A DNA stretch of 64,000 nt from Ohtaekwangia koreensis (GTDB lineage Bacteria; Bacteroidota; Bacteroidia; Cytophagales; Cyclobacteriaceae), in contig NZ_FUZU01000001.1 in NCBI RefSeq assembly GCF_900167975.1, positions 2,813,331 to 2,877,330 of the forward strand. Reading direction: 5' to 3'. The first letter of the stretch is position 1. Every line of letters starts with the position of its first letter. A model generated the notes under the pieces. It was not told the DNA's origin and did no database searches. It was given only the letters and a program-made list of their open reading frames with translations. Below, piece by piece: positions 1 through 64,000 of this stretch. The position numbers and the translations under genes were made by a program.

Positions 1-434
1 TCCGGTTTGTTGATGAAGCTTACGCGCAGAAGTTTGGTAATGAAGAACGTATCGGTAAACTGGCTGTCATATTTACTTCACTGGCTATCTTTATCAGTTG
101 CCTGGGTATATTTGGACTCTCATCATTTATAGCTGAGCAACGCACAAAGGAGATTGGTATTCGCAAAGTACACGGTGCTACCGTATTCCAGGTGTGGAAA
201 ATGGTTTCTACTGATTTTATTATACTCGTGATTATTGCGTGTTGTATTGCCATGCCAGTGGCCTATATGTTAACATCCGCATGGGTAAGCCGCTATAGTT
301 ACCACACCAGTGTGTCGTGGCTGATACCGGCAATTGCTGCTATAGCCATACTGACTATAACACTGATTACTGTAAGCTGGCACACGGTACAGGCAGCCAG
401 GATGAATCCGGTGAAAAGTTTACGAACAGAGTGA
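1..434 (+). CDS. FtsX/MacB-like ABC transporter permease, C-terminal part (5' truncated by window)
   Basis: The reading frame is already open at the first bases and ends at a TGA at 432-434, so only about 143 C-terminal residues are present. They show the usual end of a Bacteroidota FtsX/MacB-type permease: a transmembrane helix (LAVIFTSLAIFISCLGIFG), the signature AEQRTKEIGIRKVHGAT that follows it, two further hydrophobic helices, and the typical final stretch AARMNPVKSLRTE. Such proteins are about 790-800 residues with two FtsX halves and sit in the inner membrane, where they couple to a MacB-like ATPase to move peptides, lipids or drugs, or act mechanically on partners. The substrate cannot be told from this fragment. 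The same family recurs intact at 21540-23924. Confidence 0.9.
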   Translation, partial: RFVDEAYAQKFGNEERIGKLAVIFTSLAIFISCLGIFGLSSFIAEQRTKEIGIRKVHGATVFQVWKMVSTDFIILVIIACCIAMPVAYMLTSAWVSRYSYHTSVSWLIPAIAAIAILTITLITVSWHTVQAARMNPVKSLRTE

Positions 435-545
435 AGTACTGTTATGGTTAAGACAAGTATTTCATTTGAACGTACGCCTGGCCTGCTGGCTGATGGGTTG
501 TGATAGCCCCATATATTGAATTGAGAGGAACAAAACGAAGTAAAA
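435..545. other. Short intergenic stretch before the hicB remnant
   Basis: There is no gene here. In particular no hicA toxin reading frame of about 60 codons precedes the hicB remnant, although a HicAB pair would normally have one directly adjacent. Confidence 0.6.
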
Positions 546-942
546 ATGAAAGTACTTAGAGCGATTTTATCAAAAGGTCCTGATGATTTTGGAGCATGGT
601 TCGAAAACCTTGATGGAGTATACGGTGCAGGTGCTACAGTCGCTGAGCTAAGAAAGATTTAATCGATGGGTTAAGCGCTCTACGCAAAACATAATGCATC
701 TGCGCCAACATGGTATAAAAAGCAAGGCTTATAAAGTTGTATACAAGTTCGATGCAGAAGGCGTTCTGAAATACTACCGAGGCATTTTCACTAATGCAGC
801 TTTAGAACGTATTACAGGAATTAATCAGAGACAGATACAACATTACGCCTTCGGAGCAAAGCGTCCTCGTCCTCAACAATTGAAAAAAATAGAAAATGCT
901 TTCTACGAACTGGGGCAAGAACTGATTTCAGTTGAACTCTAA
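546..942 (+). pseudogene. HicB-family antitoxin, multiply frameshifted
   Basis: An ATG at 546 opens MKVLRAILSKGPDDFGAWFE, followed by the HicB-like NLDGVYGAGATVAELRK, and stops at 660-662. The homologous sequence continues in other frames: LIDGLSALRKT from about 659, KHNASAPTWYKKQG from about 688, then YKVVYKFDAEGVLKYYRGIF to the natural end at 942. The last part carries a helix-turn-helix-like segment (LERITGINQRQIQHYAFGAKRPRP). Together this reconstructs a full-length HicB antitoxin of the Bacteroidota type, about 130 residues (degraded HicB ribonuclease fold followed by a DNA-binding domain), broken by at least three small indels within about 60 bp. No toxin partner lies next to it, so it is probably a dead orphan. 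Clustered sequencing errors are the alternative. Confidence 0.75.
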
Positions 943-1026
943 ATCCTATACGGATAGTCAACGAGGACTGGTAACTTTCGTATAGGCTAGATATCGTATC
1001 TTGGGCGCGTTTGAACGAATTCCTGC

Positions 1027-2940
1027 ATGAACCACCTCATCGCCAGAGCATACCTCGCCGCCCCGGCTATCGGGTGCCTACTGGCCATTAGTCTTTTCTC
1101 CTGCCATAATCCTGACGAGAGAAATGTGCCCGTACAAGATCATGTCGTGTCTGAACACGACTACATACAGGCTTTCCTGGCGATGGACACACTGCCCACG
1201 CCGAAGCGTTTAGAACAGATCCGCCTGATGTTGAAAGAATTCGACTCAACGGAATACGCGGGCAATCCATACTACAACTACCTTCAGGGCTATATCCTAC
1301 AACTCGAGAGCAAGCCCGACAGTGCGTTGATCTACTACCGGAACATGAAGCCGGATTCGCTTTCCGCGCTCTTCATACTAAAAGAATATTCTATTCTGTC
1401 CAGTACAACGAACGAAGCCATCATTGCCGATTCGGAGCTCATGGCTACCGTCCTGGACATGATCGCGAACGCTGAAAAAAACGACAACCCATTCACCTAT
1501 AAGTTGTATGATCTCCTTGCCAGATTCTACTACAGAAACCAGAACGGTGAAAAGGCAGCGGCGTACACTCACCTTTACTACAAAAACCATCCGTTCAAAG
1601 ATCAGATTACCGTCAGACAGCGCTATCACGCCCTCCTGTTTATACTCGCGGTGAGAGACACAGACACCAAGGCTATGCGCGTGCACCTCGACAGCTGTCG
1701 TAAGCTGGCATTGCTGATCAACGATAGCCTTACACTCATGCGCACCTACGAGGGTGAATCGCAGCTGCAAGTACTCACCGGCCACTACGCCGAGGCCGTA
1801 TATGGCTATCGAAGATATTTTCAGTATTTGAAACGGAAGGGCCTTCTCGATATTGTCGCGTTCAACAACATGGCCAAAATCGTATTGGATAATAATGAGC
1901 CCGACTCGGCGATTCATTATTTCAGGGAAGCAATACGATGGGCAAAAGAAAATGTTCCCACGGCCGACCTCTTAGGAGTTTACGGCGGACTCAATGAGAC
2001 GTACTGGAGCATGGGGGATTGTCAAAATGCACACATTGCCCTCGACTCCGTATTGCAGATATATGCCCGCAACACCGAAGCCATTCAGGCTACGAAAATA
2101 GAACAGATCCACACGCGCTACGAAACGGAAAAGAAGGACCAGGCCATAGCCTCTCTACAGACTACCAATGCCCTGAACGAAAAGATCATCACCCAGCAGC
2201 GGTGGATCTTTGCCGCCGCAGGCCTGCTGCTCCTGATCGTGCTGTTGTTTATGTACAACCTATATCGCCGCCGCCTGCTCACCGAGAAGAATGAAAATCT
2301 TTTGCTGGAAAACAAACGCATGGCACTCGAGCAGAAAACCAGGCAGATGCAACTCAACCCTCATTTCATCTACAACGCTATCGCTAACTTGCAGGGACTT
2401 ATCGGCGGTGGAAAAAAACAGGAGGCCAACGCCTACCTGGTATCGTTCTCACAGTTGATGCGCAATGTCCTGGAGCTGAACCGCCATGAGATGATCTCCC
2501 TGGAGGACGAGATCACATCCCTGAAGAACTACATCGAGCTGCAACAGATGCGTTTTGCTAATATGTTCGACTACCGCATTGATGTTCAGGACCTCGACAC
2601 CGAAGCCATCATGATCCCGCCCATGCTCCTTCAACCCTTCGTGGAAAACGCCATCGAGCACGGCTTCAAGAACATTGGCTATAAAGGCCAGCTGCAGATT
2701 TCCTTCCGCATGGAGGCGCAGCAATTATACATCGGCATCGGCGACAACGGTGTGGGCATCGAAGAACAGGTGAAGACGCTTTCCGGGAAGACGTCGCTAT
2801 CGCGGATCATCACCCAGGAGCGCCTTGATATCCTGTTTAACGCCACCCACCGGAAAGCCTGGTTTGAAACGCGGCCCAATGCGGCATGGGGTGGAAAAGG
2901 AACTGAAGTAAACATCTCCATACCTGTGCCTGCAGCCTGA
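1027..2940 (+). CDS. LytS/YehU-type sensor histidine kinase with N-terminal TPR region
   Basis: This 637-residue protein has a lipoprotein-like signal (hydrophobic stretch ending LFSC, Cys26), a helical TPR-like region over roughly residues 60-350, a coiled segment, and a transmembrane helix near 390-412 (AAAGLLLLIVLLFMYNL). After that comes a His_kinase domain with the phosphoacceptor motif LNPHFIYNAIANLQ (His near 446) and a C-terminal HATPase_c domain (PPMLLQPFVENAIEHGF, GDNGVGI). In this family the kinase phosphorylates a LytTR-type response regulator, and the next gene, 14 bp downstream, is exactly that. The TPR region is probably periplasmic and senses an unknown ligand or protein. The DNA is clearly more GC-rich than the segment after 5 kb. 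Confidence 0.93.
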   Translation: MNHLIARAYLAAPAIGCLLAISLFSCHNPDERNVPVQDHVVSEHDYIQAFLAMDTLPTPKRLEQIRLMLKEFDSTEYAGNPYYNYLQGYILQLESKPDSALIYYRNMKPDSLSALFILKEYSILSSTTNEAIIADSELMATVLDMIANAEKNDNPFTYKLYDLLARFYYRNQNGEKAAAYTHLYYKNHPFKDQITVRQRYHALLFILAVRDTDTKAMRVHLDSCRKLALLINDSLTLMRTYEGESQLQVLTGHYAEAVYGYRRYFQYLKRKGLLDIVAFNNMAKIVLDNNEPDSAIHYFREAIRWAKENVPTADLLGVYGGLNETYWSMGDCQNAHIALDSVLQIYARNTEAIQATKIEQIHTRYETEKKDQAIASLQTTNALNEKIITQQRWIFAAAGLLLLIVLLFMYNLYRRRLLTEKNENLLLENKRMALEQKTRQMQLNPHFIYNAIANLQGLIGGGKKQEANAYLVSFSQLMRNVLELNRHEMISLEDEITSLKNYIELQQMRFANMFDYRIDVQDLDTEAIMIPPMLLQPFVENAIEHGFKNIGYKGQLQISFRMEAQQLYIGIGDNGVGIEEQVKTLSGKTSLSRIITQERLDILFNATHRKAWFETRPNAAWGGKGTEVNISIPVPAA

Positions 2941-2954
2941 TAACCCCCAACGCC

Positions 2955-3692
2955 ATGAAAGTTTATATTCTCGAAGACGAAGTAAATATCCGCGAATACA
3001 TCTTGTCGCTGGCAGGGGATATACCCTATCTGCAGGTAGTAGGCTACGCCGCCGAGATAGCCACAGCACAGAAAGAGATCCAGCAGCTGCAACCCGACCT
3101 CATCCTGGCCGACATCGAGCTGAAAGACGGTACCTGCTTCACCCTCTTCAATACCATAAAAACAGACGCACACATTATCTTTATCACCGCCTACAACCAG
3201 TACGCCATCGATGCCCTTAACCTAGGGGCATTCGCTTATTTGCTGAAGCCCATCGACACTGCCGCCTTCAACAACACGATAGACAGATGCTACAAAAAAA
3301 TAGAAGCCTATCGTTTAACAAAACAACAACTGGAAATCACCGATAGCCACTACCAGAAAAAAGATACGCCGCGAAGAATCGTCCTCAAAAACTTCGACTT
3401 CATCCAGATCGTTGCCATGAAAGACATCGTCTACTGCCAAAGCGACAAAGGATACACCACCTTCCACCTCCAGGACGGCAGCAAGATCATCATGTCCAAA
3501 GTTCTGAAAGAATATGAAGCCCTTCTCCCCGAAGACACCTTCATTCGCTGCCACCAATCCTACATAGTAAACGTCAACTACATCAGCCGCTATTACAAAG
3601 AAGGCGAGCTCCTGCTCACAAACACCCACAAAATCCCTGTCTCGGATCGTAAAAAATCCATCGTTATTGACTACATCGAAAGACTGACCTAG
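2955..3692 (+). CDS. LytTR-family response regulator
   Basis: A 245-residue two-domain regulator. The N-terminal receiver begins MKVYILEDEVNIREYI and carries the phospho-accepting Asp at about residue 53 (LILADIEL), followed by the conserved TAYNQYAIDALNLGAFAYLLKP with the switch Thr and Lys. The C-terminal LytTR DNA-binding domain spans about 135-245 (IVYCQSDKGYTTFHL, FIRCHQSYIVNVNYI, IPVSDRKK). It is the cognate partner of the histidine kinase directly upstream and is presumably co-transcribed with it. Targets cannot be read from the sequence; LytTR regulators usually bind paired short direct repeats, none of which I could assign with confidence nearby. Confidence 0.95.
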   Translation: MKVYILEDEVNIREYILSLAGDIPYLQVVGYAAEIATAQKEIQQLQPDLILADIELKDGTCFTLFNTIKTDAHIIFITAYNQYAIDALNLGAFAYLLKPIDTAAFNNTIDRCYKKIEAYRLTKQQLEITDSHYQKKDTPRRIVLKNFDFIQIVAMKDIVYCQSDKGYTTFHLQDGSKIIMSKVLKEYEALLPEDTFIRCHQSYIVNVNYISRYYKEGELLLTNTHKIPVSDRKKSIVIDYIERLT

Positions 3693-4044
3693 AAGTGCGA
3701 ACAGAAAGTAGCAGAACGGTGAGAAAAATGTTTCTTCCTCAGCGCATATCCCGCCGTGCCCCGCGAATATCGACCCACCCCCCGCGGATATCAATCTCCT
3801 GCATTTGACCCCATTCGGTCACCTACTTTTACTTCACCATTGCATCGGAAGCACAAAAAAATGCTGCGAGAGAACAAAACCCATTGGATAATGACGCGCC
3901 AGGAAGTAAAAGAGATCGTTCAGAAAGCGCGCCCAAATTCGCGACAAACGGGATACAGCCCCCTCTGCAGACAAAGCCCCATTCAACGCACTGTCCGTAA
4001 CCATCACACAGGGAGACCACAATATTTACTAACTCAACCTTACC
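3693..4044. other. Intergenic region, no gene recognised
   Basis: An open frame of 98 codons on the plus strand (from 3756) has a proline/arginine-rich composition without domain or signal features and is probably not coding. Two similar short words, CCCGCGAATATC and CCCGCGGATATC, occur near 3765-3790. The stretch presumably holds the promoter of the DUF1266 gene at 4045. Confidence 0.5.
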
Positions 4045-4977
4045 ATGGCTGAAGAGCAAGAAGAACCGATCAACCCGATGATGGAAGAGATGAAAAAGCA
4101 TTGGGCTGCGATGGGCATCGATCCGAACCAGATGCTTTCCTATATGAACAACGCCATGGGCATGCAGCAAAACATTCAGGGTCAGGTCAATCAACCTATG
4201 GGCAGCAACCCCTTCCTGCAGAATCTGATGGGTATGGCGGGCGGTCAGGCTCCTGCCGGCGACATGCTGAATATGTTCGACAACAGTCCTGAGGTAAAAG
4301 AAGACTCTGATCTTGCGCCTGCCGAGCTCAAGGCCGTGCTCTGCGGATCAAACATCTCATATGCGTATACCCAATACCTCAACACGCTCTCTACCTATCG
4401 CCCTGTCGAAGATATTCTTGAAGGCCTGGAAGATGCCTGGAGTATAAGCTCGCGCGAAGATCTGCTGGGAACACTCCACTGGCTGGACAAGAATGGCCAC
4501 AAGGCATATTTCGATATCATCTGGACCAAGCTCAGTACGCTGCCGAAGGCCGAATGGCGCGCCGGTATTAAAAGTCTTGAGCTGCAGGCCATGGCCGACA
4601 CCAACATCGAGCCTGAGCGCCTCATGACCTATGCTACCCACATCCTGGAAGGGTATCCCGGCCTGCTCAGCCACGGAGTTTTTGCCAAGGCAAAAACTCC
4701 TGATGTCACCGCCTGGGATCTCACCCGCGCCATTAACCTGTGCCGGTTTGGCTTCGACGTCGAGTATCTAACACGCGACGAAGCGTTGCAGAAGATCCAG
4801 GAGTTTGCACAGAAGCTGTACAGCACCTATGATTCCTGGAGGTCATTATCGGAGGGCTATGTGACGGGGTTCGCGATGTGGCGCGGCGAAGGAGACGATC
4901 TCGACGAACGGATACAGCAGCACAGTGTTCTATTGCAGCATCCGAAAAGCCTCTGGACGAAGATCAGCTGGAAGTAA
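4045..4977 (+). CDS. DUF1266 domain-containing protein
   Basis: 310 residues, no signal peptide. The N-terminal ~90 residues are Met/Gln/Asn-rich and look flexible. The C-terminal half carries the DUF1266 signature: AWDLTRAINLCRFGFDVEYL, then an acidic/helical segment and SWRSLSEGYVTGFAMWRG near the end. The DUF1266 family includes E. coli YbeR and YbeU; its biochemical function is unknown. A second DUF1266 gene follows at 5802-6515, separated by a membrane-anchored protein, so the three may act together. This gene is GC-rich like the sensor pair upstream, while the next two are AT-rich, which argues that the two DUF1266 genes were not acquired as one block. Confidence 0.8.
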   Translation: MAEEQEEPINPMMEEMKKHWAAMGIDPNQMLSYMNNAMGMQQNIQGQVNQPMGSNPFLQNLMGMAGGQAPAGDMLNMFDNSPEVKEDSDLAPAELKAVLCGSNISYAYTQYLNTLSTYRPVEDILEGLEDAWSISSREDLLGTLHWLDKNGHKAYFDIIWTKLSTLPKAEWRAGIKSLELQAMADTNIEPERLMTYATHILEGYPGLLSHGVFAKAKTPDVTAWDLTRAINLCRFGFDVEYLTRDEALQKIQEFAQKLYSTYDSWRSLSEGYVTGFAMWRGEGDDLDERIQQHSVLLQHPKSLWTKISWK

Positions 4978-5096
4978 CACCACGCGAGACTATTGCCATT
5001 ATTATATAGCGCTTATTTATGAGACTATTTTTTTAGCCATACAAGTTCAGAAGACCAAAATATTTTAAAATAAAATATATAGTAAAACAAAAGTTT

Positions 5097-5795
5097 ATGA
5101 ATCCTTTATTTTTAATTCCGGTAGCAGTAGTAATTGCAGGTGCTTTTTTTATGATCTATATGAATAAAAAGCACAGTGCCGCAAAATCAGAAATTGATTT
5201 AGACCATGAGCGCGCAAAATATGACCAATACAAGCAAGAGCTATTGGCCACCGATTTTTCAAAATTAAAGCAATGGATCAAAGGGAAAAGCATTGATGCG
5301 TTTACCTCTGCATCCGTTCCTCAGTCTACAGCTAACAAAGTTCAGGAATTGGTAAGCGATGGTATAAAAAATGTAGCCTTATCAGCCGTTGGTGTAAAAC
5401 TTAGAAGGATAGAGACCGATTGTTTTTGGGTGTTGAGCGGAAGTGATTTGTATTTCTTTAGCACAAATACCGTAGGCGAACTGGATGAGACGATTGTGTT
5501 TGATAATTTCAGAATAGAAAAAGCCCAACTTCAATATGGTGGTATTTTGAAATCGCAGTTGGGGGCTTATTCAAAATCTTCTGAAGAGTATTTACCAAAG
5601 ACACATGTCATTACTTTTAATATGGAAGGTAGCCCGTTATCACTTGAAATTCACGACAGGCTTAATTATAGAACTGACCCGGCTGATATGTTGAACCTGA
5701 AAAAGCAATTAGAGGCAAGAGCGAAATATCAGGTAGTGGGTGAGAGATTTCTATCCATTTTACAAAACAAATTTCCTGATTTAAAAATAGCTTAG
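5097..5795 (+). CDS. Membrane-anchored protein of unknown function
   Basis: 232 residues. The first ~25 residues form a single hydrophobic helix (LFLIPVAVVIAGAFFMIYM) followed by Lys-rich residues, so the protein is anchored with most of its mass on the cytoplasmic side or as a signal-anchor. The rest is a mixed alpha/beta soluble region with the stretches CFWVLSGSDLYFFSTN and DELDETIVFDNF-like acidic patches; I do not recognise the family. Its stop codon is 6 bp before the DUF1266 gene at 5802, so the two are very likely one operon. The DNA is AT-rich compared with the genes before 5 kb, consistent with acquisition from elsewhere. Confidence 0.75.
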   Translation: MNPLFLIPVAVVIAGAFFMIYMNKKHSAAKSEIDLDHERAKYDQYKQELLATDFSKLKQWIKGKSIDAFTSASVPQSTANKVQELVSDGIKNVALSAVGVKLRRIETDCFWVLSGSDLYFFSTNTVGELDETIVFDNFRIEKAQLQYGGILKSQLGAYSKSSEEYLPKTHVITFNMEGSPLSLEIHDRLNYRTDPADMLNLKKQLEARAKYQVVGERFLSILQNKFPDLKIA

Positions 5796-5801
5796 ATCAA
5801 G

Positions 5802-6515
5802 ATGGGCTTTCTTTCAAAAATTCTAAACTCATTTAAAAACATAAGACTAAATAAAACCAATGCATTAAAAGGAGATTTATTAGATCATTTACTCGTTGGC
5901 TCCATGTATGCCGAACAACAATCGGCATATTTGAATTCTTATGAAACCGGCTTAAACAAACAGGATGTTCGTCATTTAGTTGAAAACTACTGGGAGATAT
6001 ATAATCAAACGGAGGCGATTGAAATTCTTCAAAGTTTGCACATCAGAAATCAGGATGAAAATATAGATGTGGTCTTTAGAGCCTTTGAGGATCGGGAAAA
6101 TTATGTCGACATTTTGAAATCAAACTTATCCAATAAGGAAGGCGAATTTGACTATTACTTAGATCTGTTTAGAAAGTTAAACACTGTAGTTCCTGACCTT
6201 ATTGAGCAAAATAGCATCACCAATTTCGCTCAACTAAGAAGTACAAAAGACAGTGGTTGGAATTATGGGCGAAGCGTATTTCTGGCACGCTGTTGCTATG
6301 AACTGGGTTATCTTTCAGAAAGTCAGCTACAAGAATATTTAGCTAGATCGTATGCCGGGTTAAAAAAGTATTGTAACACCTGGCAGGAATACACCACAAG
6401 CTACATTTTTGGAAGAGCCCTATGGGGTGGTGCACATAATGGTGGAATGATGCAAATAGCAAATGACTTATTAAAAAACGTCAAAAGTCCACTTCACAAT
6501 AAACTTAATATTTAA
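5802..6515 (+). CDS. DUF1266 domain-containing protein (second, AT-rich copy)
   Basis: 237 residues, cytosolic. The C-terminal half fits the DUF1266 family: WNYGRSVFLARCCYELGYLS, SQLQEYLARSYAGLKKYCN, then WQEYTTSYIFGRALWGG, matching the pattern of a helical repeat ending in a G-R-x-x-W motif. It follows the membrane-anchored protein by 6 bp and ends in a strong terminator at 6518-6560, so the operon is 5097-6515. The function of DUF1266 is unknown. The low GC and the setting next to insertion-sequence debris suggest an accessory role. Confidence 0.75.
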   Translation: MGFLSKILNSFKNIRLNKTNALKGDLLDHLLVGSMYAEQQSAYLNSYETGLNKQDVRHLVENYWEIYNQTEAIEILQSLHIRNQDENIDVVFRAFEDRENYVDILKSNLSNKEGEFDYYLDLFRKLNTVVPDLIEQNSITNFAQLRSTKDSGWNYGRSVFLARCCYELGYLSESQLQEYLARSYAGLKKYCNTWQEYTTSYIFGRALWGGAHNGGMMQIANDLLKNVKSPLHNKLNI

Positions 6516-6517
6516 TA

Positions 6518-6560
6518 AAATACCTCACGCTCAACAAGCGTCGAGTGTGAGGTATTTTTT
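6518..6560 (+). terminator. Rho-independent terminator of the DUF1266 operon
   Basis: Arms AAATACCTCACGCT (6518-6531) and AGTGTGAGGTATTT (6544-6557) pair over 14 positions with one G-U, around a 12-nt loop, and the right arm runs into six Ts. It starts right after the stop codon at 6515. Confidence 0.85.
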
Positions 6561-6979
6561 AAGTGTGAATTCGCCTCGCCTTTTCTTTATTATAAATTTC
6601 AATGTAAGTGCGCTAGCTAAAGGTAATATTCTCATATACGGGCTTTAGCCAAAAGGACAGCCCAATTATGTTACATAGGCATTGCCAACCACGCTACTAC
6701 ACCGGCTATGTAAGGCTTGTAGACACAACCACAGTTACTGTAAATTCCAATGAATATCTTTGAGATAAGCGGTAAGCTCGTTGGCAAGGTATACAGCTAG
6801 GTCAACGCTCGCCAGTGGTTATCTCTGGTTTACGTTAAGCAACTAGAGCAGTTTGCATCTGCTATTAAATCCTCTGGAGGTGGATATACTCACATACTCA
6901 CTTTGAAAGGTGGCGTTATAATGTAAGCTTCCTATATTTAGGACGTCCACAAATTAGAAAATTTCATTTATAGTTGTAG
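6561..6979. other. Non-coding region next to IS remnant
   Basis: No intact gene. A short plus-strand frame near 6749-6926 with an internal stop (ARQWLSLVYVKQLEQFA) may be another gene scrap but matches nothing I know. The end of the IS3-type element probably lies within about 6930-6979, where the words TTAGGACGTCCACAAATTAG occur. Confidence 0.4.
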
Positions 6980-7402
6980 TTATAGCCCGCTGTGGATTTG
7001 TGAAACTCTTCCGGAGTTTTTCATAAATCCACGGTTAGCATATCTACTGGACTTCACCCGTTCCAGCGCATCGTGCGGACGTTCATAGTTATAGTCATGC
7101 ATCCACTCGTCAGCCAGGTTTGTACTTGACCAAGCGTTTCGAATAGATAGGCATCAAGTATATCTTTCCTAAAGCGTCGATTAAAGCGTTCGATGTATGC
7201 GTTTTGCGATGGCTTTCCAGGCTGAATAAATTGAAGATTAATCCGATGTTCTTCACACCAGAGGCTAAGTTTGCTGGAGATAAATTCCGGACCATTATCA
7301 ACCCTAATTCTTTTCGGCTCACCTCGCCATTGAATTGTATGTTCAAGTATGCGTACCACACGCTTTGCTAGTAGGGAAGTATCAATTTCGATTGTAGCCG
7401 GC
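6980..7402 (-). pseudogene. IS3-family transposase (OrfB) C-terminal remnant, frameshifted
   Basis: Read on the minus strand the sequence gives the end of the DDE integrase core: RVVRILEHTIQWRGEPKRIR, then VDNGPEFISSKLSLW with the second catalytic Asp, and PGKPSQNAYIERFNRRFR with the catalytic Glu. After FETLGQVQTWL the frame shifts and continues as DEWMHDYNYERPHDALERV to a stop at 6980-6982. The N-terminal part with the first Asp is missing; homology ends near 7402, where an IS256-type remnant in the opposite orientation begins. A hairpin with arms of about 18 bp (around 6985-7027, GTGGATTT...AAATCCAC) lies inside the 3' end of the gene. Full IS3 OrfB is about 270-300 residues, so this is less than half. 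Confidence 0.85.
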
Positions 7403-7665
7403 AGGAGTTGTCACACTTCTTTGATTTTCCGTTGGAGATCAGAACGATGATCTATACCACCAACATCATTGAAACCTCAATGGCAAAATCATGAAGTATA
7501 CTAAAACCAAGATGTCCTTCCCCGACGATGCTTGTACTGAAATCAGTTTACCTGGCGCTACGAGAGATAACCAGAAGATGGACGCTACCCGTACGCAACT
7601 GGAGTGTGGTGGTGAATCAATTTATCAACATTTTCGGAGAGCGGTGCAAATATAATTTAACCTGA
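7403..7665 (+). pseudogene. IS256-family (mutator-type) transposase C-terminal remnant, frameshifted
   Basis: The plus strand encodes the typical C-terminus of an IS256/mutator transposase: ELSHFFDFPLEIR, MIYTTNIIE, then in the next frame LNGKIMKYTKTKMSFPDDA, and back in the first frame LKSVYLALREITRRWTLPVR followed by NWSVVVNQFINIFGERC, ending with a TGA at 7663-7665. Two compensating frameshifts and the lack of everything upstream show that it is dead. It abuts the IS3 remnant and ends exactly where the inverted-repeat-flanked lipoprotein cassette begins. Confidence 0.8.
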
Positions 7666-7666
7666 T

Positions 7667-7681
7667 GTTATAGGGCGTTTT
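7667..7681 (+). repeat. Left copy of 15-bp inverted repeat flanking the lipoprotein gene
   Basis: GTTATAGGGCGTTTT here is the exact reverse complement of AAAACGCCCTATAAC at 8376-8390, on the other side of the gene at 7681-8370. Extending outwards by six bases the match is 19 of 21. I read it as the truncated start of a third attC-like site, cut by the IS256 remnant. Confidence 0.8.
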
Positions 7682-8370
7682 TATTTGCATCTGTCAAGTT
7701 TTAGAGTCAGCATTTTTCCAACATCTTCTTCCTTTTCATTGCCATTTTGTAAGTAGTCCATATAAACCCATTTGCCATTTTTCTTTTCTAAATAGTCCTT
7801 AATGTTGTCAAAAGTTGGTGCTTTGTCTGAAGTAAACTCAAACAAACTTTCGTTAATTCCAAACTGCTTTAATTGTGTCCATTTGTCTTTGCAAAAAGAA
7901 TAGATTTTACAGCTGTTTATTTTGCTAAAGTCCAAGTTGTCAATTACAAAAGCAATTTCGTCTTTGCCGTCTGCATTGTTGTCGCCAATGTTTATTAAAC
8001 AATAAAGTCCTTGTGCTGTCCCTACATGCAAAGTGTCTTGATTGTTTCTATTTATGGTCAAATACAAATCTGCATCTTGGTCGTAAAACCATTTTACAAC
8101 TGTGTCCCATTCATTTTGGAAAGGGTCGGCTGAATTGTCAATTTCAGTTCTTGTCAGTCTTGAATAATTATGCTGAAAAATTGTATCCTTTCTCCTATCA
8201 CCATCAAAGTCCCCAACCACAAACAGTTTTTTCAATTTATGAAGTTTGACCTTATTCTCGGTGGTTTTAGGAATAGATGAATTTTCAACCGTTTTTTCAG
8301 TCTTTCCATTACAACTTAAAAGCCCTAAAGTCAAAGTCAATATGTAGTAAAATATCGGTTTCACGGTCAT
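7681..8370 (-). CDS. Putative lipoprotein with FG-GAP/VCBS-like segments (gene cassette)
   Basis: 229 residues. The N-terminus MTVKPIFYYILTLTLGLLSC is a lipoprotein signal with Cys20 as the likely lipidated residue. The mature part has two short segments resembling the calcium-binding FG-GAP/VCBS motif: VGDFDGDRRKDTIF and GDNNADGKDEIAFVID; otherwise I do not recognise the family. The gene is framed by a perfect 15-bp inverted repeat that leaves only a few bases between repeat and reading frame on both sides, the arrangement expected of an integron-type cassette carrying one gene. It is on the same strand as the broken recombinase at 8996-10052. No promoter of its own is evident. The function is unknown. 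Confidence 0.75.
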   Translation of the reverse strand: MTVKPIFYYILTLTLGLLSCNGKTEKTVENSSIPKTTENKVKLHKLKKLFVVGDFDGDRRKDTIFQHNYSRLTRTEIDNSADPFQNEWDTVVKWFYDQDADLYLTINRNNQDTLHVGTAQGLYCLINIGDNNADGKDEIAFVIDNLDFSKINSCKIYSFCKDKWTQLKQFGINESLFEFTSDKAPTFDNIKDYLEKKNGKWVYMDYLQNGNEKEEDVGKMLTLKLDRCK

Positions 8371-8375
8371 CTTTT

Positions 8376-8510
8376 AAAACGCCCTATAACGTCTGGCTAT
8401 AAGACGTATGCGTGTAAATACTTACATCTTTGTCCACGTTGCCACGAAATTAATAGCACACATTTAAGAACCTACAATACAGCATATGTTTTATAGCTGA
8501 TGTGTGCGCA
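8376..8510 (-). repeat. attC-like imperfect palindrome (site B) with right copy of the inverted repeat
   Basis: The left arm at 8389-8414 (ACGTCTGGCTATAAGACG...) pairs with the right arm at 8480-8503 (reverse complement ACATCAGCTATAAAACAT...) at about 20 of 24 aligned positions, around a 65-nt centre. The outer end carries AAAACGCCCTATAAC (8376-8390), the right copy of the inverted repeat around the lipoprotein gene. Size, imperfect pairing with bulges and position between two single-gene units resemble integron attC sites, although the core triplet context (CGTTATAGG) differs from the classical GTTRRRY. Confidence 0.5.
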
Positions 8511-8529
8511 ACATTTTTATTACTCCGCT

Positions 8530-8879
8530 TTAATTCCAGTCCTTTATCCAATATTGATATCCAAGTGACAACGCATCGTCACCGGCAGCGACTTTTTTAA
8601 TTATGCTAAGTGCTTTCTTCTCCGTCTCATTGTCCAATGAAATTGTCTCAAGTAAGTGAGTCGCAATCCACAAGTCGGTCTGGAAGTCAACTGTGTCATA
8701 GTGGTTTCAGTTTTAAAATCCCCTCAGTCCAAATTCATTATTAATAGTCTCAACGATTTGACACATCCTTGTCACCGAGACATTGTTTCTCTTTACAGCT
8801 TTCTTGTCACACCATAGTCGACATGATAGCAATTTCTTGTTAGGTTCTTATATTCTTCTATTAATTTGTCAGCAGTCAT
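8530..8879 (-). pseudogene. Decayed small hypothetical gene (cassette), frameshifted
   Basis: On the minus strand an ATG at 8879 starts MTADKLIEEYKNLTRNCYHV and stops early. The coding pattern continues in a second frame as DKKAVKRNNVSVTRMCQIVE followed by TINNEFGLRGF, and in a third as VDFQTDLWIATHLLETISLD down to YWIKDWN and a stop at 8530-8532. Joined, this would be an acidic cytosolic protein of about 115 residues. I do not recognise the family. At least two indels and an internal stop make it a pseudogene. It sits alone between two attC-like palindromes, like a dead cassette. Confidence 0.6.
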
Positions 8880-8892
8880 TGTCAAAATAAAA

Positions 8893-8990
8893 ATGTTGCA
8901 CAACGTTTATGTATAAGCTGGCGCGCTGAGCAAAAATAAAAAATGTCCTCCTTATCAGCGGGCATGGATTATACATTTTGTTGTGTGCAG
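8893..8990 (-). repeat. attC-like imperfect palindrome (site A) at the 3' end of the recombinase remnant
   Basis: The left arm 8896-8929 (TTGCACAACGTTTATGTATA..., ending GCGCGCTGA) and right arm 8955-8989 (TCAGCGGGCATGG..., ending TTGTGTGCA) are imperfect reverse complements over about 33 positions, around a 25-nt loop. It lies 6 bp past the stop codon of the broken recombinase. Its flank AATAAAAATGTTGCACA recurs, as AATAAAAATGTTGCGCA, on the opposite strand beside site B. Confidence 0.55.
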
Positions 8991-8995
8991 TTGTC

Positions 8996-10052
8996 TTAAC
9001 CCAAATTTTTCCATGCGTCATTAATGGAATAATTGTCATGTATATATCGTTCTGTGGTTTTGGAGCTTTCGTGTCCCCAAGAGGTTTTGAATGTAGAGTA
9101 AGTCTGTGCCATACCAGCTTTTTGAGCATTTCATTTAATGATAGCATTCACACTACGGACACTGTAAGGTTGGCGCGTTGGGCCTTCAAATGACCAAACC
9201 TGTGGTTGATACACCTTTAAATATTGTTGAACAATCTGGTAAGTGTTTTTTGAAACTAGTGTTACGCGATCTTTATTGTGCTTTGAACTATGAATGTAGA
9301 TAAGACCACGATCAATATCTAAATCTACAGATTTGAGATGAAGTACTTCACTGATACGCAGTCCTGCTGAATAGATAATATATAGGATGCATTTATGTTT
9401 TTAAATTAATAGTGTATTCCAGTAGGAGTTTCATTTCTTGCTCACTCAATACCGTGGGTATTTTGGTTTCTTGCCTTGGCCGATCAATATGATAATAAGT
9501 ACGAGGTTGCTTCATTACCTTTTCCAAATAGAACTTAATAGCGTTGATCGCCTGATTCTGTGCTGATAAACTTGCTTTCCTTTCTTTTACAAAATATAGT
9601 ATATAGATGTATGATACCCTGATCAATATCTTCAACAGTTTTTGGGTATATAAAAGATAGAAATTTTAAATTGACTTTGGTAGTTTTCAATTGTGGCTCG
9701 GCTATAGCGCAGTTTTTCAAGTGTTTCTGTGAATTTTGCAGGACAAGTGATCCAAGCTTTCATAAGAGGGGCTGGAAGAACACCATTGAGGGTTTTTGTC
9801 CATCCAGATTCATTAACAATCCCGTAGAAGGAAAGTAAGTTTTTCAACGAATCGATGCCCCCTGAGAGTAAGGTATGTAGTTGCGCTTGTGAATGGCTGA
9901 GTATCTCCACCTGGATAATTATTTAGCGCCTTGAATGCATCTTTCTCCATTCCGTATGGGTATATATAGTGGATACGGCCTATGCGGCGGTCAGCAACTG
10001 GTACATATACCTGCTGCGAAATGAAACGATAGCCATCAAATGTAAGCCGCAT
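8996..10052 (-). pseudogene. Tyrosine recombinase (integrase), multiply frameshifted
   Basis: Minus-strand fragments in several frames assemble into one tyrosine recombinase of roughly 340 residues. In order: an N-terminal region with RIGRIHYIYPYGMEKDAF; the core-binding domain (KLRYSRATIENYQSQFK, LSAQNQAINAIKFYLEKVMK); the linker HIDRPRQETKIPTVLSEQEM; then the catalytic domain with AGLRISEVLHLKSVDLDIDR (first catalytic Arg) and IHSSKHNKDR (Lys). The segment that should hold H-x-L-R-H is lost or shifted, and the end LGTRKLQ/WGHESSKTTERYIHD is split over two frames. The stop is at 8996-8998. The protein cannot be active. An attC-like palindrome lies immediately downstream and cassette-like genes follow on the same strand, so I read it as the relic integrase of an integron-like element. 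Confidence 0.75.
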
Positions 10053-10077
10053 AAATCACGCTGTCCGCCAGTTTTGT

Positions 10078-10191
10078 TTATGGCTTCTCGATGCGCATCC
10101 CTATAAATACACCGGCCACAAATAAGGCAATAATCCCCAGTGCGATAAGGGCAATTACAAGGGGGCTTACTTTTTTAGATTTGATTGTCAT
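10078..10191 (-). CDS. Possible 37-residue single-pass membrane peptide
   Basis: An ATG at 10191 on the minus strand opens a 37-codon frame: MTIKSKKVSP, a Lys-rich start, then a single hydrophobic helix LVIALIALGIIALFVAGVFI, then GMRIEKP and stop at 10078. The charge pattern (positive inside) and uninterrupted helix make it a credible small membrane protein, but there is no Shine-Dalgarno-like sequence and no conservation evidence. It lies just upstream of the recombinase remnant. Confidence 0.4.
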   Translation of the reverse strand: MTIKSKKVSPLVIALIALGIIALFVAGVFIGMRIEKP

Positions 10192-10760
10192 GGAGTTTCA
10201 AGAGTTGGTTACTGTTCTAAATATAAATTAAATCAAATTGTATTTGAGGTGCGTTTTAAAAATATCTTTACACCGTAGTGGCTATACGCCAACAAAGGAA
10301 GGTTATATAGGTTATTTGAATGAGCCGTGCAAAGAGAAGCGGTGCTGACCTTTTTTTGTATTTGTAGTGATCGAATTTCCTTAAACTTCGTTTGTATAAA
10401 ATTGCAGCGTTGTTTACTCAACAAGAGTCCTATGGCGATGTGTTGGTTTTCCGATCAAAAGAAAGCTGTAAAAATCGCAAGCCATAAATTCATAAAGCTG
10501 ATACAGTATATTTAGTAACGTATATAGTATAGGTATAGTTTTTCACATTCTTCTGCATTAATTCAATCTGAAGCCTCTCCTTCAGACCACGGGATGCTGC
10601 CAGCTTTAAGAACTTTCTTCTTTCCATTGGATAAATGATTTCTATCCGTGCTTGTCGTTAAAAAGCGATTATTAAAATTCATAGTCTTGATTAGTATATT
10701 TCATGTCCTTGAAAACGATTTTACCGTTCATGTGCATATTTTTGATTTTAAACATATGCT
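10192..10760. other. AT-rich intergenic region, no gene recognised
   Basis: About 570 bp of AT-rich sequence without a convincing reading frame on either strand. It should contain the promoter of the LysR-methyltransferase gene at 10761; the immediate upstream sequence is very AT-rich. Confidence 0.5.
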
Positions 10761-11831
10761 ATGATCGAGGTCCGCTACTTAAGGCTTATTGACGCTGTTT
10801 CAACATTTGGTTCATTGAAAGGTGCCGCAGACTACCTCTGTGTCACGCAATCTGCTTTAAGTCATCAGTTGAAGGAATTTGAAACCCATTTGGGAGTTCC
10901 CATTTTTCACCGTAGCAATAACCAGCTTCATTTTACTGCTGCAGGTAAACGGGTGTTGGAAGAAAGCCAGTTTATTCTCTCCCGACTACAAGATCTTGAA
11001 ACGGATGTACGTAAAATAGCAATTGAAAGACTAGATAACTATATACATGGATATTCCGAATTTGAAGCTCAACGATTAAATGATCAGGCTTCTACTATTG
11101 CCGACCTTCTGCACCGGGATTCCACGTGGGAGGCCGGTTCATTGGTACTCGAAGCCGGGTGTGGAGTGGGAGCGCAGACCAAAATCATTTGTCAGAAAAA
11201 TCCAAATTGCGACATCATCTCCATTGACCTTTCTGAAAAGTCTCTGTCAATTGCAACAGAAATGGCTCGTGAGTCTGGCTTTCGAAACGTCCAATTCCAA
11301 AAGGCAGATGTCCTTAATCTGCCGTTTCCCGATCAGAAGTTCGATCACGTTTTCGTCTGCTTCGTTTTGGAACATCTCGCCAAGCCTCTCTCAGCATTGA
11401 CTGAATTGAAACGTATACTTAAAACCGGAGGCACAATTTCGGTCATCGAGGGAGACCATGGTTCTACTTATTTCTATCCCGATAACCTGATGGCAAACAA
11501 GGCTGTTGAAGCGCAAGTTGCCCTGCAGAAAAGTACAGGAGGGAATGCTAACATTGGAAGGGAATTATATCCTCTACTTTCCCAGGCCGGATTTAATACT
11601 ATTAATGTAAGCCCTCGTACCGTTTATATCGATGAATCAAAACCTGACATGGTTGAGGGGTTTATCAAGAACACCTTTACGGCAATGATTAAAGGTATTG
11701 CCGATGACGCTGTATCAAAAAACATCATATCCAAAGCTGAAATGGACGCTGGAATAAAAGCGTTATTGAAGACCGCTGAAAAGGGAGGTACGTTCCACTA
11801 TACTTTCTTCAAAGCAGTTGCCTGTAAATAA
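10761..11831 (+). CDS. LysR-type (MetR-like) DNA-binding domain fused to SAM-dependent methyltransferase
   Basis: 356 residues in one uninterrupted frame. Residues 1-~65 are a LysR-family winged helix-turn-helix (RYLRLIDAVSTFGSLKGAAD, LCVTQSALSHQLKEFE, HFTAAGKRVL), closest in feel to MetR. A helical linker follows to about 90. From there the protein is a class I SAM methyltransferase: YIHGYSEFEAQRLNDQA, the SAM-binding motif I VLEAGCGVGAQT, motif II-like IISIDLS, ADVLNLPFPDQKFDHVFVCF, LEHLAKP and LKTGGTISVIEGD. The usual LysR ligand-binding domain is absent. The methyltransferase part alone would be a complete enzyme of about 265 residues. It could be a regulator that senses SAM or its substrate, or a fusion caused by deletion; the frame is clean and the linker natural-looking. 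Confidence 0.85.
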   Translation: MIEVRYLRLIDAVSTFGSLKGAADYLCVTQSALSHQLKEFETHLGVPIFHRSNNQLHFTAAGKRVLEESQFILSRLQDLETDVRKIAIERLDNYIHGYSEFEAQRLNDQASTIADLLHRDSTWEAGSLVLEAGCGVGAQTKIICQKNPNCDIISIDLSEKSLSIATEMARESGFRNVQFQKADVLNLPFPDQKFDHVFVCFVLEHLAKPLSALTELKRILKTGGTISVIEGDHGSTYFYPDNLMANKAVEAQVALQKSTGGNANIGRELYPLLSQAGFNTINVSPRTVYIDESKPDMVEGFIKNTFTAMIKGIADDAVSKNIISKAEMDAGIKALLKTAEKGGTFHYTFFKAVACK

Positions 11832-11948
11832 CTATCATTTCCATTTTTGTCATTAATCCTGCAGAAAGCATTGTCATAATGGGAGGATAAGATGTATAGT
11901 ACTAAATGGAAATGAAATTATATAGTATATTCTCAAAACCTGATTTCA

Positions 11949-12380
11949 CTAAATCTTTTGTTTTTCAAGAGTTAAGTCAATAAAGTCGGTCCATTTATCA
12001 TTTTCTGTCTGAATATACCATTTCCCTGTAATCCTGGTGTTTCCATCATTGATTACGCCGTTGAACATTAAACCATTTCCTTCAATTTTGAATTCATTGT
12101 TAACGATAGAACTTATCATGATGCCATCTTCTCCTTTTGAGTTGAAGTATTGCATTTTTGCATTGTCAGGTGAGCTGTCCCATTGAATGATTTCTAAAGT
12201 TTCATTTCTTTCATTGCCCATATGAACGTCTGCCTTATGCAATATATAGTTTCCGTCCAGTATGAATTCGTAACTGTCGATACCCATTAATTTCAGGTTG
12301 CCTTCACCAGACTTTATGTCGCCTGTAGTATCCCAAACACCAATAAGCCTTTTGAAATTACTTTCTTCTATTCTTTTCAT
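11949..12380 (-). CDS. DUF1579-like protein
   Basis: 143 residues, cytosolic, no signal. The opening FKRLIGVWDTTGDIKSGEG is typical of the lipocalin-like DUF1579 group, followed by alternating beta strands (SYEFILDGNYILHKADVHMG, NAKMQYFNSKGEDG, GNGLMFNGVI, RITGKWYIQTENDKW). These proteins form small beta-barrels of unknown function, often next to regulators or stress genes. It stands alone, convergent to the LysR-methyltransferase gene, and is AT-rich. Confidence 0.65.
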   Translation of the reverse strand: MKRIEESNFKRLIGVWDTTGDIKSGEGNLKLMGIDSYEFILDGNYILHKADVHMGNERNETLEIIQWDSSPDNAKMQYFNSKGEDGIMISSIVNNEFKIEGNGLMFNGVINDGNTRITGKWYIQTENDKWTDFIDLTLEKQKI

Positions 12381-12491
12381 TTCTTTTTGTTCTTGTAGAA
12401 AACCATTTCTCCTATACCTAATATTAAGAATATTATTCTAAAATATAGCCTATAAAAATTTCGCGTTGTTCGTAGGCATAGCTGATATTGC

Positions 12492-15400
12492 TCACCTGAA
12501 ATTTCTACCCTCCGGAAATATCTTTCCTTGTTCGATCTTGCTTGGCTGTGGTTTGGACAGGAAAGGAGATGTAGTTTCATCTGCGCGGGAACGAGGTTCG
12601 AGTGAGAGTTCTGCTTGGACAGGAGTGGTGAGTTTGTGAAGCAGTCTTGATAAATTATAGCAGCGCTTTACCACTACGTGTATCACTTCACCTTCGCGTT
12701 GAAGTTTGCCTTCTACCATGAGTAATTTTGATTGAATTATTTCCTTCCTATACTCGTCAAAAAGTTTTTTGAATACTACTAGGTTGGCTGTACCCATTTC
12801 ATCTTCGATGGTAATGAAACATATACCGCTGGCAGTACCGGGACGTTGTCGTACCAGTACAAGGCCGGCTACTTTTACATGATCGCCATCTTTAGCATCT
12901 TCTAAAGATGAACTTGTACGGATGTGTAGTTGCTCTAATTGCTGGCGTACAAAACTTACCGGATGTGCTTTTAAGGATAACGAAGTCGTAGCATAGTCAT
13001 GCACTACATGTTCGGAAGGTGTCATTTCCGGGAGCGCTATATTTTCTTCTGCTATATCGTGTCGCCACTGATTGGAAAATAGTGCCTGTGGCTGATAGTC
13101 CTGCGTGGATACATTCCATAATGCTTTTCGTCTGTCCTGTCCGATGGAACGGAATGCATCGGCATCGGCTAATTTTTCAAGTACTGTTTCGGATAGTCCT
13201 GTTTCGCGTAAAGCATGAATAGAAGTATATCCATCCTTTCGTGCTTGCATCAATGCTTTCATATCTTCTTCACGCAAACCTTTTACCTGTCGAAAGCCAA
13301 GACGAAGCGCGCAATATTTGCCGGACTTTGCTTCGAGTTTATTGTTCCAGTCGGAGTAGTTTATGTCGACCGGTAATACATTTACTCCATGCTTGCACGC
13401 ATCGCTTACAATCTGGGCGGGCTGATAAAAACCCATGGGCATGCTGTTGAGTAATGCGCAGGCAAATACATCAGGGTAATAACATTTTATCCAGGATGAT
13501 ACATATACAAGTAGTGCAAAACTTACTGCATGACTCTCCGGAAATCCATAACTTCCAAAACCCTCGAGCTGACGGAATACACGCTGGGCATATTCCAGTG
13601 TATAGCCGTTGCCTGTCATGCCTTTGATGAGCTTATCTTCAAAATATGAGATCTTGCCTTTGGCTTTAAAGGTTGCCATGCTTCTGCGCAATTCATCCGC
13701 TTCGGACGGGGTAAATTTAGCAGCAACGATGGCGATCTTCATGGCTTGTTCCTGGAACAACGGTACCCCTAGTGTACGCTTGAGTATATCTTCTAGTTCT
13801 TGGGAGGGATACTCTACCTTTTCTTCACCATTGCGCCTGCGCAAATAGGGATGCACCATATCGCCTTGTATAGGACCGGGCCGTACAATAGCAACTTCAA
13901 TGACCAGGTCATAAAAAGATTTCGGCCGCAAGCGGGGCAGCATTGATTGCTGTGCACGACTTTCAATCTGGAATACGCCAATTGTATCGGCATGGCTTAC
14001 CATTTCATATACGGCCCTATCATCCTGCGGTATATTGGCCAGTGTAAGATCGAGGTTGTAATGTTGCTTTGCCAGATCAAATGCCTTGCGTATACAGGTG
14101 AGCATGCCGAGTGCGAGCACATCAATTTTTAAAAAACCTAATGCTTCGATGTCATCTTTATTCCACTCAATGTTGGTGCGATCTTCCATACGTGCATGGA
14201 GGATCGGGCATAAGTCTGCCAGGTTACCTTGCGTAATAACAAAGCCACCGGTATGCTGTCCCAACTGCCGTGGAAAGCCCATGAACTGTTCGGTAAGCTG
14301 CAATACTTTTCGGATGGTGGGGTCATCCGGATTTATACCCTGGCTGAAGATGCGATCTTTGTCGAAGCCCTCATCGCGAAAATCCCAGATCAATCCAGCC
14401 AGTCGTTGAATCGTATCAACGGATAGTCCCATCGCTTTGCCCACATCGCGTATGGCACCGCGATGGTGCTGCTGGGTTACCGTTGCTACTATAGCAGCCC
14501 TGTGACGGCCATACTTTTGGTATATATACTGCATTACCTCTTCACGCCTTTCATGCTCGAAGTCTACATCTATATCCGGAGGTTCGTTGCGTGCTGTTGA
14601 GATGAACCTTTCAAACAGTAAATCAAATTTGGATGGATCAACCGAAGTTATACCGAGGCAATAACATATGGTTGAGTTTGCTGCCGAGCCCCGGCCCTGG
14701 CAGAGTATTTTCTGAGATCGCGCATAGCGAACGATGTCGTGTACGGTGAGAAAGTATTCTGCGTAGTTTACTTCTTCAATGAATTTAAGTTCATACTGAA
14801 TGTTGTTTTGGATCTTGTCCGGTATAGCTTCTCCATAGATTTGTTTTGCTCCTTCCCATACCAGAAATTCGAGCTCCTGTTGCGGGGTACGTCCTTCGCT
14901 GGTGACTTCTTTGGGGTATTGATATTTTAGCTGATCAAGTGAAAATGTACAAGCCTCTGCTATAATCCGTGTTTGTTCTATAGCAGCTGGGTATTGCCTG
15001 AACAAGCGAAGCATTTCTTCGATGGGCTTGAGGAATCGTTCCGCATTGGCGTGAAGACGAAAACCGGCAGTATATATAGTGCATTTTTTCCGTACGCACG
15101 TAACTATATCTTGCAGCTCTCTGCGCTGTGGGGTATGGTAATGCACATCGTTGGTGGCTACCATGGGTATATGTAACTCTTTTGCAAGCTCATGAATGCG
15201 ATGGAGCAGTTTGGCATCGTGGCCACTATAGGTGCGTGATGCTGCTATACTGAGGTGCTCACCAAGGGCCTCGTGATACTCGCGTACGGCGCTTTTAAAG
15301 GCATCATCAAAATCAAAAAAAGCATTAAGAGAACCCGGTGGAATAACAATGAATTTTGTGCCTTGTGAATACTGGTATACATCGGCTTTGTATAAAAAGC

Positions 15401-15710
15401 ATTTACCTTTTTCAGCACGTAGATTTCCAATCGTAAGTAAATTGGATATTTGTGCGTAGGCTTTTATATCGGTGGGAAATGCAAGCAGGCTGGGGCCATC
15501 GAGCAGATCCAGTCGACAGGCCGGTATAATGCGAATACTATTTTTCTTTGCAGCCACATGGGCGCGTACCAATCCTGCAAATGTATTGCAATCTGTAATG
15601 GCTATAACAGTGTATCCATGTATAGCAGCCTGCTCAACCATTTCTTCAGGATGTGAAGCACCCCGCAGAAAAGTAAAGTTTGTTGTTACCTGCAATTCTA
15701 TATAGCTCAT
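12492..15710 (-). CDS. dnaE2: Error-prone DNA polymerase III alpha subunit DnaE2 (ImuC)
   Basis: 1072 residues, the normal length for DnaE2. It has an N-terminal PHP domain (YIELQVTTNFTFLRGASHPE, VIAITDCNTFAGLV), the polymerase palm with the catalytic Asp pair in PDIDVDFEHERREEV (about residue 380), fingers and tandem HhH region, and a C-terminal OB fold (VKVAGLVLVRQRPGTASGIC). DnaE2 performs translesion synthesis and damage-induced mutagenesis together with ImuA and ImuB, both encoded directly upstream (gap to imuB 19 bp). The cassette imuA-imuB-dnaE2 is transcribed as one operon from about 18.0 kb. Confidence 0.97.
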   Translation of the reverse strand: MSYIELQVTTNFTFLRGASHPEEMVEQAAIHGYTVIAITDCNTFAGLVRAHVAAKKNSIRIIPACRLDLLDGPSLLAFPTDIKAYAQISNLLTIGNLRAEKGKCFLYKADVYQYSQGTKFIVIPPGSLNAFFDFDDAFKSAVREYHEALGEHLSIAASRTYSGHDAKLLHRIHELAKELHIPMVATNDVHYHTPQRRELQDIVTCVRKKCTIYTAGFRLHANAERFLKPIEEMLRLFRQYPAAIEQTRIIAEACTFSLDQLKYQYPKEVTSEGRTPQQELEFLVWEGAKQIYGEAIPDKIQNNIQYELKFIEEVNYAEYFLTVHDIVRYARSQKILCQGRGSAANSTICYCLGITSVDPSKFDLLFERFISTARNEPPDIDVDFEHERREEVMQYIYQKYGRHRAAIVATVTQQHHRGAIRDVGKAMGLSVDTIQRLAGLIWDFRDEGFDKDRIFSQGINPDDPTIRKVLQLTEQFMGFPRQLGQHTGGFVITQGNLADLCPILHARMEDRTNIEWNKDDIEALGFLKIDVLALGMLTCIRKAFDLAKQHYNLDLTLANIPQDDRAVYEMVSHADTIGVFQIESRAQQSMLPRLRPKSFYDLVIEVAIVRPGPIQGDMVHPYLRRRNGEEKVEYPSQELEDILKRTLGVPLFQEQAMKIAIVAAKFTPSEADELRRSMATFKAKGKISYFEDKLIKGMTGNGYTLEYAQRVFRQLEGFGSYGFPESHAVSFALLVYVSSWIKCYYPDVFACALLNSMPMGFYQPAQIVSDACKHGVNVLPVDINYSDWNNKLEAKSGKYCALRLGFRQVKGLREEDMKALMQARKDGYTSIHALRETGLSETVLEKLADADAFRSIGQDRRKALWNVSTQDYQPQALFSNQWRHDIAEENIALPEMTPSEHVVHDYATTSLSLKAHPVSFVRQQLEQLHIRTSSSLEDAKDGDHVKVAGLVLVRQRPGTASGICFITIEDEMGTANLVVFKKLFDEYRKEIIQSKLLMVEGKLQREGEVIHVVVKRCYNLSRLLHKLTTPVQAELSLEPRSRADETTSPFLSKPQPSKIEQGKIFPEGRNFR

Positions 15711-15729
15711 GCGTTAAGGTTCTATTTTG

Positions 15730-17223
15730 CTATGCAAAGAATCCATGAATAAACCACTGGTAGATTTTTTCGTGATAATGCCCAAGGCGGAAGAGCCAGT
15801 AACGGTTGCCTGATTCATCTTCTACGCGGTAATAATCGCGATGTTCGCCTTGCTGTAGCCACCATTCCTGTTCGATGCGTTCAGGTCCATCGGCTTTCAC
15901 GATGTTTATTACTTTTCCTTTATACCGGAAAAGCATTGGTGGATAATCGGGTATAGGTGCAGTCACATCAATGCGCTCAGGAGCTTTCAATAATTGCAAC
16001 GGACGCGGTTTATCTTGCCAGGCAGTGGTTAGTTTTTCGTGCAGGGATGTTGCTTCCTTAAACGATCGCTCAGGCCAGTAATGCTCATCAGGCAAGTATC
16101 GATGCACAGCATGTATACCGATCTTGTTGGCGAAGCGATCGATGAGTTCAGTCAGGAGTATATCCTGGAGTCCACCCACACCTTGCCACATCGCTTCCTG
16201 CTGCGGGTGATGATCTTCTACAACGGGTGCTTCCAGTATAAATAACTCGATGCCCAATGCAGGTTCTATACTCGATATTTTAAGCTGGAACAATTTGAAT
16301 AAATGCTCTACATGATGGGAGGGAAGATGTGTACCTATATCTATCTGTTCTGTTTTTCCATCTATACGATAACATTTGAATATAGCTTTGCGCAATCCTT
16401 TTTGCTCTTGTTGTAAACGGGCGCAGAGTTTTTCCAGCAGTTGTTGCAGTGCTATCTCTATACCGGGTGCTGTGGCAATGGGTTCCAGACAAGGCAAGCG
16501 TTCATGATACGGCTCGGGAATTTCTATAGGGTGAAGCGATTCATCCTGTTGGCCTAATGCTTGTGCCAGTCGCATCATAAAATGATTGCCGAAACGCCTG
16601 CGCAGAGAGGGCCGTGGCATGCGAATGAATTGCTTTACCTTGTGAAGTCCTAGTTTATGCAACCGCTCTATTACCTCTGCTTCGAGACGAAGTGCCTGAG
16701 GCGGTAGCTGCATGAGGGCTTCTATATGTTTACTTCGCTCGATTACAATATTGTTATCAAAGCGCGCTACGCCCCACGCAGTTCCAATCGTATCGGCCAT
16801 TGCTGCCTGTACATAATAACCACGGGTATATAGTTTGGTAATGATGGATTGCAGATAAGGTATATCTCCGTTCCACAGGTGCGTGCAACCTGTGACGTCG
16901 AGTATAATTCCATCGGGAGGATCGATGGCTACAACAGGAGTGAATCGTATACACCACTGAGCTAATCGATTTAATAATTTACCAGCCAGGTCCGGCTTAT
17001 CATCGAGCACCTGCAAGGATGGTGTCATGGCGCGCGCATCGGCTAGCACCATGCCGCGTGATATACCTTGCTGTTCAGCGATAGCATTGGCAGCAGTAAT
17101 GACCATGCGGCCATGTTCGCTGGTGCGTAATACAAATGGCAATGTTTTGAGCTGTGGCTGGCGGAGTGTAAACCAGTCAGTAGTTAAGTACCGGAAGCAG
17201 ATGGAAACATAACGCCTTGCCAT
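15730..17223 (-). CDS. imuB: ImuB, Y-family DNA polymerase-like mutasome subunit
   Basis: 497 residues from the start MARRYVSICFRYLTTDWF at 17223; a longer frame reaching back to 17355 runs into imuA and is rejected. The protein has the Y-family fold (HhH segment MPRPSLRRRFGNHFMMRLAQ) but lacks the catalytic carboxylates; where an active polymerase has its acidic motif it reads VAIDPPDGIILDVTGCTHLW, the ImuB signature. ImuB is the hub that binds the sliding clamp, ImuA and DnaE2. It starts 4 bp after imuA ends and is followed by dnaE2 after 19 bp. Confidence 0.93.
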   Translation of the reverse strand: MARRYVSICFRYLTTDWFTLRQPQLKTLPFVLRTSEHGRMVITAANAIAEQQGISRGMVLADARAMTPSLQVLDDKPDLAGKLLNRLAQWCIRFTPVVAIDPPDGIILDVTGCTHLWNGDIPYLQSIITKLYTRGYYVQAAMADTIGTAWGVARFDNNIVIERSKHIEALMQLPPQALRLEAEVIERLHKLGLHKVKQFIRMPRPSLRRRFGNHFMMRLAQALGQQDESLHPIEIPEPYHERLPCLEPIATAPGIEIALQQLLEKLCARLQQEQKGLRKAIFKCYRIDGKTEQIDIGTHLPSHHVEHLFKLFQLKISSIEPALGIELFILEAPVVEDHHPQQEAMWQGVGGLQDILLTELIDRFANKIGIHAVHRYLPDEHYWPERSFKEATSLHEKLTTAWQDKPRPLQLLKAPERIDVTAPIPDYPPMLFRYKGKVINIVKADGPERIEQEWWLQQGEHRDYYRVEDESGNRYWLFRLGHYHEKIYQWFIHGFFA

Positions 17224-17227
17224 AACA

Positions 17228-17956
17228 TCATCCTGCCTGTTGCTGCGTTTGTTGTATCGTAAAGACAGGTTGATATACCGGCACAAAGCGTCCGTCTGTC
17301 CATTGTATATCCCATGTGCCCGGTTTACCGTTTCGTATACGCTGTAGATGCACACGCCATTTAGGAAAGCCTATACCGGGTAGGTCATCTACAGTGGCAC
17401 TTGGAAGGGGAGTAATTTGCCAGCGCGATACACACGCTGTAGTACCTATTGTGCGGGGCTGATTGCGCAATAGGAAGCCTGTTACCTGGCTTTCTTCTAC
17501 AGCCAGCTGAAGGCGCCTGGAATGGGTAAAACTCATGTTTGGGAGCTCGCCGACTACAGCTACAAGAGCGCTACATTTCAGGGCTTCATCCAATGCCCAA
17601 AGTGCATCTTTTTCTTTTTGCACATCAACGAAAATAAACCGATCAGGGCTCAGGTCAAAACCCTTCAGTGCTGGTGGAAATAACATGCGCGTAGAACTTA
17701 TCCAGAGCACAGCTCTATTACTGCTCATGAGCAAATTGAGCAGTCCTCCCATAAAACCAATGGCAGCAGCTGTTTCCTCAGGCCTTACTGCGATAAACTC
17801 ATGCATGGCACCGAGTGGAAACGTTGCGTTTGGAAAGGCGTGTTTTAATGGGCCTAAGCCAGCTTCTAAAACCGTGTTCTGCACAGTTTTAAAACCCTGA
17901 AGGCGAAGAATATCGGCCTGCAGCCCTGCGAGAATATCGGCTTTTTGTTGAGACAC
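17228..17956 (-). CDS. imuA: ImuA, RecA-like mutasome subunit
   Basis: 242 residues. The protein matches the ImuA family of Bacteroidota: LQADILRLQGFKTVQN at the N-terminus, FPLGAMHEFIAVRPEETAAA as a RecA-like Walker region, AVLWISSTRMLFPPALKGFD, and RRLQLAVEESQVTGFLLRNQ. ImuA inhibits or steers RecA and is needed for the mutasome. It is the first gene of the imuA-imuB-dnaE2 operon. A perfect palindrome lies 37-53 bp upstream of the start (17993-18009), a likely operator. Confidence 0.9.
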   Translation of the reverse strand: MSQQKADILAGLQADILRLQGFKTVQNTVLEAGLGPLKHAFPNATFPLGAMHEFIAVRPEETAAAIGFMGGLLNLLMSSNRAVLWISSTRMLFPPALKGFDLSPDRFIFVDVQKEKDALWALDEALKCSALVAVVGELPNMSFTHSRRLQLAVEESQVTGFLLRNQPRTIGTTACVSRWQITPLPSATVDDLPGIGFPKWRVHLQRIRNGKPGTWDIQWTDGRFVPVYQPVFTIQQTQQQAG

Positions 17957-17992
17957 TTTGTAGTTCCTTTTGGTGAGGACAAAAGTATAAAT

Positions 17993-18009
17993 AACTAATT
18001 AAATTAGTT
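17993..18009. promoter_or_regulatory. 17-bp perfect palindrome upstream of imuA (candidate damage-response operator)
   Basis: AACTAATT-A-AATTAGTT, two 8-bp arms around one A, located 37 bp before the imuA start codon. Position and symmetry suit a dimeric repressor such as a LexA/S24- or MarR-like protein; no such gene lies nearby. Confidence 0.55.
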
Positions 18010-18486
18010 GTTGTGTCTAATTATTTTAGTTTGTTTTAGCTTAACAGTAGGTCAGGGACTGAGCCGCATGGAAATTAACTTCCCTTGAGAGTAACAACAC
18101 CCATTTCCGGTTATCAAATAATTTCTATCTATACAAAGCGTCTCAACAAGCAGGATAAATCGTAACCAAGCACTTTTCACATTTGTACTGTTCTCTTTTA
18201 TCTACATCGTTTGAAACGCAAGGAAATGGTATTTTAAATTAAGTACACCATTTTGTCAGGCACTGTTAAATCGTTATCAAAACAATTAAAAAGACATTTG
18301 TAGAAAGTTTGATAGTTTGATGTGGGGAATTTTGGAATACAGAAACGTATTTAAAGCCCATAACAATACTGCAGGAACAGGCCCACTTCAAACGCATTTC
18401 TCTGAGAGTAACTATTCCAGAGTATGGGAAAATGTAAGCTCAGTTTAAGCCCCATAAAGGATGAACTCCAATAAAAATCTTTAGCA
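18010..18486. other. Intergenic region between divergent transcription units
   Basis: About 480 bp without a gene, between imuA (minus) and the GAF/PAS protein (plus). A similar phrase occurs twice (CTTGAGAGTAAC near 18084 and TCTGAGAGTAAC near 18402), of unknown meaning. Confidence 0.4.
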
Positions 18487-20616
18487 ATGAAAGAATTTAT
18501 CAGAAAAAATGCAGTCGTCTTGGCCGTAGGGTTGATCATGTTGCTCATGATATTGGGAGCCAGCCTCATTTTGAATAACAAGGCTAGTATGGTAAAGAAC
18601 AATATCATACAAAAGGAATCTGAGAGCATTACGATGGCAACCAACGACCTGCTTTATCACTCACTTCATATCATTGATTTGGGTGTCAGGATTTACGGTT
18701 TCACCAAAAAGGAAGAAATGCTCAACGATGTCAAAAGAGCTTTTCATGATATGGATCCAACTTTTGAAACTTTGGAAGCCAGGCTTGCGGCCCAATCCTT
18801 CAAGGGCGCGGATGTAAAAAAACTTCATAAACATTATCTGGACTATGCCCGGTTCAATGAGCAAATGATAGAGAAGGCAAGGCTCGACAGCATGGAGGTG
18901 TTCAAAAGCATGCTTGCAGAAGATAAGGGTACGGAGTTATGGAAACATTGGTATGAGGTATCTGAAAAAATAAAGGCTTTCGAAGCTGAGCAAAGCCTGC
19001 AGGCAGTTACCAGCTATGAGGCGGCCCAGAACAACACGATCTATTTACAGCTGTTAATGTTATCGTTAGGTCTTCCCACTTTAGGCTTTATTATTTTCAA
19101 AATTAAAAATGATGATCTGGCGCTCCGGAACTTGCTTGTGAACTTGGAAGAGAACAACCGGCAATACATTTTCAATCCAGGGACTGAGCTGCTCGCCAAT
19201 GATCCTAAAACAGTCATAGACCATTCAATCCATCGCTTTAAAGAAGCCTCGGAATTGATCAAACGTATTGCCAGCGGTGACTTCGAAGCCGATTGGAATG
19301 GACTTACCATTACTAACCGCAACCTGAATGAAGATAATCTGGCCGGCGAGCTCCTGAAGATGCGGGAGAATATGAAACGCGTCAGAGAAGAGGATGAAAA
19401 AAGATTATGGAGCACCGAAGGGCTGGCTGCTTTCTCGGAAATAGTGCGTAATAATCAGGACCAGCTGGAAAAACTAGCCCACGAGACGCTCATTTACCTC
19501 TGCCGTTATCTTGATGTGCAGCAGGGAAGTCTATTCATTGTAAGTCAGGACGAACAGCAAAACGAAGACTATCTGGAAATGGCGGCTTGTTATGCCTTCA
19601 ACAAGAAAAAACACCTGCAAAAACGTATCAACATCGGGGAAGGCGTCGTAGGGCAGGCTTACCTGGAAAAAGAAACCACCTTGCTGAGCAAAGTGCCCAA
19701 CGGCTATACCAGCGTCACTTCAGGTCTTGGTGAAGCGACCCCTACGTGCCTGATTGTTGTTCCGTTGATATATAACGATCAGGTTGCCGGGGTACTTGAA
19801 TTGGCTGGATTCCAAGTTTTTGCCGATTACCAGATCGCCTTTCTGGAGAAAGCCGGTGAGTTTGTCGCCTCAGCCATCACGACGGTGAAAATTGCGCAGA
19901 ATATGCGACGTATCCTGCAAGCATCGCAACAACAGGCAGAAGAGCTCAAAGCCGCCGAAGAAGAAATGCGTCAGAATATGGAAGAACTCCAGGCAACCCA
20001 GGAGGAAACGGACCGCCGGGGAAATGAACTGGAACGGGCCAATGCCGAAGCAGAAGTGCAAAAGCAGCTGATGGTTCAAAACATAGAAAAGTTGAAAGAA
20101 AAGGAAAGAGAAAACGAGGTTCAGGCTGAAGAATTGCGCCAGAATTTAGAAGCATTGGCTTCTACGCAAACCGAACTGGAAAACAGTAAGCAAAAAATAC
20201 AAGCCATTCTTAACAAATCTCCCATGGGCATCCTGGTTGCCGATCAGCAAGGGAGTATTTCCCTCAGCAATCAGCCTCTGACAGCCCTGACCGGCTTTAC
20301 CCACGAAGAACTGGAGAAACATGCTTTTCAAACCTCCTTTAAATTTCTGCAACTCGGAAAGTTGCGGGAGGGCGATAAGAAACGCACCAAGACGATCCGG
20401 AAAGATGGTACTTCTTTCATGACCGAGGTCTATGTGACCACTTTGGAAGCGTCCTGGTTGCTCTATGTACGAGACGTAAGTATGGAGGTACAACGGGAGC
20501 AGCAGCTGGGGAAAAGTATGGAAAACGCTGAGCATCTCCGACGGAAAGCTGCCGAACACGAAGCAGAGCTCATGGCGAGAATCAGTCAATTGGAGAAAAA
20601 AGAACCACTTACATAA
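18487..20616 (+). CDS. Membrane sensor with GAF and PAS domains and coiled coil, no kinase domain
   Basis: 709 residues. A transmembrane helix at ~9-31 (VVLAVGLIMLLMILGASLIL), a periplasmic helical region to ~175 resembling CHASE3-type sensors, a second helix near 180-202 (LQLLMLSLGLPTLGFIIF), then a HAMP-like segment. A GAF domain covers roughly 325-460 (LCRYLDVQQGSLFIV, INIGEGVVGQAYLEKETTLL, LIVVPLIYNDQVAGVLELAG). A long coiled coil follows (~470-585), and a PAS domain sits at ~575-680 (ILNKSPMGILVADQQGSISL, LYVRDVSMEVQREQQ). There is no HisKA, HATPase, GGDEF or methyl-accepting signature, so the output must be by protein contact. The next gene, 21 bp downstream, is the best candidate partner. 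Confidence 0.85.
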   Translation: MKEFIRKNAVVLAVGLIMLLMILGASLILNNKASMVKNNIIQKESESITMATNDLLYHSLHIIDLGVRIYGFTKKEEMLNDVKRAFHDMDPTFETLEARLAAQSFKGADVKKLHKHYLDYARFNEQMIEKARLDSMEVFKSMLAEDKGTELWKHWYEVSEKIKAFEAEQSLQAVTSYEAAQNNTIYLQLLMLSLGLPTLGFIIFKIKNDDLALRNLLVNLEENNRQYIFNPGTELLANDPKTVIDHSIHRFKEASELIKRIASGDFEADWNGLTITNRNLNEDNLAGELLKMRENMKRVREEDEKRLWSTEGLAAFSEIVRNNQDQLEKLAHETLIYLCRYLDVQQGSLFIVSQDEQQNEDYLEMAACYAFNKKKHLQKRINIGEGVVGQAYLEKETTLLSKVPNGYTSVTSGLGEATPTCLIVVPLIYNDQVAGVLELAGFQVFADYQIAFLEKAGEFVASAITTVKIAQNMRRILQASQQQAEELKAAEEEMRQNMEELQATQEETDRRGNELERANAEAEVQKQLMVQNIEKLKEKERENEVQAEELRQNLEALASTQTELENSKQKIQAILNKSPMGILVADQQGSISLSNQPLTALTGFTHEELEKHAFQTSFKFLQLGKLREGDKKRTKTIRKDGTSFMTEVYVTTLEASWLLYVRDVSMEVQREQQLGKSMENAEHLRRKAAEHEAELMARISQLEKKEPLT

Positions 20617-20637
20617 ACAATCATAAAAAATACAATT

Positions 20638-21153
20638 ATGCCATTAATGCAAGGAAAGTACACAATCCTCACAGTGACATTAGCAATAGTGTCTTCGCCC
20701 GACATCGCAAAGACCATAGACGCTTATCTGGAAGAGCACCTGGGGCTCACTCACCACGAATTAGATCCGGAAGAGTTCTATGATATATCGATTTTTGTTG
20801 ATTGTATGGCGATTTACTGCGACTCGTTCCCTGACCCTACCAAAGCGGTGATTGAACTTGGAAAAAGAATATACCCGACTAATAAATGGACGGGCGCATT
20901 GCCTGCACACCTAAAAACGCCCCTGGACTTTATTGTCTTTGAAGCCGAAGGATTCAAAAATGCCTTTAGTCCGGATGTGGTACAACGCAAAATCCTGGAA
21001 ACAACGGAGCGTTCTGTTACGATGTATGCTCCTTCCCCTGGCTATGTCAAGGAGATGATGATAGGGGTTTGGCTGGGAATCCTGGAAATGATTGATATCA
21101 ACAGTGGGCAAGTAGAAGAAATCGCTATCGATACTTGGCGAATCAGCTGGTAA
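20638..21153 (+). CDS. Protein of unknown function, partner of the GAF/PAS sensor
   Basis: 171 residues, no signal peptide, acidic. I do not recognise the family with confidence. Visible features are an alpha/beta start (YTILTVTLAIVSSPDIAKTI), a conserved-looking middle (PTNKWTGALPAHLKTPLDFI) and the end PGYVKEMMIGVWLGILEMID, a pattern reminiscent of small ligand-binding proteins of the heme-NO-binding/V4R type, but this is only an impression. It is 21 bp downstream of the GAF/PAS membrane protein on the same strand, so it is probably co-transcribed and works in the same signalling path. Confidence 0.7.
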   Translation: MPLMQGKYTILTVTLAIVSSPDIAKTIDAYLEEHLGLTHHELDPEEFYDISIFVDCMAIYCDSFPDPTKAVIELGKRIYPTNKWTGALPAHLKTPLDFIVFEAEGFKNAFSPDVVQRKILETTERSVTMYAPSPGYVKEMMIGVWLGILEMIDINSGQVEEIAIDTWRISW

Positions 21154-21539
21154 GTATGTTATAATGAAGTCAGCCATGTCCAGAGTATTCAAGTACAAGT
21201 CGCCTGCAACTACAGGGTCGCGTTATATGCACCTGAAGGTCTGTGATTGATAACAATATTTTCTTCATATAGGTATATGTGATAGTACAGACTACAACGA
21301 CAGTATGTGGTAAATATACTTGTTCATGGAATGATACGATAGTAATCAAAATGTGGGTACGCGTATATCTGCTTGCTAGTTTGTTTATGGCGTCTATGCG
21401 AAATGGCTCCCAACCTTAAGAACCGATTCAGGACTTTTAAGGTTAATTCCGATATGTTGATCCTTGGTCAGGGCGCTTACTATACGGAAAATGATACTGA
21501 CCTTCCTTGTTCTCCTAGATATTTTTGATACACGGAAAG
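21154..21539. other. Intergenic region between convergent genes
   Basis: No gene recognised. An 8-bp inverted repeat (AACCTTAA near 21413 and TTAAGGTT near 21437) could form a weak hairpin but lacks a T-run. Confidence 0.4.
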
Positions 21540-23924
21540 TTATTCAGATCGTATCACTTCGATGGGATTTCTCAGGGCTGCATATATAGTTTGTGAACAG
21601 ATAACGGTCAGACCGATAAGCAACAGTATGACCACTCCGACAGCGTGCAGCAGTAAGCCTGGTTGAATCCGGTAAGTATATTCCTGAAGAATGGACTCAC
21701 ATGTGATGTAACAAACCGGTAATGCGAGACAACATGCCAGTAAAATAAGCAGTATAAATTTCCTGGAAATGAGTATAGTAATCTGACCAGTGTTGGCTCC
21801 CATGACTTTCCGAATTCCGATTTCGCTGGCGCGGGCTTTTGTGTGAAACATAACAATACCGATAAGTCCGAGTGAGGAGATTAAAACAGTGATGCACGAG
21901 AGAGAACTGATCATTTTGAAATCATCCAGCTTGATGAAATCATTGCTGTGAAAATCATTTTCAAATATACTATACTCCAGCGGGTAGTCGCGTTTGACTG
22001 CGGTCGATAGTTGTTGAACCTTGCGCAAGGTTCCATACATCTCACCGGATTTCGCCTTTACGGTAAGTGTCGAGAACTTGTCGGGTATATACCGGATCAG
22101 AAACGGTTTGATAGGTTGTTTAAGCCCCTGCACATGAAAATTTTTAATGACACCAGTAATTTTTAGGGAAAGGGAATCAATGGTAATGGATTGTCCGATA
22201 GCCTCAAGCGGTGTTTTGTATTTGAGACGCGAAGCCGCTTCTTCATTTATTAAAACAGTTGTCTCATTGCTGCCTTGCATCCGATCGGAAAAGTTGGTGC
22301 CAGCCAGCAAGGTGAGACCATACACCGGGATAAAGTTTTCATCCGCAGAGAAATATATAGCATCGATTGAATCAGGCTGGTTGTGTACCTGGCAATGCAT
22401 GGGCTGTGAAAATACGGGACGACCGGAGGATGCTGAAATCTGCTCGATCGTTGTTTCCTGCTCCAATGCGTTTTTGAAATATGCTATATCCACCGGTGGC
22501 AGGGTAATGTTTAGTATATTACTTCGATCCACACCATAGTCTGCCCGTGATATATAGCGGGTTTGTCCAATCATAACCAGCGATACTGTGATGAATAGTA
22601 GAGATACCGAGAATTGAATGGTTATTAAAGCTTTTTGCCATACCGGTGTGCGTGCTTCTCCCAATGTAATTTTATTCTTTAATGCTGTTGTCAGTTTTAC
22701 TTTTGATAACGCGATGGAAGGAAAGATGCCGCAGACAAAACCCGTGAGTATTGCAAATACAAAGAATACGGTATATAATTTGAAGTCGGGAGCTTGATTG
22801 ACTTCCCGCGCAAGATTGCTTGTAAGTGGTATAAAGTCCGTAAGGAACAATGCCAGCCCGAATGAGATCAGGGCAATTAGCATCGCCTCTGTGATGAATT
22901 GATGAATCAGGTGGATTTTCGTTGCTCCGGATATTTTCCGAATACCAATCTCTTTTACGCGACTGAATATTTTCGCGATAGTAAGGTTCATATAATTGAA
23001 AGCCGCGAGCAACAGCATGAGGACGGATATAATCAGCGGTATATACGGAACCGTTCGCGCATTACGCGATTCGAAATACAGGGTAGGAGAGTATACAAGG
23101 TCGTTAAGAGATTGCGCTATAAATTCCCGGTGGTCTACGGTTTCATGCATCACAGCATGCTTCATGGCATAGGTATCGGTCTCGATGAGTATACGATTAA
23201 CTTCATTCGGTGTGATGTCCTCGTTGGTAATGATATAGGTTTGCGTGTTGTAGATATCGCCCCAGCCGATCGGAATATTGATACGGTCAGACTGCGTGAG
23301 TGAAGGTAGTGTTGCCATAGACAAATACACATCGTACTCCATCCTCGAAGAGAACGGAGGCTTTTGCATTACACCCGTTACGGTAAACTCACCATATTTA
23401 CCCATTGACAACGGTTTTCCTACGGGATTTTGATTGCCGAAAAGCCGATGTGCAGCATCTTTGCTGAGTACAGCGGTATAGGCTTTACTTAAAGCGTGAA
23501 GTGGATCGCCTGTCGCAAGTTTGAATCCGAATACATGGAAGAAATCAGGATCGGCAAACACATTCTCGGTCTCAAATTCTTCGTTGTTCACTTGAATCTT
23601 TACCGATTCATTTACATCTGTTACAATGCGTGTTACCCGCTCGATAACGGAGTATTGGTCTTTCAAGTGGCTGGCCAGCAGGTAAGGCGATGTTGCAAAA
23701 TAATCAGCGTCACCTGATTTGGTAAATTGCCGGGTCGTGATTCGATAGGTGCGGTCGGGGAGCGGATGGAAGCTGTCAACATCAAAAGCATTTTTTGCCA
23801 TACTCAGCACGAATAGCCCGACTGACATGCTGGTAGCAAGACCAATGATGTTAACTATAGAAATGAATTTGTGTTTCAGTAGGTTTCGCGCTGCTATAAA
23901 TATATAGTTCTTTAACATTTCCAT
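21540..23924 (-). CDS. FtsX/MacB-like ABC transporter permease, possible peptide exporter
   Basis: 794 residues, the full two-half FtsX architecture of Bacteroidota. The N-terminal helix lies near 18-42 (FISIVNIIGLATSMSVGLFV), followed by a MacB-type periplasmic domain, three helices with KEIGIRKISGATKIHL between them (~290-400), a second start helix (~425-450), a second periplasmic domain, and the last three helices with ASEIGIRKVMGANTGQI, ending RNPIEVIRSE. No ATPase gene is in the window, so it would need one encoded elsewhere. It lies 25 bp downstream of the signal peptidase gene and is the last gene of the putative peptide operon (21540-30653). Export of the processed peptide is an attractive but unproven role; such permeases are very common in these genomes. 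Confidence 0.92.
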   Translation of the reverse strand: MEMLKNYIFIAARNLLKHKFISIVNIIGLATSMSVGLFVLSMAKNAFDVDSFHPLPDRTYRITTRQFTKSGDADYFATSPYLLASHLKDQYSVIERVTRIVTDVNESVKIQVNNEEFETENVFADPDFFHVFGFKLATGDPLHALSKAYTAVLSKDAAHRLFGNQNPVGKPLSMGKYGEFTVTGVMQKPPFSSRMEYDVYLSMATLPSLTQSDRINIPIGWGDIYNTQTYIITNEDITPNEVNRILIETDTYAMKHAVMHETVDHREFIAQSLNDLVYSPTLYFESRNARTVPYIPLIISVLMLLLAAFNYMNLTIAKIFSRVKEIGIRKISGATKIHLIHQFITEAMLIALISFGLALFLTDFIPLTSNLAREVNQAPDFKLYTVFFVFAILTGFVCGIFPSIALSKVKLTTALKNKITLGEARTPVWQKALITIQFSVSLLFITVSLVMIGQTRYISRADYGVDRSNILNITLPPVDIAYFKNALEQETTIEQISASSGRPVFSQPMHCQVHNQPDSIDAIYFSADENFIPVYGLTLLAGTNFSDRMQGSNETTVLINEEAASRLKYKTPLEAIGQSITIDSLSLKITGVIKNFHVQGLKQPIKPFLIRYIPDKFSTLTVKAKSGEMYGTLRKVQQLSTAVKRDYPLEYSIFENDFHSNDFIKLDDFKMISSLSCITVLISSLGLIGIVMFHTKARASEIGIRKVMGANTGQITILISRKFILLILLACCLALPVCYITCESILQEYTYRIQPGLLLHAVGVVILLLIGLTVICSQTIYAALRNPIEVIRSE

Positions 23925-23949
23925 GTGGCGATCTGATTATGGTTCGATT

Positions 23950-25068
23950 TTACTGTGGAGACTGAAAGATCCTCTTCCAGCGGATTTCGTTCCGGTATAT
24001 ATCTTTGGAGAAATATATAAGTACAACTTTCCCGATGATGTGATCTTCCGGAATAAATCCCCAGTGGCGGGAGTCCATTGATTTATCCCGGTTGTCGCCT
24101 AGCGCGAAGTAGTAATCTTTTCTGAATTGATACTCGGCTATTGGCTTATCGTCAATGTATAGACTCCCTTGGCGAATCTCTGCACGGTCGTTGTCTTCCA
24201 GGTTTTTGATCAGAGGAAAATAGCGTGCTATATTATCTGCATCCATTTTCAGCTTCAGGCCTTTTCGGGGAATCATAATCTTTCCAAAATGATCTTTGTT
24301 CCAATGTAAAGGCAGCCAATGCGGGTAAGCATTGAAATCCGAAAAATTGTCTGATTCCCTTCTGGTAATTTTCAGTACGTTCGTGTCCTTTTCAATCTTT
24401 TGTGCACCCAGTCCCGTAGTGTATATATCGTACTGAAAGTATTCTTTTGTAAACGGGTTCTCAATTAATCTGACCTGGTTCCTATAGTCAAATATATCCC
24501 ATTGTTTCGCCCCGGCTGCATCCAGCTTTTTACGGGTGCGAAGATCATGCCGAAAACTAACGGCATCCGTTACTTCACGTTGATCGTTGCAATATAATAT
24601 ACCATCTTCCAGCGAGATGATGTCGCCGGGAAGTGCAACAATACGCTTATTGATGACTTCATTTATTTCGTACGTGTCTTCCTGCATCGGGAGGTTAAAC
24701 ACCACGATATCGCCACGTGTTAAAGACGATAGTGCTCCGGTTCGGAGATATGGTATTATAGGATTTGAATATAGACGCAGGTTAAGATACTCCAGCAATG
24801 GGTTGCGATGATCGATCCAGGGGAGTTGCAGTATCCTGGGTATACGTGCTCCGTAATGAAGTTTGGAAACCAGTACACGATCGCCCTCCAGCAGCGTTCC
24901 TTCCATAGACGGACCGGTAACTTTGAAATTCCCGATCAGAAATATACTAACTATATATATAGCAAGTGCTGTATAAAGAATGGTCCGGACGGATCGCCAG
25001 AGCAGTGTACGTAATGTTTCTTTTGGGGCTGCTATATCTTCAACTTTTTCCAGTAGCATGGTTCTCAT
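23950..25068 (-). CDS. lepB: Signal peptidase I
   Basis: 372 residues. A cytoplasmic N-terminus is followed by a transmembrane helix (~29-46), then the catalytic Ser in FKVTGPSMEGTLLEGDRV (Ser54), the general-base Lys in INKRIVALPGD (Lys141), and the family's C-terminal box ALGDNRDKSMDSRHWGFIP. Length and the large insertion between boxes are normal for Bacteroidota. The enzyme removes signal peptides on the outer face of the inner membrane. Here the gene overlaps the preceding one by 29 bp and sits within an operon that also encodes a small peptide with a plausible signal-peptidase site, so it may be a dedicated enzyme rather than the housekeeping copy. Confidence 0.95.
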   Translation of the reverse strand: MRTMLLEKVEDIAAPKETLRTLLWRSVRTILYTALAIYIVSIFLIGNFKVTGPSMEGTLLEGDRVLVSKLHYGARIPRILQLPWIDHRNPLLEYLNLRLYSNPIIPYLRTGALSSLTRGDIVVFNLPMQEDTYEINEVINKRIVALPGDIISLEDGILYCNDQREVTDAVSFRHDLRTRKKLDAAGAKQWDIFDYRNQVRLIENPFTKEYFQYDIYTTGLGAQKIEKDTNVLKITRRESDNFSDFNAYPHWLPLHWNKDHFGKIMIPRKGLKLKMDADNIARYFPLIKNLEDNDRAEIRQGSLYIDDKPIAEYQFRKDYYFALGDNRDKSMDSRHWGFIPEDHIIGKVVLIYFSKDIYRNEIRWKRIFQSPQ

Positions 25069-25882
25069 CGTTAATAATCTTACTGTATTCTGTTAGAAGC
25101 AGGTTTTCAAACTCGGTAACCGATTGTAAAAGACCGTTCAGCGTATAGCCAGGCGTTGTGAGATACGATAAAAGCATGTTCGGCAAGGTTGCATATTCCG
25201 GATAGTGCTTACAAAACGATTGTGTGCATATAGTCACGTCCCTCGTAAAAATGCGTTCCTTTTCACTTACCAGTTCAAAGGCTGCACGAAGCAACAGGCG
25301 AATTACAAAGTGTATATGTGCACTGAGTGTTTCGGGTGCTGCTGTACGTACTGCTTGGCGCAATGCTTCTGCACGCTGATGAACTTGTGGCAACAGGTGA
25401 ATCGAGTCTCTACCGATCCTGAAGTTTCTGAACGAGGATTCAATAGCTATACCGGCAACCCGGTAGTAAATAATCTTTACCAGGAACTGAAGGCTCCGGT
25501 TGACTTCCAGTTCGGTGTACGTTACTACTTTTACCTGGATACGTTCAATAAACATGTACCTCCCGTGCAACCATGCGGTGGTATGTCGCAGCAGAGAAGT
25601 GTGTATTGTTTGCGTATCTTCGGCTACCGAATGAGACACCAATAGCAATGGAAATATATACTTTCCGTTTTTTAGCGACATAGGATGCTTGAAGTATAAG
25701 CTCCATTGCGAGTGGTGTAATACATCGGTAATCAGTCTAATCAGACCTGTAATGATTTCCCATTCCAGTATCGACACCTGTGAAGGGTCTTCTATCAGCG
25801 GTTTGATCTGCCCCTTGGCATCTGAATGTGAAACAATACGTTTTATACTTACGTCACGATCGAGTTCGTAGAAATAGTTCAT
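25040..25882 (-). CDS. Unknown protein, C-terminal half resembling nucleotidyltransferase-associated helical domain
   Basis: 280 residues, cytosolic, no signal. The C-terminal third (LLLRAAFELVSEKERIFTRD, then VTICTQSFCKHYPEYATLP and a Leu-rich helix) resembles the helical domain at the end of certain stand-alone nucleotidyltransferases, where the pattern is F-T-R-D-x-x-x-C-x-x-x-F-x-K-x-Y-P. The N-terminal part does not show the G-S-x-x-x-G...D-x-D active-site motif, so it may be a non-catalytic relative; I regard this assignment as tentative. It starts 6 bp after the JmjC oxygenase gene and overlaps the signal peptidase gene by 29 bp, so it is translationally coupled within the operon. Confidence 0.7.
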   Translation of the reverse strand: MNYFYELDRDVSIKRIVSHSDAKGQIKPLIEDPSQVSILEWEIITGLIRLITDVLHHSQWSLYFKHPMSLKNGKYIFPLLLVSHSVAEDTQTIHTSLLRHTTAWLHGRYMFIERIQVKVVTYTELEVNRSLQFLVKIIYYRVAGIAIESSFRNFRIGRDSIHLLPQVHQRAEALRQAVRTAAPETLSAHIHFVIRLLLRAAFELVSEKERIFTRDVTICTQSFCKHYPEYATLPNMLLSYLTTPGYTLNGLLQSVTEFENLLLTEYSKIINDENHATGKS

Positions 25883-25888
25883 ACCTGC

Positions 25889-26998
25889 CTAGTGTTCCAT
25901 CTGGAGTGAGCCTTGCTTTACCATGTCTTTCAGTTTAAATTTTATTTTACCCATCGTTGCGGCATTGGCATTGGATAGCTTACCGCTTTCAATTGCCTGC
26001 ATCAGATCGTTTACCTGCTGTTGATATTGCGAGTCTTTGGAGTGATTTTGGAGAAATGTATTGATGTCATCCACTGTATTCACACTGTCGATCGCCAGGG
26101 TATTTCTGAATACACCGCTAAACCGTTCCTGCTCCAGGTTTAGGTTGCGTTCTTTATTGCAAGTGGCTACTATATCTTCGAGCAGTTTGGTTGACTCGTG
26201 TATCAGGTCGTTAAATGATTCATTTGAGTTGAATTCATCCTGTATCGGGAAAAACGATTTTCTGAAGAATGGATGTTGTTCCGCCTCCTTTACAAATTTC
26301 TCCAGTATATCAATTTTTCGAAGCGGATGTAGCCCGAGCGTAATATGAATCGATGGAGAGTCGGTTGTATAGGCATCGTGTACTACTCCGCACGGCACGT
26401 AGAGAATATCATTCGCTTGCAGGTTTATAGCATGGGTAGGTCCGGATTTATACCTTTCCTTGTCAGCATTGGTAAGCATTATGCTTTTGGTAGGCGACTC
26501 GTAGGGTATATCATACAGGTTCCAAACCTTGCTGCCATATACCTGCAGTACGAAAACTTCGTGTGGATCTACATGCGGATCAAAGCCTTTCGAGTTAGCA
26601 GGCGTTATGTATATATTGGTGTGTACACGCATACCCAATTCGCGACTGATATCTTCAAGAAGTCTATCAAGCTTTGGAAAGTATAGATTGGGAGATTGAA
26701 GAACGATGGTGTTCCCCTTGTTGAACAGGTCCAGTATTTTTCCGCGATCGAGTGTTTGCATCACCGATATGGAACTGGCAGTATATAAATCGCGATTTAG
26801 TTCAGCACCTCCACCTACCATACGCAGGAACGGATAGATCAGAATTTCGGAATCAAGCAGATCACCTATTTCGTCCATGGTGATCAGATTGTTCACATAT
26901 GTATCATTTTTGGACAGGAACAACGGAACCTTGCACCAGTTATTCGTGAGAAATTCGTTCACGGAAATTGGATTGAGAATGGATTCAAGTGTTTTCAT
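25889..26998 (-). CDS. JmjC/cupin-type Fe(II)/2-oxoglutarate oxygenase
   Basis: 369 residues. The jelly-roll core carries the metal triad His142-x-Asp144 in FDPHVDPHEVFVLQVYGSKV and the distal His207 in ILYVPCGVVHDAYTTD, followed by the typical SIHITLGLHP strand; the C-terminal ~130 residues are helical, as in ribosomal-oxygenase (YcfD-like) proteins. Members hydroxylate side chains (Arg, His, Asp, Asn) of proteins or act on peptides in RiPP pathways. The gene overlaps the thioredoxin-like gene upstream by 4 bp and lies four genes below the small Cys-rich peptide; I infer that the peptide is its substrate. An unrelated ribosomal target remains possible. Confidence 0.88.
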   Translation of the reverse strand: MKTLESILNPISVNEFLTNNWCKVPLFLSKNDTYVNNLITMDEIGDLLDSEILIYPFLRMVGGGAELNRDLYTASSISVMQTLDRGKILDLFNKGNTIVLQSPNLYFPKLDRLLEDISRELGMRVHTNIYITPANSKGFDPHVDPHEVFVLQVYGSKVWNLYDIPYESPTKSIMLTNADKERYKSGPTHAINLQANDILYVPCGVVHDAYTTDSPSIHITLGLHPLRKIDILEKFVKEAEQHPFFRKSFFPIQDEFNSNESFNDLIHESTKLLEDIVATCNKERNLNLEQERFSGVFRNTLAIDSVNTVDDINTFLQNHSKDSQYQQQVNDLMQAIESGKLSNANAATMGKIKFKLKDMVKQGSLQMEH

Positions 26999-27498
26999 AA
27001 GTTGGCTATTTTGTCTAAGTCTTCATATATATCGGGAGTATCAGCGCTGGCTTCCTTTTCAGAAATAACCTGGCCGTTTTGGAGTAGTAGTAGTTTGGGA
27101 TATTGCTTCAGGTAATTCCAGTCAATTACTTTGTCAGTGTCTATATAAACGTCTGGATTCGAGGCAGCTTTTTCTCCGAGGCGAAGCTTCGCAGACTTCA
27201 ATGAGTCGTGTCCGGTAATAATGAAAAGTATATTTTTCTTCCTGCCTTCATCATAGTTCACGATCAGGTAGTTTTCTGCGGTAGATATACAGCCCGTACA
27301 TCCATAGAACGGAATCAGAAAAATGGCTTTGTACCTAGTTAAGTCTTTTTTTGAGATCCGGGATATCTCGCTCGTAAACTGCTGGTATCCCGATCGCCCA
27401 GATCCGGATTGGCAACTCGTAAAGAATATGATTATCCATAACAACATTGCCGGTATGCATTTATCGGGATATCGTACGGTGACTATATAGTTATTCAT
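26995..27498 (-). CDS. Thioredoxin-like lipoprotein with CxxC
   Basis: 167 residues. The signal region MLLWIIIFFTSC gives a lipobox with Cys29. The mature domain has a thioredoxin-like order of elements: AIFLIPFYGCTGCIST with C67-T-G-C70 as the active-site pair, NILFIITGHDSLK, a DVYIDTDKV strand, and PKLLLLQNGQVISEKEA near the end. It would be a periplasm-facing, membrane-anchored thiol protein. It overlaps the DUF4221 gene upstream by 8 bp and the JmjC gene downstream by 4 bp. With a four-Cys secreted peptide in the same operon, a role in forming or checking its disulfides is a natural guess. Confidence 0.75.
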   Translation of the reverse strand: MNNYIVTVRYPDKCIPAMLLWIIIFFTSCQSGSGRSGYQQFTSEISRISKKDLTRYKAIFLIPFYGCTGCISTAENYLIVNYDEGRKKNILFIITGHDSLKSAKLRLGEKAASNPDVYIDTDKVIDWNYLKQYPKLLLLQNGQVISEKEASADTPDIYEDLDKIANL

Positions 27499-28675
27499 AG
27501 TTGTTTATGTGTTCAGGTAGAAAACAGTCATATACCAGGAATTCATCGTTGTGAGCGTCTTTTCGCTTTATGAAAAAACCGGCTTCTGAAACGAAGAAAT
27601 TATTGATACTATATCGATCCACAGGAAGAACAATTTCTCCGACTCTTTTAAAGCGGTCTGTTAAAAGTATAACAGAATTCTGCTTTTGTCCGGAGGCAGC
27701 AGGGAAGTCCGTAAAGCGGTAATACATCTTTCGAAAAGGATCATATACTATATTCAGGTATGCAAAGCTCTGTGCATAGCGCTGCTCTATTTCACCCTTG
27801 TGAAAGTCTACCAGCATCGGGTGAAAATCGAATGATTCAAGTGGTGAAAAGAAGGTGCTGGGAGCAACCGTCAGGTGTATCTTCTTCGTACGCGTGTTAT
27901 AGATCGTGAGCGCATGATCGGCCATAAAACTGAAGACCAATAGCCCATCCGTTGGATTAAAGCAATAAGACAACCGCTCGAAACCGGTCAGACCGCCCCA
28001 GTTGGCATGCCAATATATTTCCGGGTAGTTCACCTGGTTGGCGATTTCTCCGGTTTGCAAGTTCAGGCTTATCAGCACGTTTCGTTGCTTGTCACGGGTA
28101 TAATCTCCCAGGGCAGTAGAGGGGCCCGTAAAATATACCCGGTTGTTGGTGCGATCATATTGCATCGGGGCATACGTAGTTACAAACGGATAAACTGTAA
28201 GAAAGGAATGTTTGTCCATACCGATATCACCTTGCGCAAGTTTCCCTTTTTGCTGATGTACCAGCGTCCAGCGTGATTTCTTGTAACTATAGATCAACAT
28301 GGAGTCAGCTGCGAGCATGCAAAATCCCTGTACGCCATCTTCGGCGGAGAATCCGAGGGAGTCAAGGTGAATTACCCGCGCGATGGCGTTGTGCCCCAAA
28401 TCATAGAAGTATAGATTCCGTGAAACAAAATTTAGAAACGCCAGGTATGACTTGCCCTCGAGCGCTATATATTGCTCATGGGTAGCTACTCCCGGGCTTG
28501 TTGTACTATCTAGCGGAAGTGCGAGGGAATCGGTAACAGCAAGAACAAGCGAATCCTTTTTTTCGATAGAAGTTTTCGCAATACTGGTGGTTGAAAAATA
28601 ATATAGCGTACGGTATACACGGCCGATCAAGAGAACGAAAAATATAACTATAAGTATAGGGATCAGCTTCTTCAT
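27491..28675 (-). CDS. DUF4221-like beta-propeller protein, membrane anchored
   Basis: About 394 residues from MKKLIPILIVIFFVLLIG (start 28675); an ATG nine codons earlier at 28702 is also possible. One N-terminal helix anchors it, and the rest is a repeated beta-sheet pattern typical of the six-bladed propeller proteins of Bacteroidota annotated DUF4221 (NLYFYDLGHNAIARVIHLDS, YWHANWGGLTGFERLSYCFN, HPMLVDFHKGEIEQRYAQS, YDPFRKMYYRFTDFP). Such propellers are often encoded next to small secreted peptides in this phylum, as is the case here: the peptide gene lies less than 100 bp upstream. It may bind or present the peptide at the cell envelope. Confidence 0.75.
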   Translation of the reverse strand: MKKLIPILIVIFFVLLIGRVYRTLYYFSTTSIAKTSIEKKDSLVLAVTDSLALPLDSTTSPGVATHEQYIALEGKSYLAFLNFVSRNLYFYDLGHNAIARVIHLDSLGFSAEDGVQGFCMLAADSMLIYSYKKSRWTLVHQQKGKLAQGDIGMDKHSFLTVYPFVTTYAPMQYDRTNNRVYFTGPSTALGDYTRDKQRNVLISLNLQTGEIANQVNYPEIYWHANWGGLTGFERLSYCFNPTDGLLVFSFMADHALTIYNTRTKKIHLTVAPSTFFSPLESFDFHPMLVDFHKGEIEQRYAQSFAYLNIVYDPFRKMYYRFTDFPAASGQKQNSVILLTDRFKRVGEIVLPVDRYSINNFFVSEAGFFIKRKDAHNDEFLVYDCFLPEHINNYE

Positions 28676-28757
28676 AATTGTTCTTCTTCGTCCTCTTTTC
28701 ATCGGGCCGTTGGAATTAGTTAAACATGTTCAAATGATTCTTTACAATGCTGGGATG

Positions 28758-28964
28758 TCAGACGCAATCATCCCAGAAATCGATAGCCACTACGCAGTAA
28801 GCTTCATTTGATCCGCTTATTCTGTCGCAGTCGTTCTGATCTCCTTCCGGACAAGCACTGCTGGAGATCTGAGGGATCGCCATTGACAACGATGCAACTG
28901 CCAGGCTTAATCCTACTTGTGCTTTTGGATCGCGCACAACTTTCATCAATTTTTCCTTTTCCAT
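28758..28964 (-). CDS. Small Cys-rich precursor-like peptide (putative modified, secreted peptide)
   Basis: 68 residues. A charged start (MEKEKLMKVVRDPKAQ) is followed by a hydrophobic stretch VGLSLAVASLSMAIPQI and a small-residue site SSSA that would suit signal peptidase I cleavage after Ala37. The remaining 31 residues are strongly acidic and contain four cysteines (38, 46, 57, 67), a single tyrosine (Tyr56, in GSNEAYC) and several Asp/Asn. Four Cys suggest two disulfides; the lone Tyr in an acidic setting is a credible sulfation site; Asp/Asn could be hydroxylated. Neighbours encode a sulfotransferase, a JmjC oxygenase, a thiol lipoprotein and a signal peptidase. It is not a known family to me, and coding status rests on codon pattern, position and leader-core layout. 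Confidence 0.7.
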   Translation of the reverse strand: MEKEKLMKVVRDPKAQVGLSLAVASLSMAIPQISSSACPEGDQNDCDRISGSNEAYCVVAIDFWDDCV

Positions 28965-29011
28965 AATTTTAAGGTTTTGTTTGAAAAAATGTTACACAGA
29001 ATTCTGTACTG

Positions 29012-29040
29012 CAAATATTAACAGCAACCCGCAGGAGCAA
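29012..29040 (-). promoter_or_regulatory. Candidate promoter of the peptide gene
   Basis: On the minus strand TAATATTTG (29020-29012) resembles the Bacteroidota -7 element TAnnTTTG with one deviation, and TTG at 29040-29038 stands 17 bp upstream as a -33 element. It would give a leader of about 40 nt before the peptide start. The 122-bp gap here is the largest in the operon. Confidence 0.3.
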
Positions 29041-29073
29041 CTAGTAAAAAATTACTAAAATGGAATCAGGCCT

Positions 29074-29091
29074 GATAGTATATATACTATC
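29074..29091. promoter_or_regulatory. 18-bp perfect palindrome at the sulfotransferase stop codon
   Basis: GATAGTATATATACTATC is fully self-complementary and overlaps the stop codon of the sulfotransferase gene. It could act as an operator for the downstream peptide gene or as an attenuating hairpin; there is no T-run on either side. Confidence 0.4.
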
Positions 29092-30037
29092 GGGTGAAGC
29101 ATTGTTTCAACGCATGGTAGTTTTCAAATGCATATTGTTCACAAAGCTGACGTATTATATGGCCGGCCTTCGCATGTTTAGACGCTATATCTTTGCTGAA
29201 CGGTGTGCCGTTTTTAGCATTGTTACTCATACATGCTGCTATAGCTGTGTGTGTAGTTTTCGTTACGTCCAGTTTAAAAAAGCGAAGTATATCCGGTATT
29301 GTGTCAGGAGAAATGGTCTCGTAGTTAATGGCGATAATATCTGATCGGTCTATATTTTTAACATGGTGAAGTATAATGCTGAAGAAGCTGTTAATCATTT
29401 TTACACAGTACTCCTCATTTGTAAGATGAGCAGGTAAATCAAGGTTACATTGGTTCAATATATACTTCAGCATCGGGTTGTTTCGTTGGGACAGGAACCC
29501 GCCCTGCTTTTCGAGGTTTGAGACAACTACTTCAATGGGATTTCTATACAGGAATACAATGGGAACATCTGGCCATAATTTTGTGATCCGGTCCAATACC
29601 AGGAGATTGAAGCTGGAGAACTTGATGAATACTTTCTTCTGAGTATATAAATAAGTGCTCAGTAAGCTGTTCAGCAATTTGTTCCCGCGTTGTTCCCATG
29701 CCAGATCGGTTACCGTATTACCAGTCTTAGTATAATTTACCAGCAGGCTGTTTATAGGTTGTGGTTCATTGAAGGCCAGCACATCGGCTGCTTTTTGAAT
29801 TATTCGGGTAAGGAGCGTGGAGCCACAGCGTGAGGTATGGAATATAAATCCGGATGGTTTTCCGGGGAGCTTGTCCCGTGCAGTCAATACGTCCAGTCTT
29901 GTTTCCAGGGTATATTCTTCCAACGCAGCGATCGCCGCCGAATTCATCACCGGAAGTTCTGTAAAACGCTTAATGTTCAGCCACTTTACCTTCTCGCCGG
30001 GAAGGTCGAGGTGTACAGGTATATAATGCTTTTGCAT
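29087..30037 (-). CDS. Sulfotransferase-family protein
   Basis: 316 residues, cytosolic. The 5'-phosphosulfate-binding loop is visible as FIFHTSRCGSTLLTRII (residues ~64-80), and the 3'-phosphate-binding motif as VPIVFLYRNPIEVVVSNLEK (~158-177), both in the order and spacing of PAPS-dependent sulfotransferases. These enzymes transfer sulfate from PAPS to hydroxyl groups of carbohydrates, peptides (tyrosine) or small molecules. The gene begins 25 bp after the LuxR-type regulator and is followed by the small peptide gene, whose mature part has one tyrosine among acidic residues; a tyrosylprotein role like that of RaxST is a reasonable but untested inference. No PAPS synthesis genes are in the window. 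Confidence 0.88.
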   Translation of the reverse strand: MQKHYIPVHLDLPGEKVKWLNIKRFTELPVMNSAAIAALEEYTLETRLDVLTARDKLPGKPSGFIFHTSRCGSTLLTRIIQKAADVLAFNEPQPINSLLVNYTKTGNTVTDLAWEQRGNKLLNSLLSTYLYTQKKVFIKFSSFNLLVLDRITKLWPDVPIVFLYRNPIEVVVSNLEKQGGFLSQRNNPMLKYILNQCNLDLPAHLTNEEYCVKMINSFFSIILHHVKNIDRSDIIAINYETISPDTIPDILRFFKLDVTKTTHTAIAACMSNNAKNGTPFSKDIASKHAKAGHIIRQLCEQYAFENYHALKQCFTR

Positions 30038-30062
30038 CTCTGAATGGAAGTTTTGATGGCAA

Positions 30063-30653
30063 TTAACTCACGGCAATACAGGTAGCCGCATCCCGCAATT
30101 GACTGGCGAAGTAGGGAAGCTGGCCGCATCCATCGAGACCTGCTTTTCTTGCAATATTTACTTTGTGATTTTTAACGGTGTGGTAACTTCTGCAAAGTAT
30201 ACCAGATATTTTTGTGTTCGAGTACCCGATGGACAGGAAGAACAATATTTCAATTTCGGCAATGCTGAGTTCCTGGAGACTATCGAGGATTTCAGGAAAG
30301 CGACCATCCTTGACACCTATGGATGGATAGTGGTATATAGAGAAACTATTAGCCGCAGGTTGATAGCACAATATTCCTGATAGTCCTATTCTTTTAAGGA
30401 AAGATGCAAAGGGTTTAAACCAATGATCAGATGAAATCAACACACTTGTTTTCCTGGAGAGAAAAATAACGAAATATAATAGTTCAAGAAATGGTCTTGC
30501 ATGACAGTTGAACGTTAATAAAACGAAATTGTAATCTTCATATCGAAGCGGAGTACCCAAGAATTGTTCAATGGAAGTGCTGGTCTGGATTTCAATGGAA
30601 AGAACGAGGTAACGCCTGCCATCGATCATCATGTTTTGTACGGTGTAACGCAT
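30063..30653 (-). CDS. LuxR-type helix-turn-helix regulator
   Basis: 196 residues. The C-terminal domain (~128-185) is a LuxR/NarL-type HTH: LSIAEIEILFFLSIGYSNTK, ISGILCRSYHTVKNHKVNIA, RKAGL. The N-terminal part has an alpha/beta pattern (FVLLTFNCHARPFLELLYFV, KTSVLISSDHW) that resembles a degenerate receiver or ligand-binding domain without an obvious phosphorylation site. It is the first gene of the putative peptide operon and presumably controls it. Such solo regulators often respond to a bound ligand or partner protein. Confidence 0.8.
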   Translation of the reverse strand: MRYTVQNMMIDGRRYLVLSIEIQTSTSIEQFLGTPLRYEDYNFVLLTFNCHARPFLELLYFVIFLSRKTSVLISSDHWFKPFASFLKRIGLSGILCYQPAANSFSIYHYPSIGVKDGRFPEILDSLQELSIAEIEILFFLSIGYSNTKISGILCRSYHTVKNHKVNIARKAGLDGCGQLPYFASQLRDAATCIAVS

Positions 30654-31214
30654 GGTGGATAACTTAAATTACATTTAACATTTTAAAATATACTATTGCT
30701 AACGGTAGGAGAGGACAGAGATGAAATGTGTGTGTTGGTCTGCGGGTAGTCTTTCCGTTGGACAGCGAAATCGTTCAGCTAAATTGTCCCGGATATTGGG
30801 TCGGCATAGTTACTATTTTTTTTGAAGCACCGCGCAAGGTTGATCGGATGATCGATAGATTTTTCTTCAAGCGACAAAATCCGAGTGATAAAGGGTTCAG
30901 AAATCGCTGTCATGTGAAGTGTGAAATATGTGAAGGTTTAAACACATCATACAAGTATATCCTGACAGGTATACATCTGTCGGTATATATTTACCTAATA
31001 AATCGGGTATGTGGTCTATGGTATATGTTTTAACGTATGGGAAGATAAAAGTCTTGCTACCTCAACATCTGAAAAGTATACTTCACATTTCCCAGAAGCT
31101 GTCGAGCGTGATCATGCGGGTTTAAAGAAGGAGATGAGGTCGGGGCCACTGATCTTTGTTGAAGACGGAAACATTACGGAGTTCTGTATGGATATGGGCT
31201 GATCACTTTCCCGT
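30654..31214. other. Intergenic region upstream of the peptide operon
   Basis: About 560 bp with no convincing gene. The AT-rich stretch just before 30653 should hold the operon promoter. Confidence 0.45.
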
Positions 31215-31500
31215 TTACGTTACATTTGGTTGCCAGTGCCATTCTTCTTCGAGGTATCGTGCAGGATGAGCCTGAACGCTTCGAACTGCTCGAAGTACAC
31301 CGCGCGTATACCCGAATCGTTGTATTCGAGGGATATAGCGATAACGGCAGACCTGGGACCCATTCGACAGTAAATGTCCTTGATTGTGGTGTGATAAATT
31401 AATCCAGTTAATATTCAGTCCTTCGGCAGAAAGAACCGGACTCATATACTTGCCAGAGACTGTTCAGAATTCCTGTCGTATACGTGACGACTATTCGCGT
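31215..31500 (-). pseudogene. DUF4268-like protein, frameshifted remnant
   Basis: Minus-strand pieces in different frames line up with a small Bacteroidota protein I associate with DUF4268: RQEF then an in-frame stop where Trp is expected, GKYMSPVLSAEGLNINWIN, then in a second frame YCRMGPRSAVIAISLEYNDS and GIRAVYFEQFEAFRLILHD, and finally in the first frame LEEEWHWQPNVT and a stop at 31215-31217. At least two indels and one nonsense change show decay. The family name is from memory; the reading of one broken gene is the firmer part. Confidence 0.6.
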
Positions 31501-31697
31501 GTAAACATGCGCTATAGTCAAAACAAATTGGTAGTCGCATGCCGTTGAATGAATGAAACCGAGTGCTTTTGCTAAAATCTATTTCCGTTCCCTCAAATTT
31601 CTTTCGCTTATGATCGACAAAATGCCCAGTAAAAACTTTGACTATGAATGGAGTATATTCCATTTTTTGCCGCCTTAGTTTTACTGGTTTCTAAAAC
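31501..31697. other. Short region without recognisable gene
   Basis: A 73-codon minus-strand frame runs into the pseudogene next to it but shows no family features; it may be the decayed 5' part of the same or another gene. Confidence 0.35.
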
Positions 31698-32534
31698 TTA
31701 TCTAAGAAAATCAAATGCAATCTTGTTAATAAGATCAGGTCTTTCGGCAAATACCTCATGTGTGGTATTGGGCAAAACACAATATTGACTATTCTTTATT
31801 AGCCTGTGCATTTCCTGTCCATGCTCGATTGAAATCATATCCCGGTCACCAAGAACAATCATAACCGGAATGTTTATACGCTCATAGGTGCTAGGCGGGA
31901 AATACTCTTTCGCATATACCACCCGGTTCATGTTGTCCACCAATATTTTCCAATCCTTTTTTGGGGTCAATGTATTATACCATGCAATGTCTTTCGCATT
32001 GATCGAAGCCCAGTATTCCAATGTGGGAGGTTTAACCGAATCAATCGGAAATCCTTCCGGCATGGCAAATCCTCTTATGCCGTTGTTGGCACCCACGGCA
32101 ATTACCTTTTTAATCTTGTCAGGCCGTCTTTCAGCCAGGAGAAGACTAACAATGGCACCATCACTCCATCCCATGACATAGGCGCTATCAATCTGTAGTG
32201 AGTCCATGAGCTGCGAGATAAAATCCGTTAGTAAATCATAGCTTAAACTGTCGGTCTGTTCAGACCTGCCTTGGCCAGGCGTATCCGGTGTGATAACCCG
32301 ATAGTGTTTTGAAAGGTCGGGTATACATTTGCTAAAGTCTCGTATACTTCTATTAATCCCACCGCCCGAAAGCAACAGGAGCGGAGTTCCCTGTCCATAT
32401 TCCTCATAATAAATGTCTTTGCCGTTAATGTTTATTACGCTTCCGTTATTGGAACCAAAATCAATTTTATCGGTTCCTGTATGGCAACTTGTCCAAAGGA
32501 GTGAAACGAAAATAAGTCTGATTACTATTTTCAT
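31698..32534 (-). CDS. Alpha/beta hydrolase lipoprotein
   Basis: 278 residues. The N-terminus MKIVIRLIFVSLLWTSC is a lipoprotein signal (Cys17). The fold is the classical alpha/beta hydrolase: YYEEYGQGTPLLLLSGGG with the oxyanion region, YRVITPDTPGQGRSEQT, the nucleophile elbow VMGWSDGAIVSLL (Ser), the acid in PVMIVLGDRDM (Asp) and the base in NTTHEVF (His). It is therefore a complete catalytic triad in a periplasmic or envelope-anchored enzyme. Substrate unknown; relatives include ester hydrolases and haloperoxidase-like proteins. It stands alone on the minus strand between a pseudogene and an esterase gene. Confidence 0.9.
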   Translation of the reverse strand: MKIVIRLIFVSLLWTSCHTGTDKIDFGSNNGSVININGKDIYYEEYGQGTPLLLLSGGGINRSIRDFSKCIPDLSKHYRVITPDTPGQGRSEQTDSLSYDLLTDFISQLMDSLQIDSAYVMGWSDGAIVSLLLAERRPDKIKKVIAVGANNGIRGFAMPEGFPIDSVKPPTLEYWASINAKDIAWYNTLTPKKDWKILVDNMNRVVYAKEYFPPSTYERINIPVMIVLGDRDMISIEHGQEMHRLIKNSQYCVLPNTTHEVFAERPDLINKIAFDFLR

Positions 32535-32783
32535 GGCTCTGATAGTTTGTGCTTAAATGTGTCAGTCATGTTTATATATACCAACGCGCTATACATTGGC
32601 TGGATTGTAAGAAAAGTCAAGCGAATGGAACATTGCCTGAATAAAGATATAAATCCAAAATCAGATATTTTACAAAAAGCATGTCCGGCAGGACTAAGCA
32701 GCTTATCGCTGGGCTTAAGAACAAATGGTTATCACACAAGACATGAAAGTATACTTTAAATGATCACAGGCTCGATCGCAAGC

Positions 32784-33707
32784 TCATCTGAATAACAGTT
32801 GGGAGAAAACATACAGATCATTTCTCCATACATTAAATTCATGTGCACCAGGCTCGGTATAAAATATATGAGGGACGTTCTTGGCCTTTAGAAAATCATG
32901 CGTTCGTTGACTGACCCATAGCAGATAGTCATCAACACCACACGATATCCATATCAATTTCATGTTCCTTATTTTATGAAGATCCGGCACTAACACTTCC
33001 GGTACTCGTGTATTGGGTGCCGGGGCAAACCCGCCAACATAAGCGAATGTACCGGGATTGCCCAACCCGAAATTCAATGCCTGTCCTCCTCCCATGGACA
33101 GCCCGGCAATTGCCCTGAAGCGGCGGTCTTTATATACCGGGTAACTTTTTTCTACCTGCGGGATGAGATCATCGAGCAGGTCACGTTCGAAAGTGGCAAA
33201 AGCCTTCACCTTAGCGCTGTCAAAGAAGTCCCCTATAGGTCTGTCGTTTTTCATAGCACGACCATTGGGCATGACAACGATCATAGGCTGCAGCTTCTTT
33301 TCAGCATAGAGGTTATCGAGGATAATTTGTGGCGGAGCATTGCACGACCACTCTATATCGCTACCGGCAAGGCCATGCAAAAGATATAGGACAGGATATT
33401 TTTTATTAAGCAAAAATCCAGGAGGAGTATATACAAGCGCCCGGCGGGTAACACCTACCGTTTTGGATTGATAATATAGGGTATCAATCCTCCCATGGGG
33501 TATAGCAGCCCGCAGGGAGTCAAAGCCTTTTACAGGTGGGGTGAATACGGTCTGAGAATTTGCTTCTGCCCAAATAAGTATTGAAAAAATAATAAACACG
33601 GCACCCTTCAACACCGTGTTGTGGCTATAGCAAGTGCTATACTTTGAAGTAGCAACAGGACAGGAGGTCATAGAATTGATCAGGTATTCTGTTTTTAGTC
33701 TGCTCAT
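32784..33707 (-). CDS. Secreted esterase of the EstD/Fes type (carbohydrate esterase-like)
   Basis: About 307 residues from MSRLKTEYLI (start 33707); an ATG 15 codons further upstream is less likely. A hydrophobic signal (AVFIIFSILIWAEANSQ) precedes the mature enzyme. It belongs to the esterase family with TLYYQSKTVGVTRRALVYTP, YPVLYLLHGLAGSDIEW, PMIVVMPNGRA, the nucleophile in IAGLSMGGGQALNFGL (Ser) and the catalytic His in EPGAHEFNVW. In Bacteroidota such proteins include feruloyl and acetyl xylan esterases, which would fit the xylan-type locus downstream, although this gene lies outside the operons there. Confidence 0.88.
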   Translation of the reverse strand: MSRLKTEYLINSMTSCPVATSKYSTCYSHNTVLKGAVFIIFSILIWAEANSQTVFTPPVKGFDSLRAAIPHGRIDTLYYQSKTVGVTRRALVYTPPGFLLNKKYPVLYLLHGLAGSDIEWSCNAPPQIILDNLYAEKKLQPMIVVMPNGRAMKNDRPIGDFFDSAKVKAFATFERDLLDDLIPQVEKSYPVYKDRRFRAIAGLSMGGGQALNFGLGNPGTFAYVGGFAPAPNTRVPEVLVPDLHKIRNMKLIWISCGVDDYLLWVSQRTHDFLKAKNVPHIFYTEPGAHEFNVWRNDLYVFSQLLFR

Positions 33708-34231
33708 AGTTTTTAGTCTGCCGGTATAATGAGGCGTTGTAAATAAACACAAGAAACTGCGAGTGGTGGGTTATAGATCGTATCACAAAAGGGTATGAAA
33801 GATACAGAAGTGCTTCCTGTAGAGGTTTGACACTATGTGATTTTTCAACAACGTTTTTTTTACGTTGCTGGCCAGAGCGTATACATGAGTACAACCCTCT
33901 CCAGTCGATATATAAATTTCCAGAAGGCAAATTTATATACATCTATAAAGTGCGAAATGATTCGCGCGAAATTATAGTGTAAAGCAGCAGAGAGCAAGAG
34001 GTGTCTTTTTCAATTGACATGGATGTGTAAAATCTTTCGCTGGGGATTATTGGAAGTTTTTTTAGCCTGCCTTGTAAACCTTTATCACATGCCTGAAAGC
34101 ATCACGAACGTTGCAGCGCTTGTAATTTTCTTTTGCTCATGGCCATAGTTACCTGCTTCTAGCGGTCACGCAAGATGAAGTAGGATCTGAAACTTTGATA
34201 CTGTAGGACCTACTAATTTTTACAAGCAAAG
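33708..34231. other. Intergenic region with regulatory motif copy
   Basis: No gene. It separates the divergent esterase and symporter genes and contains one copy of the shared element GATTATTGGAAGTTT at 34045-34059. Confidence 0.5.
34038..34060 (+). promoter_or_regulatory. Shared regulon motif, copy 1 (upstream of symporter operon)
   Basis: CGCTGGGGATTATTGG followed by AAGTTTT, about 170 bp before the symporter start. The core GATTATTGGAAGYTT recurs upstream of the GH3 operon (51133-51154, minus) and, without the first two bases, before susC at 37800-37813. Confidence 0.55.
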
Positions 34232-35368
34232 ATGTCGGGTGGTAAATTATCAAAACTTGCTTTAGTCCTGGCCGGAATTACCTTGGGCGTTTTCATGGTA
34301 TTGACCTGGATCGATGCCCACCAACAGGCAGGCCTGCTTCTGATGAGCTTTTTCCTTTTGATAGCCTGGGCTATTCGCCAGCATGAACTGCTGAAGGGCT
34401 ACTCGTTTACCGTCATGATTTTTGCAGCCGTTAGCCTTTCGATGTACTACCCGCAGTTCTTTGTCTCTCCGGGTGGCTTCAAGCTGTCAAAACTGATTGT
34501 ACCCCTCATGCAGATAATCATGTTCGGCATGGGCACCGGACTGAGCATAAGCGATTTTGTAGGGGTGATTAAAATGCCCAAGGGCGTTATTGCAGGAGTA
34601 ATGTGTCACTACCTGATTATGCCCCTGGTTGCCTTGGGCATCACCTACCTGTTTCGTTTCCCCGATGAAGTGTCTGCAGGAATTATTCTTATAGGCAGCT
34701 GTCCCAATGGCCTTGCTTCAAATGTCATGACCTACCTGGCCCGTGCCAACCTCGCCTTATCCGTTACCCTCACGGCCATATCCACCTTCATTGCACCCTT
34801 TGTCACCCCGCTTTTTATGCAGCTTCTGGCCGGTCAATATGTGCAGGTAGACTTTTGGGATATGGTTTGGGATATAACCAAGATCGTCATCATACCGGTG
34901 AGCGGCGGACTACTGTTCAACTGTTTTTTGCACGGCCGCTTTAAAGCGCTGGATAACATTATGCCGGCCGTGTCGATGGCAGGCATCGGATTGATCATCG
35001 TGGTGATAACAGCGGCCGGACGGGATGCTTTGCTGGTGGTAGGCGGCTTCCTGGTACTGGCTATGCTGCTTCATAACCTGACGGGCTATTTCCTGGGCTA
35101 TTGGGCGGCCCGCATGCTGCGCATGCCCGAGAGAGATTGCCGCACGATTGCCATTGAAGTCGGCCTCCAGAATGCAGGCCTGGGTTCAAGCCTTGCCCTG
35201 GCCATGGGAAAACTGTCAACGGTTGGACTGGCTCCGGCAATTTTTGCCCCCGTCATGAATATCACAGGCTCCTCACTGGCATTGTGGTGGCGTGCCCATC
35301 CCGTAGCGGATGGCTGTCAACCCATGGACCAGACACCAGAAGGTCAAAACCAACCAGCCAAAATCTAA
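34232..35368 (+). CDS. Bile acid:sodium symporter (BASS) family transporter
   Basis: 378 residues with about ten hydrophobic helices. Family motifs are clear: LMQIIMFGMGTGLSISDF, IILIGSCPNGLASNVMTYLA and AIEVGLQNAGLGSSLALAMG. BASS proteins couple Na+ to uptake of organic anions; besides bile acids, members carry pyruvate and other keto acids. It is followed after 12 bp by an exported RraA-like protein and then an exported enolase-superfamily enzyme, so it probably imports an organic acid produced by them in the periplasm, or the acid they act on. Confidence 0.92.
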   Translation: MSGGKLSKLALVLAGITLGVFMVLTWIDAHQQAGLLLMSFFLLIAWAIRQHELLKGYSFTVMIFAAVSLSMYYPQFFVSPGGFKLSKLIVPLMQIIMFGMGTGLSISDFVGVIKMPKGVIAGVMCHYLIMPLVALGITYLFRFPDEVSAGIILIGSCPNGLASNVMTYLARANLALSVTLTAISTFIAPFVTPLFMQLLAGQYVQVDFWDMVWDITKIVIIPVSGGLLFNCFLHGRFKALDNIMPAVSMAGIGLIIVVITAAGRDALLVVGGFLVLAMLLHNLTGYFLGYWAARMLRMPERDCRTIAIEVGLQNAGLGSSLALAMGKLSTVGLAPAIFAPVMNITGSSLALWWRAHPVADGCQPMDQTPEGQNQPAKI

Positions 35369-35380
35369 ATACTTACGCCC

Positions 35381-36328
35381 ATGGTGAAACTCAAACTGTT
35401 GCTTCTCGGCTTTTTTCTGGCTTCCGCAGTGGCTGTATACAGCCAGCAGATCTCGAAGGAAGAGCTGATATTCCTTACCCCGGAATGGAAAGGAGAACGA
35501 TATGCCGACGGGCGACCGAAGGTTTCCGATGCTATTCTGAATCGGATGAAGATGGTGACCCTGGAAGAGGCGTGGGCCGTGCTACGCAATGAAAATTACA
35601 AGCATCAGTATGACGATGGTTGGTCGATGATTAATCCCGACAGTGTGCTGGTAGGCCGCGCTGTAACCGCCACATTTATGCCCGGACGCCCGGATATTCA
35701 TAGGGTCATTGATCAGCGGGGACATACTCAGGATAAGCGAATCAAATCACAAAATTCCTGGCCCATAGATATGCTCGTCAAGCGTGACGTCTATGTGGTG
35801 GATCAATTTGGAGCCCATGAAGACGGGCCCACCATTGGGGACAATTTAGGCAACTCCATCTTTGCAAAAACGGGCAACGGTATTGTTTATAACGGCGCAG
35901 TCCGTGACATCAATGGGCTAAAAGAAATCGGGTCTTTTACCTCTTTTTTTCGGTCCTATCATCCGTCTCACCATTTGAACGATCCGGCCGGGCAGTTGAA
36001 TACAACGCTCACCGGCATCAACACGCCCACGCGGATAGGAAAGGCAACGGTGATGCCTGGAGACGTAGTCCTGGGCAGAGATGGCGGGGTGATTTTTATC
36101 CCGGCACACCTGGCTGAAAAAGTAGTGAAGACTTCCGAGGTAGTCCGCCTTCGCGATATGTTCGGTCACCAGCGGCTGCGGGAACAGAAGTATACCCCGG
36201 GGCAGATCGACTCCCGCTGGTCGGATGAAATCGAAAAAGACTTCTCGCAATGGCTTACCAGCAACATCGATAAGTTGCCCGTCCCCAAAGAACAGATACA
36301 AGAGCTGCTCAAGCAGCGCACCTGGTAA
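35381..36328 (+). CDS. Exported RraA-like protein (HMG/oxaloacetate aldolase family)
   Basis: 315 residues. A cleavable signal (MVKLKLLLLGFFLASAVAVY) directs it to the periplasm, which is unusual because typical RraA-like proteins are cytosolic and about 160-230 residues. The core has GIVYNGAVRDINGL with the Arg-Asp pair of the class II aldolase group, and PGDVVLGRDGGVIFIPAHLA with the second conserved Asp. Members cleave 4-hydroxy-4-methyl-2-oxoglutarate or related 2-keto acids or decarboxylate oxaloacetate; others are non-catalytic. Operon context with an acid-sugar dehydratase-like enzyme favours aldol cleavage of a 2-keto-3-deoxy acid. The gene lies 12 bp after the symporter. Confidence 0.85.
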   Translation: MVKLKLLLLGFFLASAVAVYSQQISKEELIFLTPEWKGERYADGRPKVSDAILNRMKMVTLEEAWAVLRNENYKHQYDDGWSMINPDSVLVGRAVTATFMPGRPDIHRVIDQRGHTQDKRIKSQNSWPIDMLVKRDVYVVDQFGAHEDGPTIGDNLGNSIFAKTGNGIVYNGAVRDINGLKEIGSFTSFFRSYHPSHHLNDPAGQLNTTLTGINTPTRIGKATVMPGDVVLGRDGGVIFIPAHLAEKVVKTSEVVRLRDMFGHQRLREQKYTPGQIDSRWSDEIEKDFSQWLTSNIDKLPVPKEQIQELLKQRTW

Positions 36329-36374
36329 ACCTCCAAAATCGAATTACTTCCTCAAAAAACTGAAAAGCAATAAC

Positions 36375-37658
36375 ATGTCAAGTATCAAATCAAGACGCGC
36401 CTTTTTCAAAAAAGCAATTACCGCAGGCGCAGTGCTCTCCCCGGCAAGTACCCTGTTTGGCAGCGGACTGGTGCAAGCCGCAGAGCGGGAGCCGATGTAT
36501 TCACGGCCGTCGGATTTAAAAATTACAGAGGTCCAGTGTGCGTTTATACGTTTTGGTCATGGCTTGTTTGTAAGGATACAAACCAACCAGGGAATATATG
36601 GATGTGGTGAAGGTGTGGACGCCGTTGCTGGCACCTACCACTTTGTAAAGATGCTCGAGCGCAGACTAAAGGGAAAGAATCCTTTAAATGTACACCGGCT
36701 TTTTGATGAGCTGCGCAAGTCCGGAATTTTCGAGGGTGCCCAGTCGGGGATGTTTATAGCCGTGTTATCGGCCATCGAAACGGCCCTCTGGGACATCATG
36801 GGAAAGGCGCTTGGGGTGCCCGTATATCAACTGCTTGGCGGCAAGTTTCGCGACAAGATACGCGTGTATTGTGATACGGCATTATATCAGCAGAACCTTC
36901 CTACGGCAGACGACTTTGCCAAGGCAGCCACGGAAGCAAAGAACATGGGATTCACGGCTATTAAATTCGATCTGGACCAGCGTAACGACCCCCGGAAATA
37001 TGACCCTTATAACTGGACGGCAAGTCCCGGAGAACTCAAACGAATGGTCGACCAGGTCACGGCGGCGCGTCAGGCCGTTGGTCCCGACATCGACATATGC
37101 TGTGATATGCACGGCCGGTATGATAGTGTTACCGCTCAGCAAATAGCCAGGCGCCTGGAGCCGCTTAACCTCATGTGGCTGGAGGAACCCATCCCAGCGG
37201 AAAACCCGGAGGCCTATAAGATTATAGCAGACTCCACGACAACCCCCATTTGTGCAGGAGAAAACCTCTTTCTGGCGTATGGCTTTAGACGACTGCTTGA
37301 AATAGGCGCAGTCGATATCATTATGCCCGACCTTCAGAAAGTCGGCGGTTTGGGAGAAGGCCAACGGATTGCCAACCTGGCTAGTCTCCATTACGTTCCC
37401 CTCGCCCCGCACATGGTGGCATCGTACCTGGGGGCCATGGCATCGTGCCATGTGTGCGCTTCAGTACCGAATTTTATGATCCTGGAGTGGCAAATGTATT
37501 TTCACACCGATCCGATGTTTAAAGACATTGTCAAGTTTGACGGGCCAATGGTAGAAAATGGTTTCATCACGCTTTCCGAAAAACCAGGCATTGGTGTAGA
37601 CATCAACGAAGAGGGTATGAAAAAACACGCTACGGAAGGGTATCCCTTTTTCAAATAG
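36375..37658 (+). CDS. Tat-exported mandelate racemase/muconate lactonizing-type enzyme (acid-sugar dehydratase-like)
   Basis: 427 residues from MSSIKSRRAFFKKAITAGAV at 36375, a twin-arginine signal; an in-frame upstream extension overlapping rraA is rejected. The mature enzyme is of the enolase superfamily: capping domain (VQCAFIRFGHGLFVRIQTNQ), a KxD-type motif in FTAIKFDLDQ, metal ligands in DICCDMHGRYD, MWLEEPIPAENPE and PICAGENLF, and the general-base His in LAPHMVASYLGA. These residues fit the galactonate/gluconate-dehydratase-like branch, which dehydrates aldonic acids to 2-keto-3-deoxy acids. It needs a folded, metal-loaded state before export, consistent with Tat. It follows the RraA-like gene by 46 bp. 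Confidence 0.88.
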   Translation: MSSIKSRRAFFKKAITAGAVLSPASTLFGSGLVQAAEREPMYSRPSDLKITEVQCAFIRFGHGLFVRIQTNQGIYGCGEGVDAVAGTYHFVKMLERRLKGKNPLNVHRLFDELRKSGIFEGAQSGMFIAVLSAIETALWDIMGKALGVPVYQLLGGKFRDKIRVYCDTALYQQNLPTADDFAKAATEAKNMGFTAIKFDLDQRNDPRKYDPYNWTASPGELKRMVDQVTAARQAVGPDIDICCDMHGRYDSVTAQQIARRLEPLNLMWLEEPIPAENPEAYKIIADSTTTPICAGENLFLAYGFRRLLEIGAVDIIMPDLQKVGGLGEGQRIANLASLHYVPLAPHMVASYLGAMASCHVCASVPNFMILEWQMYFHTDPMFKDIVKFDGPMVENGFITLSEKPGIGVDINEEGMKKHATEGYPFFK

Positions 37659-37889
37659 GCAGCCTTCCGTTAGCTCTTTTTACATTTCTACAAGCACCCC
37701 GGGCTTCTTCAATTTTCAGAAGTCAGGCTCAGGCACCCCTATGCGATGATAGTGCGCTGTAACGGAACCGCAAACGTGTGTAATATTCGCCGGTGTGTGT
37801 TATTGGAAGTTTTAACACTCGAAGTGACGATACCTTCGCTTTAGAATAATTGTCGAACAAACACTTCAAATTTCTCTAACCCAGTAACC
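37659..37889. promoter_or_regulatory. susC promoter region with motif copy 2
   Basis: 231 bp without a gene. TTATTGGAAGTTTT at 37800-37813, 76 bp before the susC start, matches the element upstream of the symporter operon over 14 bases. Confidence 0.5.
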
Positions 37890-40800
37890 ATGCGAAAAAA
37901 CTACTTTCTAGTTTTGATGGGTGCACTTTTACTAGTGGGCCCCCACACGTTAGCCTCAGGGCGAGGCGCACGTGCGACCTTAGTCAAGCCTCTGCGGATG
38001 CAGCAGCAAACTGTACGAGGGACGATTACCGATGAGGGAGGAGCTACCTTTCCCGGTGTAAACGTAGTAGTCAAAGGCACCAGTGTCGGCACGGTGACCA
38101 ATTCAGAAGGCGCCTACTCTCTGGATATCCCTGCGGGCTCAACAACATTAGTCTTCTCTTTTGTAGGGTACGTTAGCCAGGAAATACCCATCGATGGGAG
38201 AACATCAATCGACGTGAAACTTGCCCCGGATGTAGCCTCCCTGGCAGAGGTTGTGGTAACGGCGCTGGGGATCAAAAAGGAATCTAAAAAGTTGGGGTAT
38301 GCAGCCGAAACGGTGCAACTCGATGCATTACGCCAAAACAGGACCGTGAATCTGGGGGAGTCGCTGGAAGGCAAAGTAGCCGGACTGGACATCTCTCCGC
38401 CATCGGCAGGAGCAGGAGCCAGCACGAAAATCCGACTGCGTGGGCAATCCGGTTTTGCAGGAGCCAACAATTCACCGCTCATTGTCATCAACGGTCTTCC
38501 CATGGACCAGAATCCGCAAGGCGCTAATGGTAATGACTCACGGGATCGCGGCGATAACCTGCAGGTTGTAAACCCCGATGACATTGAAAGCATGACCGTA
38601 CTCAAGGGGGCAACGGCAGCGGCTTTGTATGGATCCCGGGCTGCCAATGGCGCGGTGATTATCACCACCAAATCAGGTCAGCGCAGCCAGGGAATTGGCG
38701 TGGAGCTCAACTCGAATTTCACGGTGGGCACCGTAATGGACTTCACAGATTTCCAGCAAGAATTCGGACAGGGACAAGTAGGGAACAAACCTACCACACA
38801 GGGTAATGCAATCTCAACGGGTATGCTGGGATGGGGCGCTCCCCTGGACGGAGTACCAACGATCAATTTCGATGGCAAAATGCGGCCGTACTCGGCTAAT
38901 CCCAACCGGATAAAAGAATTCTATCGCGATGCCACCACATTTGCAAATACCATTGCCCTGTCGGGAGGCGGCAGCACGGGCAACTTCAGGGCATCGTATT
39001 CAAAGACCGACGCAAAAGGAATTACCCCTGATAATACCTATACCAAAGATATCGCCAACCTGGGTCTTCACCAGGATATTACCCAGAAGCTCTCCCTATC
39101 GGTGAACATCAATTTCGCGCACGAGGTCAACAAGAATCCACCGCAGGTCGGCGTGCAGGGACCCGGGGCAGCGAACTTCCTCTACCGCATGTCCACATCA
39201 ATCCCGCTGTCGGCTTTCGAGGAAAGTGCTGTTGCCGCCAATGGAACCGAGACACCTACCTCTGGTTTTCAGACCACGCTGATCAATCCATACTTTACCA
39301 TGGGCAGGCAGTTCTACGATAATGAAAAAGACCGGTTCCTGGGTACGGCTACCTTGCGGTACAAATTCACAGACTGGTTGTATGTACAGGGAAGATACAA
39401 TTACGATTATGGTGTGGCCCTGACCGAATTTAACACGCCTACCGGCATGGGAACTTCAACGCCCTATAACAGCGCAGGTACTGCCTACAATGGTACTTAT
39501 GACGCCAACGACACCAAGGGAACGCAGATCAATGCCGACTTCCTGGTGGGCGCCAACAAGGAATTCGGAAACTTCTCCGTGGACGCAAGTGTGGGAGGAA
39601 ACACATTCAAGCGCCACAGCAGAACTTCGAATCTGAGCGTACGGGAATTCACGGTCAGAGATATATATTCATTTGCCAATGGCGTGATTAAAACCAACGT
39701 CGATGACAGCAGGCTTACAGACTATAGCATTTCACGCGACCAGGTTAATTCACTTTATGGATTATTGGAATTCGGATACAAGGGCTTACTGTATTTGAAC
39801 CTGACGGGCCGGCAGGATTGGTTTTCCGTACTCAATCCAGAAAACAACAGCGAGTTTTATCCCTCTGTCTCCGGAAGCTTCATCTTCTCGGAAGTCATGC
39901 CGGATATGCAGTGGCTTTCCTATGGTAAGCTGCGAGGCTCCTGGGCACGCGTAGGAAGCTCTAACGGCGTGTCGCCCTTCGAGGGTACCTTGCTGTATGG
40001 CCTGGTTCAAAACCAGTTTAATGGCCAGACGTTGGGCACCATTCCTTCTACAACTTCTCCCAACCTTTCACTGACGCCCTTCACAGTAACCGAAAAAGAA
40101 ATCGGTCTGGAGCTGCGCCTGCTTGACAGTAAAGTAAAGCTGGATATAGCAGCCTATGAAAAAATCACCACGGATCAGATCTTAAACATCCAGATTTCAA
40201 ATGCTTCGGGATATCTGGATACAAAACAAAATATAGGATCACTGCAGAACCGAGGCATGGAGTTCCTGCTGGAAGTGGTGCCCGTACAAACGAATAGTCT
40301 GAAATGGACCACGTCCTTTAATACCGCTTTGAATACGACCGAGGTTCTTGCGCTGGCCCCGGGAGTAAACCGCTTCACCGTTACCTCTTTCAGCGGGAAT
40401 GAAATCATCGGATCACTGGTATACGAAGTAGGCCTGCCACTCAACCAACTCTCGGCAAAGACCTACCTGCGGAATGACCAAGGCCAGATCGTAGTCAACG
40501 ACAACGGTACACTCATCGGAAGCGCCCAGAATGTAAACTTCGGAAGTGCCCTTCCCAAATGGACAGGAGGATGGACCAATACCTTCTCCTATAAAAACCT
40601 GAGTTTACTCGTGCACCTGGATTTCAAGGCGGGAGGCAAAATATTGTCGTCAACAGCTTTGAATGGACTGCGTCAGGGGCATACAAAAGCTTCGCTGGTC
40701 GGCAGGCGTGAGGGTGAAACCGGGGTGGTGTTCGATGCAGTATATGCCAATGGAGAAAAGAATACATCCGTTGTCAATCCGCAAGACTTTTACACCGGTT

Positions 40801-41087
40801 ATCGAAACCAGCAGATCGCAGATCCATTTATCTACAAGTCGGATTTCATCAAGCTGCGAAACATCACCCTGAGCTACGATCTCACCTCGGTGATTGGCAG
40901 CCGGATAAACTTTATCAAAGGCTTAACCTTATCGGCTTCCTGTCGAAATGTGGCTGTCCTGTATAAGGATCTGGCAGACCTGGACCCGGAAGCGTTTGCT
41001 TCATCAGGGGATAACCGCGTGGGCTACGAACAGACTTCGCTGCCTACTACCCGTAACTACAGCTTTAATTTGAATGTTAAATTCTAG
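37890..41087 (+). CDS. SusC/RagA-family TonB-dependent outer-membrane receptor
   Basis: 1065 residues. A signal peptide (~1-22) is followed by a carboxypeptidase-regulatory-like domain (~43-118: VRGTITDEGGATFPGVNVVV, FSFVGYVSQEIPIDG), the SusC linker LAEVVVTALGIKKESKKLGY, a plug domain (GKVAGLDISPP, ATAAALYGSRAANGAVIITT), and a 22-stranded barrel ending SFNLNVKF. SusC proteins import oligosaccharides with their SusD lipoprotein lid, energised by TonB. The partner susD starts 4 bp downstream. A copy of the shared 14-15-bp motif lies in its promoter. Substrate is probably a hemicellulose- or sugar-acid-derived glycan given the neighbours. Confidence 0.97.
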   Translation: MRKNYFLVLMGALLLVGPHTLASGRGARATLVKPLRMQQQTVRGTITDEGGATFPGVNVVVKGTSVGTVTNSEGAYSLDIPAGSTTLVFSFVGYVSQEIPIDGRTSIDVKLAPDVASLAEVVVTALGIKKESKKLGYAAETVQLDALRQNRTVNLGESLEGKVAGLDISPPSAGAGASTKIRLRGQSGFAGANNSPLIVINGLPMDQNPQGANGNDSRDRGDNLQVVNPDDIESMTVLKGATAAALYGSRAANGAVIITTKSGQRSQGIGVELNSNFTVGTVMDFTDFQQEFGQGQVGNKPTTQGNAISTGMLGWGAPLDGVPTINFDGKMRPYSANPNRIKEFYRDATTFANTIALSGGGSTGNFRASYSKTDAKGITPDNTYTKDIANLGLHQDITQKLSLSVNINFAHEVNKNPPQVGVQGPGAANFLYRMSTSIPLSAFEESAVAANGTETPTSGFQTTLINPYFTMGRQFYDNEKDRFLGTATLRYKFTDWLYVQGRYNYDYGVALTEFNTPTGMGTSTPYNSAGTAYNGTYDANDTKGTQINADFLVGANKEFGNFSVDASVGGNTFKRHSRTSNLSVREFTVRDIYSFANGVIKTNVDDSRLTDYSISRDQVNSLYGLLEFGYKGLLYLNLTGRQDWFSVLNPENNSEFYPSVSGSFIFSEVMPDMQWLSYGKLRGSWARVGSSNGVSPFEGTLLYGLVQNQFNGQTLGTIPSTTSPNLSLTPFTVTEKEIGLELRLLDSKVKLDIAAYEKITTDQILNIQISNASGYLDTKQNIGSLQNRGMEFLLEVVPVQTNSLKWTTSFNTALNTTEVLALAPGVNRFTVTSFSGNEIIGSLVYEVGLPLNQLSAKTYLRNDQGQIVVNDNGTLIGSAQNVNFGSALPKWTGGWTNTFSYKNLSLLVHLDFKAGGKILSSTALNGLRQGHTKASLVGRREGETGVVFDAVYANGEKNTSVVNPQDFYTGYRNQQIADPFIYKSDFIKLRNITLSYDLTSVIGSRINFIKGLTLSASCRNVAVLYKDLADLDPEAFASSGDNRVGYEQTSLPTTRNYSFNLNVKF

Positions 41088-41091
41088 GAAT

Positions 41092-42648
41092 ATGAAATTG
41101 AGTAAATATATAATTCTGGCCGCAGTCGTTGTCTTTCTGGGAGCCTGTGATAACGGCTTTGAGGAGATGAACAAGAATCCCTATGGTCTCACCACCATTG
41201 ACCCTGCGCTGTTATTTGCCAACGCCGTACGCACGACACACCCCGGACAGTGGGAGGGGGAACAAACTATTGTACAGCAATTCTTAAATGCCTACGACCT
41301 GGGGGCAACCTCCGGATTCAACTTCAATCTGGACAACAACAACTTCAACAATCCCAAGTGGAATACAAACTATGAGACTCCTGTCAAACTGCTTGTGCAA
41401 GCCATTGCCCTTGCCGAAGAAAACGGGGCCAATGTAAACCTTATGAGTATGATGCGCATCTGGAAAGCGTATGTGTTTATGACCTTGGTTGATACCTATG
41501 GAGATGTTCCCTACTCGCAGTCAGGGAAGGCTTATCTGGAAGTAAACTACTTTCCTGTCTACGACGACGACCAGGCAATCTATGAAGATTTGTATAATGA
41601 GCTTCGGGCCGCCGCTGCTGCACTGGATCCGGCGGCAAGCTATGTGCCTGAAGATATACTGTACGGGAATTCATCGGCAACACCTTCGGCAACGGCAGCC
41701 GTGCAGACGGCGAAATGGCGAAAACTTGCCAATTCTTTGCTGCTGCGATTGGGCATGCGCTATTCGAAGGTAAATCAGGGGAAAGCCGCAGAAATTGTCT
41801 CGGAAGCCGTGGACGCTGGTGTGATGGAATCAAATGCCGATGATGCCTACTTAAGGTTCAGCACCGTGTATACCAACCAGCTTAACCAGGGACCGCGAAC
41901 GATTAACCCACGGTACTACTATATGGCAGAACCTTTCGTCAACTTTTTGAAGGAGACAGAAGACCCGCGTGCAAAGTATATTGTCGGTAAATACGTCGAG
42001 CCCAACAATGCACCCAACGAAACCCCGGATATTACTCTAACGAATCAATTCGGTTTCCCGGTAGGATACAATCAAAACACCATCACGAGCCACCCCGATT
42101 ATCGCGGGACAGCCGGTCAGGGCTTCAACTACTCACAATTGAATTTCAGGGTGGTAGGGAGTGCTGTTGCACCTATTTTGTTTGTCACACATTCACAAAC
42201 CAAGCTGCTTATGGCAGAGGCGGCACAACGCGGCTGGATCGGTGGTTCGGCCCAGCAATATTATGAAGAAGGCATACGGGCCAGCATGGAGGAATGGTCG
42301 CTCTATCCCAATACACCCGATGTTGCTATCACCGAGGAAGAGACAGCGGCCTACCTGAGCCAACCGGAGGTTGTCTTTGATGCCAGCAATGCTCTCGAGC
42401 AGATCAACACACAGTATTGGGTTTCAAATGTCGCCAATGGAGCGGAGTCTTTTGCCAATTTCAGAAGAAGTGGCTATCCGGTATTAACACCGAATCCTGC
42501 CAACGGCGGTCTTGCCGGAGGTGGTTTTGTCAGGAGAATGGCATACCCCGATGATGAAAGCTCAGAGAACGAATCCAGTTATCAGGCTGCTGTCGCCGCG
42601 ATTGGCGGCGATAACCTGACAACACGCGTGTTCTGGGATATTCCCTAG
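41092..42648 (+). CDS. SusD/RagB-like outer-membrane lipoprotein (SusD-like 2 group)
   Basis: 518 residues from MKLSKYIILAAVVVFLGAC at 41092 (4 bp after susC); the lipobox Cys is in LGAC. The protein has the helical TPR-like SusD core, with DNGFEEMNKNPYGLTTIDPA, MMRIWKAYVFMTLVDTYGDV, YSQSGKAY and the C-terminal FANFRRSGYPVLTPN, features of the SusD-like 2 group. It caps the SusC barrel and binds the glycan at the cell surface. The operon ends in a terminator-like hairpin (42697-42755). Confidence 0.93.
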   Translation: MKLSKYIILAAVVVFLGACDNGFEEMNKNPYGLTTIDPALLFANAVRTTHPGQWEGEQTIVQQFLNAYDLGATSGFNFNLDNNNFNNPKWNTNYETPVKLLVQAIALAEENGANVNLMSMMRIWKAYVFMTLVDTYGDVPYSQSGKAYLEVNYFPVYDDDQAIYEDLYNELRAAAAALDPAASYVPEDILYGNSSATPSATAAVQTAKWRKLANSLLLRLGMRYSKVNQGKAAEIVSEAVDAGVMESNADDAYLRFSTVYTNQLNQGPRTINPRYYYMAEPFVNFLKETEDPRAKYIVGKYVEPNNAPNETPDITLTNQFGFPVGYNQNTITSHPDYRGTAGQGFNYSQLNFRVVGSAVAPILFVTHSQTKLLMAEAAQRGWIGGSAQQYYEEGIRASMEEWSLYPNTPDVAITEEETAAYLSQPEVVFDASNALEQINTQYWVSNVANGAESFANFRRSGYPVLTPNPANGGLAGGGFVRRMAYPDDESSENESSYQAAVAAIGGDNLTTRVFWDIP

Positions 42649-42696
42649 CCTACAGATCATTCAGGCATCCTACTGCTAAGTAGAATAACAGACGTC

Positions 42697-42755
42697 CTCC
42701 ATTGCGCGTATTTCACATCGAAGTCCGCCCCTTTGGAGGACGTCATTTTTTTGTA
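42697..42755 (+). terminator. Terminator-like hairpin after the first susCD pair
   Basis: GACGTCCTCC and GGAGGACGTC form a perfect 10-bp stem around a loop of about 35 nt, followed by A and seven Ts. The long loop is unusual for a terminator, but the T-run is clear. Confidence 0.65.
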
Positions 42756-42780
42756 CCTGAATAGGCTTTTAAGAAGAGAG

Positions 42781-42903
42781 GTCAGGAATTTCTGGTATAG
42801 ATGGTTACGGGTGTATATACCAATGTAGTTGTTGGGAGAGTATATAGCTATATCTATAGCTATATGTATAGTATATATACCTGGGTGACTTCAGGTCGTT
42901 AGC
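42781..42903. repeat. TATA-rich spacer with tandem palindromes
   Basis: Between the convergent susD and gntP-like genes lies a run built from TATA words, including two copies of the palindrome TATAGCTATA (42843-42852 and 42855-42864) set 12 bp apart and GTATATATAC near 42871. No gene is present. Confidence 0.55.
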
Positions 42904-44214
42904 TTACTTCAGGTAGTCAATTATCAACACGCCAATCAAACCTATAATGGATACCAGGGACTCCATCATGGTCCACGAGCGGAAGGTATCTTTCATGGTT
43001 AAACCAAAATATTCCTTGAAGAGCCAGAATGCAGTGTCATTAACGTGGGAACAAAACAGGCTTCCTGCGCCAATGGAAAGCACCAGTAGATTAGGGTCTA
43101 TATACACCTGCTCGGTAAGGGGATAGATAACTCCTGCCGCCGTTAAACCCGCGATCGTAGCCGATCCCAGCGCCAGGCGCAGCAGAGCCGTCACCGTCCA
43201 GGCAAGAACAAGCGGCGGCAAACTCCATCCCTTCAACTCGGTGGCGATCTCACTGCTTACCCCGCTGTCAAGCAAGATTTGCTTGAATATACCGGCGCTT
43301 CCGATGATGAGCAGGATCATGGCTATATCTTTAACAGCCTCAGTATAGACGCCCATAATCTGGGTTATTTTTTTTCCGGTTTGAATTCCCAGCGTATAGG
43401 TGACAATGGCGATGGTCAGGGCCATGGCAATATTGGGTTCAGCAAGAAACAATAAAACGCTTCTCACCGCCAGGTTGCTGAACACGGGTGTGAGCAGTGA
43501 GGCGATCGCAATGATGAGTACGGGCAGGAGCGAGGAGAGGACACTGTTGCCTGCGCCTGGTAAATCACGGTCTGGCTTTTCGATGCATCGGTTGATGATC
43601 AGCGGAGATGAAGATATGTTCTTCAGGGTGCGGCCAAACAAAGGCCCGGCAATAATAATGGCTGGAATGGCGATCAGCATACCATAGCAGAAGGTGGTGG
43701 TCATATCGGCGTTGAACTGCATGAGCAGTGCAACCGGAGAGGGGTGTGGTGGCAAAAAGCCGTGCATAACCGAGAGCGATGCCAGCGTGGGCAGCCCGAT
43801 ATATACCAGAGGAAGTTTATACTGGTAGGCGACTGAAAAGATGATCGGCACCAGCAGCACAAATCCGACGTTGTAGTATAAGGGAATGCCCACCAGGAAT
43901 CCCGTTGCCGTCATCGCCCACACCAGCCGCCGGGGACCGAAAAGGCGCTGCGTGACCTGGGCAATCCGCTGGGCTGCCCCGCTGTCGGCCACTAACTTTC
44001 CCAGCATGGCTCCCAAGACGACCACAATCACCAGCGACCCCAGCGTATCGCCAATGCCCTTATTGATCGACTTTGAAATGTCTGCCAATGGCATTTTCAG
44101 CAGCAGCCCTGATACCAGGGCCACCAGTAAGAATGCCAGAAATGGATTGACTTTAATCCAGGTGATAAGGATTATAAGCAACACAATACAGCCGGCCAGT
44201 ATAATGAACGTCAT
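42904..44214 (-). CDS. GntP-family gluconate/sugar-acid permease
   Basis: 436 residues from MTFIILAGCIVLLIILITWI at 44214; a longer frame reaching into the preceding gene is rejected. About 12-14 hydrophobic helices, with the family signatures MHGFLPPHPSPVALLMQF and CSHVNDTAFWLFKEYFGLT. GntP members import D-gluconate and other aldonic acids with H+. It is the last gene of the operon that starts with the GH3 enzyme, 4 bp after the dehydratase gene. Transport of pentonates (xylonate, arabinonate) would fit the catabolic genes upstream. Confidence 0.94.
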   Translation of the reverse strand: MTFIILAGCIVLLIILITWIKVNPFLAFLLVALVSGLLLKMPLADISKSINKGIGDTLGSLVIVVVLGAMLGKLVADSGAAQRIAQVTQRLFGPRRLVWAMTATGFLVGIPLYYNVGFVLLVPIIFSVAYQYKLPLVYIGLPTLASLSVMHGFLPPHPSPVALLMQFNADMTTTFCYGMLIAIPAIIIAGPLFGRTLKNISSSPLIINRCIEKPDRDLPGAGNSVLSSLLPVLIIAIASLLTPVFSNLAVRSVLLFLAEPNIAMALTIAIVTYTLGIQTGKKITQIMGVYTEAVKDIAMILLIIGSAGIFKQILLDSGVSSEIATELKGWSLPPLVLAWTVTALLRLALGSATIAGLTAAGVIYPLTEQVYIDPNLLVLSIGAGSLFCSHVNDTAFWLFKEYFGLTMKDTFRSWTMMESLVSIIGLIGVLIIDYLK

Positions 44215-44218
44215 CGGC

Positions 44219-45937
44219 TCAATGGGAATCTCTTGCCACCTTTGGTCCGGATACACCTACCAGGAAATCCAGGTCGGCACCTTTGTCGGCCTGCTGTACG
44301 TGCCTGACGTACATGTTGACGTAACCACGGGAGGCCACCGGTTCAGGCTGCTTCCATAGGTTTCTGCGGCGGGCCAGTTCGCTGTCGGATACATGCAGGT
44401 GAATTTTTTTCTGTTCTACGTCGAGTTCGATGATGTCGCCGTTTTCCACCAGCCCCAGGTTTCCTCCGATGGCAGACTCCGGGGATACATGCAAGACGAC
44501 CGTACCATAGGCTGTTCCACTCATGCGGCCGTCAGAGATGCGCACCATATCGGTGACCCCTTTGGCCAATAGCTTTTTGGGAAGAACCATGTTGCCTACC
44601 TCGGGCATGCCGGGATATCCTACAGGACCTACGCATTTTAACACCATCACACACTGCTCATCAATATCTAGGTCCGGGTCGTCCACGCGTGCGTGGTAGT
44701 CCTCGATGTTCTCAAACACCACAGCCCTTCCTTTGTGCTTCATCAGGGCAGGGGTTGCCGCCGACGGCTTTAGTACTGCCCCGTTGGTGGCCAGGTTTCC
44801 CTTCAGCACTACGATGCCTGCTTCTTTAAGAATCGGGTTCTCGAATTCCGCGATTACATCTTTGTTGTAGCATACCAGCTTCCCACGTCCGGCCAGGTTT
44901 TCACCGTGAGTCTTTCCATTCACCGTCAGGGCATCCATGTGCAGGACCGACTGGAGTTCCTTGAGAATGACGGGCAACCCACCGGCATAGTAGAAGTCTT
45001 CCATGAGGAATTTACCGGAAGGCATTAGGTTGAGGAGCAGTGGAATTTTGCTTCCGATCTGGTCAAACTCCTCCAGGTTCAGAGCCACACCCACGCGGCC
45101 GGCGATCGCTGTAAGGTGAATAATAAAATTCGATGACCCGCCGATGGCAGCATTTACTTTGATGGCATTTTCGAAGGCCTCGCGCGTGAGTATCTGGGAG
45201 ATCTTTAAGTCCTCTTTTACCATTTGGACAATGCGCCTTCCCGAGAGTTGGGCAAGTACTTTTCTGCGGGAATCAACCGCAGGAATGGCTGCCGCCCCAG
45301 GTAAAGTCATTCCCAGGGCCTCGACCATGCAGGCCATGGTCGAGGCTGTACCCATGGTCATACAGTGGCCGGGACTACGCGACATACAGCTCTCGGCATG
45401 CGAATATTCCTCGTACGTGATTTTCTCTGTCTTCCAATCATCGGTAAGTTTCCACACGGCAGTTCCTGACCCAATATCCTGCCCCTGATATTTGCCATTG
45501 AGCATCGGACCGCCCGGTACAACCAGGGTCGGCAAGTTTACGCTGGCCGCGCCCATTAGAGTGGATGGCGTTGTTTTGTCGCAGCCGGTAAGCAACACCA
45601 CCCCATCGATGGGATTGCCCCGTATGGACTCTTCGGCGTCCATGCTGGCCAGGTTGCGGAACAGCATGGCGGTGGGTTTTAGCAGCGTCTCGCCCAGAGA
45701 CATGATTGGGAATTCAAGGGGGAATCCGCCGGCTTCGAAAACGCCGCGTTTTACCCACTCTGCAATCTCCCTCAAGTGGGCGTTACAGGGCGTAAGTTCT
45801 GACCAGGTGTTGCAGATGCCAATGACCGGGCGGCCATCGAACATGTCTTCGGGAAAACCTTGGTTTTTCATCCAACTCCTGTAGATAAAACCCATCTTAT
45901 CCTTTTTCCCGAACCATTCGGAGCTTCTATAGATCAT
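44219..45937 (-). CDS. IlvD/Edd-family sugar-acid dehydratase (pentonate dehydratase-like)
   Basis: 572 residues. Cluster-binding and active-site motifs of the family are present: GICNTWSELTPCNAHLREIA, LLTGCDKTTPSTLMGAASV, SPGHCMTMGTASTMACMVEA, AAIGGSSNFIIHLTAIAGR and RISDGRMSGTAYGTVVLHVS. The first of these (the C-N-T-W-S-E-x-x-P-C-N form) is typical of L-arabinonate, D-xylonate and galactonate dehydratases rather than of valine-pathway IlvD. It would convert a pentonate to 2-keto-3-deoxypentonate. It is part of a five-gene operon with an FAH-family dehydratase and alpha-ketoglutaric semialdehyde dehydrogenase, which are the next two steps of the Weimberg pathway. Confidence 0.92.
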   Translation of the reverse strand: MIYRSSEWFGKKDKMGFIYRSWMKNQGFPEDMFDGRPVIGICNTWSELTPCNAHLREIAEWVKRGVFEAGGFPLEFPIMSLGETLLKPTAMLFRNLASMDAEESIRGNPIDGVVLLTGCDKTTPSTLMGAASVNLPTLVVPGGPMLNGKYQGQDIGSGTAVWKLTDDWKTEKITYEEYSHAESCMSRSPGHCMTMGTASTMACMVEALGMTLPGAAAIPAVDSRRKVLAQLSGRRIVQMVKEDLKISQILTREAFENAIKVNAAIGGSSNFIIHLTAIAGRVGVALNLEEFDQIGSKIPLLLNLMPSGKFLMEDFYYAGGLPVILKELQSVLHMDALTVNGKTHGENLAGRGKLVCYNKDVIAEFENPILKEAGIVVLKGNLATNGAVLKPSAATPALMKHKGRAVVFENIEDYHARVDDPDLDIDEQCVMVLKCVGPVGYPGMPEVGNMVLPKKLLAKGVTDMVRISDGRMSGTAYGTVVLHVSPESAIGGNLGLVENGDIIELDVEQKKIHLHVSDSELARRRNLWKQPEPVASRGYVNMYVRHVQQADKGADLDFLVGVSGPKVARDSH

Positions 45938-46014
45938 ACGATTATACTTAATAAGCGAATTAAAATTTCTACCTGCATGGAAGGCCGATGCTAGATGTCC
46001 GGCCCACTGTTATT

Positions 46015-47607
46015 TTATAATACTCTTTCCTTGGTTTGAAGGCCGTTGATCAGGCGCCAGATGTTGAGCGGATTTTCATTTTGAAGCTCGGCCGGAAGCA
46101 GTGCCGAAGGCATATTTTGGTAACATACCGCGCGGGTGAAACGGAAAATGGAGGCTGTTCCCACCGAAGTACTTCGCCCATCGGTTGTCGAGGGATAAGG
46201 CCCTCCATGGACCATCGCATGGCATACTTCAACCCCGGTTGGAAAGCCGTTGATCACAATACGTCCTACTTTCTGCTCGAGGATATCCAACAAGTCCCGG
46301 TAGGAGGCCAAGTCGCGCTCAGTGCCGTGTACGGTGGCCGTAAGGTGGCCCGACAGGCCGGAGGCGACAGACAAGATCTCGTCTTTCGAGGCGGTCTCAA
46401 TCACCATGCTGGCAGGGCCGAAGATTTCTTCGGAGAGTTCTTGGTGTCCCGCGAAGACCTCCGCCGTAGTCCTAAATAATACCGGATGCGCGCAGTTCTC
46501 AGTGGTAGATTGTTTGCCGCAGGCCAGTACCTGGATCCCTTCATGAACGGCGTAGCGGGCGGTTCCCTTCTCATAGGCTCCCAGGATGCCTGCCGTGAGC
46601 ATAGGGCCACCGGAAGTGTGCTCAAACTCCCTCTTGAGGAGTTGTGTAAACGCTTCGGATTCGTTGCTTTCTTCATAGAGCAGCAATCCTGGATTTGTGC
46701 AGAACTGTCCTACTCCTAATGTGACGGATGCTGCAAAGCCCTTTGCTATGGTTTCCTTGTTGATGCGCAGAGCCTCAGGAAGGATGAAAACGGGGTTGGT
46801 GCTTCCCATCTCCGCATAAACGGGTATGGGTACATCCCGTCTACAGGCAGCATCAAAAAGCGCTTTACCGGCTGTGAATGAGCCCGTTATGGCTACTGAT
46901 TTCACGTGCACGTGCCGTACCAGCTGCATGCCTGTCACCGTTCCCTCACCGTGTAACATCGAAAATACGCCATCGGGCATGTGTGTTTTTTCCGCGGCAC
47001 GCCGGATGGCCTTGCCCACAAATTCACCGGTTGTCGGGTGGGCAGAATGGGCTTTTACAATGACCGGGCAGCCGGCAGCAAAGGCAGCGGCGGTATCTCC
47101 GCCGGCAACCGAAAATGCCAGCGGGAAATTGCTGGCGCCAAAGACGACCACCGGTCCAAGGCCCACATGCATATAGCGGATGTCAGGTTTGGGCAAGGGG
47201 TTGCGAGAGGCATCTCCCGTTTCAATACGGGCGTCCACCCAGGAGCCTTCACGCAAGAGCCCAGCAAACATGAGCAGTTGATTTACGGTGCGGTTTCGTT
47301 CTGCTTCAATACGCACCTCAGGAAGCGCGGTCTCCAGGCAGCATACCGTGATGAGCTCACTGCCCAGTGCTACCAGTTCTGTGGCGATTGCCTCCAGAAA
47401 CACCGCCTTTTCAATGCCTGATTTTTTGCGGAAAACCTGGAAGGCTGTGGCTGCCTTTTCGCAGGCAGCGTTGACTTCGCTTTCAGTAGCCTTGAAAAAC
47501 TGATGCGCCAATAATTCTCCTGTGGCCGCTTTCCTGGAAAAGAGCTTTTCGCTTCCCGCTGCGCTTGCATCAAAGCCTATAATTTGTTTGCCGTCAATAC
47601 GTATCAT
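46015..47607 (-). CDS. Alpha-ketoglutaric semialdehyde (2,5-dioxovalerate) dehydrogenase
   Basis: 530 residues, NAD(P)+-dependent aldehyde dehydrogenase superfamily. The substrate group is recognisable from GPVVVFGASNFPLAFSVAGG, KAHSAHPTTGEFVGKAI, the catalytic Glu in PVYAEMGSTNPVFILP, the nucleophile Cys in GVGQFCTNPGLLL, and LSEEIFGPASMV. It oxidises 2,5-dioxopentanoate to 2-oxoglutarate, the last step of the Weimberg oxidative pentose route. It lies 8 bp after the FAH-family gene and 78 bp before the dehydratase gene in the same operon. Confidence 0.93.
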   Translation of the reverse strand: MIRIDGKQIIGFDASAAGSEKLFSRKAATGELLAHQFFKATESEVNAACEKAATAFQVFRKKSGIEKAVFLEAIATELVALGSELITVCCLETALPEVRIEAERNRTVNQLLMFAGLLREGSWVDARIETGDASRNPLPKPDIRYMHVGLGPVVVFGASNFPLAFSVAGGDTAAAFAAGCPVIVKAHSAHPTTGEFVGKAIRRAAEKTHMPDGVFSMLHGEGTVTGMQLVRHVHVKSVAITGSFTAGKALFDAACRRDVPIPVYAEMGSTNPVFILPEALRINKETIAKGFAASVTLGVGQFCTNPGLLLYEESNESEAFTQLLKREFEHTSGGPMLTAGILGAYEKGTARYAVHEGIQVLACGKQSTTENCAHPVLFRTTAEVFAGHQELSEEIFGPASMVIETASKDEILSVASGLSGHLTATVHGTERDLASYRDLLDILEQKVGRIVINGFPTGVEVCHAMVHGGPYPSTTDGRSTSVGTASIFRFTRAVCYQNMPSALLPAELQNENPLNIWRLINGLQTKERVL

Positions 47608-47614
47608 AATGTGT

Positions 47615-48448
47615 TTAGGCTACTGTGTTTACAAGCACGCCGATGTGCTCAATTGATATTTTGATTTCATCTCCACTGCGCAGTGTAAAACTTTCGGGAG
47701 GAACAATGCCGGTTCCCGTCATCAAGAACGCCCCGAAAGGAAAACTCATCTCGCGAAACAAGTATTCGACTAGTTCGGTATGCTTGCGTTTCATCCTGGC
47801 GATGGAGATCTCATTCGAAAAGAGAAGTTCTTGATCACGTTGAATGGCAATGCTAATCTTCGTGTTGGAGGCTATGGTACTTTCAGCCACGTAGATACAA
47901 GGACCGAGTGCGGCAGCTCCGTCATAGGATTTTGCCTGCGGGAGGTATAAGGGGTTTTCTCCTTCAATGTCCCGTGAAGACATATCGTTACCAATAGTAT
48001 AGCCTTCAATGCTGCCTGTGCTGCAAATGAATAGTGTGAGCTCCGGCTCGGGAACATTCCATTTGGAGTCTTTACGAATGCGAACGGGCTGTCCTGTTCC
48101 TACCGTTCGATGTGCCGGTGCTTTGAAAAATAATTCGGGACGTTCAGCTTCATACACACGCGCATAAAAATCTCCGCCACCCGCGTCCTTTGATTCCTCC
48201 ATACGAGCTTCTCTGCTCCGCATGTAGGTAACACCGGAAGCCCAAACTTCCTGGTGACCGATTGGTGCAAGGACAATTTCAGGCAGGTCATCCATGGAAG
48301 CTGCTCCCCTGAGGGAACGGACCTCATCGGCTATCCTGGAGAAAAGGTTCGATCGGTTTATAAAGCTGTCCCAATCCTGTTGTTTTGATAAAAAGTAATG
48401 GTTCAAATGTTCAATGACAATTCCGCGTTTGGTTTTATAGATTTTCAT
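47615..48448 (-). CDS. FAH-family 2-keto-3-deoxypentonate dehydratase-like enzyme
   Basis: 277 residues. The fumarylacetoacetate hydrolase fold is shown by [19 protein letters not shown], the metal ligand Glu pair in [11 protein letters not shown], and [20 protein letters not shown] followed by [19 protein letters not shown]. That sequence around the metal site is the one seen in 2-keto-3-deoxy-arabinonate/xylonate dehydratases (KdaD, XylX) that yield alpha-ketoglutaric semialdehyde. Together with the genes on both sides it completes the steps pentonate to 2-oxoglutarate. It starts 9 bp after the GH3 gene. Confidence 0.88.
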
Positions 48449-48457
48449 TTTAGAAAG

Positions 48458-51088
48458 TTATAGCGTGGGTATAGTGGTCGTTATTACGTTGGAAGTACCA
48501 GGCATTTGCGTATCGGGTTGCCCGCCACCGATACTCACGCGGAGCGAATCCCGCTGCCTTAAACAGGGCACGGTAAACTGCAAGTCCTGCGCCTCACCTG
48601 GCTTTAAGTAGATGCGCCGGAAGGCAGCCAGTGAGTGAATAGGATTGCGTTGGTTTGCCTCCCCGGTGCCCTTCGCTGAAATATAGACCTGTACCACTTC
48701 ATCGCCCGGAAGGGCGCCTGTATTTTGCAGGCGCGCAGTAACGTGGACAGAGTCTCTACCTACCGGCGTTACCTGCAGGTTTGAATAAGCAAACGAAGTG
48801 TAGCTGAGCCCGTATCCGAAAGGATAGAGCGGCTTGCCTTTATAAAATCGATATGTCTGGTTGGAAATTCTATAGTCTTCGAAAGGCGGCAGATCCTGTG
48901 TCGATTTGTAGAAGGTCACGGGAAGTCTTCCACCAGGATTGTAGTCTCCGAACAGAACGTCTGCGATCGCGGTGCCAGCAGCCTGGCCCGGATACCATGT
49001 TTCGACGATGGCAGCCAGGTGATCGTTCTCCCAGTTGACGGCAAGGGCACTCCCGTTCAACAGTACCAGCACCACGGGTTTGCCCAGGGCCTGTACCTCA
49101 CGGATAAGCCGCCGCTGCGTGTCGGGGAGCTCGATGCGCGTTCTGTCTCCACCCCGGAAACCATCAATGAGCACATCCATTTCTTCTCCCTCCATTCTGG
49201 GGGTAAGACCCATGCACATGACGACAACGTCGGCATGCCGGGCAGCTTCCATGGCATCTTTTTTAAGGTTAGGCTTTGGTGCTGCCCATACGAGCTGAAC
49301 CTGCGCATCGGCAAATGTTTCGATTGCTTCCAGAACAATTTTGTGTTTTCTTCCTGTCACTAGGGACAAGGGATCAGACTTGCGCAGCCGCGGGTCTCCA
49401 TACTCATCCCGGAAGTGATAAACCGACTTTGCCACCAGGCTGTCATCGATGAATAACTTCGTTTTACAGGTGCCAATAAAACCCAGCTGATATATCCCCG
49501 TCTCCGGGGCGGTAATGAAACCGCTCCAGCGAACGCTGAAGTTATCATCGTCCATATCAGCGCGAGGAGCCTTATCATACCAGTTGACGTCCAGAGTCTT
49601 TTCCTGCTGGGAGAAAAGAGGTTCTCCACTCAAGGTAGTATTGTTGAAGAATTCTGCTTTCAACCCCGGCTGATTTTCTCCTGTCAGCAGCACTTGTGCC
49701 GGCACCGTATAAAACATCGGCATGCCGTCGGCTAATTCGCACCCTTGGGCGAACACCACCTTGGTTTGTGCCGAGACCTTTTCCAGGATGCCCTTTAGCG
49801 GTGTCATGGCTTGCGCTGGGACACCATTGTAGTTTCCCAGGAGCATCAGCCACTGATCAGCATTGGGGCCAATAACGGCTACAGTTCCCAGGTCTTTTCG
49901 CAAGGGCAGAATACTGTTTTCATTTTTGAGAAGCACGATGGATTTATGCGCTGCCTCCAGCGCTAATGCCCGGTGCTCTTTGCTGTCTACAACGGAGTAG
50001 GGGATCTGCGCATACTTAACCTGCTCTGCCGGGTCGAACATCCCGAGTTTAAACCGTGCAGTAAACAGTCGTTTTACAGCTGTATCGATCTGGGCTTCGG
50101 TGATTAGCTTCTCAGCAACAGCTTCTTTCAAATGCAGGTATACATTCCCGCATTCCAGATCGGTACCTGCTTTCACGGCAAGGCTTGCAGCGGCCTGTGG
50201 CGTAGAGACAATTTTGTGGTATTTGTAGATGTCTGTGATGGCCTCACAATCCGAAACCACATAGCCGTCAAAGCCCCACTTGCGTCGCAAGATGTTGCCA
50301 AGCAGCCCGGGGCTGCCGCAGCATGCCTGGCCGTTGTAGCGATTGTAGGCACACATGATCGAGTAGGGCTTTCCCTGCCGGATGGCCATCTCGAACTGCG
50401 GCAGGTACATGGCATGCAAATCATGCTCATTGGTAAGCGCATTGAACATATGCCGTTCGGGCTCCGGCCCGCTGTGGACGGCCAGGTGTTTTACCGTGGC
50501 GATGGTCTTCAAGTAGTTGGCGTCGTCCCCTTGAAGCCCTTTGATAAACTGGACTGCCAAGCTGCCGGTGAGGAAAGGATCCTCTCCATAGGTTTCCTGG
50601 CCGCGTCCCCAGCGTGGATCGCGAAAGATATTGATGTTGGGTGACCACAGGGTCAGGCCCTGGTAGATGAACCGTTTGTCCTTCTTTACAAAGTTATGGT
50701 GCTTGGCGCGAGCCTCATCAGCGATCGCTGTTGAGACTTCATGGAGCAGCTGTTCATCCCAGGTCGCGCCAAGGCCTATCGCCTGGGGAAAGACCGTTGC
50801 AAGCCCTGCGCGGGCCACCCCATGCAGCCCCTCGGACCACCAGTTGTAACGAGGTATCCCCAGGCGTTCAATCGCCGGGGCATCATTCACCATCTGGCCT
50901 ATCTTTTCTTCCAGGCTCATGCGGGAGACCAGGTCGTCAACGCGCCGTTCCAGAGGCAGGGCCGGGTCTAAAAAAGGGAACGTGTAGTTATTCTTTTTGT
51001 CCGAGCAATCCGTGCCCAGCAAAAGCGATATGACGAGTGCAAAGCAAATTCCTCCCGGGGCCTGGCGCCTTGATTTCTTCAACGACAT
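48458..51088 (-). CDS. GH3 glycoside hydrolase with PA14 insertion (beta-xylosidase/glucosidase type)
   Basis: 876 residues from MSLKKSRRQAPGG at 51088; an upstream in-frame ATG is less likely. The signal ends in a lipobox (SLLLGTDC). GH3 N-terminal barrel: LVSRMSLEEKIGQMVND, WWSEGLHGVARAG, FRDPRWGRGQETYGEDP, the nucleophile Asp in GFDGYVVSDCEAITDIY. The C-terminal domain is interrupted by a PA14 domain (~455-600: GLKAEFFNNTTLSGEPLF, NFSVRWSGFITAPETGIYQL), and ends with the fibronectin-like domain (YPFGYGLSYTSFAYSN). This layout is typical of xylan 1,4-beta-xylosidases and beta-glucosidases. It is the first gene of the operon running to gntP; a copy of the shared motif lies 45 bp upstream. 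Confidence 0.94.
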   Translation of the reverse strand: MSLKKSRRQAPGGICFALVISLLLGTDCSDKKNNYTFPFLDPALPLERRVDDLVSRMSLEEKIGQMVNDAPAIERLGIPRYNWWSEGLHGVARAGLATVFPQAIGLGATWDEQLLHEVSTAIADEARAKHHNFVKKDKRFIYQGLTLWSPNINIFRDPRWGRGQETYGEDPFLTGSLAVQFIKGLQGDDANYLKTIATVKHLAVHSGPEPERHMFNALTNEHDLHAMYLPQFEMAIRQGKPYSIMCAYNRYNGQACCGSPGLLGNILRRKWGFDGYVVSDCEAITDIYKYHKIVSTPQAAASLAVKAGTDLECGNVYLHLKEAVAEKLITEAQIDTAVKRLFTARFKLGMFDPAEQVKYAQIPYSVVDSKEHRALALEAAHKSIVLLKNENSILPLRKDLGTVAVIGPNADQWLMLLGNYNGVPAQAMTPLKGILEKVSAQTKVVFAQGCELADGMPMFYTVPAQVLLTGENQPGLKAEFFNNTTLSGEPLFSQQEKTLDVNWYDKAPRADMDDDNFSVRWSGFITAPETGIYQLGFIGTCKTKLFIDDSLVAKSVYHFRDEYGDPRLRKSDPLSLVTGRKHKIVLEAIETFADAQVQLVWAAPKPNLKKDAMEAARHADVVVMCMGLTPRMEGEEMDVLIDGFRGGDRTRIELPDTQRRLIREVQALGKPVVLVLLNGSALAVNWENDHLAAIVETWYPGQAAGTAIADVLFGDYNPGGRLPVTFYKSTQDLPPFEDYRISNQTYRFYKGKPLYPFGYGLSYTSFAYSNLQVTPVGRDSVHVTARLQNTGALPGDEVVQVYISAKGTGEANQRNPIHSLAAFRRIYLKPGEAQDLQFTVPCLRQRDSLRVSIGGGQPDTQMPGTSNVITTTIPTL

Positions 51089-51132
51089 GATGTCCTGTTT
51101 GTGAGGCGCAAGCTGACCAGGCACGTGCAGAT

Positions 51133-51154
51133 AAGCTTCCAATAATCAACAGCG
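51133..51154 (-). promoter_or_regulatory. Shared regulon motif, copy 3 (GH3 operon / araC divergent promoter)
   Basis: On the minus strand CGCTGTTGATTATTGG followed by AAGCTT, 45 bp before the GH3 start and about 107 bp before the divergent AraC gene. It agrees with copy 1 (34038-34059) at 19 of 22 positions. Confidence 0.6.
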
Positions 51155-51260
51155 TTGAATTTTAAACACGATTGCGGTATCGATAGAAGTTTAATGAACT
51201 GTTGGGATATCCATTTGTTTTTTTTCAGTTTTGTCAAAAGCGTCGCAAGGAAATCTTTTC

Positions 51261-52148
51261 ATGAACCAGTTTTTTTTACACCATGAACAATCAAAGGAAC
51301 TGGCAGGATTCAGTCATATTCAGGAGATGGCCGTTCGCAAGAACTCCAGCATCCAGCTAAACTCCCTCTGCAAGAGCATTACCGAAAGCATCCGTATATA
51401 CTATATCCTGGATGGGAAATTTGAATGGCTCATCAATGAGCACAGTCATGTTCTTTATCCCGGTGACCTGGCGATTGTTTTGCCAGGGCAGTCCTTTGCC
51501 GGAAACAGGGATTGCCTGGATATCGGAACAGTATGCTGGATCTATGTTGGCGTGGAGTATATCGACAAAAATCGCAGGATGGTTCTAGGCAACTGGAGTG
51601 GACTGACGAAGAATGAAAGTGCTACCATTAGCAGGATCTTACAGCTCAACAATGTAGCGGTGCTGGCCAATGTCAAAAAAGCGTTGACCATTCTGCAAGC
51701 TATCCGGGAGGAGTTGTTCGGTCAGGAGATCGGGTATGGCACGCGCGTCAATCATCTCATTGACGAGTTGCTGATTTTCATCGCCCGTCAGTCAACCCAT
51801 CAGAATAATTTCCGCAGGGATTTTCCGCAGACTTTTGCCAAGCTCGAGGAAGCATTGCGTCAGAACCTTTCTCATCAGTGGACGGTGGAAGAGATGGCAG
51901 CCCTGATCGGACTTGGCACTACAGCATTTTCAGAAAAGGTGAAAAACTATACGGGGTTTTCACCTTTAAACTATTTGATAAACATCCGTATTTCAGAAGC
52001 TATAAAGATGTTGAAGAGGCAGGATATAAATGTCACAGACATTGCACTGGAAACAGGATTTTACTCCTCCCAGCATTTCTCCACAACCTTTAAGAAACTT
52101 ACCGGATACACGCCCGGGGATTTTAGGAAAAGAAACAGCAAAACTTAA
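51261..52148 (+). CDS. AraC-family transcriptional regulator
   Basis: 295 residues from the ATG at 51261, which is preceded by AAGGAAA; an upstream TTG frame start is less likely. N-terminal cupin-like ligand domain (YYILDGKFEWLINEHSHVLY, LAIVLPGQSFAGNRDCLDIG), and two C-terminal helix-turn-helix units (WTVEEMAALIGLGTTAFSEK, INVTDIALETGFYSSQHFST, TFKKLTGYTPGDFRKR). Such regulators bind a sugar or sugar acid and activate catabolic operons. It is divergent from the GH3 operon and followed after 9 bp by the gluconokinase-like gene. It is the best candidate to bind the shared GATTATTGGAAGYTT element found at its own promoter. Confidence 0.92.
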   Translation: MNQFFLHHEQSKELAGFSHIQEMAVRKNSSIQLNSLCKSITESIRIYYILDGKFEWLINEHSHVLYPGDLAIVLPGQSFAGNRDCLDIGTVCWIYVGVEYIDKNRRMVLGNWSGLTKNESATISRILQLNNVAVLANVKKALTILQAIREELFGQEIGYGTRVNHLIDELLIFIARQSTHQNNFRRDFPQTFAKLEEALRQNLSHQWTVEEMAALIGLGTTAFSEKVKNYTGFSPLNYLINIRISEAIKMLKRQDINVTDIALETGFYSSQHFSTTFKKLTGYTPGDFRKRNSKT

Positions 52149-52157
52149 GAATATACC

Positions 52158-53672
52158 ATGGAGTGCGTAATTACCATCGAGCTGGGAACGAATGCCGTTC
52201 GCGTCTTTGCTTTCGACCTGAGCGGGAACGTGGTAGGGTCTGCCAAGGGATCCTATCCAACCTTCCACGTCCAACCCGATTACAGCGAGCAGGATCCCGA
52301 GCAAATTTTTATCACCATGTTGTATGTGCTGAAAAATCTTATTACCGAGAAGCTGCACCCGCAAAAATATACCGTTCATTCCATTTGCTTTGTGGCCTCC
52401 ATGCACAGCGTGCTGGCCATCGACAAACATGGTGTACCCCTGGGAAATGTGATTACATGGGCTGACAACCGCGGGAAAAAAGAAGCGCATGACTTAAAAA
52501 TGTCGGACATCGGAAAGGTCCTCTACAGTGCTACCGGAACACCGATTCACCCGATGTCACCGCTGGTCAAGATAGCATGGTTAAAAGCCAACGATAAAGA
52601 GAGATTTGATTCAACCTTCAAGTTTCTCTCCATCAAGAGTTATATTCTCCAGCAGCTCACAGGGGAGTATGTAATCGACTATAGCCTGGCATCAGCCACC
52701 GGTCTTCTCAATATCCATTCCGTGCAGTGGGAAGCCAATGCCCTTGACTTTGCGGGGATCACGGCCGGGCAATTACCCCAACTCATGTCCGTGTTCAGTA
52801 CACCAGGTAAGCTTCGAAAAGAGTATCAGAATTCACTGGGACTCTCTGCTCAGACACGGATCATGATCGGGTCCAGTGATGGCTGCATGGCTACCCTGGG
52901 GGCCGGCACCTGGCGTGAGGACAAGGCCACGGTAACTGTTGAAGACAGCGGCGCGGTCCGCGTGGTAGGAAGGCAAGTGCTGCGCGATGACAAGCAACGT
53001 TTCTTCAATTACCTGCTTACGGAAAACTATTATATCTCTGGCGGGCCGACCAATAATGGCGGGGTTATATTCGAATGGTTTGCCAAACAGTTTGGTGACT
53101 TTGGGGTGCCATTCGACACCGAACAGATTATGGATAACCTGATCCGTGAGGCGTCCAATGTGCGCCTGGGCTCAGATGGTCTGTTGTTCCTGCCATACCT
53201 GCTGGGAGAGCGTGCCCCCTTGTGGAATGCGAATGCCCGGGGATCCTACTTCGGTATTAACATCAAGCATGAACGACAACATTTCATTCGCGCGACCATT
53301 GAAGGAATTTTATACGAAATCTATAGCATCGGGAAAATTTTACAGGAGCATCGTGCTATTAATAGTCTTTCCGTAAATGGAAGCTTTGCCACCATACCAT
53401 TTTGTGCCCAGATTATGGCCGATATTTTCAACCTGCCGGTAAGCATGGCAAGTAATTCGAACAGTGTCGGAAGGGGTGCGTTTTTATTGAGTGCCATTGA
53501 CATGGGCATTTATTCTTCTTTCGAAGAGGCCGCGGACAGTACCACCATCAAAGAAACCGTGAGTCCGCGGGATGGCACTGCCTATGCCCCTTACTATAAA
53601 ATCTTTGAAAGGCTGAGTACGAAATTGGAAGCGGAATTTGAAGAGATTGCCGCTCTTCAGCAGAGAGTTTAA
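52158..53672 (+). CDS. gntK: FGGY-family carbohydrate kinase, gluconokinase-like
   Basis: 504 residues with two actin-like ATPase domains. The sequence resembles the FGGY gluconokinase (GntK) of Gram-positive bacteria more than xylulokinases: TIELGTNAVRVFAFDLSGNV, FVASMHSVLAIDKHGVPLGN, VITWADNRGKKEAH, ATGTPIHPMSPLVKIAWLKA, YVIDYSLASATGLLNIHSV, and GSSDGCMATLGAGTW in the second domain. It would phosphorylate gluconate or a related aldonate to the 6-phosphate (or a pentulose). It lies 9 bp after the AraC gene, so both are co-transcribed, while the GntP permease is in the divergent operon. Confidence 0.88.
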   Translation: MECVITIELGTNAVRVFAFDLSGNVVGSAKGSYPTFHVQPDYSEQDPEQIFITMLYVLKNLITEKLHPQKYTVHSICFVASMHSVLAIDKHGVPLGNVITWADNRGKKEAHDLKMSDIGKVLYSATGTPIHPMSPLVKIAWLKANDKERFDSTFKFLSIKSYILQQLTGEYVIDYSLASATGLLNIHSVQWEANALDFAGITAGQLPQLMSVFSTPGKLRKEYQNSLGLSAQTRIMIGSSDGCMATLGAGTWREDKATVTVEDSGAVRVVGRQVLRDDKQRFFNYLLTENYYISGGPTNNGGVIFEWFAKQFGDFGVPFDTEQIMDNLIREASNVRLGSDGLLFLPYLLGERAPLWNANARGSYFGINIKHERQHFIRATIEGILYEIYSIGKILQEHRAINSLSVNGSFATIPFCAQIMADIFNLPVSMASNSNSVGRGAFLLSAIDMGIYSSFEEAADSTTIKETVSPRDGTAYAPYYKIFERLSTKLEAEFEEIAALQQRV

Positions 53673-53946
53673 GGCAAAGCAGTAAATTGGACTAGTAGTG
53701 CCTTCAGAAATCTTTTAATTGCATTCTTTAAAAAAGTACTTGTAAATGCGTGATGGACATTTATTTTTACACAACCGATTGCAGAAGCCCTACAAGTCTT
53801 TATTGAACCAAACTACTTGCAGAGAGCCCTGGTTTCGGGTATAACTGTGTATATGCAACTTATAGTCATAATGACTATAATAACCGAAGGCTTATGTAAG
53901 TCAACAGGATGACAATTCGCAACTAGAGACAATTAACCCAAAGTAT
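53673..53946. promoter_or_regulatory. GH43 promoter region with 21-bp palindrome
   Basis: No gene. At 53860-53880 two 10-bp arms, TTATAGTCAT and its reverse complement, flank a single A, giving a perfect palindrome 66 bp before the GH43 start; it is a likely operator. Confidence 0.6.
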
Positions 53947-54990
53947 ATGAAAAAGACAGTATGGCTCGCAATGCTTTTTGCCGCTCCAATCGCCACTACC
54001 ACGGCCCAAAAGTTTGCAGGACAACCGTTGGTTGATCACATCTATACGGCTGATCCATCGGCGCACGTATTCAACGGCAGAATTTATATCTATCCCTCAC
54101 ATGATGTCGAAAGCAGCACACCTGAAGACGATCAAGGCAGTCACTTCGATATGAAGGACTATCACATCATATCGCTGGACAAGATCGGGGGAAAGGTTAC
54201 CGACCATGGTGTCGCCCTGGATATAAAAGATATTCCCTGGGTGGGTCGTCAGCTTTGGGCTCCTGATGCAGCATACGCCAACAATACTTACTACCTGTAC
54301 TTTCCGGCAAAAGACAAAAATGATGTCTTCCGCATTGGTGTTGCTACCAGTAAAAAACCGGAAGGGCCGTTTGTCGTCGAGCGCCAGCCGATTGCCGGCA
54401 GCTATAGTATCGACCCGGCTGTATTCGGTGATGATGATGGTTCGTTTTACATGTACTTTGGCGGGATCTGGGGAGGACAGCTTCAACGCTGGGACAACAA
54501 CACTTACAATCCCGATGGGCAGCTACATGCACCTGATGAGCAAGCTGTTATGCCCCGTGTGGTAAAGCTTTCCAAAGATATGAAGAGCTTCGCGGAGGAA
54601 GCGAAGGAAGTTAAACTGGTCGACCAGGACGGCAAGGTGTTTTTAGAGAAGCAAAACGATAAACGTTTTTTCGAAGCCTCGTGGGTACACAAATACAACG
54701 GCAAGTACTATTTCTCCTATTCAACCGGGGACACCCATAACATCTGCTATGCTGTCGGTGACTCTCCGTATGGACCCTTCACCTATAAAGGGATTATACT
54801 CAATCCCGTAAAGGGATGGACCAACCATCACTCTATTGTGATGTTCAAAGGCAAGTGGTATCTCTTCTACCACGATACCCAGCTTTCAGGCAAAACACAT
54901 CTTCGTAACGTCAAAGTTGCTGAACTCAGGCACAATTCAGATGGCACCATACAAACGATCAGCGCCCATCAGGAAGAACCCGTAAAATGA
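53947..54990 (+). CDS. GH43-family glycoside hydrolase (beta-xylosidase/arabinofuranosidase type)
   Basis: 347 residues with a signal peptide (MKKTVWLAMLFAAPIATTTA). The five-bladed propeller catalytic domain shows the three acids of GH43: YTADPSAHVFNGRIYIYPSH (Asp base), YSIDPAVFGDDDGSFYMYFG (pKa-modulating Asp) and FFEASWVHKYNGKYYFSYST (Glu acid), plus LWAPDAAYANNTYYLYFPAK. There is no carbohydrate-binding module. GH43 enzymes release xylose or arabinose from xylan/arabinan side chains; the enzyme is periplasmic or secreted. It stands between the kinase gene and the hybrid two-component regulator. Confidence 0.93.
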   Translation: MKKTVWLAMLFAAPIATTTAQKFAGQPLVDHIYTADPSAHVFNGRIYIYPSHDVESSTPEDDQGSHFDMKDYHIISLDKIGGKVTDHGVALDIKDIPWVGRQLWAPDAAYANNTYYLYFPAKDKNDVFRIGVATSKKPEGPFVVERQPIAGSYSIDPAVFGDDDGSFYMYFGGIWGGQLQRWDNNTYNPDGQLHAPDEQAVMPRVVKLSKDMKSFAEEAKEVKLVDQDGKVFLEKQNDKRFFEASWVHKYNGKYYFSYSTGDTHNICYAVGDSPYGPFTYKGIILNPVKGWTNHHSIVMFKGKWYLFYHDTQLSGKTHLRNVKVAELRHNSDGTIQTISAHQEEPVK

Positions 54991-55088
54991 GGCTTCTAAA
55001 GTTTTGATGATTTGCATAGGTGAGTATTTCTCGATGAACTCACTAAAGTATAGAACTTGGATTTGATATAGTATAAAATCGCGCCCTG

Positions 55089-58000
55089 ATGGCCAGCGAC
55101 ATGAATCGAGTTTGGAGAGAAAGCAGCGTTCAGAGTACAACATTCTTTTGGAAAAGTATGGGGATCGGCAGCGGGCTGAGCATTCGAAGCCTGCTGATTG
55201 CCATACTCATTTTCTGGCGTTGTTACGTGCCAGGATATGGGCAGTCTTCTGTGTTTATCCCGGTTGCACCGGAGGCAATTTCAAACTCATTTGTCCGTTG
55301 CTTTTTTAAGGATAGCAGGGGCTTCATGTGGCTGGGCCTGGCAGACGGATTGATTCGCTATGATGGAACGAGCGTATACCGGTATGAGCATAACCCCGAT
55401 GAGAAGACCAGCCTTTGCCATAACAACATAAACGTTATCCTGGAAGATGCAAAACAAAGACTTTGGATTGGAACACCTTCCGGGCTTTGCATCTATGATC
55501 CTCAAAAAGATCATTTCATCGACGTAGACTCGCTCCCGGGAAATAAAAACCACCTCAACAATCGCTTCATTACGGCGTTGTCGCAGGATCCTCAGGGGCG
55601 GCTATGGATTGGAACTTATGGTGGCGGTGTGAATGTATATGATGCTGAAAATCATTGCTTTACATATCTTATAGATCCCGCAGTCGGCAAGTTTTCATCC
55701 CCCGCCAATTACGTGAACTGCCTGCTGAGTATCGATGATCAAATGTGGTGTGGGACCAAAGGCGGGTTAAGACTTTTCCATGCAACAAAAACAGCGCTTA
55801 TGCCGCTGACACTGGCAGGCAGCGGTTTGCCTGCCAGGCAAATTTCGCAGCTCCTAACTGATAAGGCTGGCAACCTGTGGATGTCAAGCGTAAATGGTGA
55901 AATCTTCAAACTCGTTCCGGCCAACGGATATTATACCGTGAACCTGATTGTTTCCGGCGAGCAAATGTTTGGAGCAAGCTGGAATAACATCCTGACCTTG
56001 AGTATGGATCAAAAGGGTGACCTATGGATCGGGGGGGAGAACTCAGGACTCAATCACCTGGACGCCAGGTCAGGTCGCATAACCCGGTATTTAGCTCATG
56101 AAGGGAGCCTTAAAGACTTGCCAACCAACTCCATACGATCGGTTTACGTAGACCGTGAAGGACTTACCTGGATCGGAACTTTCAACCGCGGCGCATACCT
56201 GCTGGACCGACATGCCCGTAAGTTCGATTACTTTTACTATGGCGCCTATAAGCCCATCGACCTGACTGGCAAGAACGTGAAGAGTTTTGCTGAAGATCAC
56301 AAGGGAAACATATGGATTGCTTTTGACGGACTGGGAATAGCCAGGCTTCACGCTAAAACACATGCGCTGGAAGACTGGCGTGGTCTCAACAGCCGCCTTG
56401 CCAACAAGTTTCTCAACGCCCTTATCGTTGACAGACATGGTAATCTCTGGATTGGTACGGGAGGGCAGGGGGTATACCGCTACAACCTGAACTCGCAAAA
56501 GCTTGACAACTACGCAGTGAAATCCGGAGGCTTCGGAGACAACAAAGCGTACTGCCTCTACCAGGATCGCAGCGGCACCATCTGGGCCGGTTCAGGGGGC
56601 AGTGGACTTTTCTATTTCGACGAAAAAGCTCAAAGTTTTCTGTCTTTGAGTGAAGATACAAAGCCCCACTACATCACGCGTACATCCTATGTAAGCAGCA
56701 TGGCGGAAGACGCCGATGGAACTTTCTGGGTAGGCACGATGTACGGCCTGTATGCTCTCGAAAAAAAGGGCGATCATACCTATTCCTACCAATGGTTCCT
56801 TCAAAGTGATCGCAAGGGCAGCATCAGCAGCAGTGGCATCCAGGCGCTGTATGAAGACCGGAAAAAAAACTTGTGGGTTGCCACCACTGACAACGGGTTG
56901 AATGTTAAAGCGCAAGGCTCTGCAGAATTTAGAAGCTTCCGCAAAAAAGAAGGACTGCCCAGCAATACCATGCGGGCAATCATTTCCGATGCCACAGGCA
57001 ATTTATGGATTAGCTCCAACAATGGACTGTCCCTGTTTGATCCACTCACGGGTGCCTTCATTAATTACTCGCGCAAAGATGGACTTGCTTCAAATGACTT
57101 TTATCCGGGCGCCTGCCTTCGCAGTAGTACGGGGCAAGTCTTCTTTGGTTCCAACAATGGATTCAACGCATTCTATCCCGACAGCATACGCCGTAAGCCG
57201 GGCAAGCCAACCGTGTATTTAGCAGACCTGAAAGTGAACAATCAGTCCGTGGCCATTGGCCAGCCGGGGTCCCCCCTGGAGAAGCATATCAGCCTGACTT
57301 CGAAAATTGACTTGTCCTACGATCAGCGTTCCTTTGTAATAGATTTTGTTGCCATTCAATTTGGTCCCTCTTCCAGACAGAACTATGCCTATAAGCTTGA
57401 GGGCTTTGACAAAGACTGGAATTATGCCGGTGCCAGCCACCAGGCTACCTATACCAACATCGACCCCGGCCATTATGTGTTTTTAGCCAAGGCCTCTGAG
57501 GGGGATGGCACCTGGCGGGAGGCGCCAACACGGCTCGAGATTACCATCTACCAGGCACCGTGGAAAACCTGGTGGGCCTTCAGTATCTATGTGCTGGTAG
57601 CCGCCTCGTTGTTTTTTTTCGCCTCCAAAATCAGGGTGGAGCGGGTGAACATGGAAAATCAACTGGCCCTGGAGCGGCTGGCTCGTGAGCGTGAACATGA
57701 ACTCAATGAGTCCAAGACGCAATTCTTCACCAACATTTCACATGAATTCAGAACGCCGCTCAGTTTGATTCTCATGCCCCTGGAGTCTCTGATGAGCGGC
57801 CAGCATGTGCCCTCCGCTGTGAAGGAGCGCATTGAGACGGCTTACAAGAATGCCGACAAAATGATGCGATTGGTAAATGAGCTGATGGATTTTAACAAAA
57901 TTGAAAGCGGAAGTTTAAAACTAAACCCGCGACACGGAGAACTGGTAGCCTTCATCATGAGCGTAGTATCGTTGTTTAATGATGTTGCAAGTAAAAGGAA

Positions 58001-59282
58001 GATCGCCTTTACGGTCACCGCTGAGCTAGCCTCATTGCGGGGCTGGTTTGACCGTGACAAACTTGAAAGAATGCTGGTCAATGTCCTGTCTAATGCCTTC
58101 AAATTTACCCCGGACGGCGGGCAGATTGCCGTCACCCTGCGGGCTTCACAAATGTTGATTCCACCGGGGATGGTATCGCGATGTCTGGAGCTCATAATTC
58201 AGGACAATGGGATTGGGATTTCTTCTGAGGAGATCTCCCGGATCTTTGACAAATTTTACCAGGCAAAGTCTGCCACTCAGGTCACCAACCCCGGCACGGG
58301 TATCGGACTCTCACTGACCAAAGCACTCGTTGAATTGCACCTCGGCACAATCAGTGCTGAGAGTACTCCAGGCAAAGAAACCAGGTTCACTATCGTCCTT
58401 CCAATAGATTCAAAAGCCTATGGTATAGAAGCTGTCATGGATACGCCCGGGGAAGTGGTCTGCACCCCCGCAGAGCTGTCTCCCAGGGGTTACTACACCG
58501 GAAACGAGCCGGCGGTAAACAAGGAGCGCTGCCAGGTATTGCTCGTGGAAGACAATGTAGAACTGCGGGAATATATCGGCGCGGAACTCAGCCATGAATA
58601 TACCGTGTGGCAGGCCGACAACGGCCAGCATGGATTACACATAGCCCTGGAGAAAAGCCCGGACTTGATTATCAGTGATATCCTCATGGCCGAGAAAACG
58701 GGGATTGAACTCTGTAAAGAGATAAAAGGTGATATCAAAACCAGTCATATCCCATTCATCTTGCTCACGGCGAAGGCCAGCGTAGAAGACCAGATCACGG
58801 GCATAGAATCCGGTGCCGACGCATATATTACCAAACCCTTCAGTGTGCGTTTTTTAATGACCCATGTGCGCAGCCTTATTGAATCCCGTCAAAAACTGTA
58901 TTCACATTTCAGCCAGGATGTCTATTTGCTGCCATCAAAAATGGCTACCAACGGGATCGACCAGGCATTCCTTCAGCGTGCCGTTGACTATATCATCGAC
59001 CATATCCAGGATGCCCAACTCGGGGTCGATTCTATCGCCGAGCTTTTCAATTTAAGCCGTGTACAGGTGTATCGGAAAATCAAAGCCCTGACCGGTAAAA
59101 CTGCGGTAGAATTCATACGGATGGTGCGTCTCAAGCAGGCTCTTAAACTGATGGAGACCAAGCAGTATACACTCTCTGAAATTGCCTATCAAACCGGCTT
59201 TAATTCCGCCTCTTATTTCACGCGCAGCTTCAAGGATGAGTATGGAAAAGCGCCCTCGGAATACCTGGACATGGCAAGCTGA
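55089..59282 (+). CDS. Hybrid two-component system regulator (propeller sensor, kinase, receiver, AraC)
   Basis: Up to 1397 residues (ATGs at 55089, 55101 and 55158 are all possible; the signal helix lies around LLIAILIFWRCYVPGYGQ). Order of domains: two-component regulator propeller repeats (~55-690, motifs such as GFMWLGLADGLIRYDG and RLWIGTYGGGVNVYD), a Y_Y_Y domain (~740-810), a transmembrane helix (~818-838), HisKA with the phosphoacceptor in NISHEFRTPLSLILMPL (~882), HATPase_c (QDNGIGIS, NPGTGIGLSLTKAL), a receiver with Asp near 1195 (LIISDILMAEKTG), and a C-terminal AraC HTH (LFNLSRVQVYRKIKALTGKT, YQTGFNSASYFTRSF). It senses an oligosaccharide in the periplasm and activates glycan genes, most likely the susCD pair directly downstream. 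It ends in a good terminator. Confidence 0.96.
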   Translation: MASDMNRVWRESSVQSTTFFWKSMGIGSGLSIRSLLIAILIFWRCYVPGYGQSSVFIPVAPEAISNSFVRCFFKDSRGFMWLGLADGLIRYDGTSVYRYEHNPDEKTSLCHNNINVILEDAKQRLWIGTPSGLCIYDPQKDHFIDVDSLPGNKNHLNNRFITALSQDPQGRLWIGTYGGGVNVYDAENHCFTYLIDPAVGKFSSPANYVNCLLSIDDQMWCGTKGGLRLFHATKTALMPLTLAGSGLPARQISQLLTDKAGNLWMSSVNGEIFKLVPANGYYTVNLIVSGEQMFGASWNNILTLSMDQKGDLWIGGENSGLNHLDARSGRITRYLAHEGSLKDLPTNSIRSVYVDREGLTWIGTFNRGAYLLDRHARKFDYFYYGAYKPIDLTGKNVKSFAEDHKGNIWIAFDGLGIARLHAKTHALEDWRGLNSRLANKFLNALIVDRHGNLWIGTGGQGVYRYNLNSQKLDNYAVKSGGFGDNKAYCLYQDRSGTIWAGSGGSGLFYFDEKAQSFLSLSEDTKPHYITRTSYVSSMAEDADGTFWVGTMYGLYALEKKGDHTYSYQWFLQSDRKGSISSSGIQALYEDRKKNLWVATTDNGLNVKAQGSAEFRSFRKKEGLPSNTMRAIISDATGNLWISSNNGLSLFDPLTGAFINYSRKDGLASNDFYPGACLRSSTGQVFFGSNNGFNAFYPDSIRRKPGKPTVYLADLKVNNQSVAIGQPGSPLEKHISLTSKIDLSYDQRSFVIDFVAIQFGPSSRQNYAYKLEGFDKDWNYAGASHQATYTNIDPGHYVFLAKASEGDGTWREAPTRLEITIYQAPWKTWWAFSIYVLVAASLFFFASKIRVERVNMENQLALERLAREREHELNESKTQFFTNISHEFRTPLSLILMPLESLMSGQHVPSAVKERIETAYKNADKMMRLVNELMDFNKIESGSLKLNPRHGELVAFIMSVVSLFNDVASKRKIAFTVTAELASLRGWFDRDKLERMLVNVLSNAFKFTPDGGQIAVTLRASQMLIPPGMVSRCLELIIQDNGIGISSEEISRIFDKFYQAKSATQVTNPGTGIGLSLTKALVELHLGTISAESTPGKETRFTIVLPIDSKAYGIEAVMDTPGEVVCTPAELSPRGYYTGNEPAVNKERCQVLLVEDNVELREYIGAELSHEYTVWQADNGQHGLHIALEKSPDLIISDILMAEKTGIELCKEIKGDIKTSHIPFILLTAKASVEDQITGIESGADAYITKPFSVRFLMTHVRSLIESRQKLYSHFSQDVYLLPSKMATNGIDQAFLQRAVDYIIDHIQDAQLGVDSIAELFNLSRVQVYRKIKALTGKTAVEFIRMVRLKQALKLMETKQYTLSEIAYQTGFNSASYFTRSFKDEYGKAPSEYLDMAS

Positions 59283-59365
59283 TATTTGACTTCAGGCAGC
59301 AAGCCCGGCAAAGCACTTCGACCTTTTATCCAACCATTAAGTAAATCATTTTCGTTATCACTCCC

Positions 59366-59396
59366 GCGCCTTTGCTGACCAAAAAGGCGCCTTTTT
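59366..59396 (+). terminator. Rho-independent terminator after the hybrid regulator
   Basis: GCGCCTTT (59366-59373) and AAAGGCGC (59383-59390) form an 8-bp stem around a 9-nt loop, followed by C and five Ts. Confidence 0.8.
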
Positions 59397-59609
59397 GTGT
59401 AGTAACGCACTTTTTTCGCCAGCGATTTAAAAATGCAAGAGAATGTTCAATTCGTGAAAGGCCTTTGGCGGGCCAATACAGCACATTAGTGCAACCGTTT
59501 GCGTTGGCGTGGGGTAGCCCGTCCACTTGTAGACGGGTGCGCTTATAATGAAACCAAATTCCAAAAAGATAGGCGTGTGTCCGACAAAAAAAATCCAAAC
59601 CCAAATTCT
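59397..59609. promoter_or_regulatory. Leader/promoter region of the second susC
   Basis: About 210 bp between terminator and susC. I do not find a copy of the GATTATTGGAAGYTT element here, which suggests that this pair is controlled differently from the first, presumably by the adjacent hybrid regulator. Confidence 0.45.
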
Positions 59610-62600
59610 ATGAAAAGAGGACTTTTACGATTCGTGTATGTATGGCGATGCTCCTGGTGTCTCCACATTGTTTTTCTGCTGTCGCTCATCAGTGTGACGG
59701 CAAATGCCCAGACTACAGTCCGTGGTCGCATCGTCGATGAAACCGGAACCAGCCTTCCCGGTGTGAACGTTATTATCAAGGGGACGAGCTCGGGCACTAC
59801 CAGCGATGGAGATGGAGGTTACTCCATACAAGTGCCAGACCAGGACGCAGTTTTAGTGTTTTCCTTCATTGGGTATACAGCCACTGAAGAAACGGTCGGA
59901 AACCGGGCCGTGATTGACGTAACACTTTCGCCCAACATTCAGTCGCTCTCGGAGGTTGTTGTTGTGGGATATGGCACGCAGCGACAGGAGGCTGTGACCG
60001 GGTCGGTCGTGTCGATGAGTGGGAACACACTTCGCGACATGCCGTCTCCGAATATTTCGCAGGCTTTGCAGGGAAGGGCAGTAGGCGTTGACATCTCTCA
60101 GACGTCCTCCAAGCCTGGCACAGCGATGCAAATTCGTGTCCGCGGTACGCGGTCTTTGCTTGCCAGTAACGACCCGCTGCTCGTTGTTGACGGTATTCCC
60201 TTTGCCGGTTCTATTAACGATATCGATCCGAACAGCATAAAGAGCATCGACATTCTGAAAGATGCTTCGGCAACCGCTATTTATGGCTCCCGGGGTGCCA
60301 ACGGTGTGTTGCTCATCACGACCAACCGTGGAACCAAGGGACAGAAAGCCCAGGTTTCCTATAACGGCTACCACGGTGTGAAAACCGTGTTTGCAAAATA
60401 TCCTATGATGAACGGGCCGGAGTTTGCTGCCCTGCGTGCGACCAGCGCCCAGAAATTCAACAACACCCTGGATGAATCCAATGATGTCAACACCGATTGG
60501 CAGGATATGATCTACAAAAACGCGATGGTCACCAGCCACGATGTGGGCATGTCCGGCGGAACCGAGAAGGGCACATACTATTTCGGTGCCGGTTATTTTC
60601 GTGATGAGGCCGTTGTGCCGTTACAGAATTTTACGCGCTATTCCATGCGCTTTTCCCTGGACCAGGAAATCAACAAGTATATCCGGATCGGCATCAACTC
60701 CAATTCCAACTATTCCATTACAAATGGGGACAACGTGCCTGCCGTCAGCATGGCTTTGGGCCGCTCACCGATTGCCAATCCCTACAACGCAGACGGTACC
60801 ATGAAGGAGATTATACAAGAGTCAACCACAGGAGCGCAATGGGTGCCTTCACGCGGAAGATTTGAAAGTCTCGGCGACAAGTATGTTGACAAGACAAAGG
60901 CCTATGGCACGTACAATACCGTATATACCGAAATAGGAATTCCTGGCGTAGAGGGACTCAAATATCGCCTTAACCTTGGCCTGAGCATGCGACAGAGCAA
61001 CTATGGCAATTATACAGGCGAGGGAGTATTCAGCGGTGTTCCCACCACACCCTCAACGGCGGCCATTAGCAGCACGCTGATGACCAACTGGGCGGCGGAG
61101 AACCTGCTCACCTATGATCGCAGCTTCGGCAAACACGACCTGAACGCTGTGTTGCTATACTCTGCGCAGCAGGAAACCTCCAACACCTCCCGGGTAACAG
61201 CGCGGGATATTCCCGCCGATCAGTTCCAATTCTATAACCTGGGCCGCGCCGATGGCGTGATCACCGTGAATCCTGCAGACCAGAGCTACACCCAGTGGGG
61301 CCTGCTCTCTTACATGGGAAGGGTTATGTATTCCTATGACGATCGCTACATGCTCAGCGCAACCTTCCGTTCCGATGGCTCATCACGGCTTGCCTCCGGA
61401 CATAAGTGGCATACGTATCCGGCAATTTCTGTGGGATGGAATATCTCCCGGGAGAGCTTTATGACCGATATCAGTCAGCTGAATCTGCTCAAGCTCAGAG
61501 TTGGGTACGGGCAAACCTCGAATCAATCGGTAAGCCCCTACCAGACACTTGGCTTGCTGAGTACCAGGCCCTATAATTTCGGAGATGACACATACTCAAC
61601 CGGCTTTACCGTCTCTCAATTGCCCAATGCCGAACTGGGTTGGGAATACTCTCAGACATTCAACTACGGGTTAGACTTTAAGGCCTTTGACAACCGGTTA
61701 TCGGGTACTGTAGAGTACTATGTTCAGGATACAAAGGACGTTCTCCTGCCGGTAGGTCTGCCCTCGACCTCTGGGGTGAGCAGCATCACGGCAAACATGG
61801 GCCAGACCCAGAACAAGGGTATTGAAATCACACTTAACGGAACCATCATTGATAATCTGAACGGCTGGTCGTGGGATCTGGGCTTCAACCTGTATGCCAA
61901 CCGCAATGAGCTTGTATCCCTGGCATCCGGGCAACTCCGGGATGAAGGTAACTGGTGGTTCGTAGGACATCCCATTGATGTGATCTATGACTATGAGAAA
62001 ATTGGACTCTGGCAGGAAGGCGACCAGCACCTTGGCATCCTCGAACCCGGCTCAGCCAGCAAGCCCGGTATGATCAAGGTGAAGTACACCGGAGAATACA
62101 ATGCCGACGGCACTCCTGTGCGGGCTATTAATGCCCAGGACCGTCAGATCATCAACATCCAGCCGAACTTCCAGGGAGGCTTCAATACACGTGTTGCCTA
62201 TAAGGGGATTGATTTGAGTATTGTGGGGACTTTCAAAAACGGAGGTATCCTCAATAGCACCTTATACGGCTCTGCCGGTTATCTCAACAATTTGAATTCA
62301 AGGGCCGGAAACAACGTGCGCGTGGACTACTGGACTCCTGAGAACACAGACGCCAAGTATCCTGCACCGGGTGGCGTGGGGGGTGACAACCCCAAATATG
62401 GAAGCACCTTGGGTTACTTCGACGCATCGTATTTGAAGATCCGCACCATTACCCTTGGCTACAACGTGCCCAGACAAGTGCTGGCAAAAGCCGGTATTTC
62501 GAATCTGCGCGTATATGTAGCCGCTCAAAATCCATTTGTGATGTTCTCGCCCTACCACGATGAGTCCGGTATGGATCCGGAAACGAATTCTTACGGGAAT

Positions 62601-62708
62601 GAGAACGCGGCCGTGCCTTATTCGTCCAACCTCAGACGAATCCTGACGGTGGGTACGAATACACCTTCAACCCGTAATTACTTGCTAGGTCTCAATTTGA
62701 CATTCTAA
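59610..62708 (+). CDS. SusC/RagA-family TonB-dependent outer-membrane receptor (second)
   Basis: 1032 residues from MKRGLLRFVYVWRCSWCLHI at 59610; an upstream in-frame start adds an implausible charged extension. Signal to about residue 34 (ISVTANAQ), carboxypeptidase-regulatory-like domain (~36-112: VRGRIVDETGTSLPGVNVII, FSFIGYTATEETVG), the linker LSEVVVVGYGTQRQEAVTGS, a plug domain (LQGRAVGVDISQT, DASATAIYGSRGANGVLLIT) and a barrel ending NYLLGLNLTF. It forms an import complex with the SusD-like lipoprotein starting 11 bp downstream. Position after the hybrid regulator suggests that it is induced by the glycan which that regulator senses. Confidence 0.96.
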   Translation: MKRGLLRFVYVWRCSWCLHIVFLLSLISVTANAQTTVRGRIVDETGTSLPGVNVIIKGTSSGTTSDGDGGYSIQVPDQDAVLVFSFIGYTATEETVGNRAVIDVTLSPNIQSLSEVVVVGYGTQRQEAVTGSVVSMSGNTLRDMPSPNISQALQGRAVGVDISQTSSKPGTAMQIRVRGTRSLLASNDPLLVVDGIPFAGSINDIDPNSIKSIDILKDASATAIYGSRGANGVLLITTNRGTKGQKAQVSYNGYHGVKTVFAKYPMMNGPEFAALRATSAQKFNNTLDESNDVNTDWQDMIYKNAMVTSHDVGMSGGTEKGTYYFGAGYFRDEAVVPLQNFTRYSMRFSLDQEINKYIRIGINSNSNYSITNGDNVPAVSMALGRSPIANPYNADGTMKEIIQESTTGAQWVPSRGRFESLGDKYVDKTKAYGTYNTVYTEIGIPGVEGLKYRLNLGLSMRQSNYGNYTGEGVFSGVPTTPSTAAISSTLMTNWAAENLLTYDRSFGKHDLNAVLLYSAQQETSNTSRVTARDIPADQFQFYNLGRADGVITVNPADQSYTQWGLLSYMGRVMYSYDDRYMLSATFRSDGSSRLASGHKWHTYPAISVGWNISRESFMTDISQLNLLKLRVGYGQTSNQSVSPYQTLGLLSTRPYNFGDDTYSTGFTVSQLPNAELGWEYSQTFNYGLDFKAFDNRLSGTVEYYVQDTKDVLLPVGLPSTSGVSSITANMGQTQNKGIEITLNGTIIDNLNGWSWDLGFNLYANRNELVSLASGQLRDEGNWWFVGHPIDVIYDYEKIGLWQEGDQHLGILEPGSASKPGMIKVKYTGEYNADGTPVRAINAQDRQIINIQPNFQGGFNTRVAYKGIDLSIVGTFKNGGILNSTLYGSAGYLNNLNSRAGNNVRVDYWTPENTDAKYPAPGGVGGDNPKYGSTLGYFDASYLKIRTITLGYNVPRQVLAKAGISNLRVYVAAQNPFVMFSPYHDESGMDPETNSYGNENAAVPYSSNLRRILTVGTNTPSTRNYLLGLNLTF

Positions 62709-62719
62709 ACACATTAACC

Positions 62720-64000
62720 ATGAAATGTATACCTATGATCTTTGTTAGAGGAGCAGCACTGATGATGGCTCTTTTAGTAGGATGTACCGATATTTTGAAC
62801 GAAAAGCCCCGGGCGATCTATACACCAGAGTACTTCAAAACTGAAAACGGCGTCTACGGTGGCCTTACGGGAATGTATGCCCATTTGCGCTACATCTTTG
62901 GGAACGCATACTTTTACAATTCTACCCTTACAGGCACCGATGAAGCCACCTGGGGTGCGAGTGGCGCAGGAAGCGGCTTCCAGATTTTTGACCTCTCGGG
63001 TGCATCGCCCATTACCCCTTCCAATAGCGATGCCAGTAACCTGTGGTCAAATGCATTTCCCAACATCAATACTGCCAACGGTGTGATTGAAAATGCCACC
63101 CCGGTAGGGATCTCGGAAGCCCTGATTTCAGAGGCCAGGTTTTTCCGGGCATTCGACTACTTCATGCTGGTGCAGACTTTTGGCGGTGTGCCCCTTGACC
63201 TGGGCGCTGGTGAATTGAAGTTTAACACTTCCGTGTCGCGGACATCTGTACGCAATACCGTTCCGGAAGTATATACCAGAGCTATCTTTCCAGACTTGCG
63301 TCTGGCGGTCGACAATTTGCCGGTGACGGCCCGGGTAAAGGGTGCTGTAACCAAGACTACTGCACGTCTTTTTCTGGCCAAAGCATACCTGACATATGGA
63401 TGGTGGCTGGAAAACCCCAATAGCATTCCTACCTTTCCTGAGGCCGAGCGTATTGACCCCGATGGACACAATGCCCAATGGTATTTTCAACAAGCTTATG
63501 ACGTGGCAACAGCAGCAATCAATGATCCCGGACCCTATGGTTTGATGGATACCTACTACGACGTTAACCTGGGAGAAAATGATCGTAACAAAGAGATGCT
63601 ACTGTATGCAGACCACACCGAGACAAGTGAACTCTACAATGGATCAAGCCTGACGTATGGAAGTGGTGGTGATGCTGATAATTTTGCTGTCTGGATGTTG
63701 ACATGGGCCTATCCAAACATCACCGCCTCGAAAACAGATTGGAGTGCGCCTCAGACTGTGAATCCGGTGCAGCGTGAAGCTGCGCAAGGCCTTGGACGTC
63801 CCTGGGTACGGATGGCACCGCCACACGGTATATTTAAAAATACCTTTGCCGATAAGACCAATGATTCACGCTATGATGGAACCTTCGCCACCGTATACCG
63901 AGGTAACTGGCCGAAGGCCGGTGTTGCCAACGCGTTTTTGTATAACGCAAACAATATGCAGGTTACCCCCGGAGAGCCGATCCTGACGTTTCTGGATGAA
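62720..64000 (+). CDS. SusD/RagB-family lipoprotein (3' end beyond window)
   Basis: 427 codons are visible from the ATG at 62720 and the frame is still open at 64000. The lipobox is in MMALLVGCTDIL. SusD features: EKPRAIYTPEYFKTENGVYG, SEARFFRAFDYFMLVQTFGG, VPLDLGAGELKF, and TKTTARLFLAKAYLTYGWW of the TPR core. It is the surface lid for the preceding SusC. It belongs to the classical RagB/SusD group, unlike the SusD-like 2 protein at 41092. Confidence 0.94.
   Translation, partial: MKCIPMIFVRGAALMMALLVGCTDILNEKPRAIYTPEYFKTENGVYGGLTGMYAHLRYIFGNAYFYNSTLTGTDEATWGASGAGSGFQIFDLSGASPITPSNSDASNLWSNAFPNINTANGVIENATPVGISEALISEARFFRAFDYFMLVQTFGGVPLDLGAGELKFNTSVSRTSVRNTVPEVYTRAIFPDLRLAVDNLPVTARVKGAVTKTTARLFLAKAYLTYGWWLENPNSIPTFPEAERIDPDGHNAQWYFQQAYDVATAAINDPGPYGLMDTYYDVNLGENDRNKEMLLYADHTETSELYNGSSLTYGSGGDADNFAVWMLTWAYPNITASKTDWSAPQTVNPVQREAAQGLGRPWVRMAPPHGIFKNTFADKTNDSRYDGTFATVYRGNWPKAGVANAFLYNANNMQVTPGEPILTFLDE

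Follow-up and report, generated by a model that had tools for sequence, protein, structure and literature searches.

Nine minus-strand genes at 21540-30653 of the window (the whole 64,000-nucleotide stretch analysed here) form an operon whose gene combination looks new on sequence comparison, and we lean towards the view that it makes a secreted, ribosomally made, modified peptide, with the full pathway and the product being predictions. We favor this reading because a module with DUF4221 and NVEALA-type peptides recurs and because relatives of the JmjC enzyme sit in RiPP-type loci with Asp-rich peptides. The initial annotation had placed nine to ten coupled genes here; place, strand and the overlaps of 4, 8 and 29 bp stood, but the count is nine and the gap before the peptide gene is 122 bp. 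From the start of the unit, the spacing is 25 bp (luxR to sulfotransferase), the 122 bp just given (sulfotransferase to peptide) and 55 bp (peptide to DUF4221), followed by overlaps of 8 and 4 bp, a gap of 6 bp, an overlap of 29 bp and a gap of 25 bp. The earlier family calls for the regulator, sulfotransferase, DUF4221 protein, JmjC enzyme, signal peptidase I and FtsX permease all exceed their cut-offs (Table 1), while the protein then called uncertain is now nucleotidyltransferase-like without the usual motif. Pfam and NCBIfam models gave no family above cut-off for the peptide, the lipoprotein or the 280-residue protein, a Pfam scan found no RRE-type domain in the nine genes, there was no Rfam match within 20000-33000, and a tRNA search found none.

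Table 1. Features of the operon and its upstream flank (bits, with model cut-offs in parentheses)
Feature	Position	Strand	Basis or remark
MacB/FtsX-type ABC permease, 794 aa, 8 hydrophobic segments	21540..23924	-	Pfam: MacB_PCD 120.2 (27), FtsX 69.5 (25.5)
Second signal peptidase I, 372 aa	23950..25068	-	TIGR02227 122.9 (47); Peptidase_S26 125.3 (22.9)
Nucleotidyltransferase-like protein, 280 aa	25040..25882	-	C-terminal part (133-272) matches a plasmid protein of Pantoea with 25% identity, E=1e-6
JmjC 2-oxoglutarate oxygenase, 369 aa	25889..26998	-	JmjC_2 84.9 (22); PDB 4bxf, E=1.9e-18
Lipoprotein with GCTGC (CxxC) motif, 167 aa	26995..27498	-	Motif
DUF4221 protein, 403 aa	27491..28702	-	DUF4221 54.2 (23.4); relative of PDB 3s9j, E=1.8e-10
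Precursor peptide, 68 aa	28758..28964	-	ORF, alignment, dN/dS; no Pfam match
12-bp palindrome ACAGAATTCTGT	28996..29007	.	Just upstream of the peptide gene
PAPS-dependent sulfotransferase, 316 aa	29087..30037	-	Sulfotransfer_3 (PF13469) 34.4 (27)
LuxR/GerE-type regulator, 196 aa	30063..30653	-	GerE 27.9 (23.5); first gene of the unit
Broken DUF4268 gene remnant	31089..31508	-	G197 has an intact copy; the shared 10-kb block ends here on its upstream side

The nine genes are found in preserved order in 3 of the 7 species examined of the genus (the window's locus included), and in one of these three loci the cassette is a block of ~10 kb in different genomic surroundings. All nine genes, including that of the 68-residue peptide, are under purifying selection as judged by dN/dS. 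The operon turned up in one genus only (3/245 sampled family genomes), and no other locus with the complete set was met beyond these three, which, coming from one genus, are not independent of one another. These loci bear out the earlier proposal of a single coupled unit that includes the peptide, and the arrangement named as its counter-evidence, enzymes kept with the peptide gene gone, is absent from all three, all of one genus. The accompanying claim that no described system has this gene set agrees with the full set being met nowhere else but was overstated, given that two sub-sets recur elsewhere: the peptide with DUF4221 and the CxxC lipoprotein, and JmjC with an Asp-rich peptide. A search for an empty site with a neighboring gene as query returned many paralogues, and the ORF of the DUF4268 remnant had no family match.

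We consider the peptide ORF to be more than chance because it sits at the same operon position in all three loci, with 97% and 91% identity to the window's copy and dN/dS of 0.12 and 0.07 against it (0.07 at a dS of 0.65). It has a basic n-region and a hydrophobic stretch, followed by an Asp-rich tail with 6 Asp among the last 31 residues; its cysteines are Cys38, Cys46, Cys57 and Cys67. In the species alignment, the leader shows hardly any variation and is conserved to the same degree as the tail. The likely signal-peptidase site is predicted after S27-M28-A29, which is conserved across species. Cleavage after Ala37, with a core starting at Cys38, was rejected in favor of Ala29, residue 37 being His in G197, and the 31-residue core first put forward is thus not the most likely mature form. 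Tyr56, the only Tyr of the tail, is also His in G197, and the peptide has no invariant Tyr. As in RiPP loci, this conserved precursor gene adjoins candidate tailoring enzymes (3/3 loci found). The window peptide did not match NVEALA (PF14055) at E<=10, nor was it matched in plasmids and viral contigs. Its profile, run on the 245 sampled family genomes, recovered the three known copies and seven matches at E 0.01-0.05; three of the seven contain internal stops and all seven are taken as chance.

Judging from gene neighborhoods, we regard peptide, DUF4221 protein and CxxC lipoprotein as a recurring Bacteroidota module, with NVEALA peptides among its members. In a DUF4221 survey that included the window (L059), a signal-bearing Cys peptide lay immediately upstream in 7/21 loci and a CxxC lipoprotein immediately downstream in 5/21. 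Leaving out the window, and with DUF4221 rows out of the control, the upstream peptide occurred in 6/20 vs. 9/104 control genes (p=0.016) and the downstream lipoprotein in 4/20 vs. 0/104 (p=0.0005); with DUF4221 rows kept in the control, the upstream comparison was not significant (6/20 vs. 15/110, p=0.07) and the downstream one gave p=0.03. The control comprised 110 genes, of which 15 had an upstream peptide, these including 6 DUF4221 and 3 JmjC genes; removal of all nine rows gave p=0.005 for the upstream peptide, keeping the JmjC rows being fairer. In these counts, as for the three operon loci, members of a single genus do not provide independent observations. The DUF4221-partner peptide of L054 is an NVEALA member (53 bits vs. 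27). Four loci of lipoprotein relatives were read, with two weaker ones containing stops left out (L051 in the control only). The DUF4221 protein, presumably of propeller fold, has an N-terminal membrane anchor (hydropathy segment 6-24). On its motif only, the lipoprotein may be thioredoxin-like; its profile reached the thiol-disulfide oxidoreductase 2lja at E=0.098, below significance, and its predicted structure is a poor model (pLDDT 43.5). The same profile also reached copper chaperones with E values of 0.6-0.9, no better than chance; these matches, the acidic side chains and the four Cys are what speaks for a hydroxylated Asp/Cys-rich peptide that binds metal as a metallophore would, instead of being a signal or antagonist, which we hold to be very improbable, the nine genes containing no TonB-type receptor.

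The JmjC enzyme carries the metal triad (H142-x-D144 ... H207) and is related by homology to the MINA53/NO66 oxygenases. Its nomination as a peptide-modifying candidate gained support, its relatives lying in peptide loci: 7/13 loci of the nearest relatives hold Pfam-confirmed RiPP-type genes (PqqD, Asn synthase, LanB or LanM-type). The last 31 residues contain 3-8 Asp in 12 JmjC-partner peptides vs. 1-3 in 9 DUF4221-partner peptides (p=1e-4), or p=0.003 with one value per genus (9 vs. 5 genera). This sample comprised 11 of the 13 JmjC loci L025-L037 and the plasmid locus L103, with peptides assigned by eye; left out were L032, L102 and L104, for which no peptide could be named, as well as L036 and a second near-identical peptide of L025, and three of 93 plasmid records with JmjC matches were inspected. 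The presumed cores of L036, an NHLP-type locus, hold 0, 0, 1, 0 and 1 Asp; with them included, the comparison by genus becomes weaker (p=0.013). These counts bear on whether the product might be an NVEALA/DUF4221-type peptide that undergoes signal cleavage and disulfide formation only, with the sulfotransferase, JmjC and nucleotidyltransferase-like genes serving other tasks. L048 and L050 do have peptide, DUF4221 and CxxC lipoprotein with no sulfotransferase or JmjC match in 18 kb (tblastn, E<=0.05), but the window tail is richer in Asp than any of those nine DUF4221-partner peptides and its leader is nearly invariant, and we consider this reading decidedly unlikely.

Both PAPS motifs are present in the sulfotransferase, the 5'-PSB as HTSRCGST from residue 67 and the 3'-PB as YRNPIEVVVSN from 164, the motifs that matter being those given in the accessible part of PMC6637879. 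Glu91 is a candidate catalytic base, and hydropathy shows no TM segment. PAPS supply in the host is likely because the genome encodes an APS kinase. The enzyme had no match in PDB at E<=0.01 and none in plasmids. Two distant relatives occur in the family, one of which (L039) adjoins a PF05118 Asp/Asn hydroxylase; neither has an assigned peptide beside it. Sulfation as in RaxST on RaxX, suggested in the initial annotation, did not hold up, tyrosine sulfation being rejected on the Tyr56-to-His change in G197. A RaxX-like, tyrosine-sulfated mimic of a host peptide thus seems to us barely conceivable: the pairing of sulfotransferase and small peptide does resemble raxX-raxST (PMC6637879, accessible part), but the tail lacks a constant Tyr, the operon has no RaxA/RaxB-type pair and the sulfotransferase has no PDB counterpart at the above threshold.

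It is also possible, if on the unlikely side, that JmjC alone modifies the peptide and that the sulfotransferase, carried along, acts on an envelope glycan, lipid or small molecule. The sulfotransferase is the least conserved and fastest-evolving gene, with 71-72% identity vs. 78-92% for the other eight (the LuxR-type regulator is 89% identical in G197), the peptide offers no invariant Tyr, and Sulfotransfer_3 proteins have many substrates. Against this, the gene takes second place in the nine-gene unit, which recurs as an intact block in a different genomic context, and sulfotransferases also occur in at least 3/13 JmjC-relative peptide loci (L026, L028 and L035, among the selected genes scanned), L035 additionally carrying a PF05118 Asp/Asn hydroxylase. 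Moreover, methanobactin is a precedent for non-Tyr peptide sulfation, the target of MbnS being Thr according to the available portion of PMC3621798. Hydroxylase and sulfotransferase thus pair in the window, L026, L028 and L035 with JmjC, and in L035 and L039 with PF05118. That the two enzymes act successively on the same residue, with Asp (or another residue) hydroxylated and the new hydroxyl O-sulfated in a secreted, disulfide-bonded peptide, is a more tentative idea that we deem unlikely.

The operon's signal peptidase I, a second one in addition to another in the genome, has one hydrophobic segment and a candidate dyad, Ser54/Lys141, which we take to be catalytic. Both this second enzyme and the APS kinase speak for the initial proposal. 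The permease is a candidate exporter, with no ATPase gene in the nine-gene unit; its nearest NCBIfam models, ADOP (225.6 bits) and DarB (136.2 bits), are both under cut-off, and an assignment as the darobactin exporter DarB was dropped (NF038008 cut-off 700). In the 280-residue protein, no GS...DxD catalytic motif was recognized at the position that carries RGSVARG...SDLD in the Pantoea relative, and that relative itself scores 20.9 bits vs. a nucleotidyltransferase cut-off of 21. The protein's predicted structure is a poor model (pLDDT 44.3), its profile has no match in PDB, phages yielded none, and among 296 phylum genomes there was one extra match (E=0.0075) with internal stops, taken as chance.

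At the head of the unit, the LuxR-type regulator has a C-terminal helix-turn-helix and no receiver-domain family in a Pfam scan. The palindrome ACAGAATTCTGT is identical in the three species and is a candidate operator; it has one exact copy and 6 at <=2 mismatches vs. 3.0 expected, a count reached by 8/100 shuffles. A longer pattern around it matched the G197 copies only, owing to one spacing base. The Bacteroidota -33/-7 promoter pattern occurs 0 times in the window; sigma-70-like sites number 29 vs. 26.1 in shuffles, and terminators 7 vs. 8.0.

In the modified-peptide pathway that we favor, the LuxR-type regulator would control the operon and the precursor would be modified in the cytoplasm before export, with JmjC hydroxylating it, an Asp of the acidic tail being the most likely site; the sulfate from the sulfotransferase would most likely go to a hydroxyl (Ser, or the one newly formed) and not to Tyr. 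The precursor would then exit by Sec and be cleaved after Ala29 by the operon's own signal peptidase, the CxxC lipoprotein would assist formation of two disulfides, the DUF4221 protein would hold or receive the product at the envelope and the MacB/FtsX permease would move it out. What the sequences show directly is the gene set and its conservation, along with the catalytic residues and the two sub-sets that recur; the chemistry steps, their order, the export route and the role as signal or antagonist are inferred.

Known systems share parts of this arrangement: 1) NVEALA (PF14055)/DUF4221 loci likewise have a small Sec-type four-Cys peptide directly upstream of DUF4221, but the window adds JmjC, sulfotransferase, its own signal peptidase, a permease and the Asp-rich tail; 2) in the clusters of BipG, the 2OG hydroxylase of the biphenomycin RiPP cluster (PMC12707348), and CanE, the Asp beta-hydroxylase of the linear canucin precursor (PMC9266682), as far as the available parts of these papers describe them, a 2-oxoglutarate oxygenase also adjoins a precursor peptide, but their cyclase, RRE, MNIO and protease genes are not among the window's nine, which instead provide a Sec-type leader and a signal peptidase; 3) raxX-raxSTAB of Xanthomonas also combines a sulfotransferase with a secreted peptide of ~60 residues (PMC6637879, same part), but the window lacks the conserved Tyr and the type I secretion pair, having signal peptidase I instead; 4) the methanobactin operon likewise joins a RiPP sulfotransferase to Cys in the core (PMC3621798, same portion), but MbnS is PF00685, the window's enzyme is over cut-off only for PF13469, and MbnB and MbnC are missing from the nine genes; 5) the Bacteroidota loci L026 and L035, lasso-like by gene content, likewise have PAPS sulfotransferases alongside JmjC and a small peptide that contains Asp, but carry Asn-synthase genes and, in L026, PqqD, both absent from the window.

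No paper on DUF4221 or NVEALA was found in the literature searched, and the operon joins DUF4221/NVEALA Sec-exported Cys peptides with JmjC-modified RiPPs, which are separate in that literature. For a group of JmjC enzymes, the analysis points to Asp as the likely target. If the pathway is true, cytoplasmic tailoring would be compatible with Sec and a dedicated signal peptidase; if the same-residue reading is true, the recurrence of hydroxylase with sulfotransferase would amount to a general two-step chemistry for strongly acidic secreted peptides. Should the peptide be hydroxylated or sulfated, this operon would provide a first handle on the function of the recurring DUF4221/NVEALA-type peptides.

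The operon comprises nine genes, all on the minus strand: a LuxR/GerE regulator, a PAPS sulfotransferase, the 68-residue four-Cys peptide, a DUF4221 protein, a CxxC lipoprotein, a JmjC oxygenase, a 280-residue protein, signal peptidase I (LepB) and a MacB/FtsX permease, with intergenic distances of 25, 122, 55, -8, -4, 6, -29 and 25 bases in that order. These nine reading frames and their family matches bear out the gene list of the initial annotation, and the motif residues of the sulfotransferase, the JmjC protein and the signal peptidase are all present. We found the 280-residue protein in 3 of the 245 family genomes sampled and, counted within the genus, in 3 of 7. Scanning the genome_contigs collection by pattern, a method that detects chiefly close relatives, again gave these two relatives, both metagenome-assembled genomes. 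All nine genes keep an identical order in the three genomes that carry the operon (3/3). Identity between the window and G197, one of the two same-genus relatives, ranges from 72% (sulfotransferase) to 92% (JmjC), with the peptide at 91%, and dN/dS across the nine genes is 0.05-0.16 at a synonymous divergence of 0.65-1.47. The nine genes are a real conserved unit; given its conservation and a dN/dS of 0.07, the peptide gene is in all likelihood both translated and maintained. DNA similarity between G197 and the window ends on both sides of a shared block, beyond which the flanks are different, and the flanks in G177, the other relative, are largely as in the window. A DUF4268 gene is intact in G197 (109.9 bits) but in the window, at the block's upstream end, it is broken. 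Ahead of the regulator lies an inverted repeat (GACAG...CTGTC) whose aligned arms in G197 are GACTG...CAGTC, the bases changed and the pairing retained; it scores as terminator-like on the plus strand. Elsewhere in the window lie three genes resembling a DnaE2-ImuB-ImuA mutagenesis cassette.

Coordinates of features in the window and in related loci
Feature	Location	Strand	Remark
Nine-gene operon	window 21540-30653	-	
Peptide gene	window 28758..28964	-	68 residues
Palindrome ACAGAATTCTGT	window 28996..29007		12 bp, just upstream of peptide gene; candidate operator
Inverted repeat	window 30962-30983		upstream of regulator
Block shared with G197	window 21540-31517		
Mutagenesis-like cassette	window 12492-17956		three genes
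Tandem JmjC genes and peptides	L025 (own genome, G000:C4:635000-652000), 5218-8748		
Peptides before JmjC gene	L030 6936-7223; L031 7526-7819; L034 8256-8555; L037 5855-6127		90-99 residues
JmjC and sulfotransferase locus	L035 3627-13735		JmjC, PF05118 Asp/Asn hydroxylase, two PF00685 sulfotransferases, Asn synthase, 57-residue peptide
Cys-rich secreted peptides	L048 10617-10817, 17725-17949; L050 6887-7087, 9537-9791		ahead of DUF4221 or similar lipoprotein genes
DUF4221 genes	G130:C7:298679-303076 (L052, L064, L067, L069)		four in tandem
Nucleotidyltransferase-like gene	L091 (Pantoea plasmid) 3632-4480		within nonribosomal peptide locus

Part of this unit recurs elsewhere. Relatives of the CxxC lipoprotein occur in 7/395 genomes of the class, our own included; at all four loci examined the DUF4221 gene precedes the lipoprotein (4/4), and at three of them (L047, L048, L050) a small signal-bearing Cys peptide precedes DUF4221. 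A survey seeded with DUF4221 yielded 21 loci in 12 of 149 class genomes, the window counted, with a signal-bearing Cys peptide immediately upstream in 7/21 and a CxxC lipoprotein immediately downstream in 5/21. Leaving out the window and removing DUF4221 genes from the control, the figures were 6/20 vs. 9/104 for the upstream peptide (p=0.016) and 4/20 vs. 0/104 for the downstream lipoprotein (p=0.0005), the control as first run giving p=0.07 and p=0.03, respectively, and the rows are not independent in that several loci come from one genus. One DUF4221-partner peptide is an NVEALA peptide (PF14055), and by position and build the window peptide belongs to this kind, though it is no PF14055 member. 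Close to the L048 and L050 peptides are exporter genes of RND or membrane-fusion type (named by eye); these loci had no JmjC or sulfotransferase matches.

The JmjC protein, whose closest PDB entries are MINA53 and NO66, has relatives (E<=1e-30) in 12/395 class genomes, own included, at 13 loci besides the operon (L025-L037). Seven of these 13 carry RiPP-type genes by Pfam: PqqD (L026, L028, L029, L032), Asn synthase (L026, L035), LanB (L033) and LanM-type DUF4135 (L036). At a second peptide locus in the organism's own genome (L025), three tandem JmjC genes adjoin two near-identical peptides of 69/70 residues with identical tails, CNSETEPADGAGFSSTGDNDDVLF; at four more, from three genomes of two other genera, a peptide with an Asp-rich tail and a hydrophobic, lipobox-like leader end immediately precedes the JmjC gene, and the two of these peptides scanned gave no Pfam match. 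This two-gene theme of Asp-rich peptide plus JmjC recurs and may be an unnamed class. The last 31 residues hold 3-8 Asp in 12 assigned JmjC-partner peptides vs. 1-3 in 9 DUF4221-partner peptides (p=1e-4; p=0.003 with a single value per genus, 9 vs. 5; p=0.013 on including the L036 cores, with 0-1 Asp and initially left out). The window peptide has 6; among 268 other predicted genes, 1.1% reach that count. It thus joins the scaffold of the DUF4221 group to the acidity of the JmjC-partner group. Mainly because of this combination, we surmise that the JmjC protein acts on the window peptide, probably with Asp as the target.

The sulfotransferase has both PAPS motifs, and APS kinase is encoded in the genome. 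The only Tyr in the peptide tail is His in G197, which makes tyrosine sulfation unlikely. The hydroxyl-bearing residues invariant in 30-68 are Ser34, 35, 36, 50 and 52, besides which a JmjC-made hydroxyl would be a further possible sulfate acceptor. Sulfotransferases also occur in at least three JmjC loci (L026, L028, L035). The family search gave two distant relatives of the operon enzyme (31-32% identity), of which the one at L039 adjoins a PF05118 Asp/Asn hydroxylase and the one at L038 does not. Methanobactin exemplifies non-Tyr sulfation in a RiPP (PMC3621798), and a sulfotransferase is noted in some lasso clusters, its role there unclear (PMC4289311).

By hydropathy, the DUF4221 protein, the lipoprotein and LepB have one membrane segment each and the permease eight; none was seen in the sulfotransferase, JmjC, 280-residue protein or regulator, which argues that the peptide would be modified before export. 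The genome encodes two LepB proteins, one of them in the operon. Ser27-Met28-Ala29, identical in the three peptides, fits the signal-peptidase site rule, and the mature peptide is likely residues 30-68 (39 residues); the initial annotation had given a 31-residue core, but the cleavage site preceding Cys38 is broken in G197. The window and G197 peptides differ at six positions, two of them within residues 1-29 and four within the other 39. Leader and tail are therefore equally conserved, as would suit recognition by an enzyme.

Residues 133-272 of the 280-residue protein match the C-terminal part of a Pantoea plasmid protein annotated as nucleotidyltransferase (25%, E=1e-6). That plasmid protein scores 20.9 bits for NTP_transf_2, slightly below the cut-off of 21, and nothing resembling its catalytic motif could be seen in the window's protein. 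Our guess is a non-catalytic, possibly peptide-binding, helper. The Pantoea gene is the sole clear relative found outside the operon.

Several of the parts are known: JmjC hydroxylases in RiPP clusters (BipG, PMC12707348; BpmG/PbsQ, PMC12257519), Asp beta-hydroxylation on a linear precursor by CanE (PMC9266682), and the tyrosine-sulfated peptide RaxX (PMC6637879). The literature searched, covering few subscription journals, returned no paper on DUF4221 or NVEALA and no description of the nine-gene set. The evidence from the DUF4221 module and that from the company of the JmjC relatives agree in direction, and, as far as can be seen, the full gene set is a new combination of known parts.
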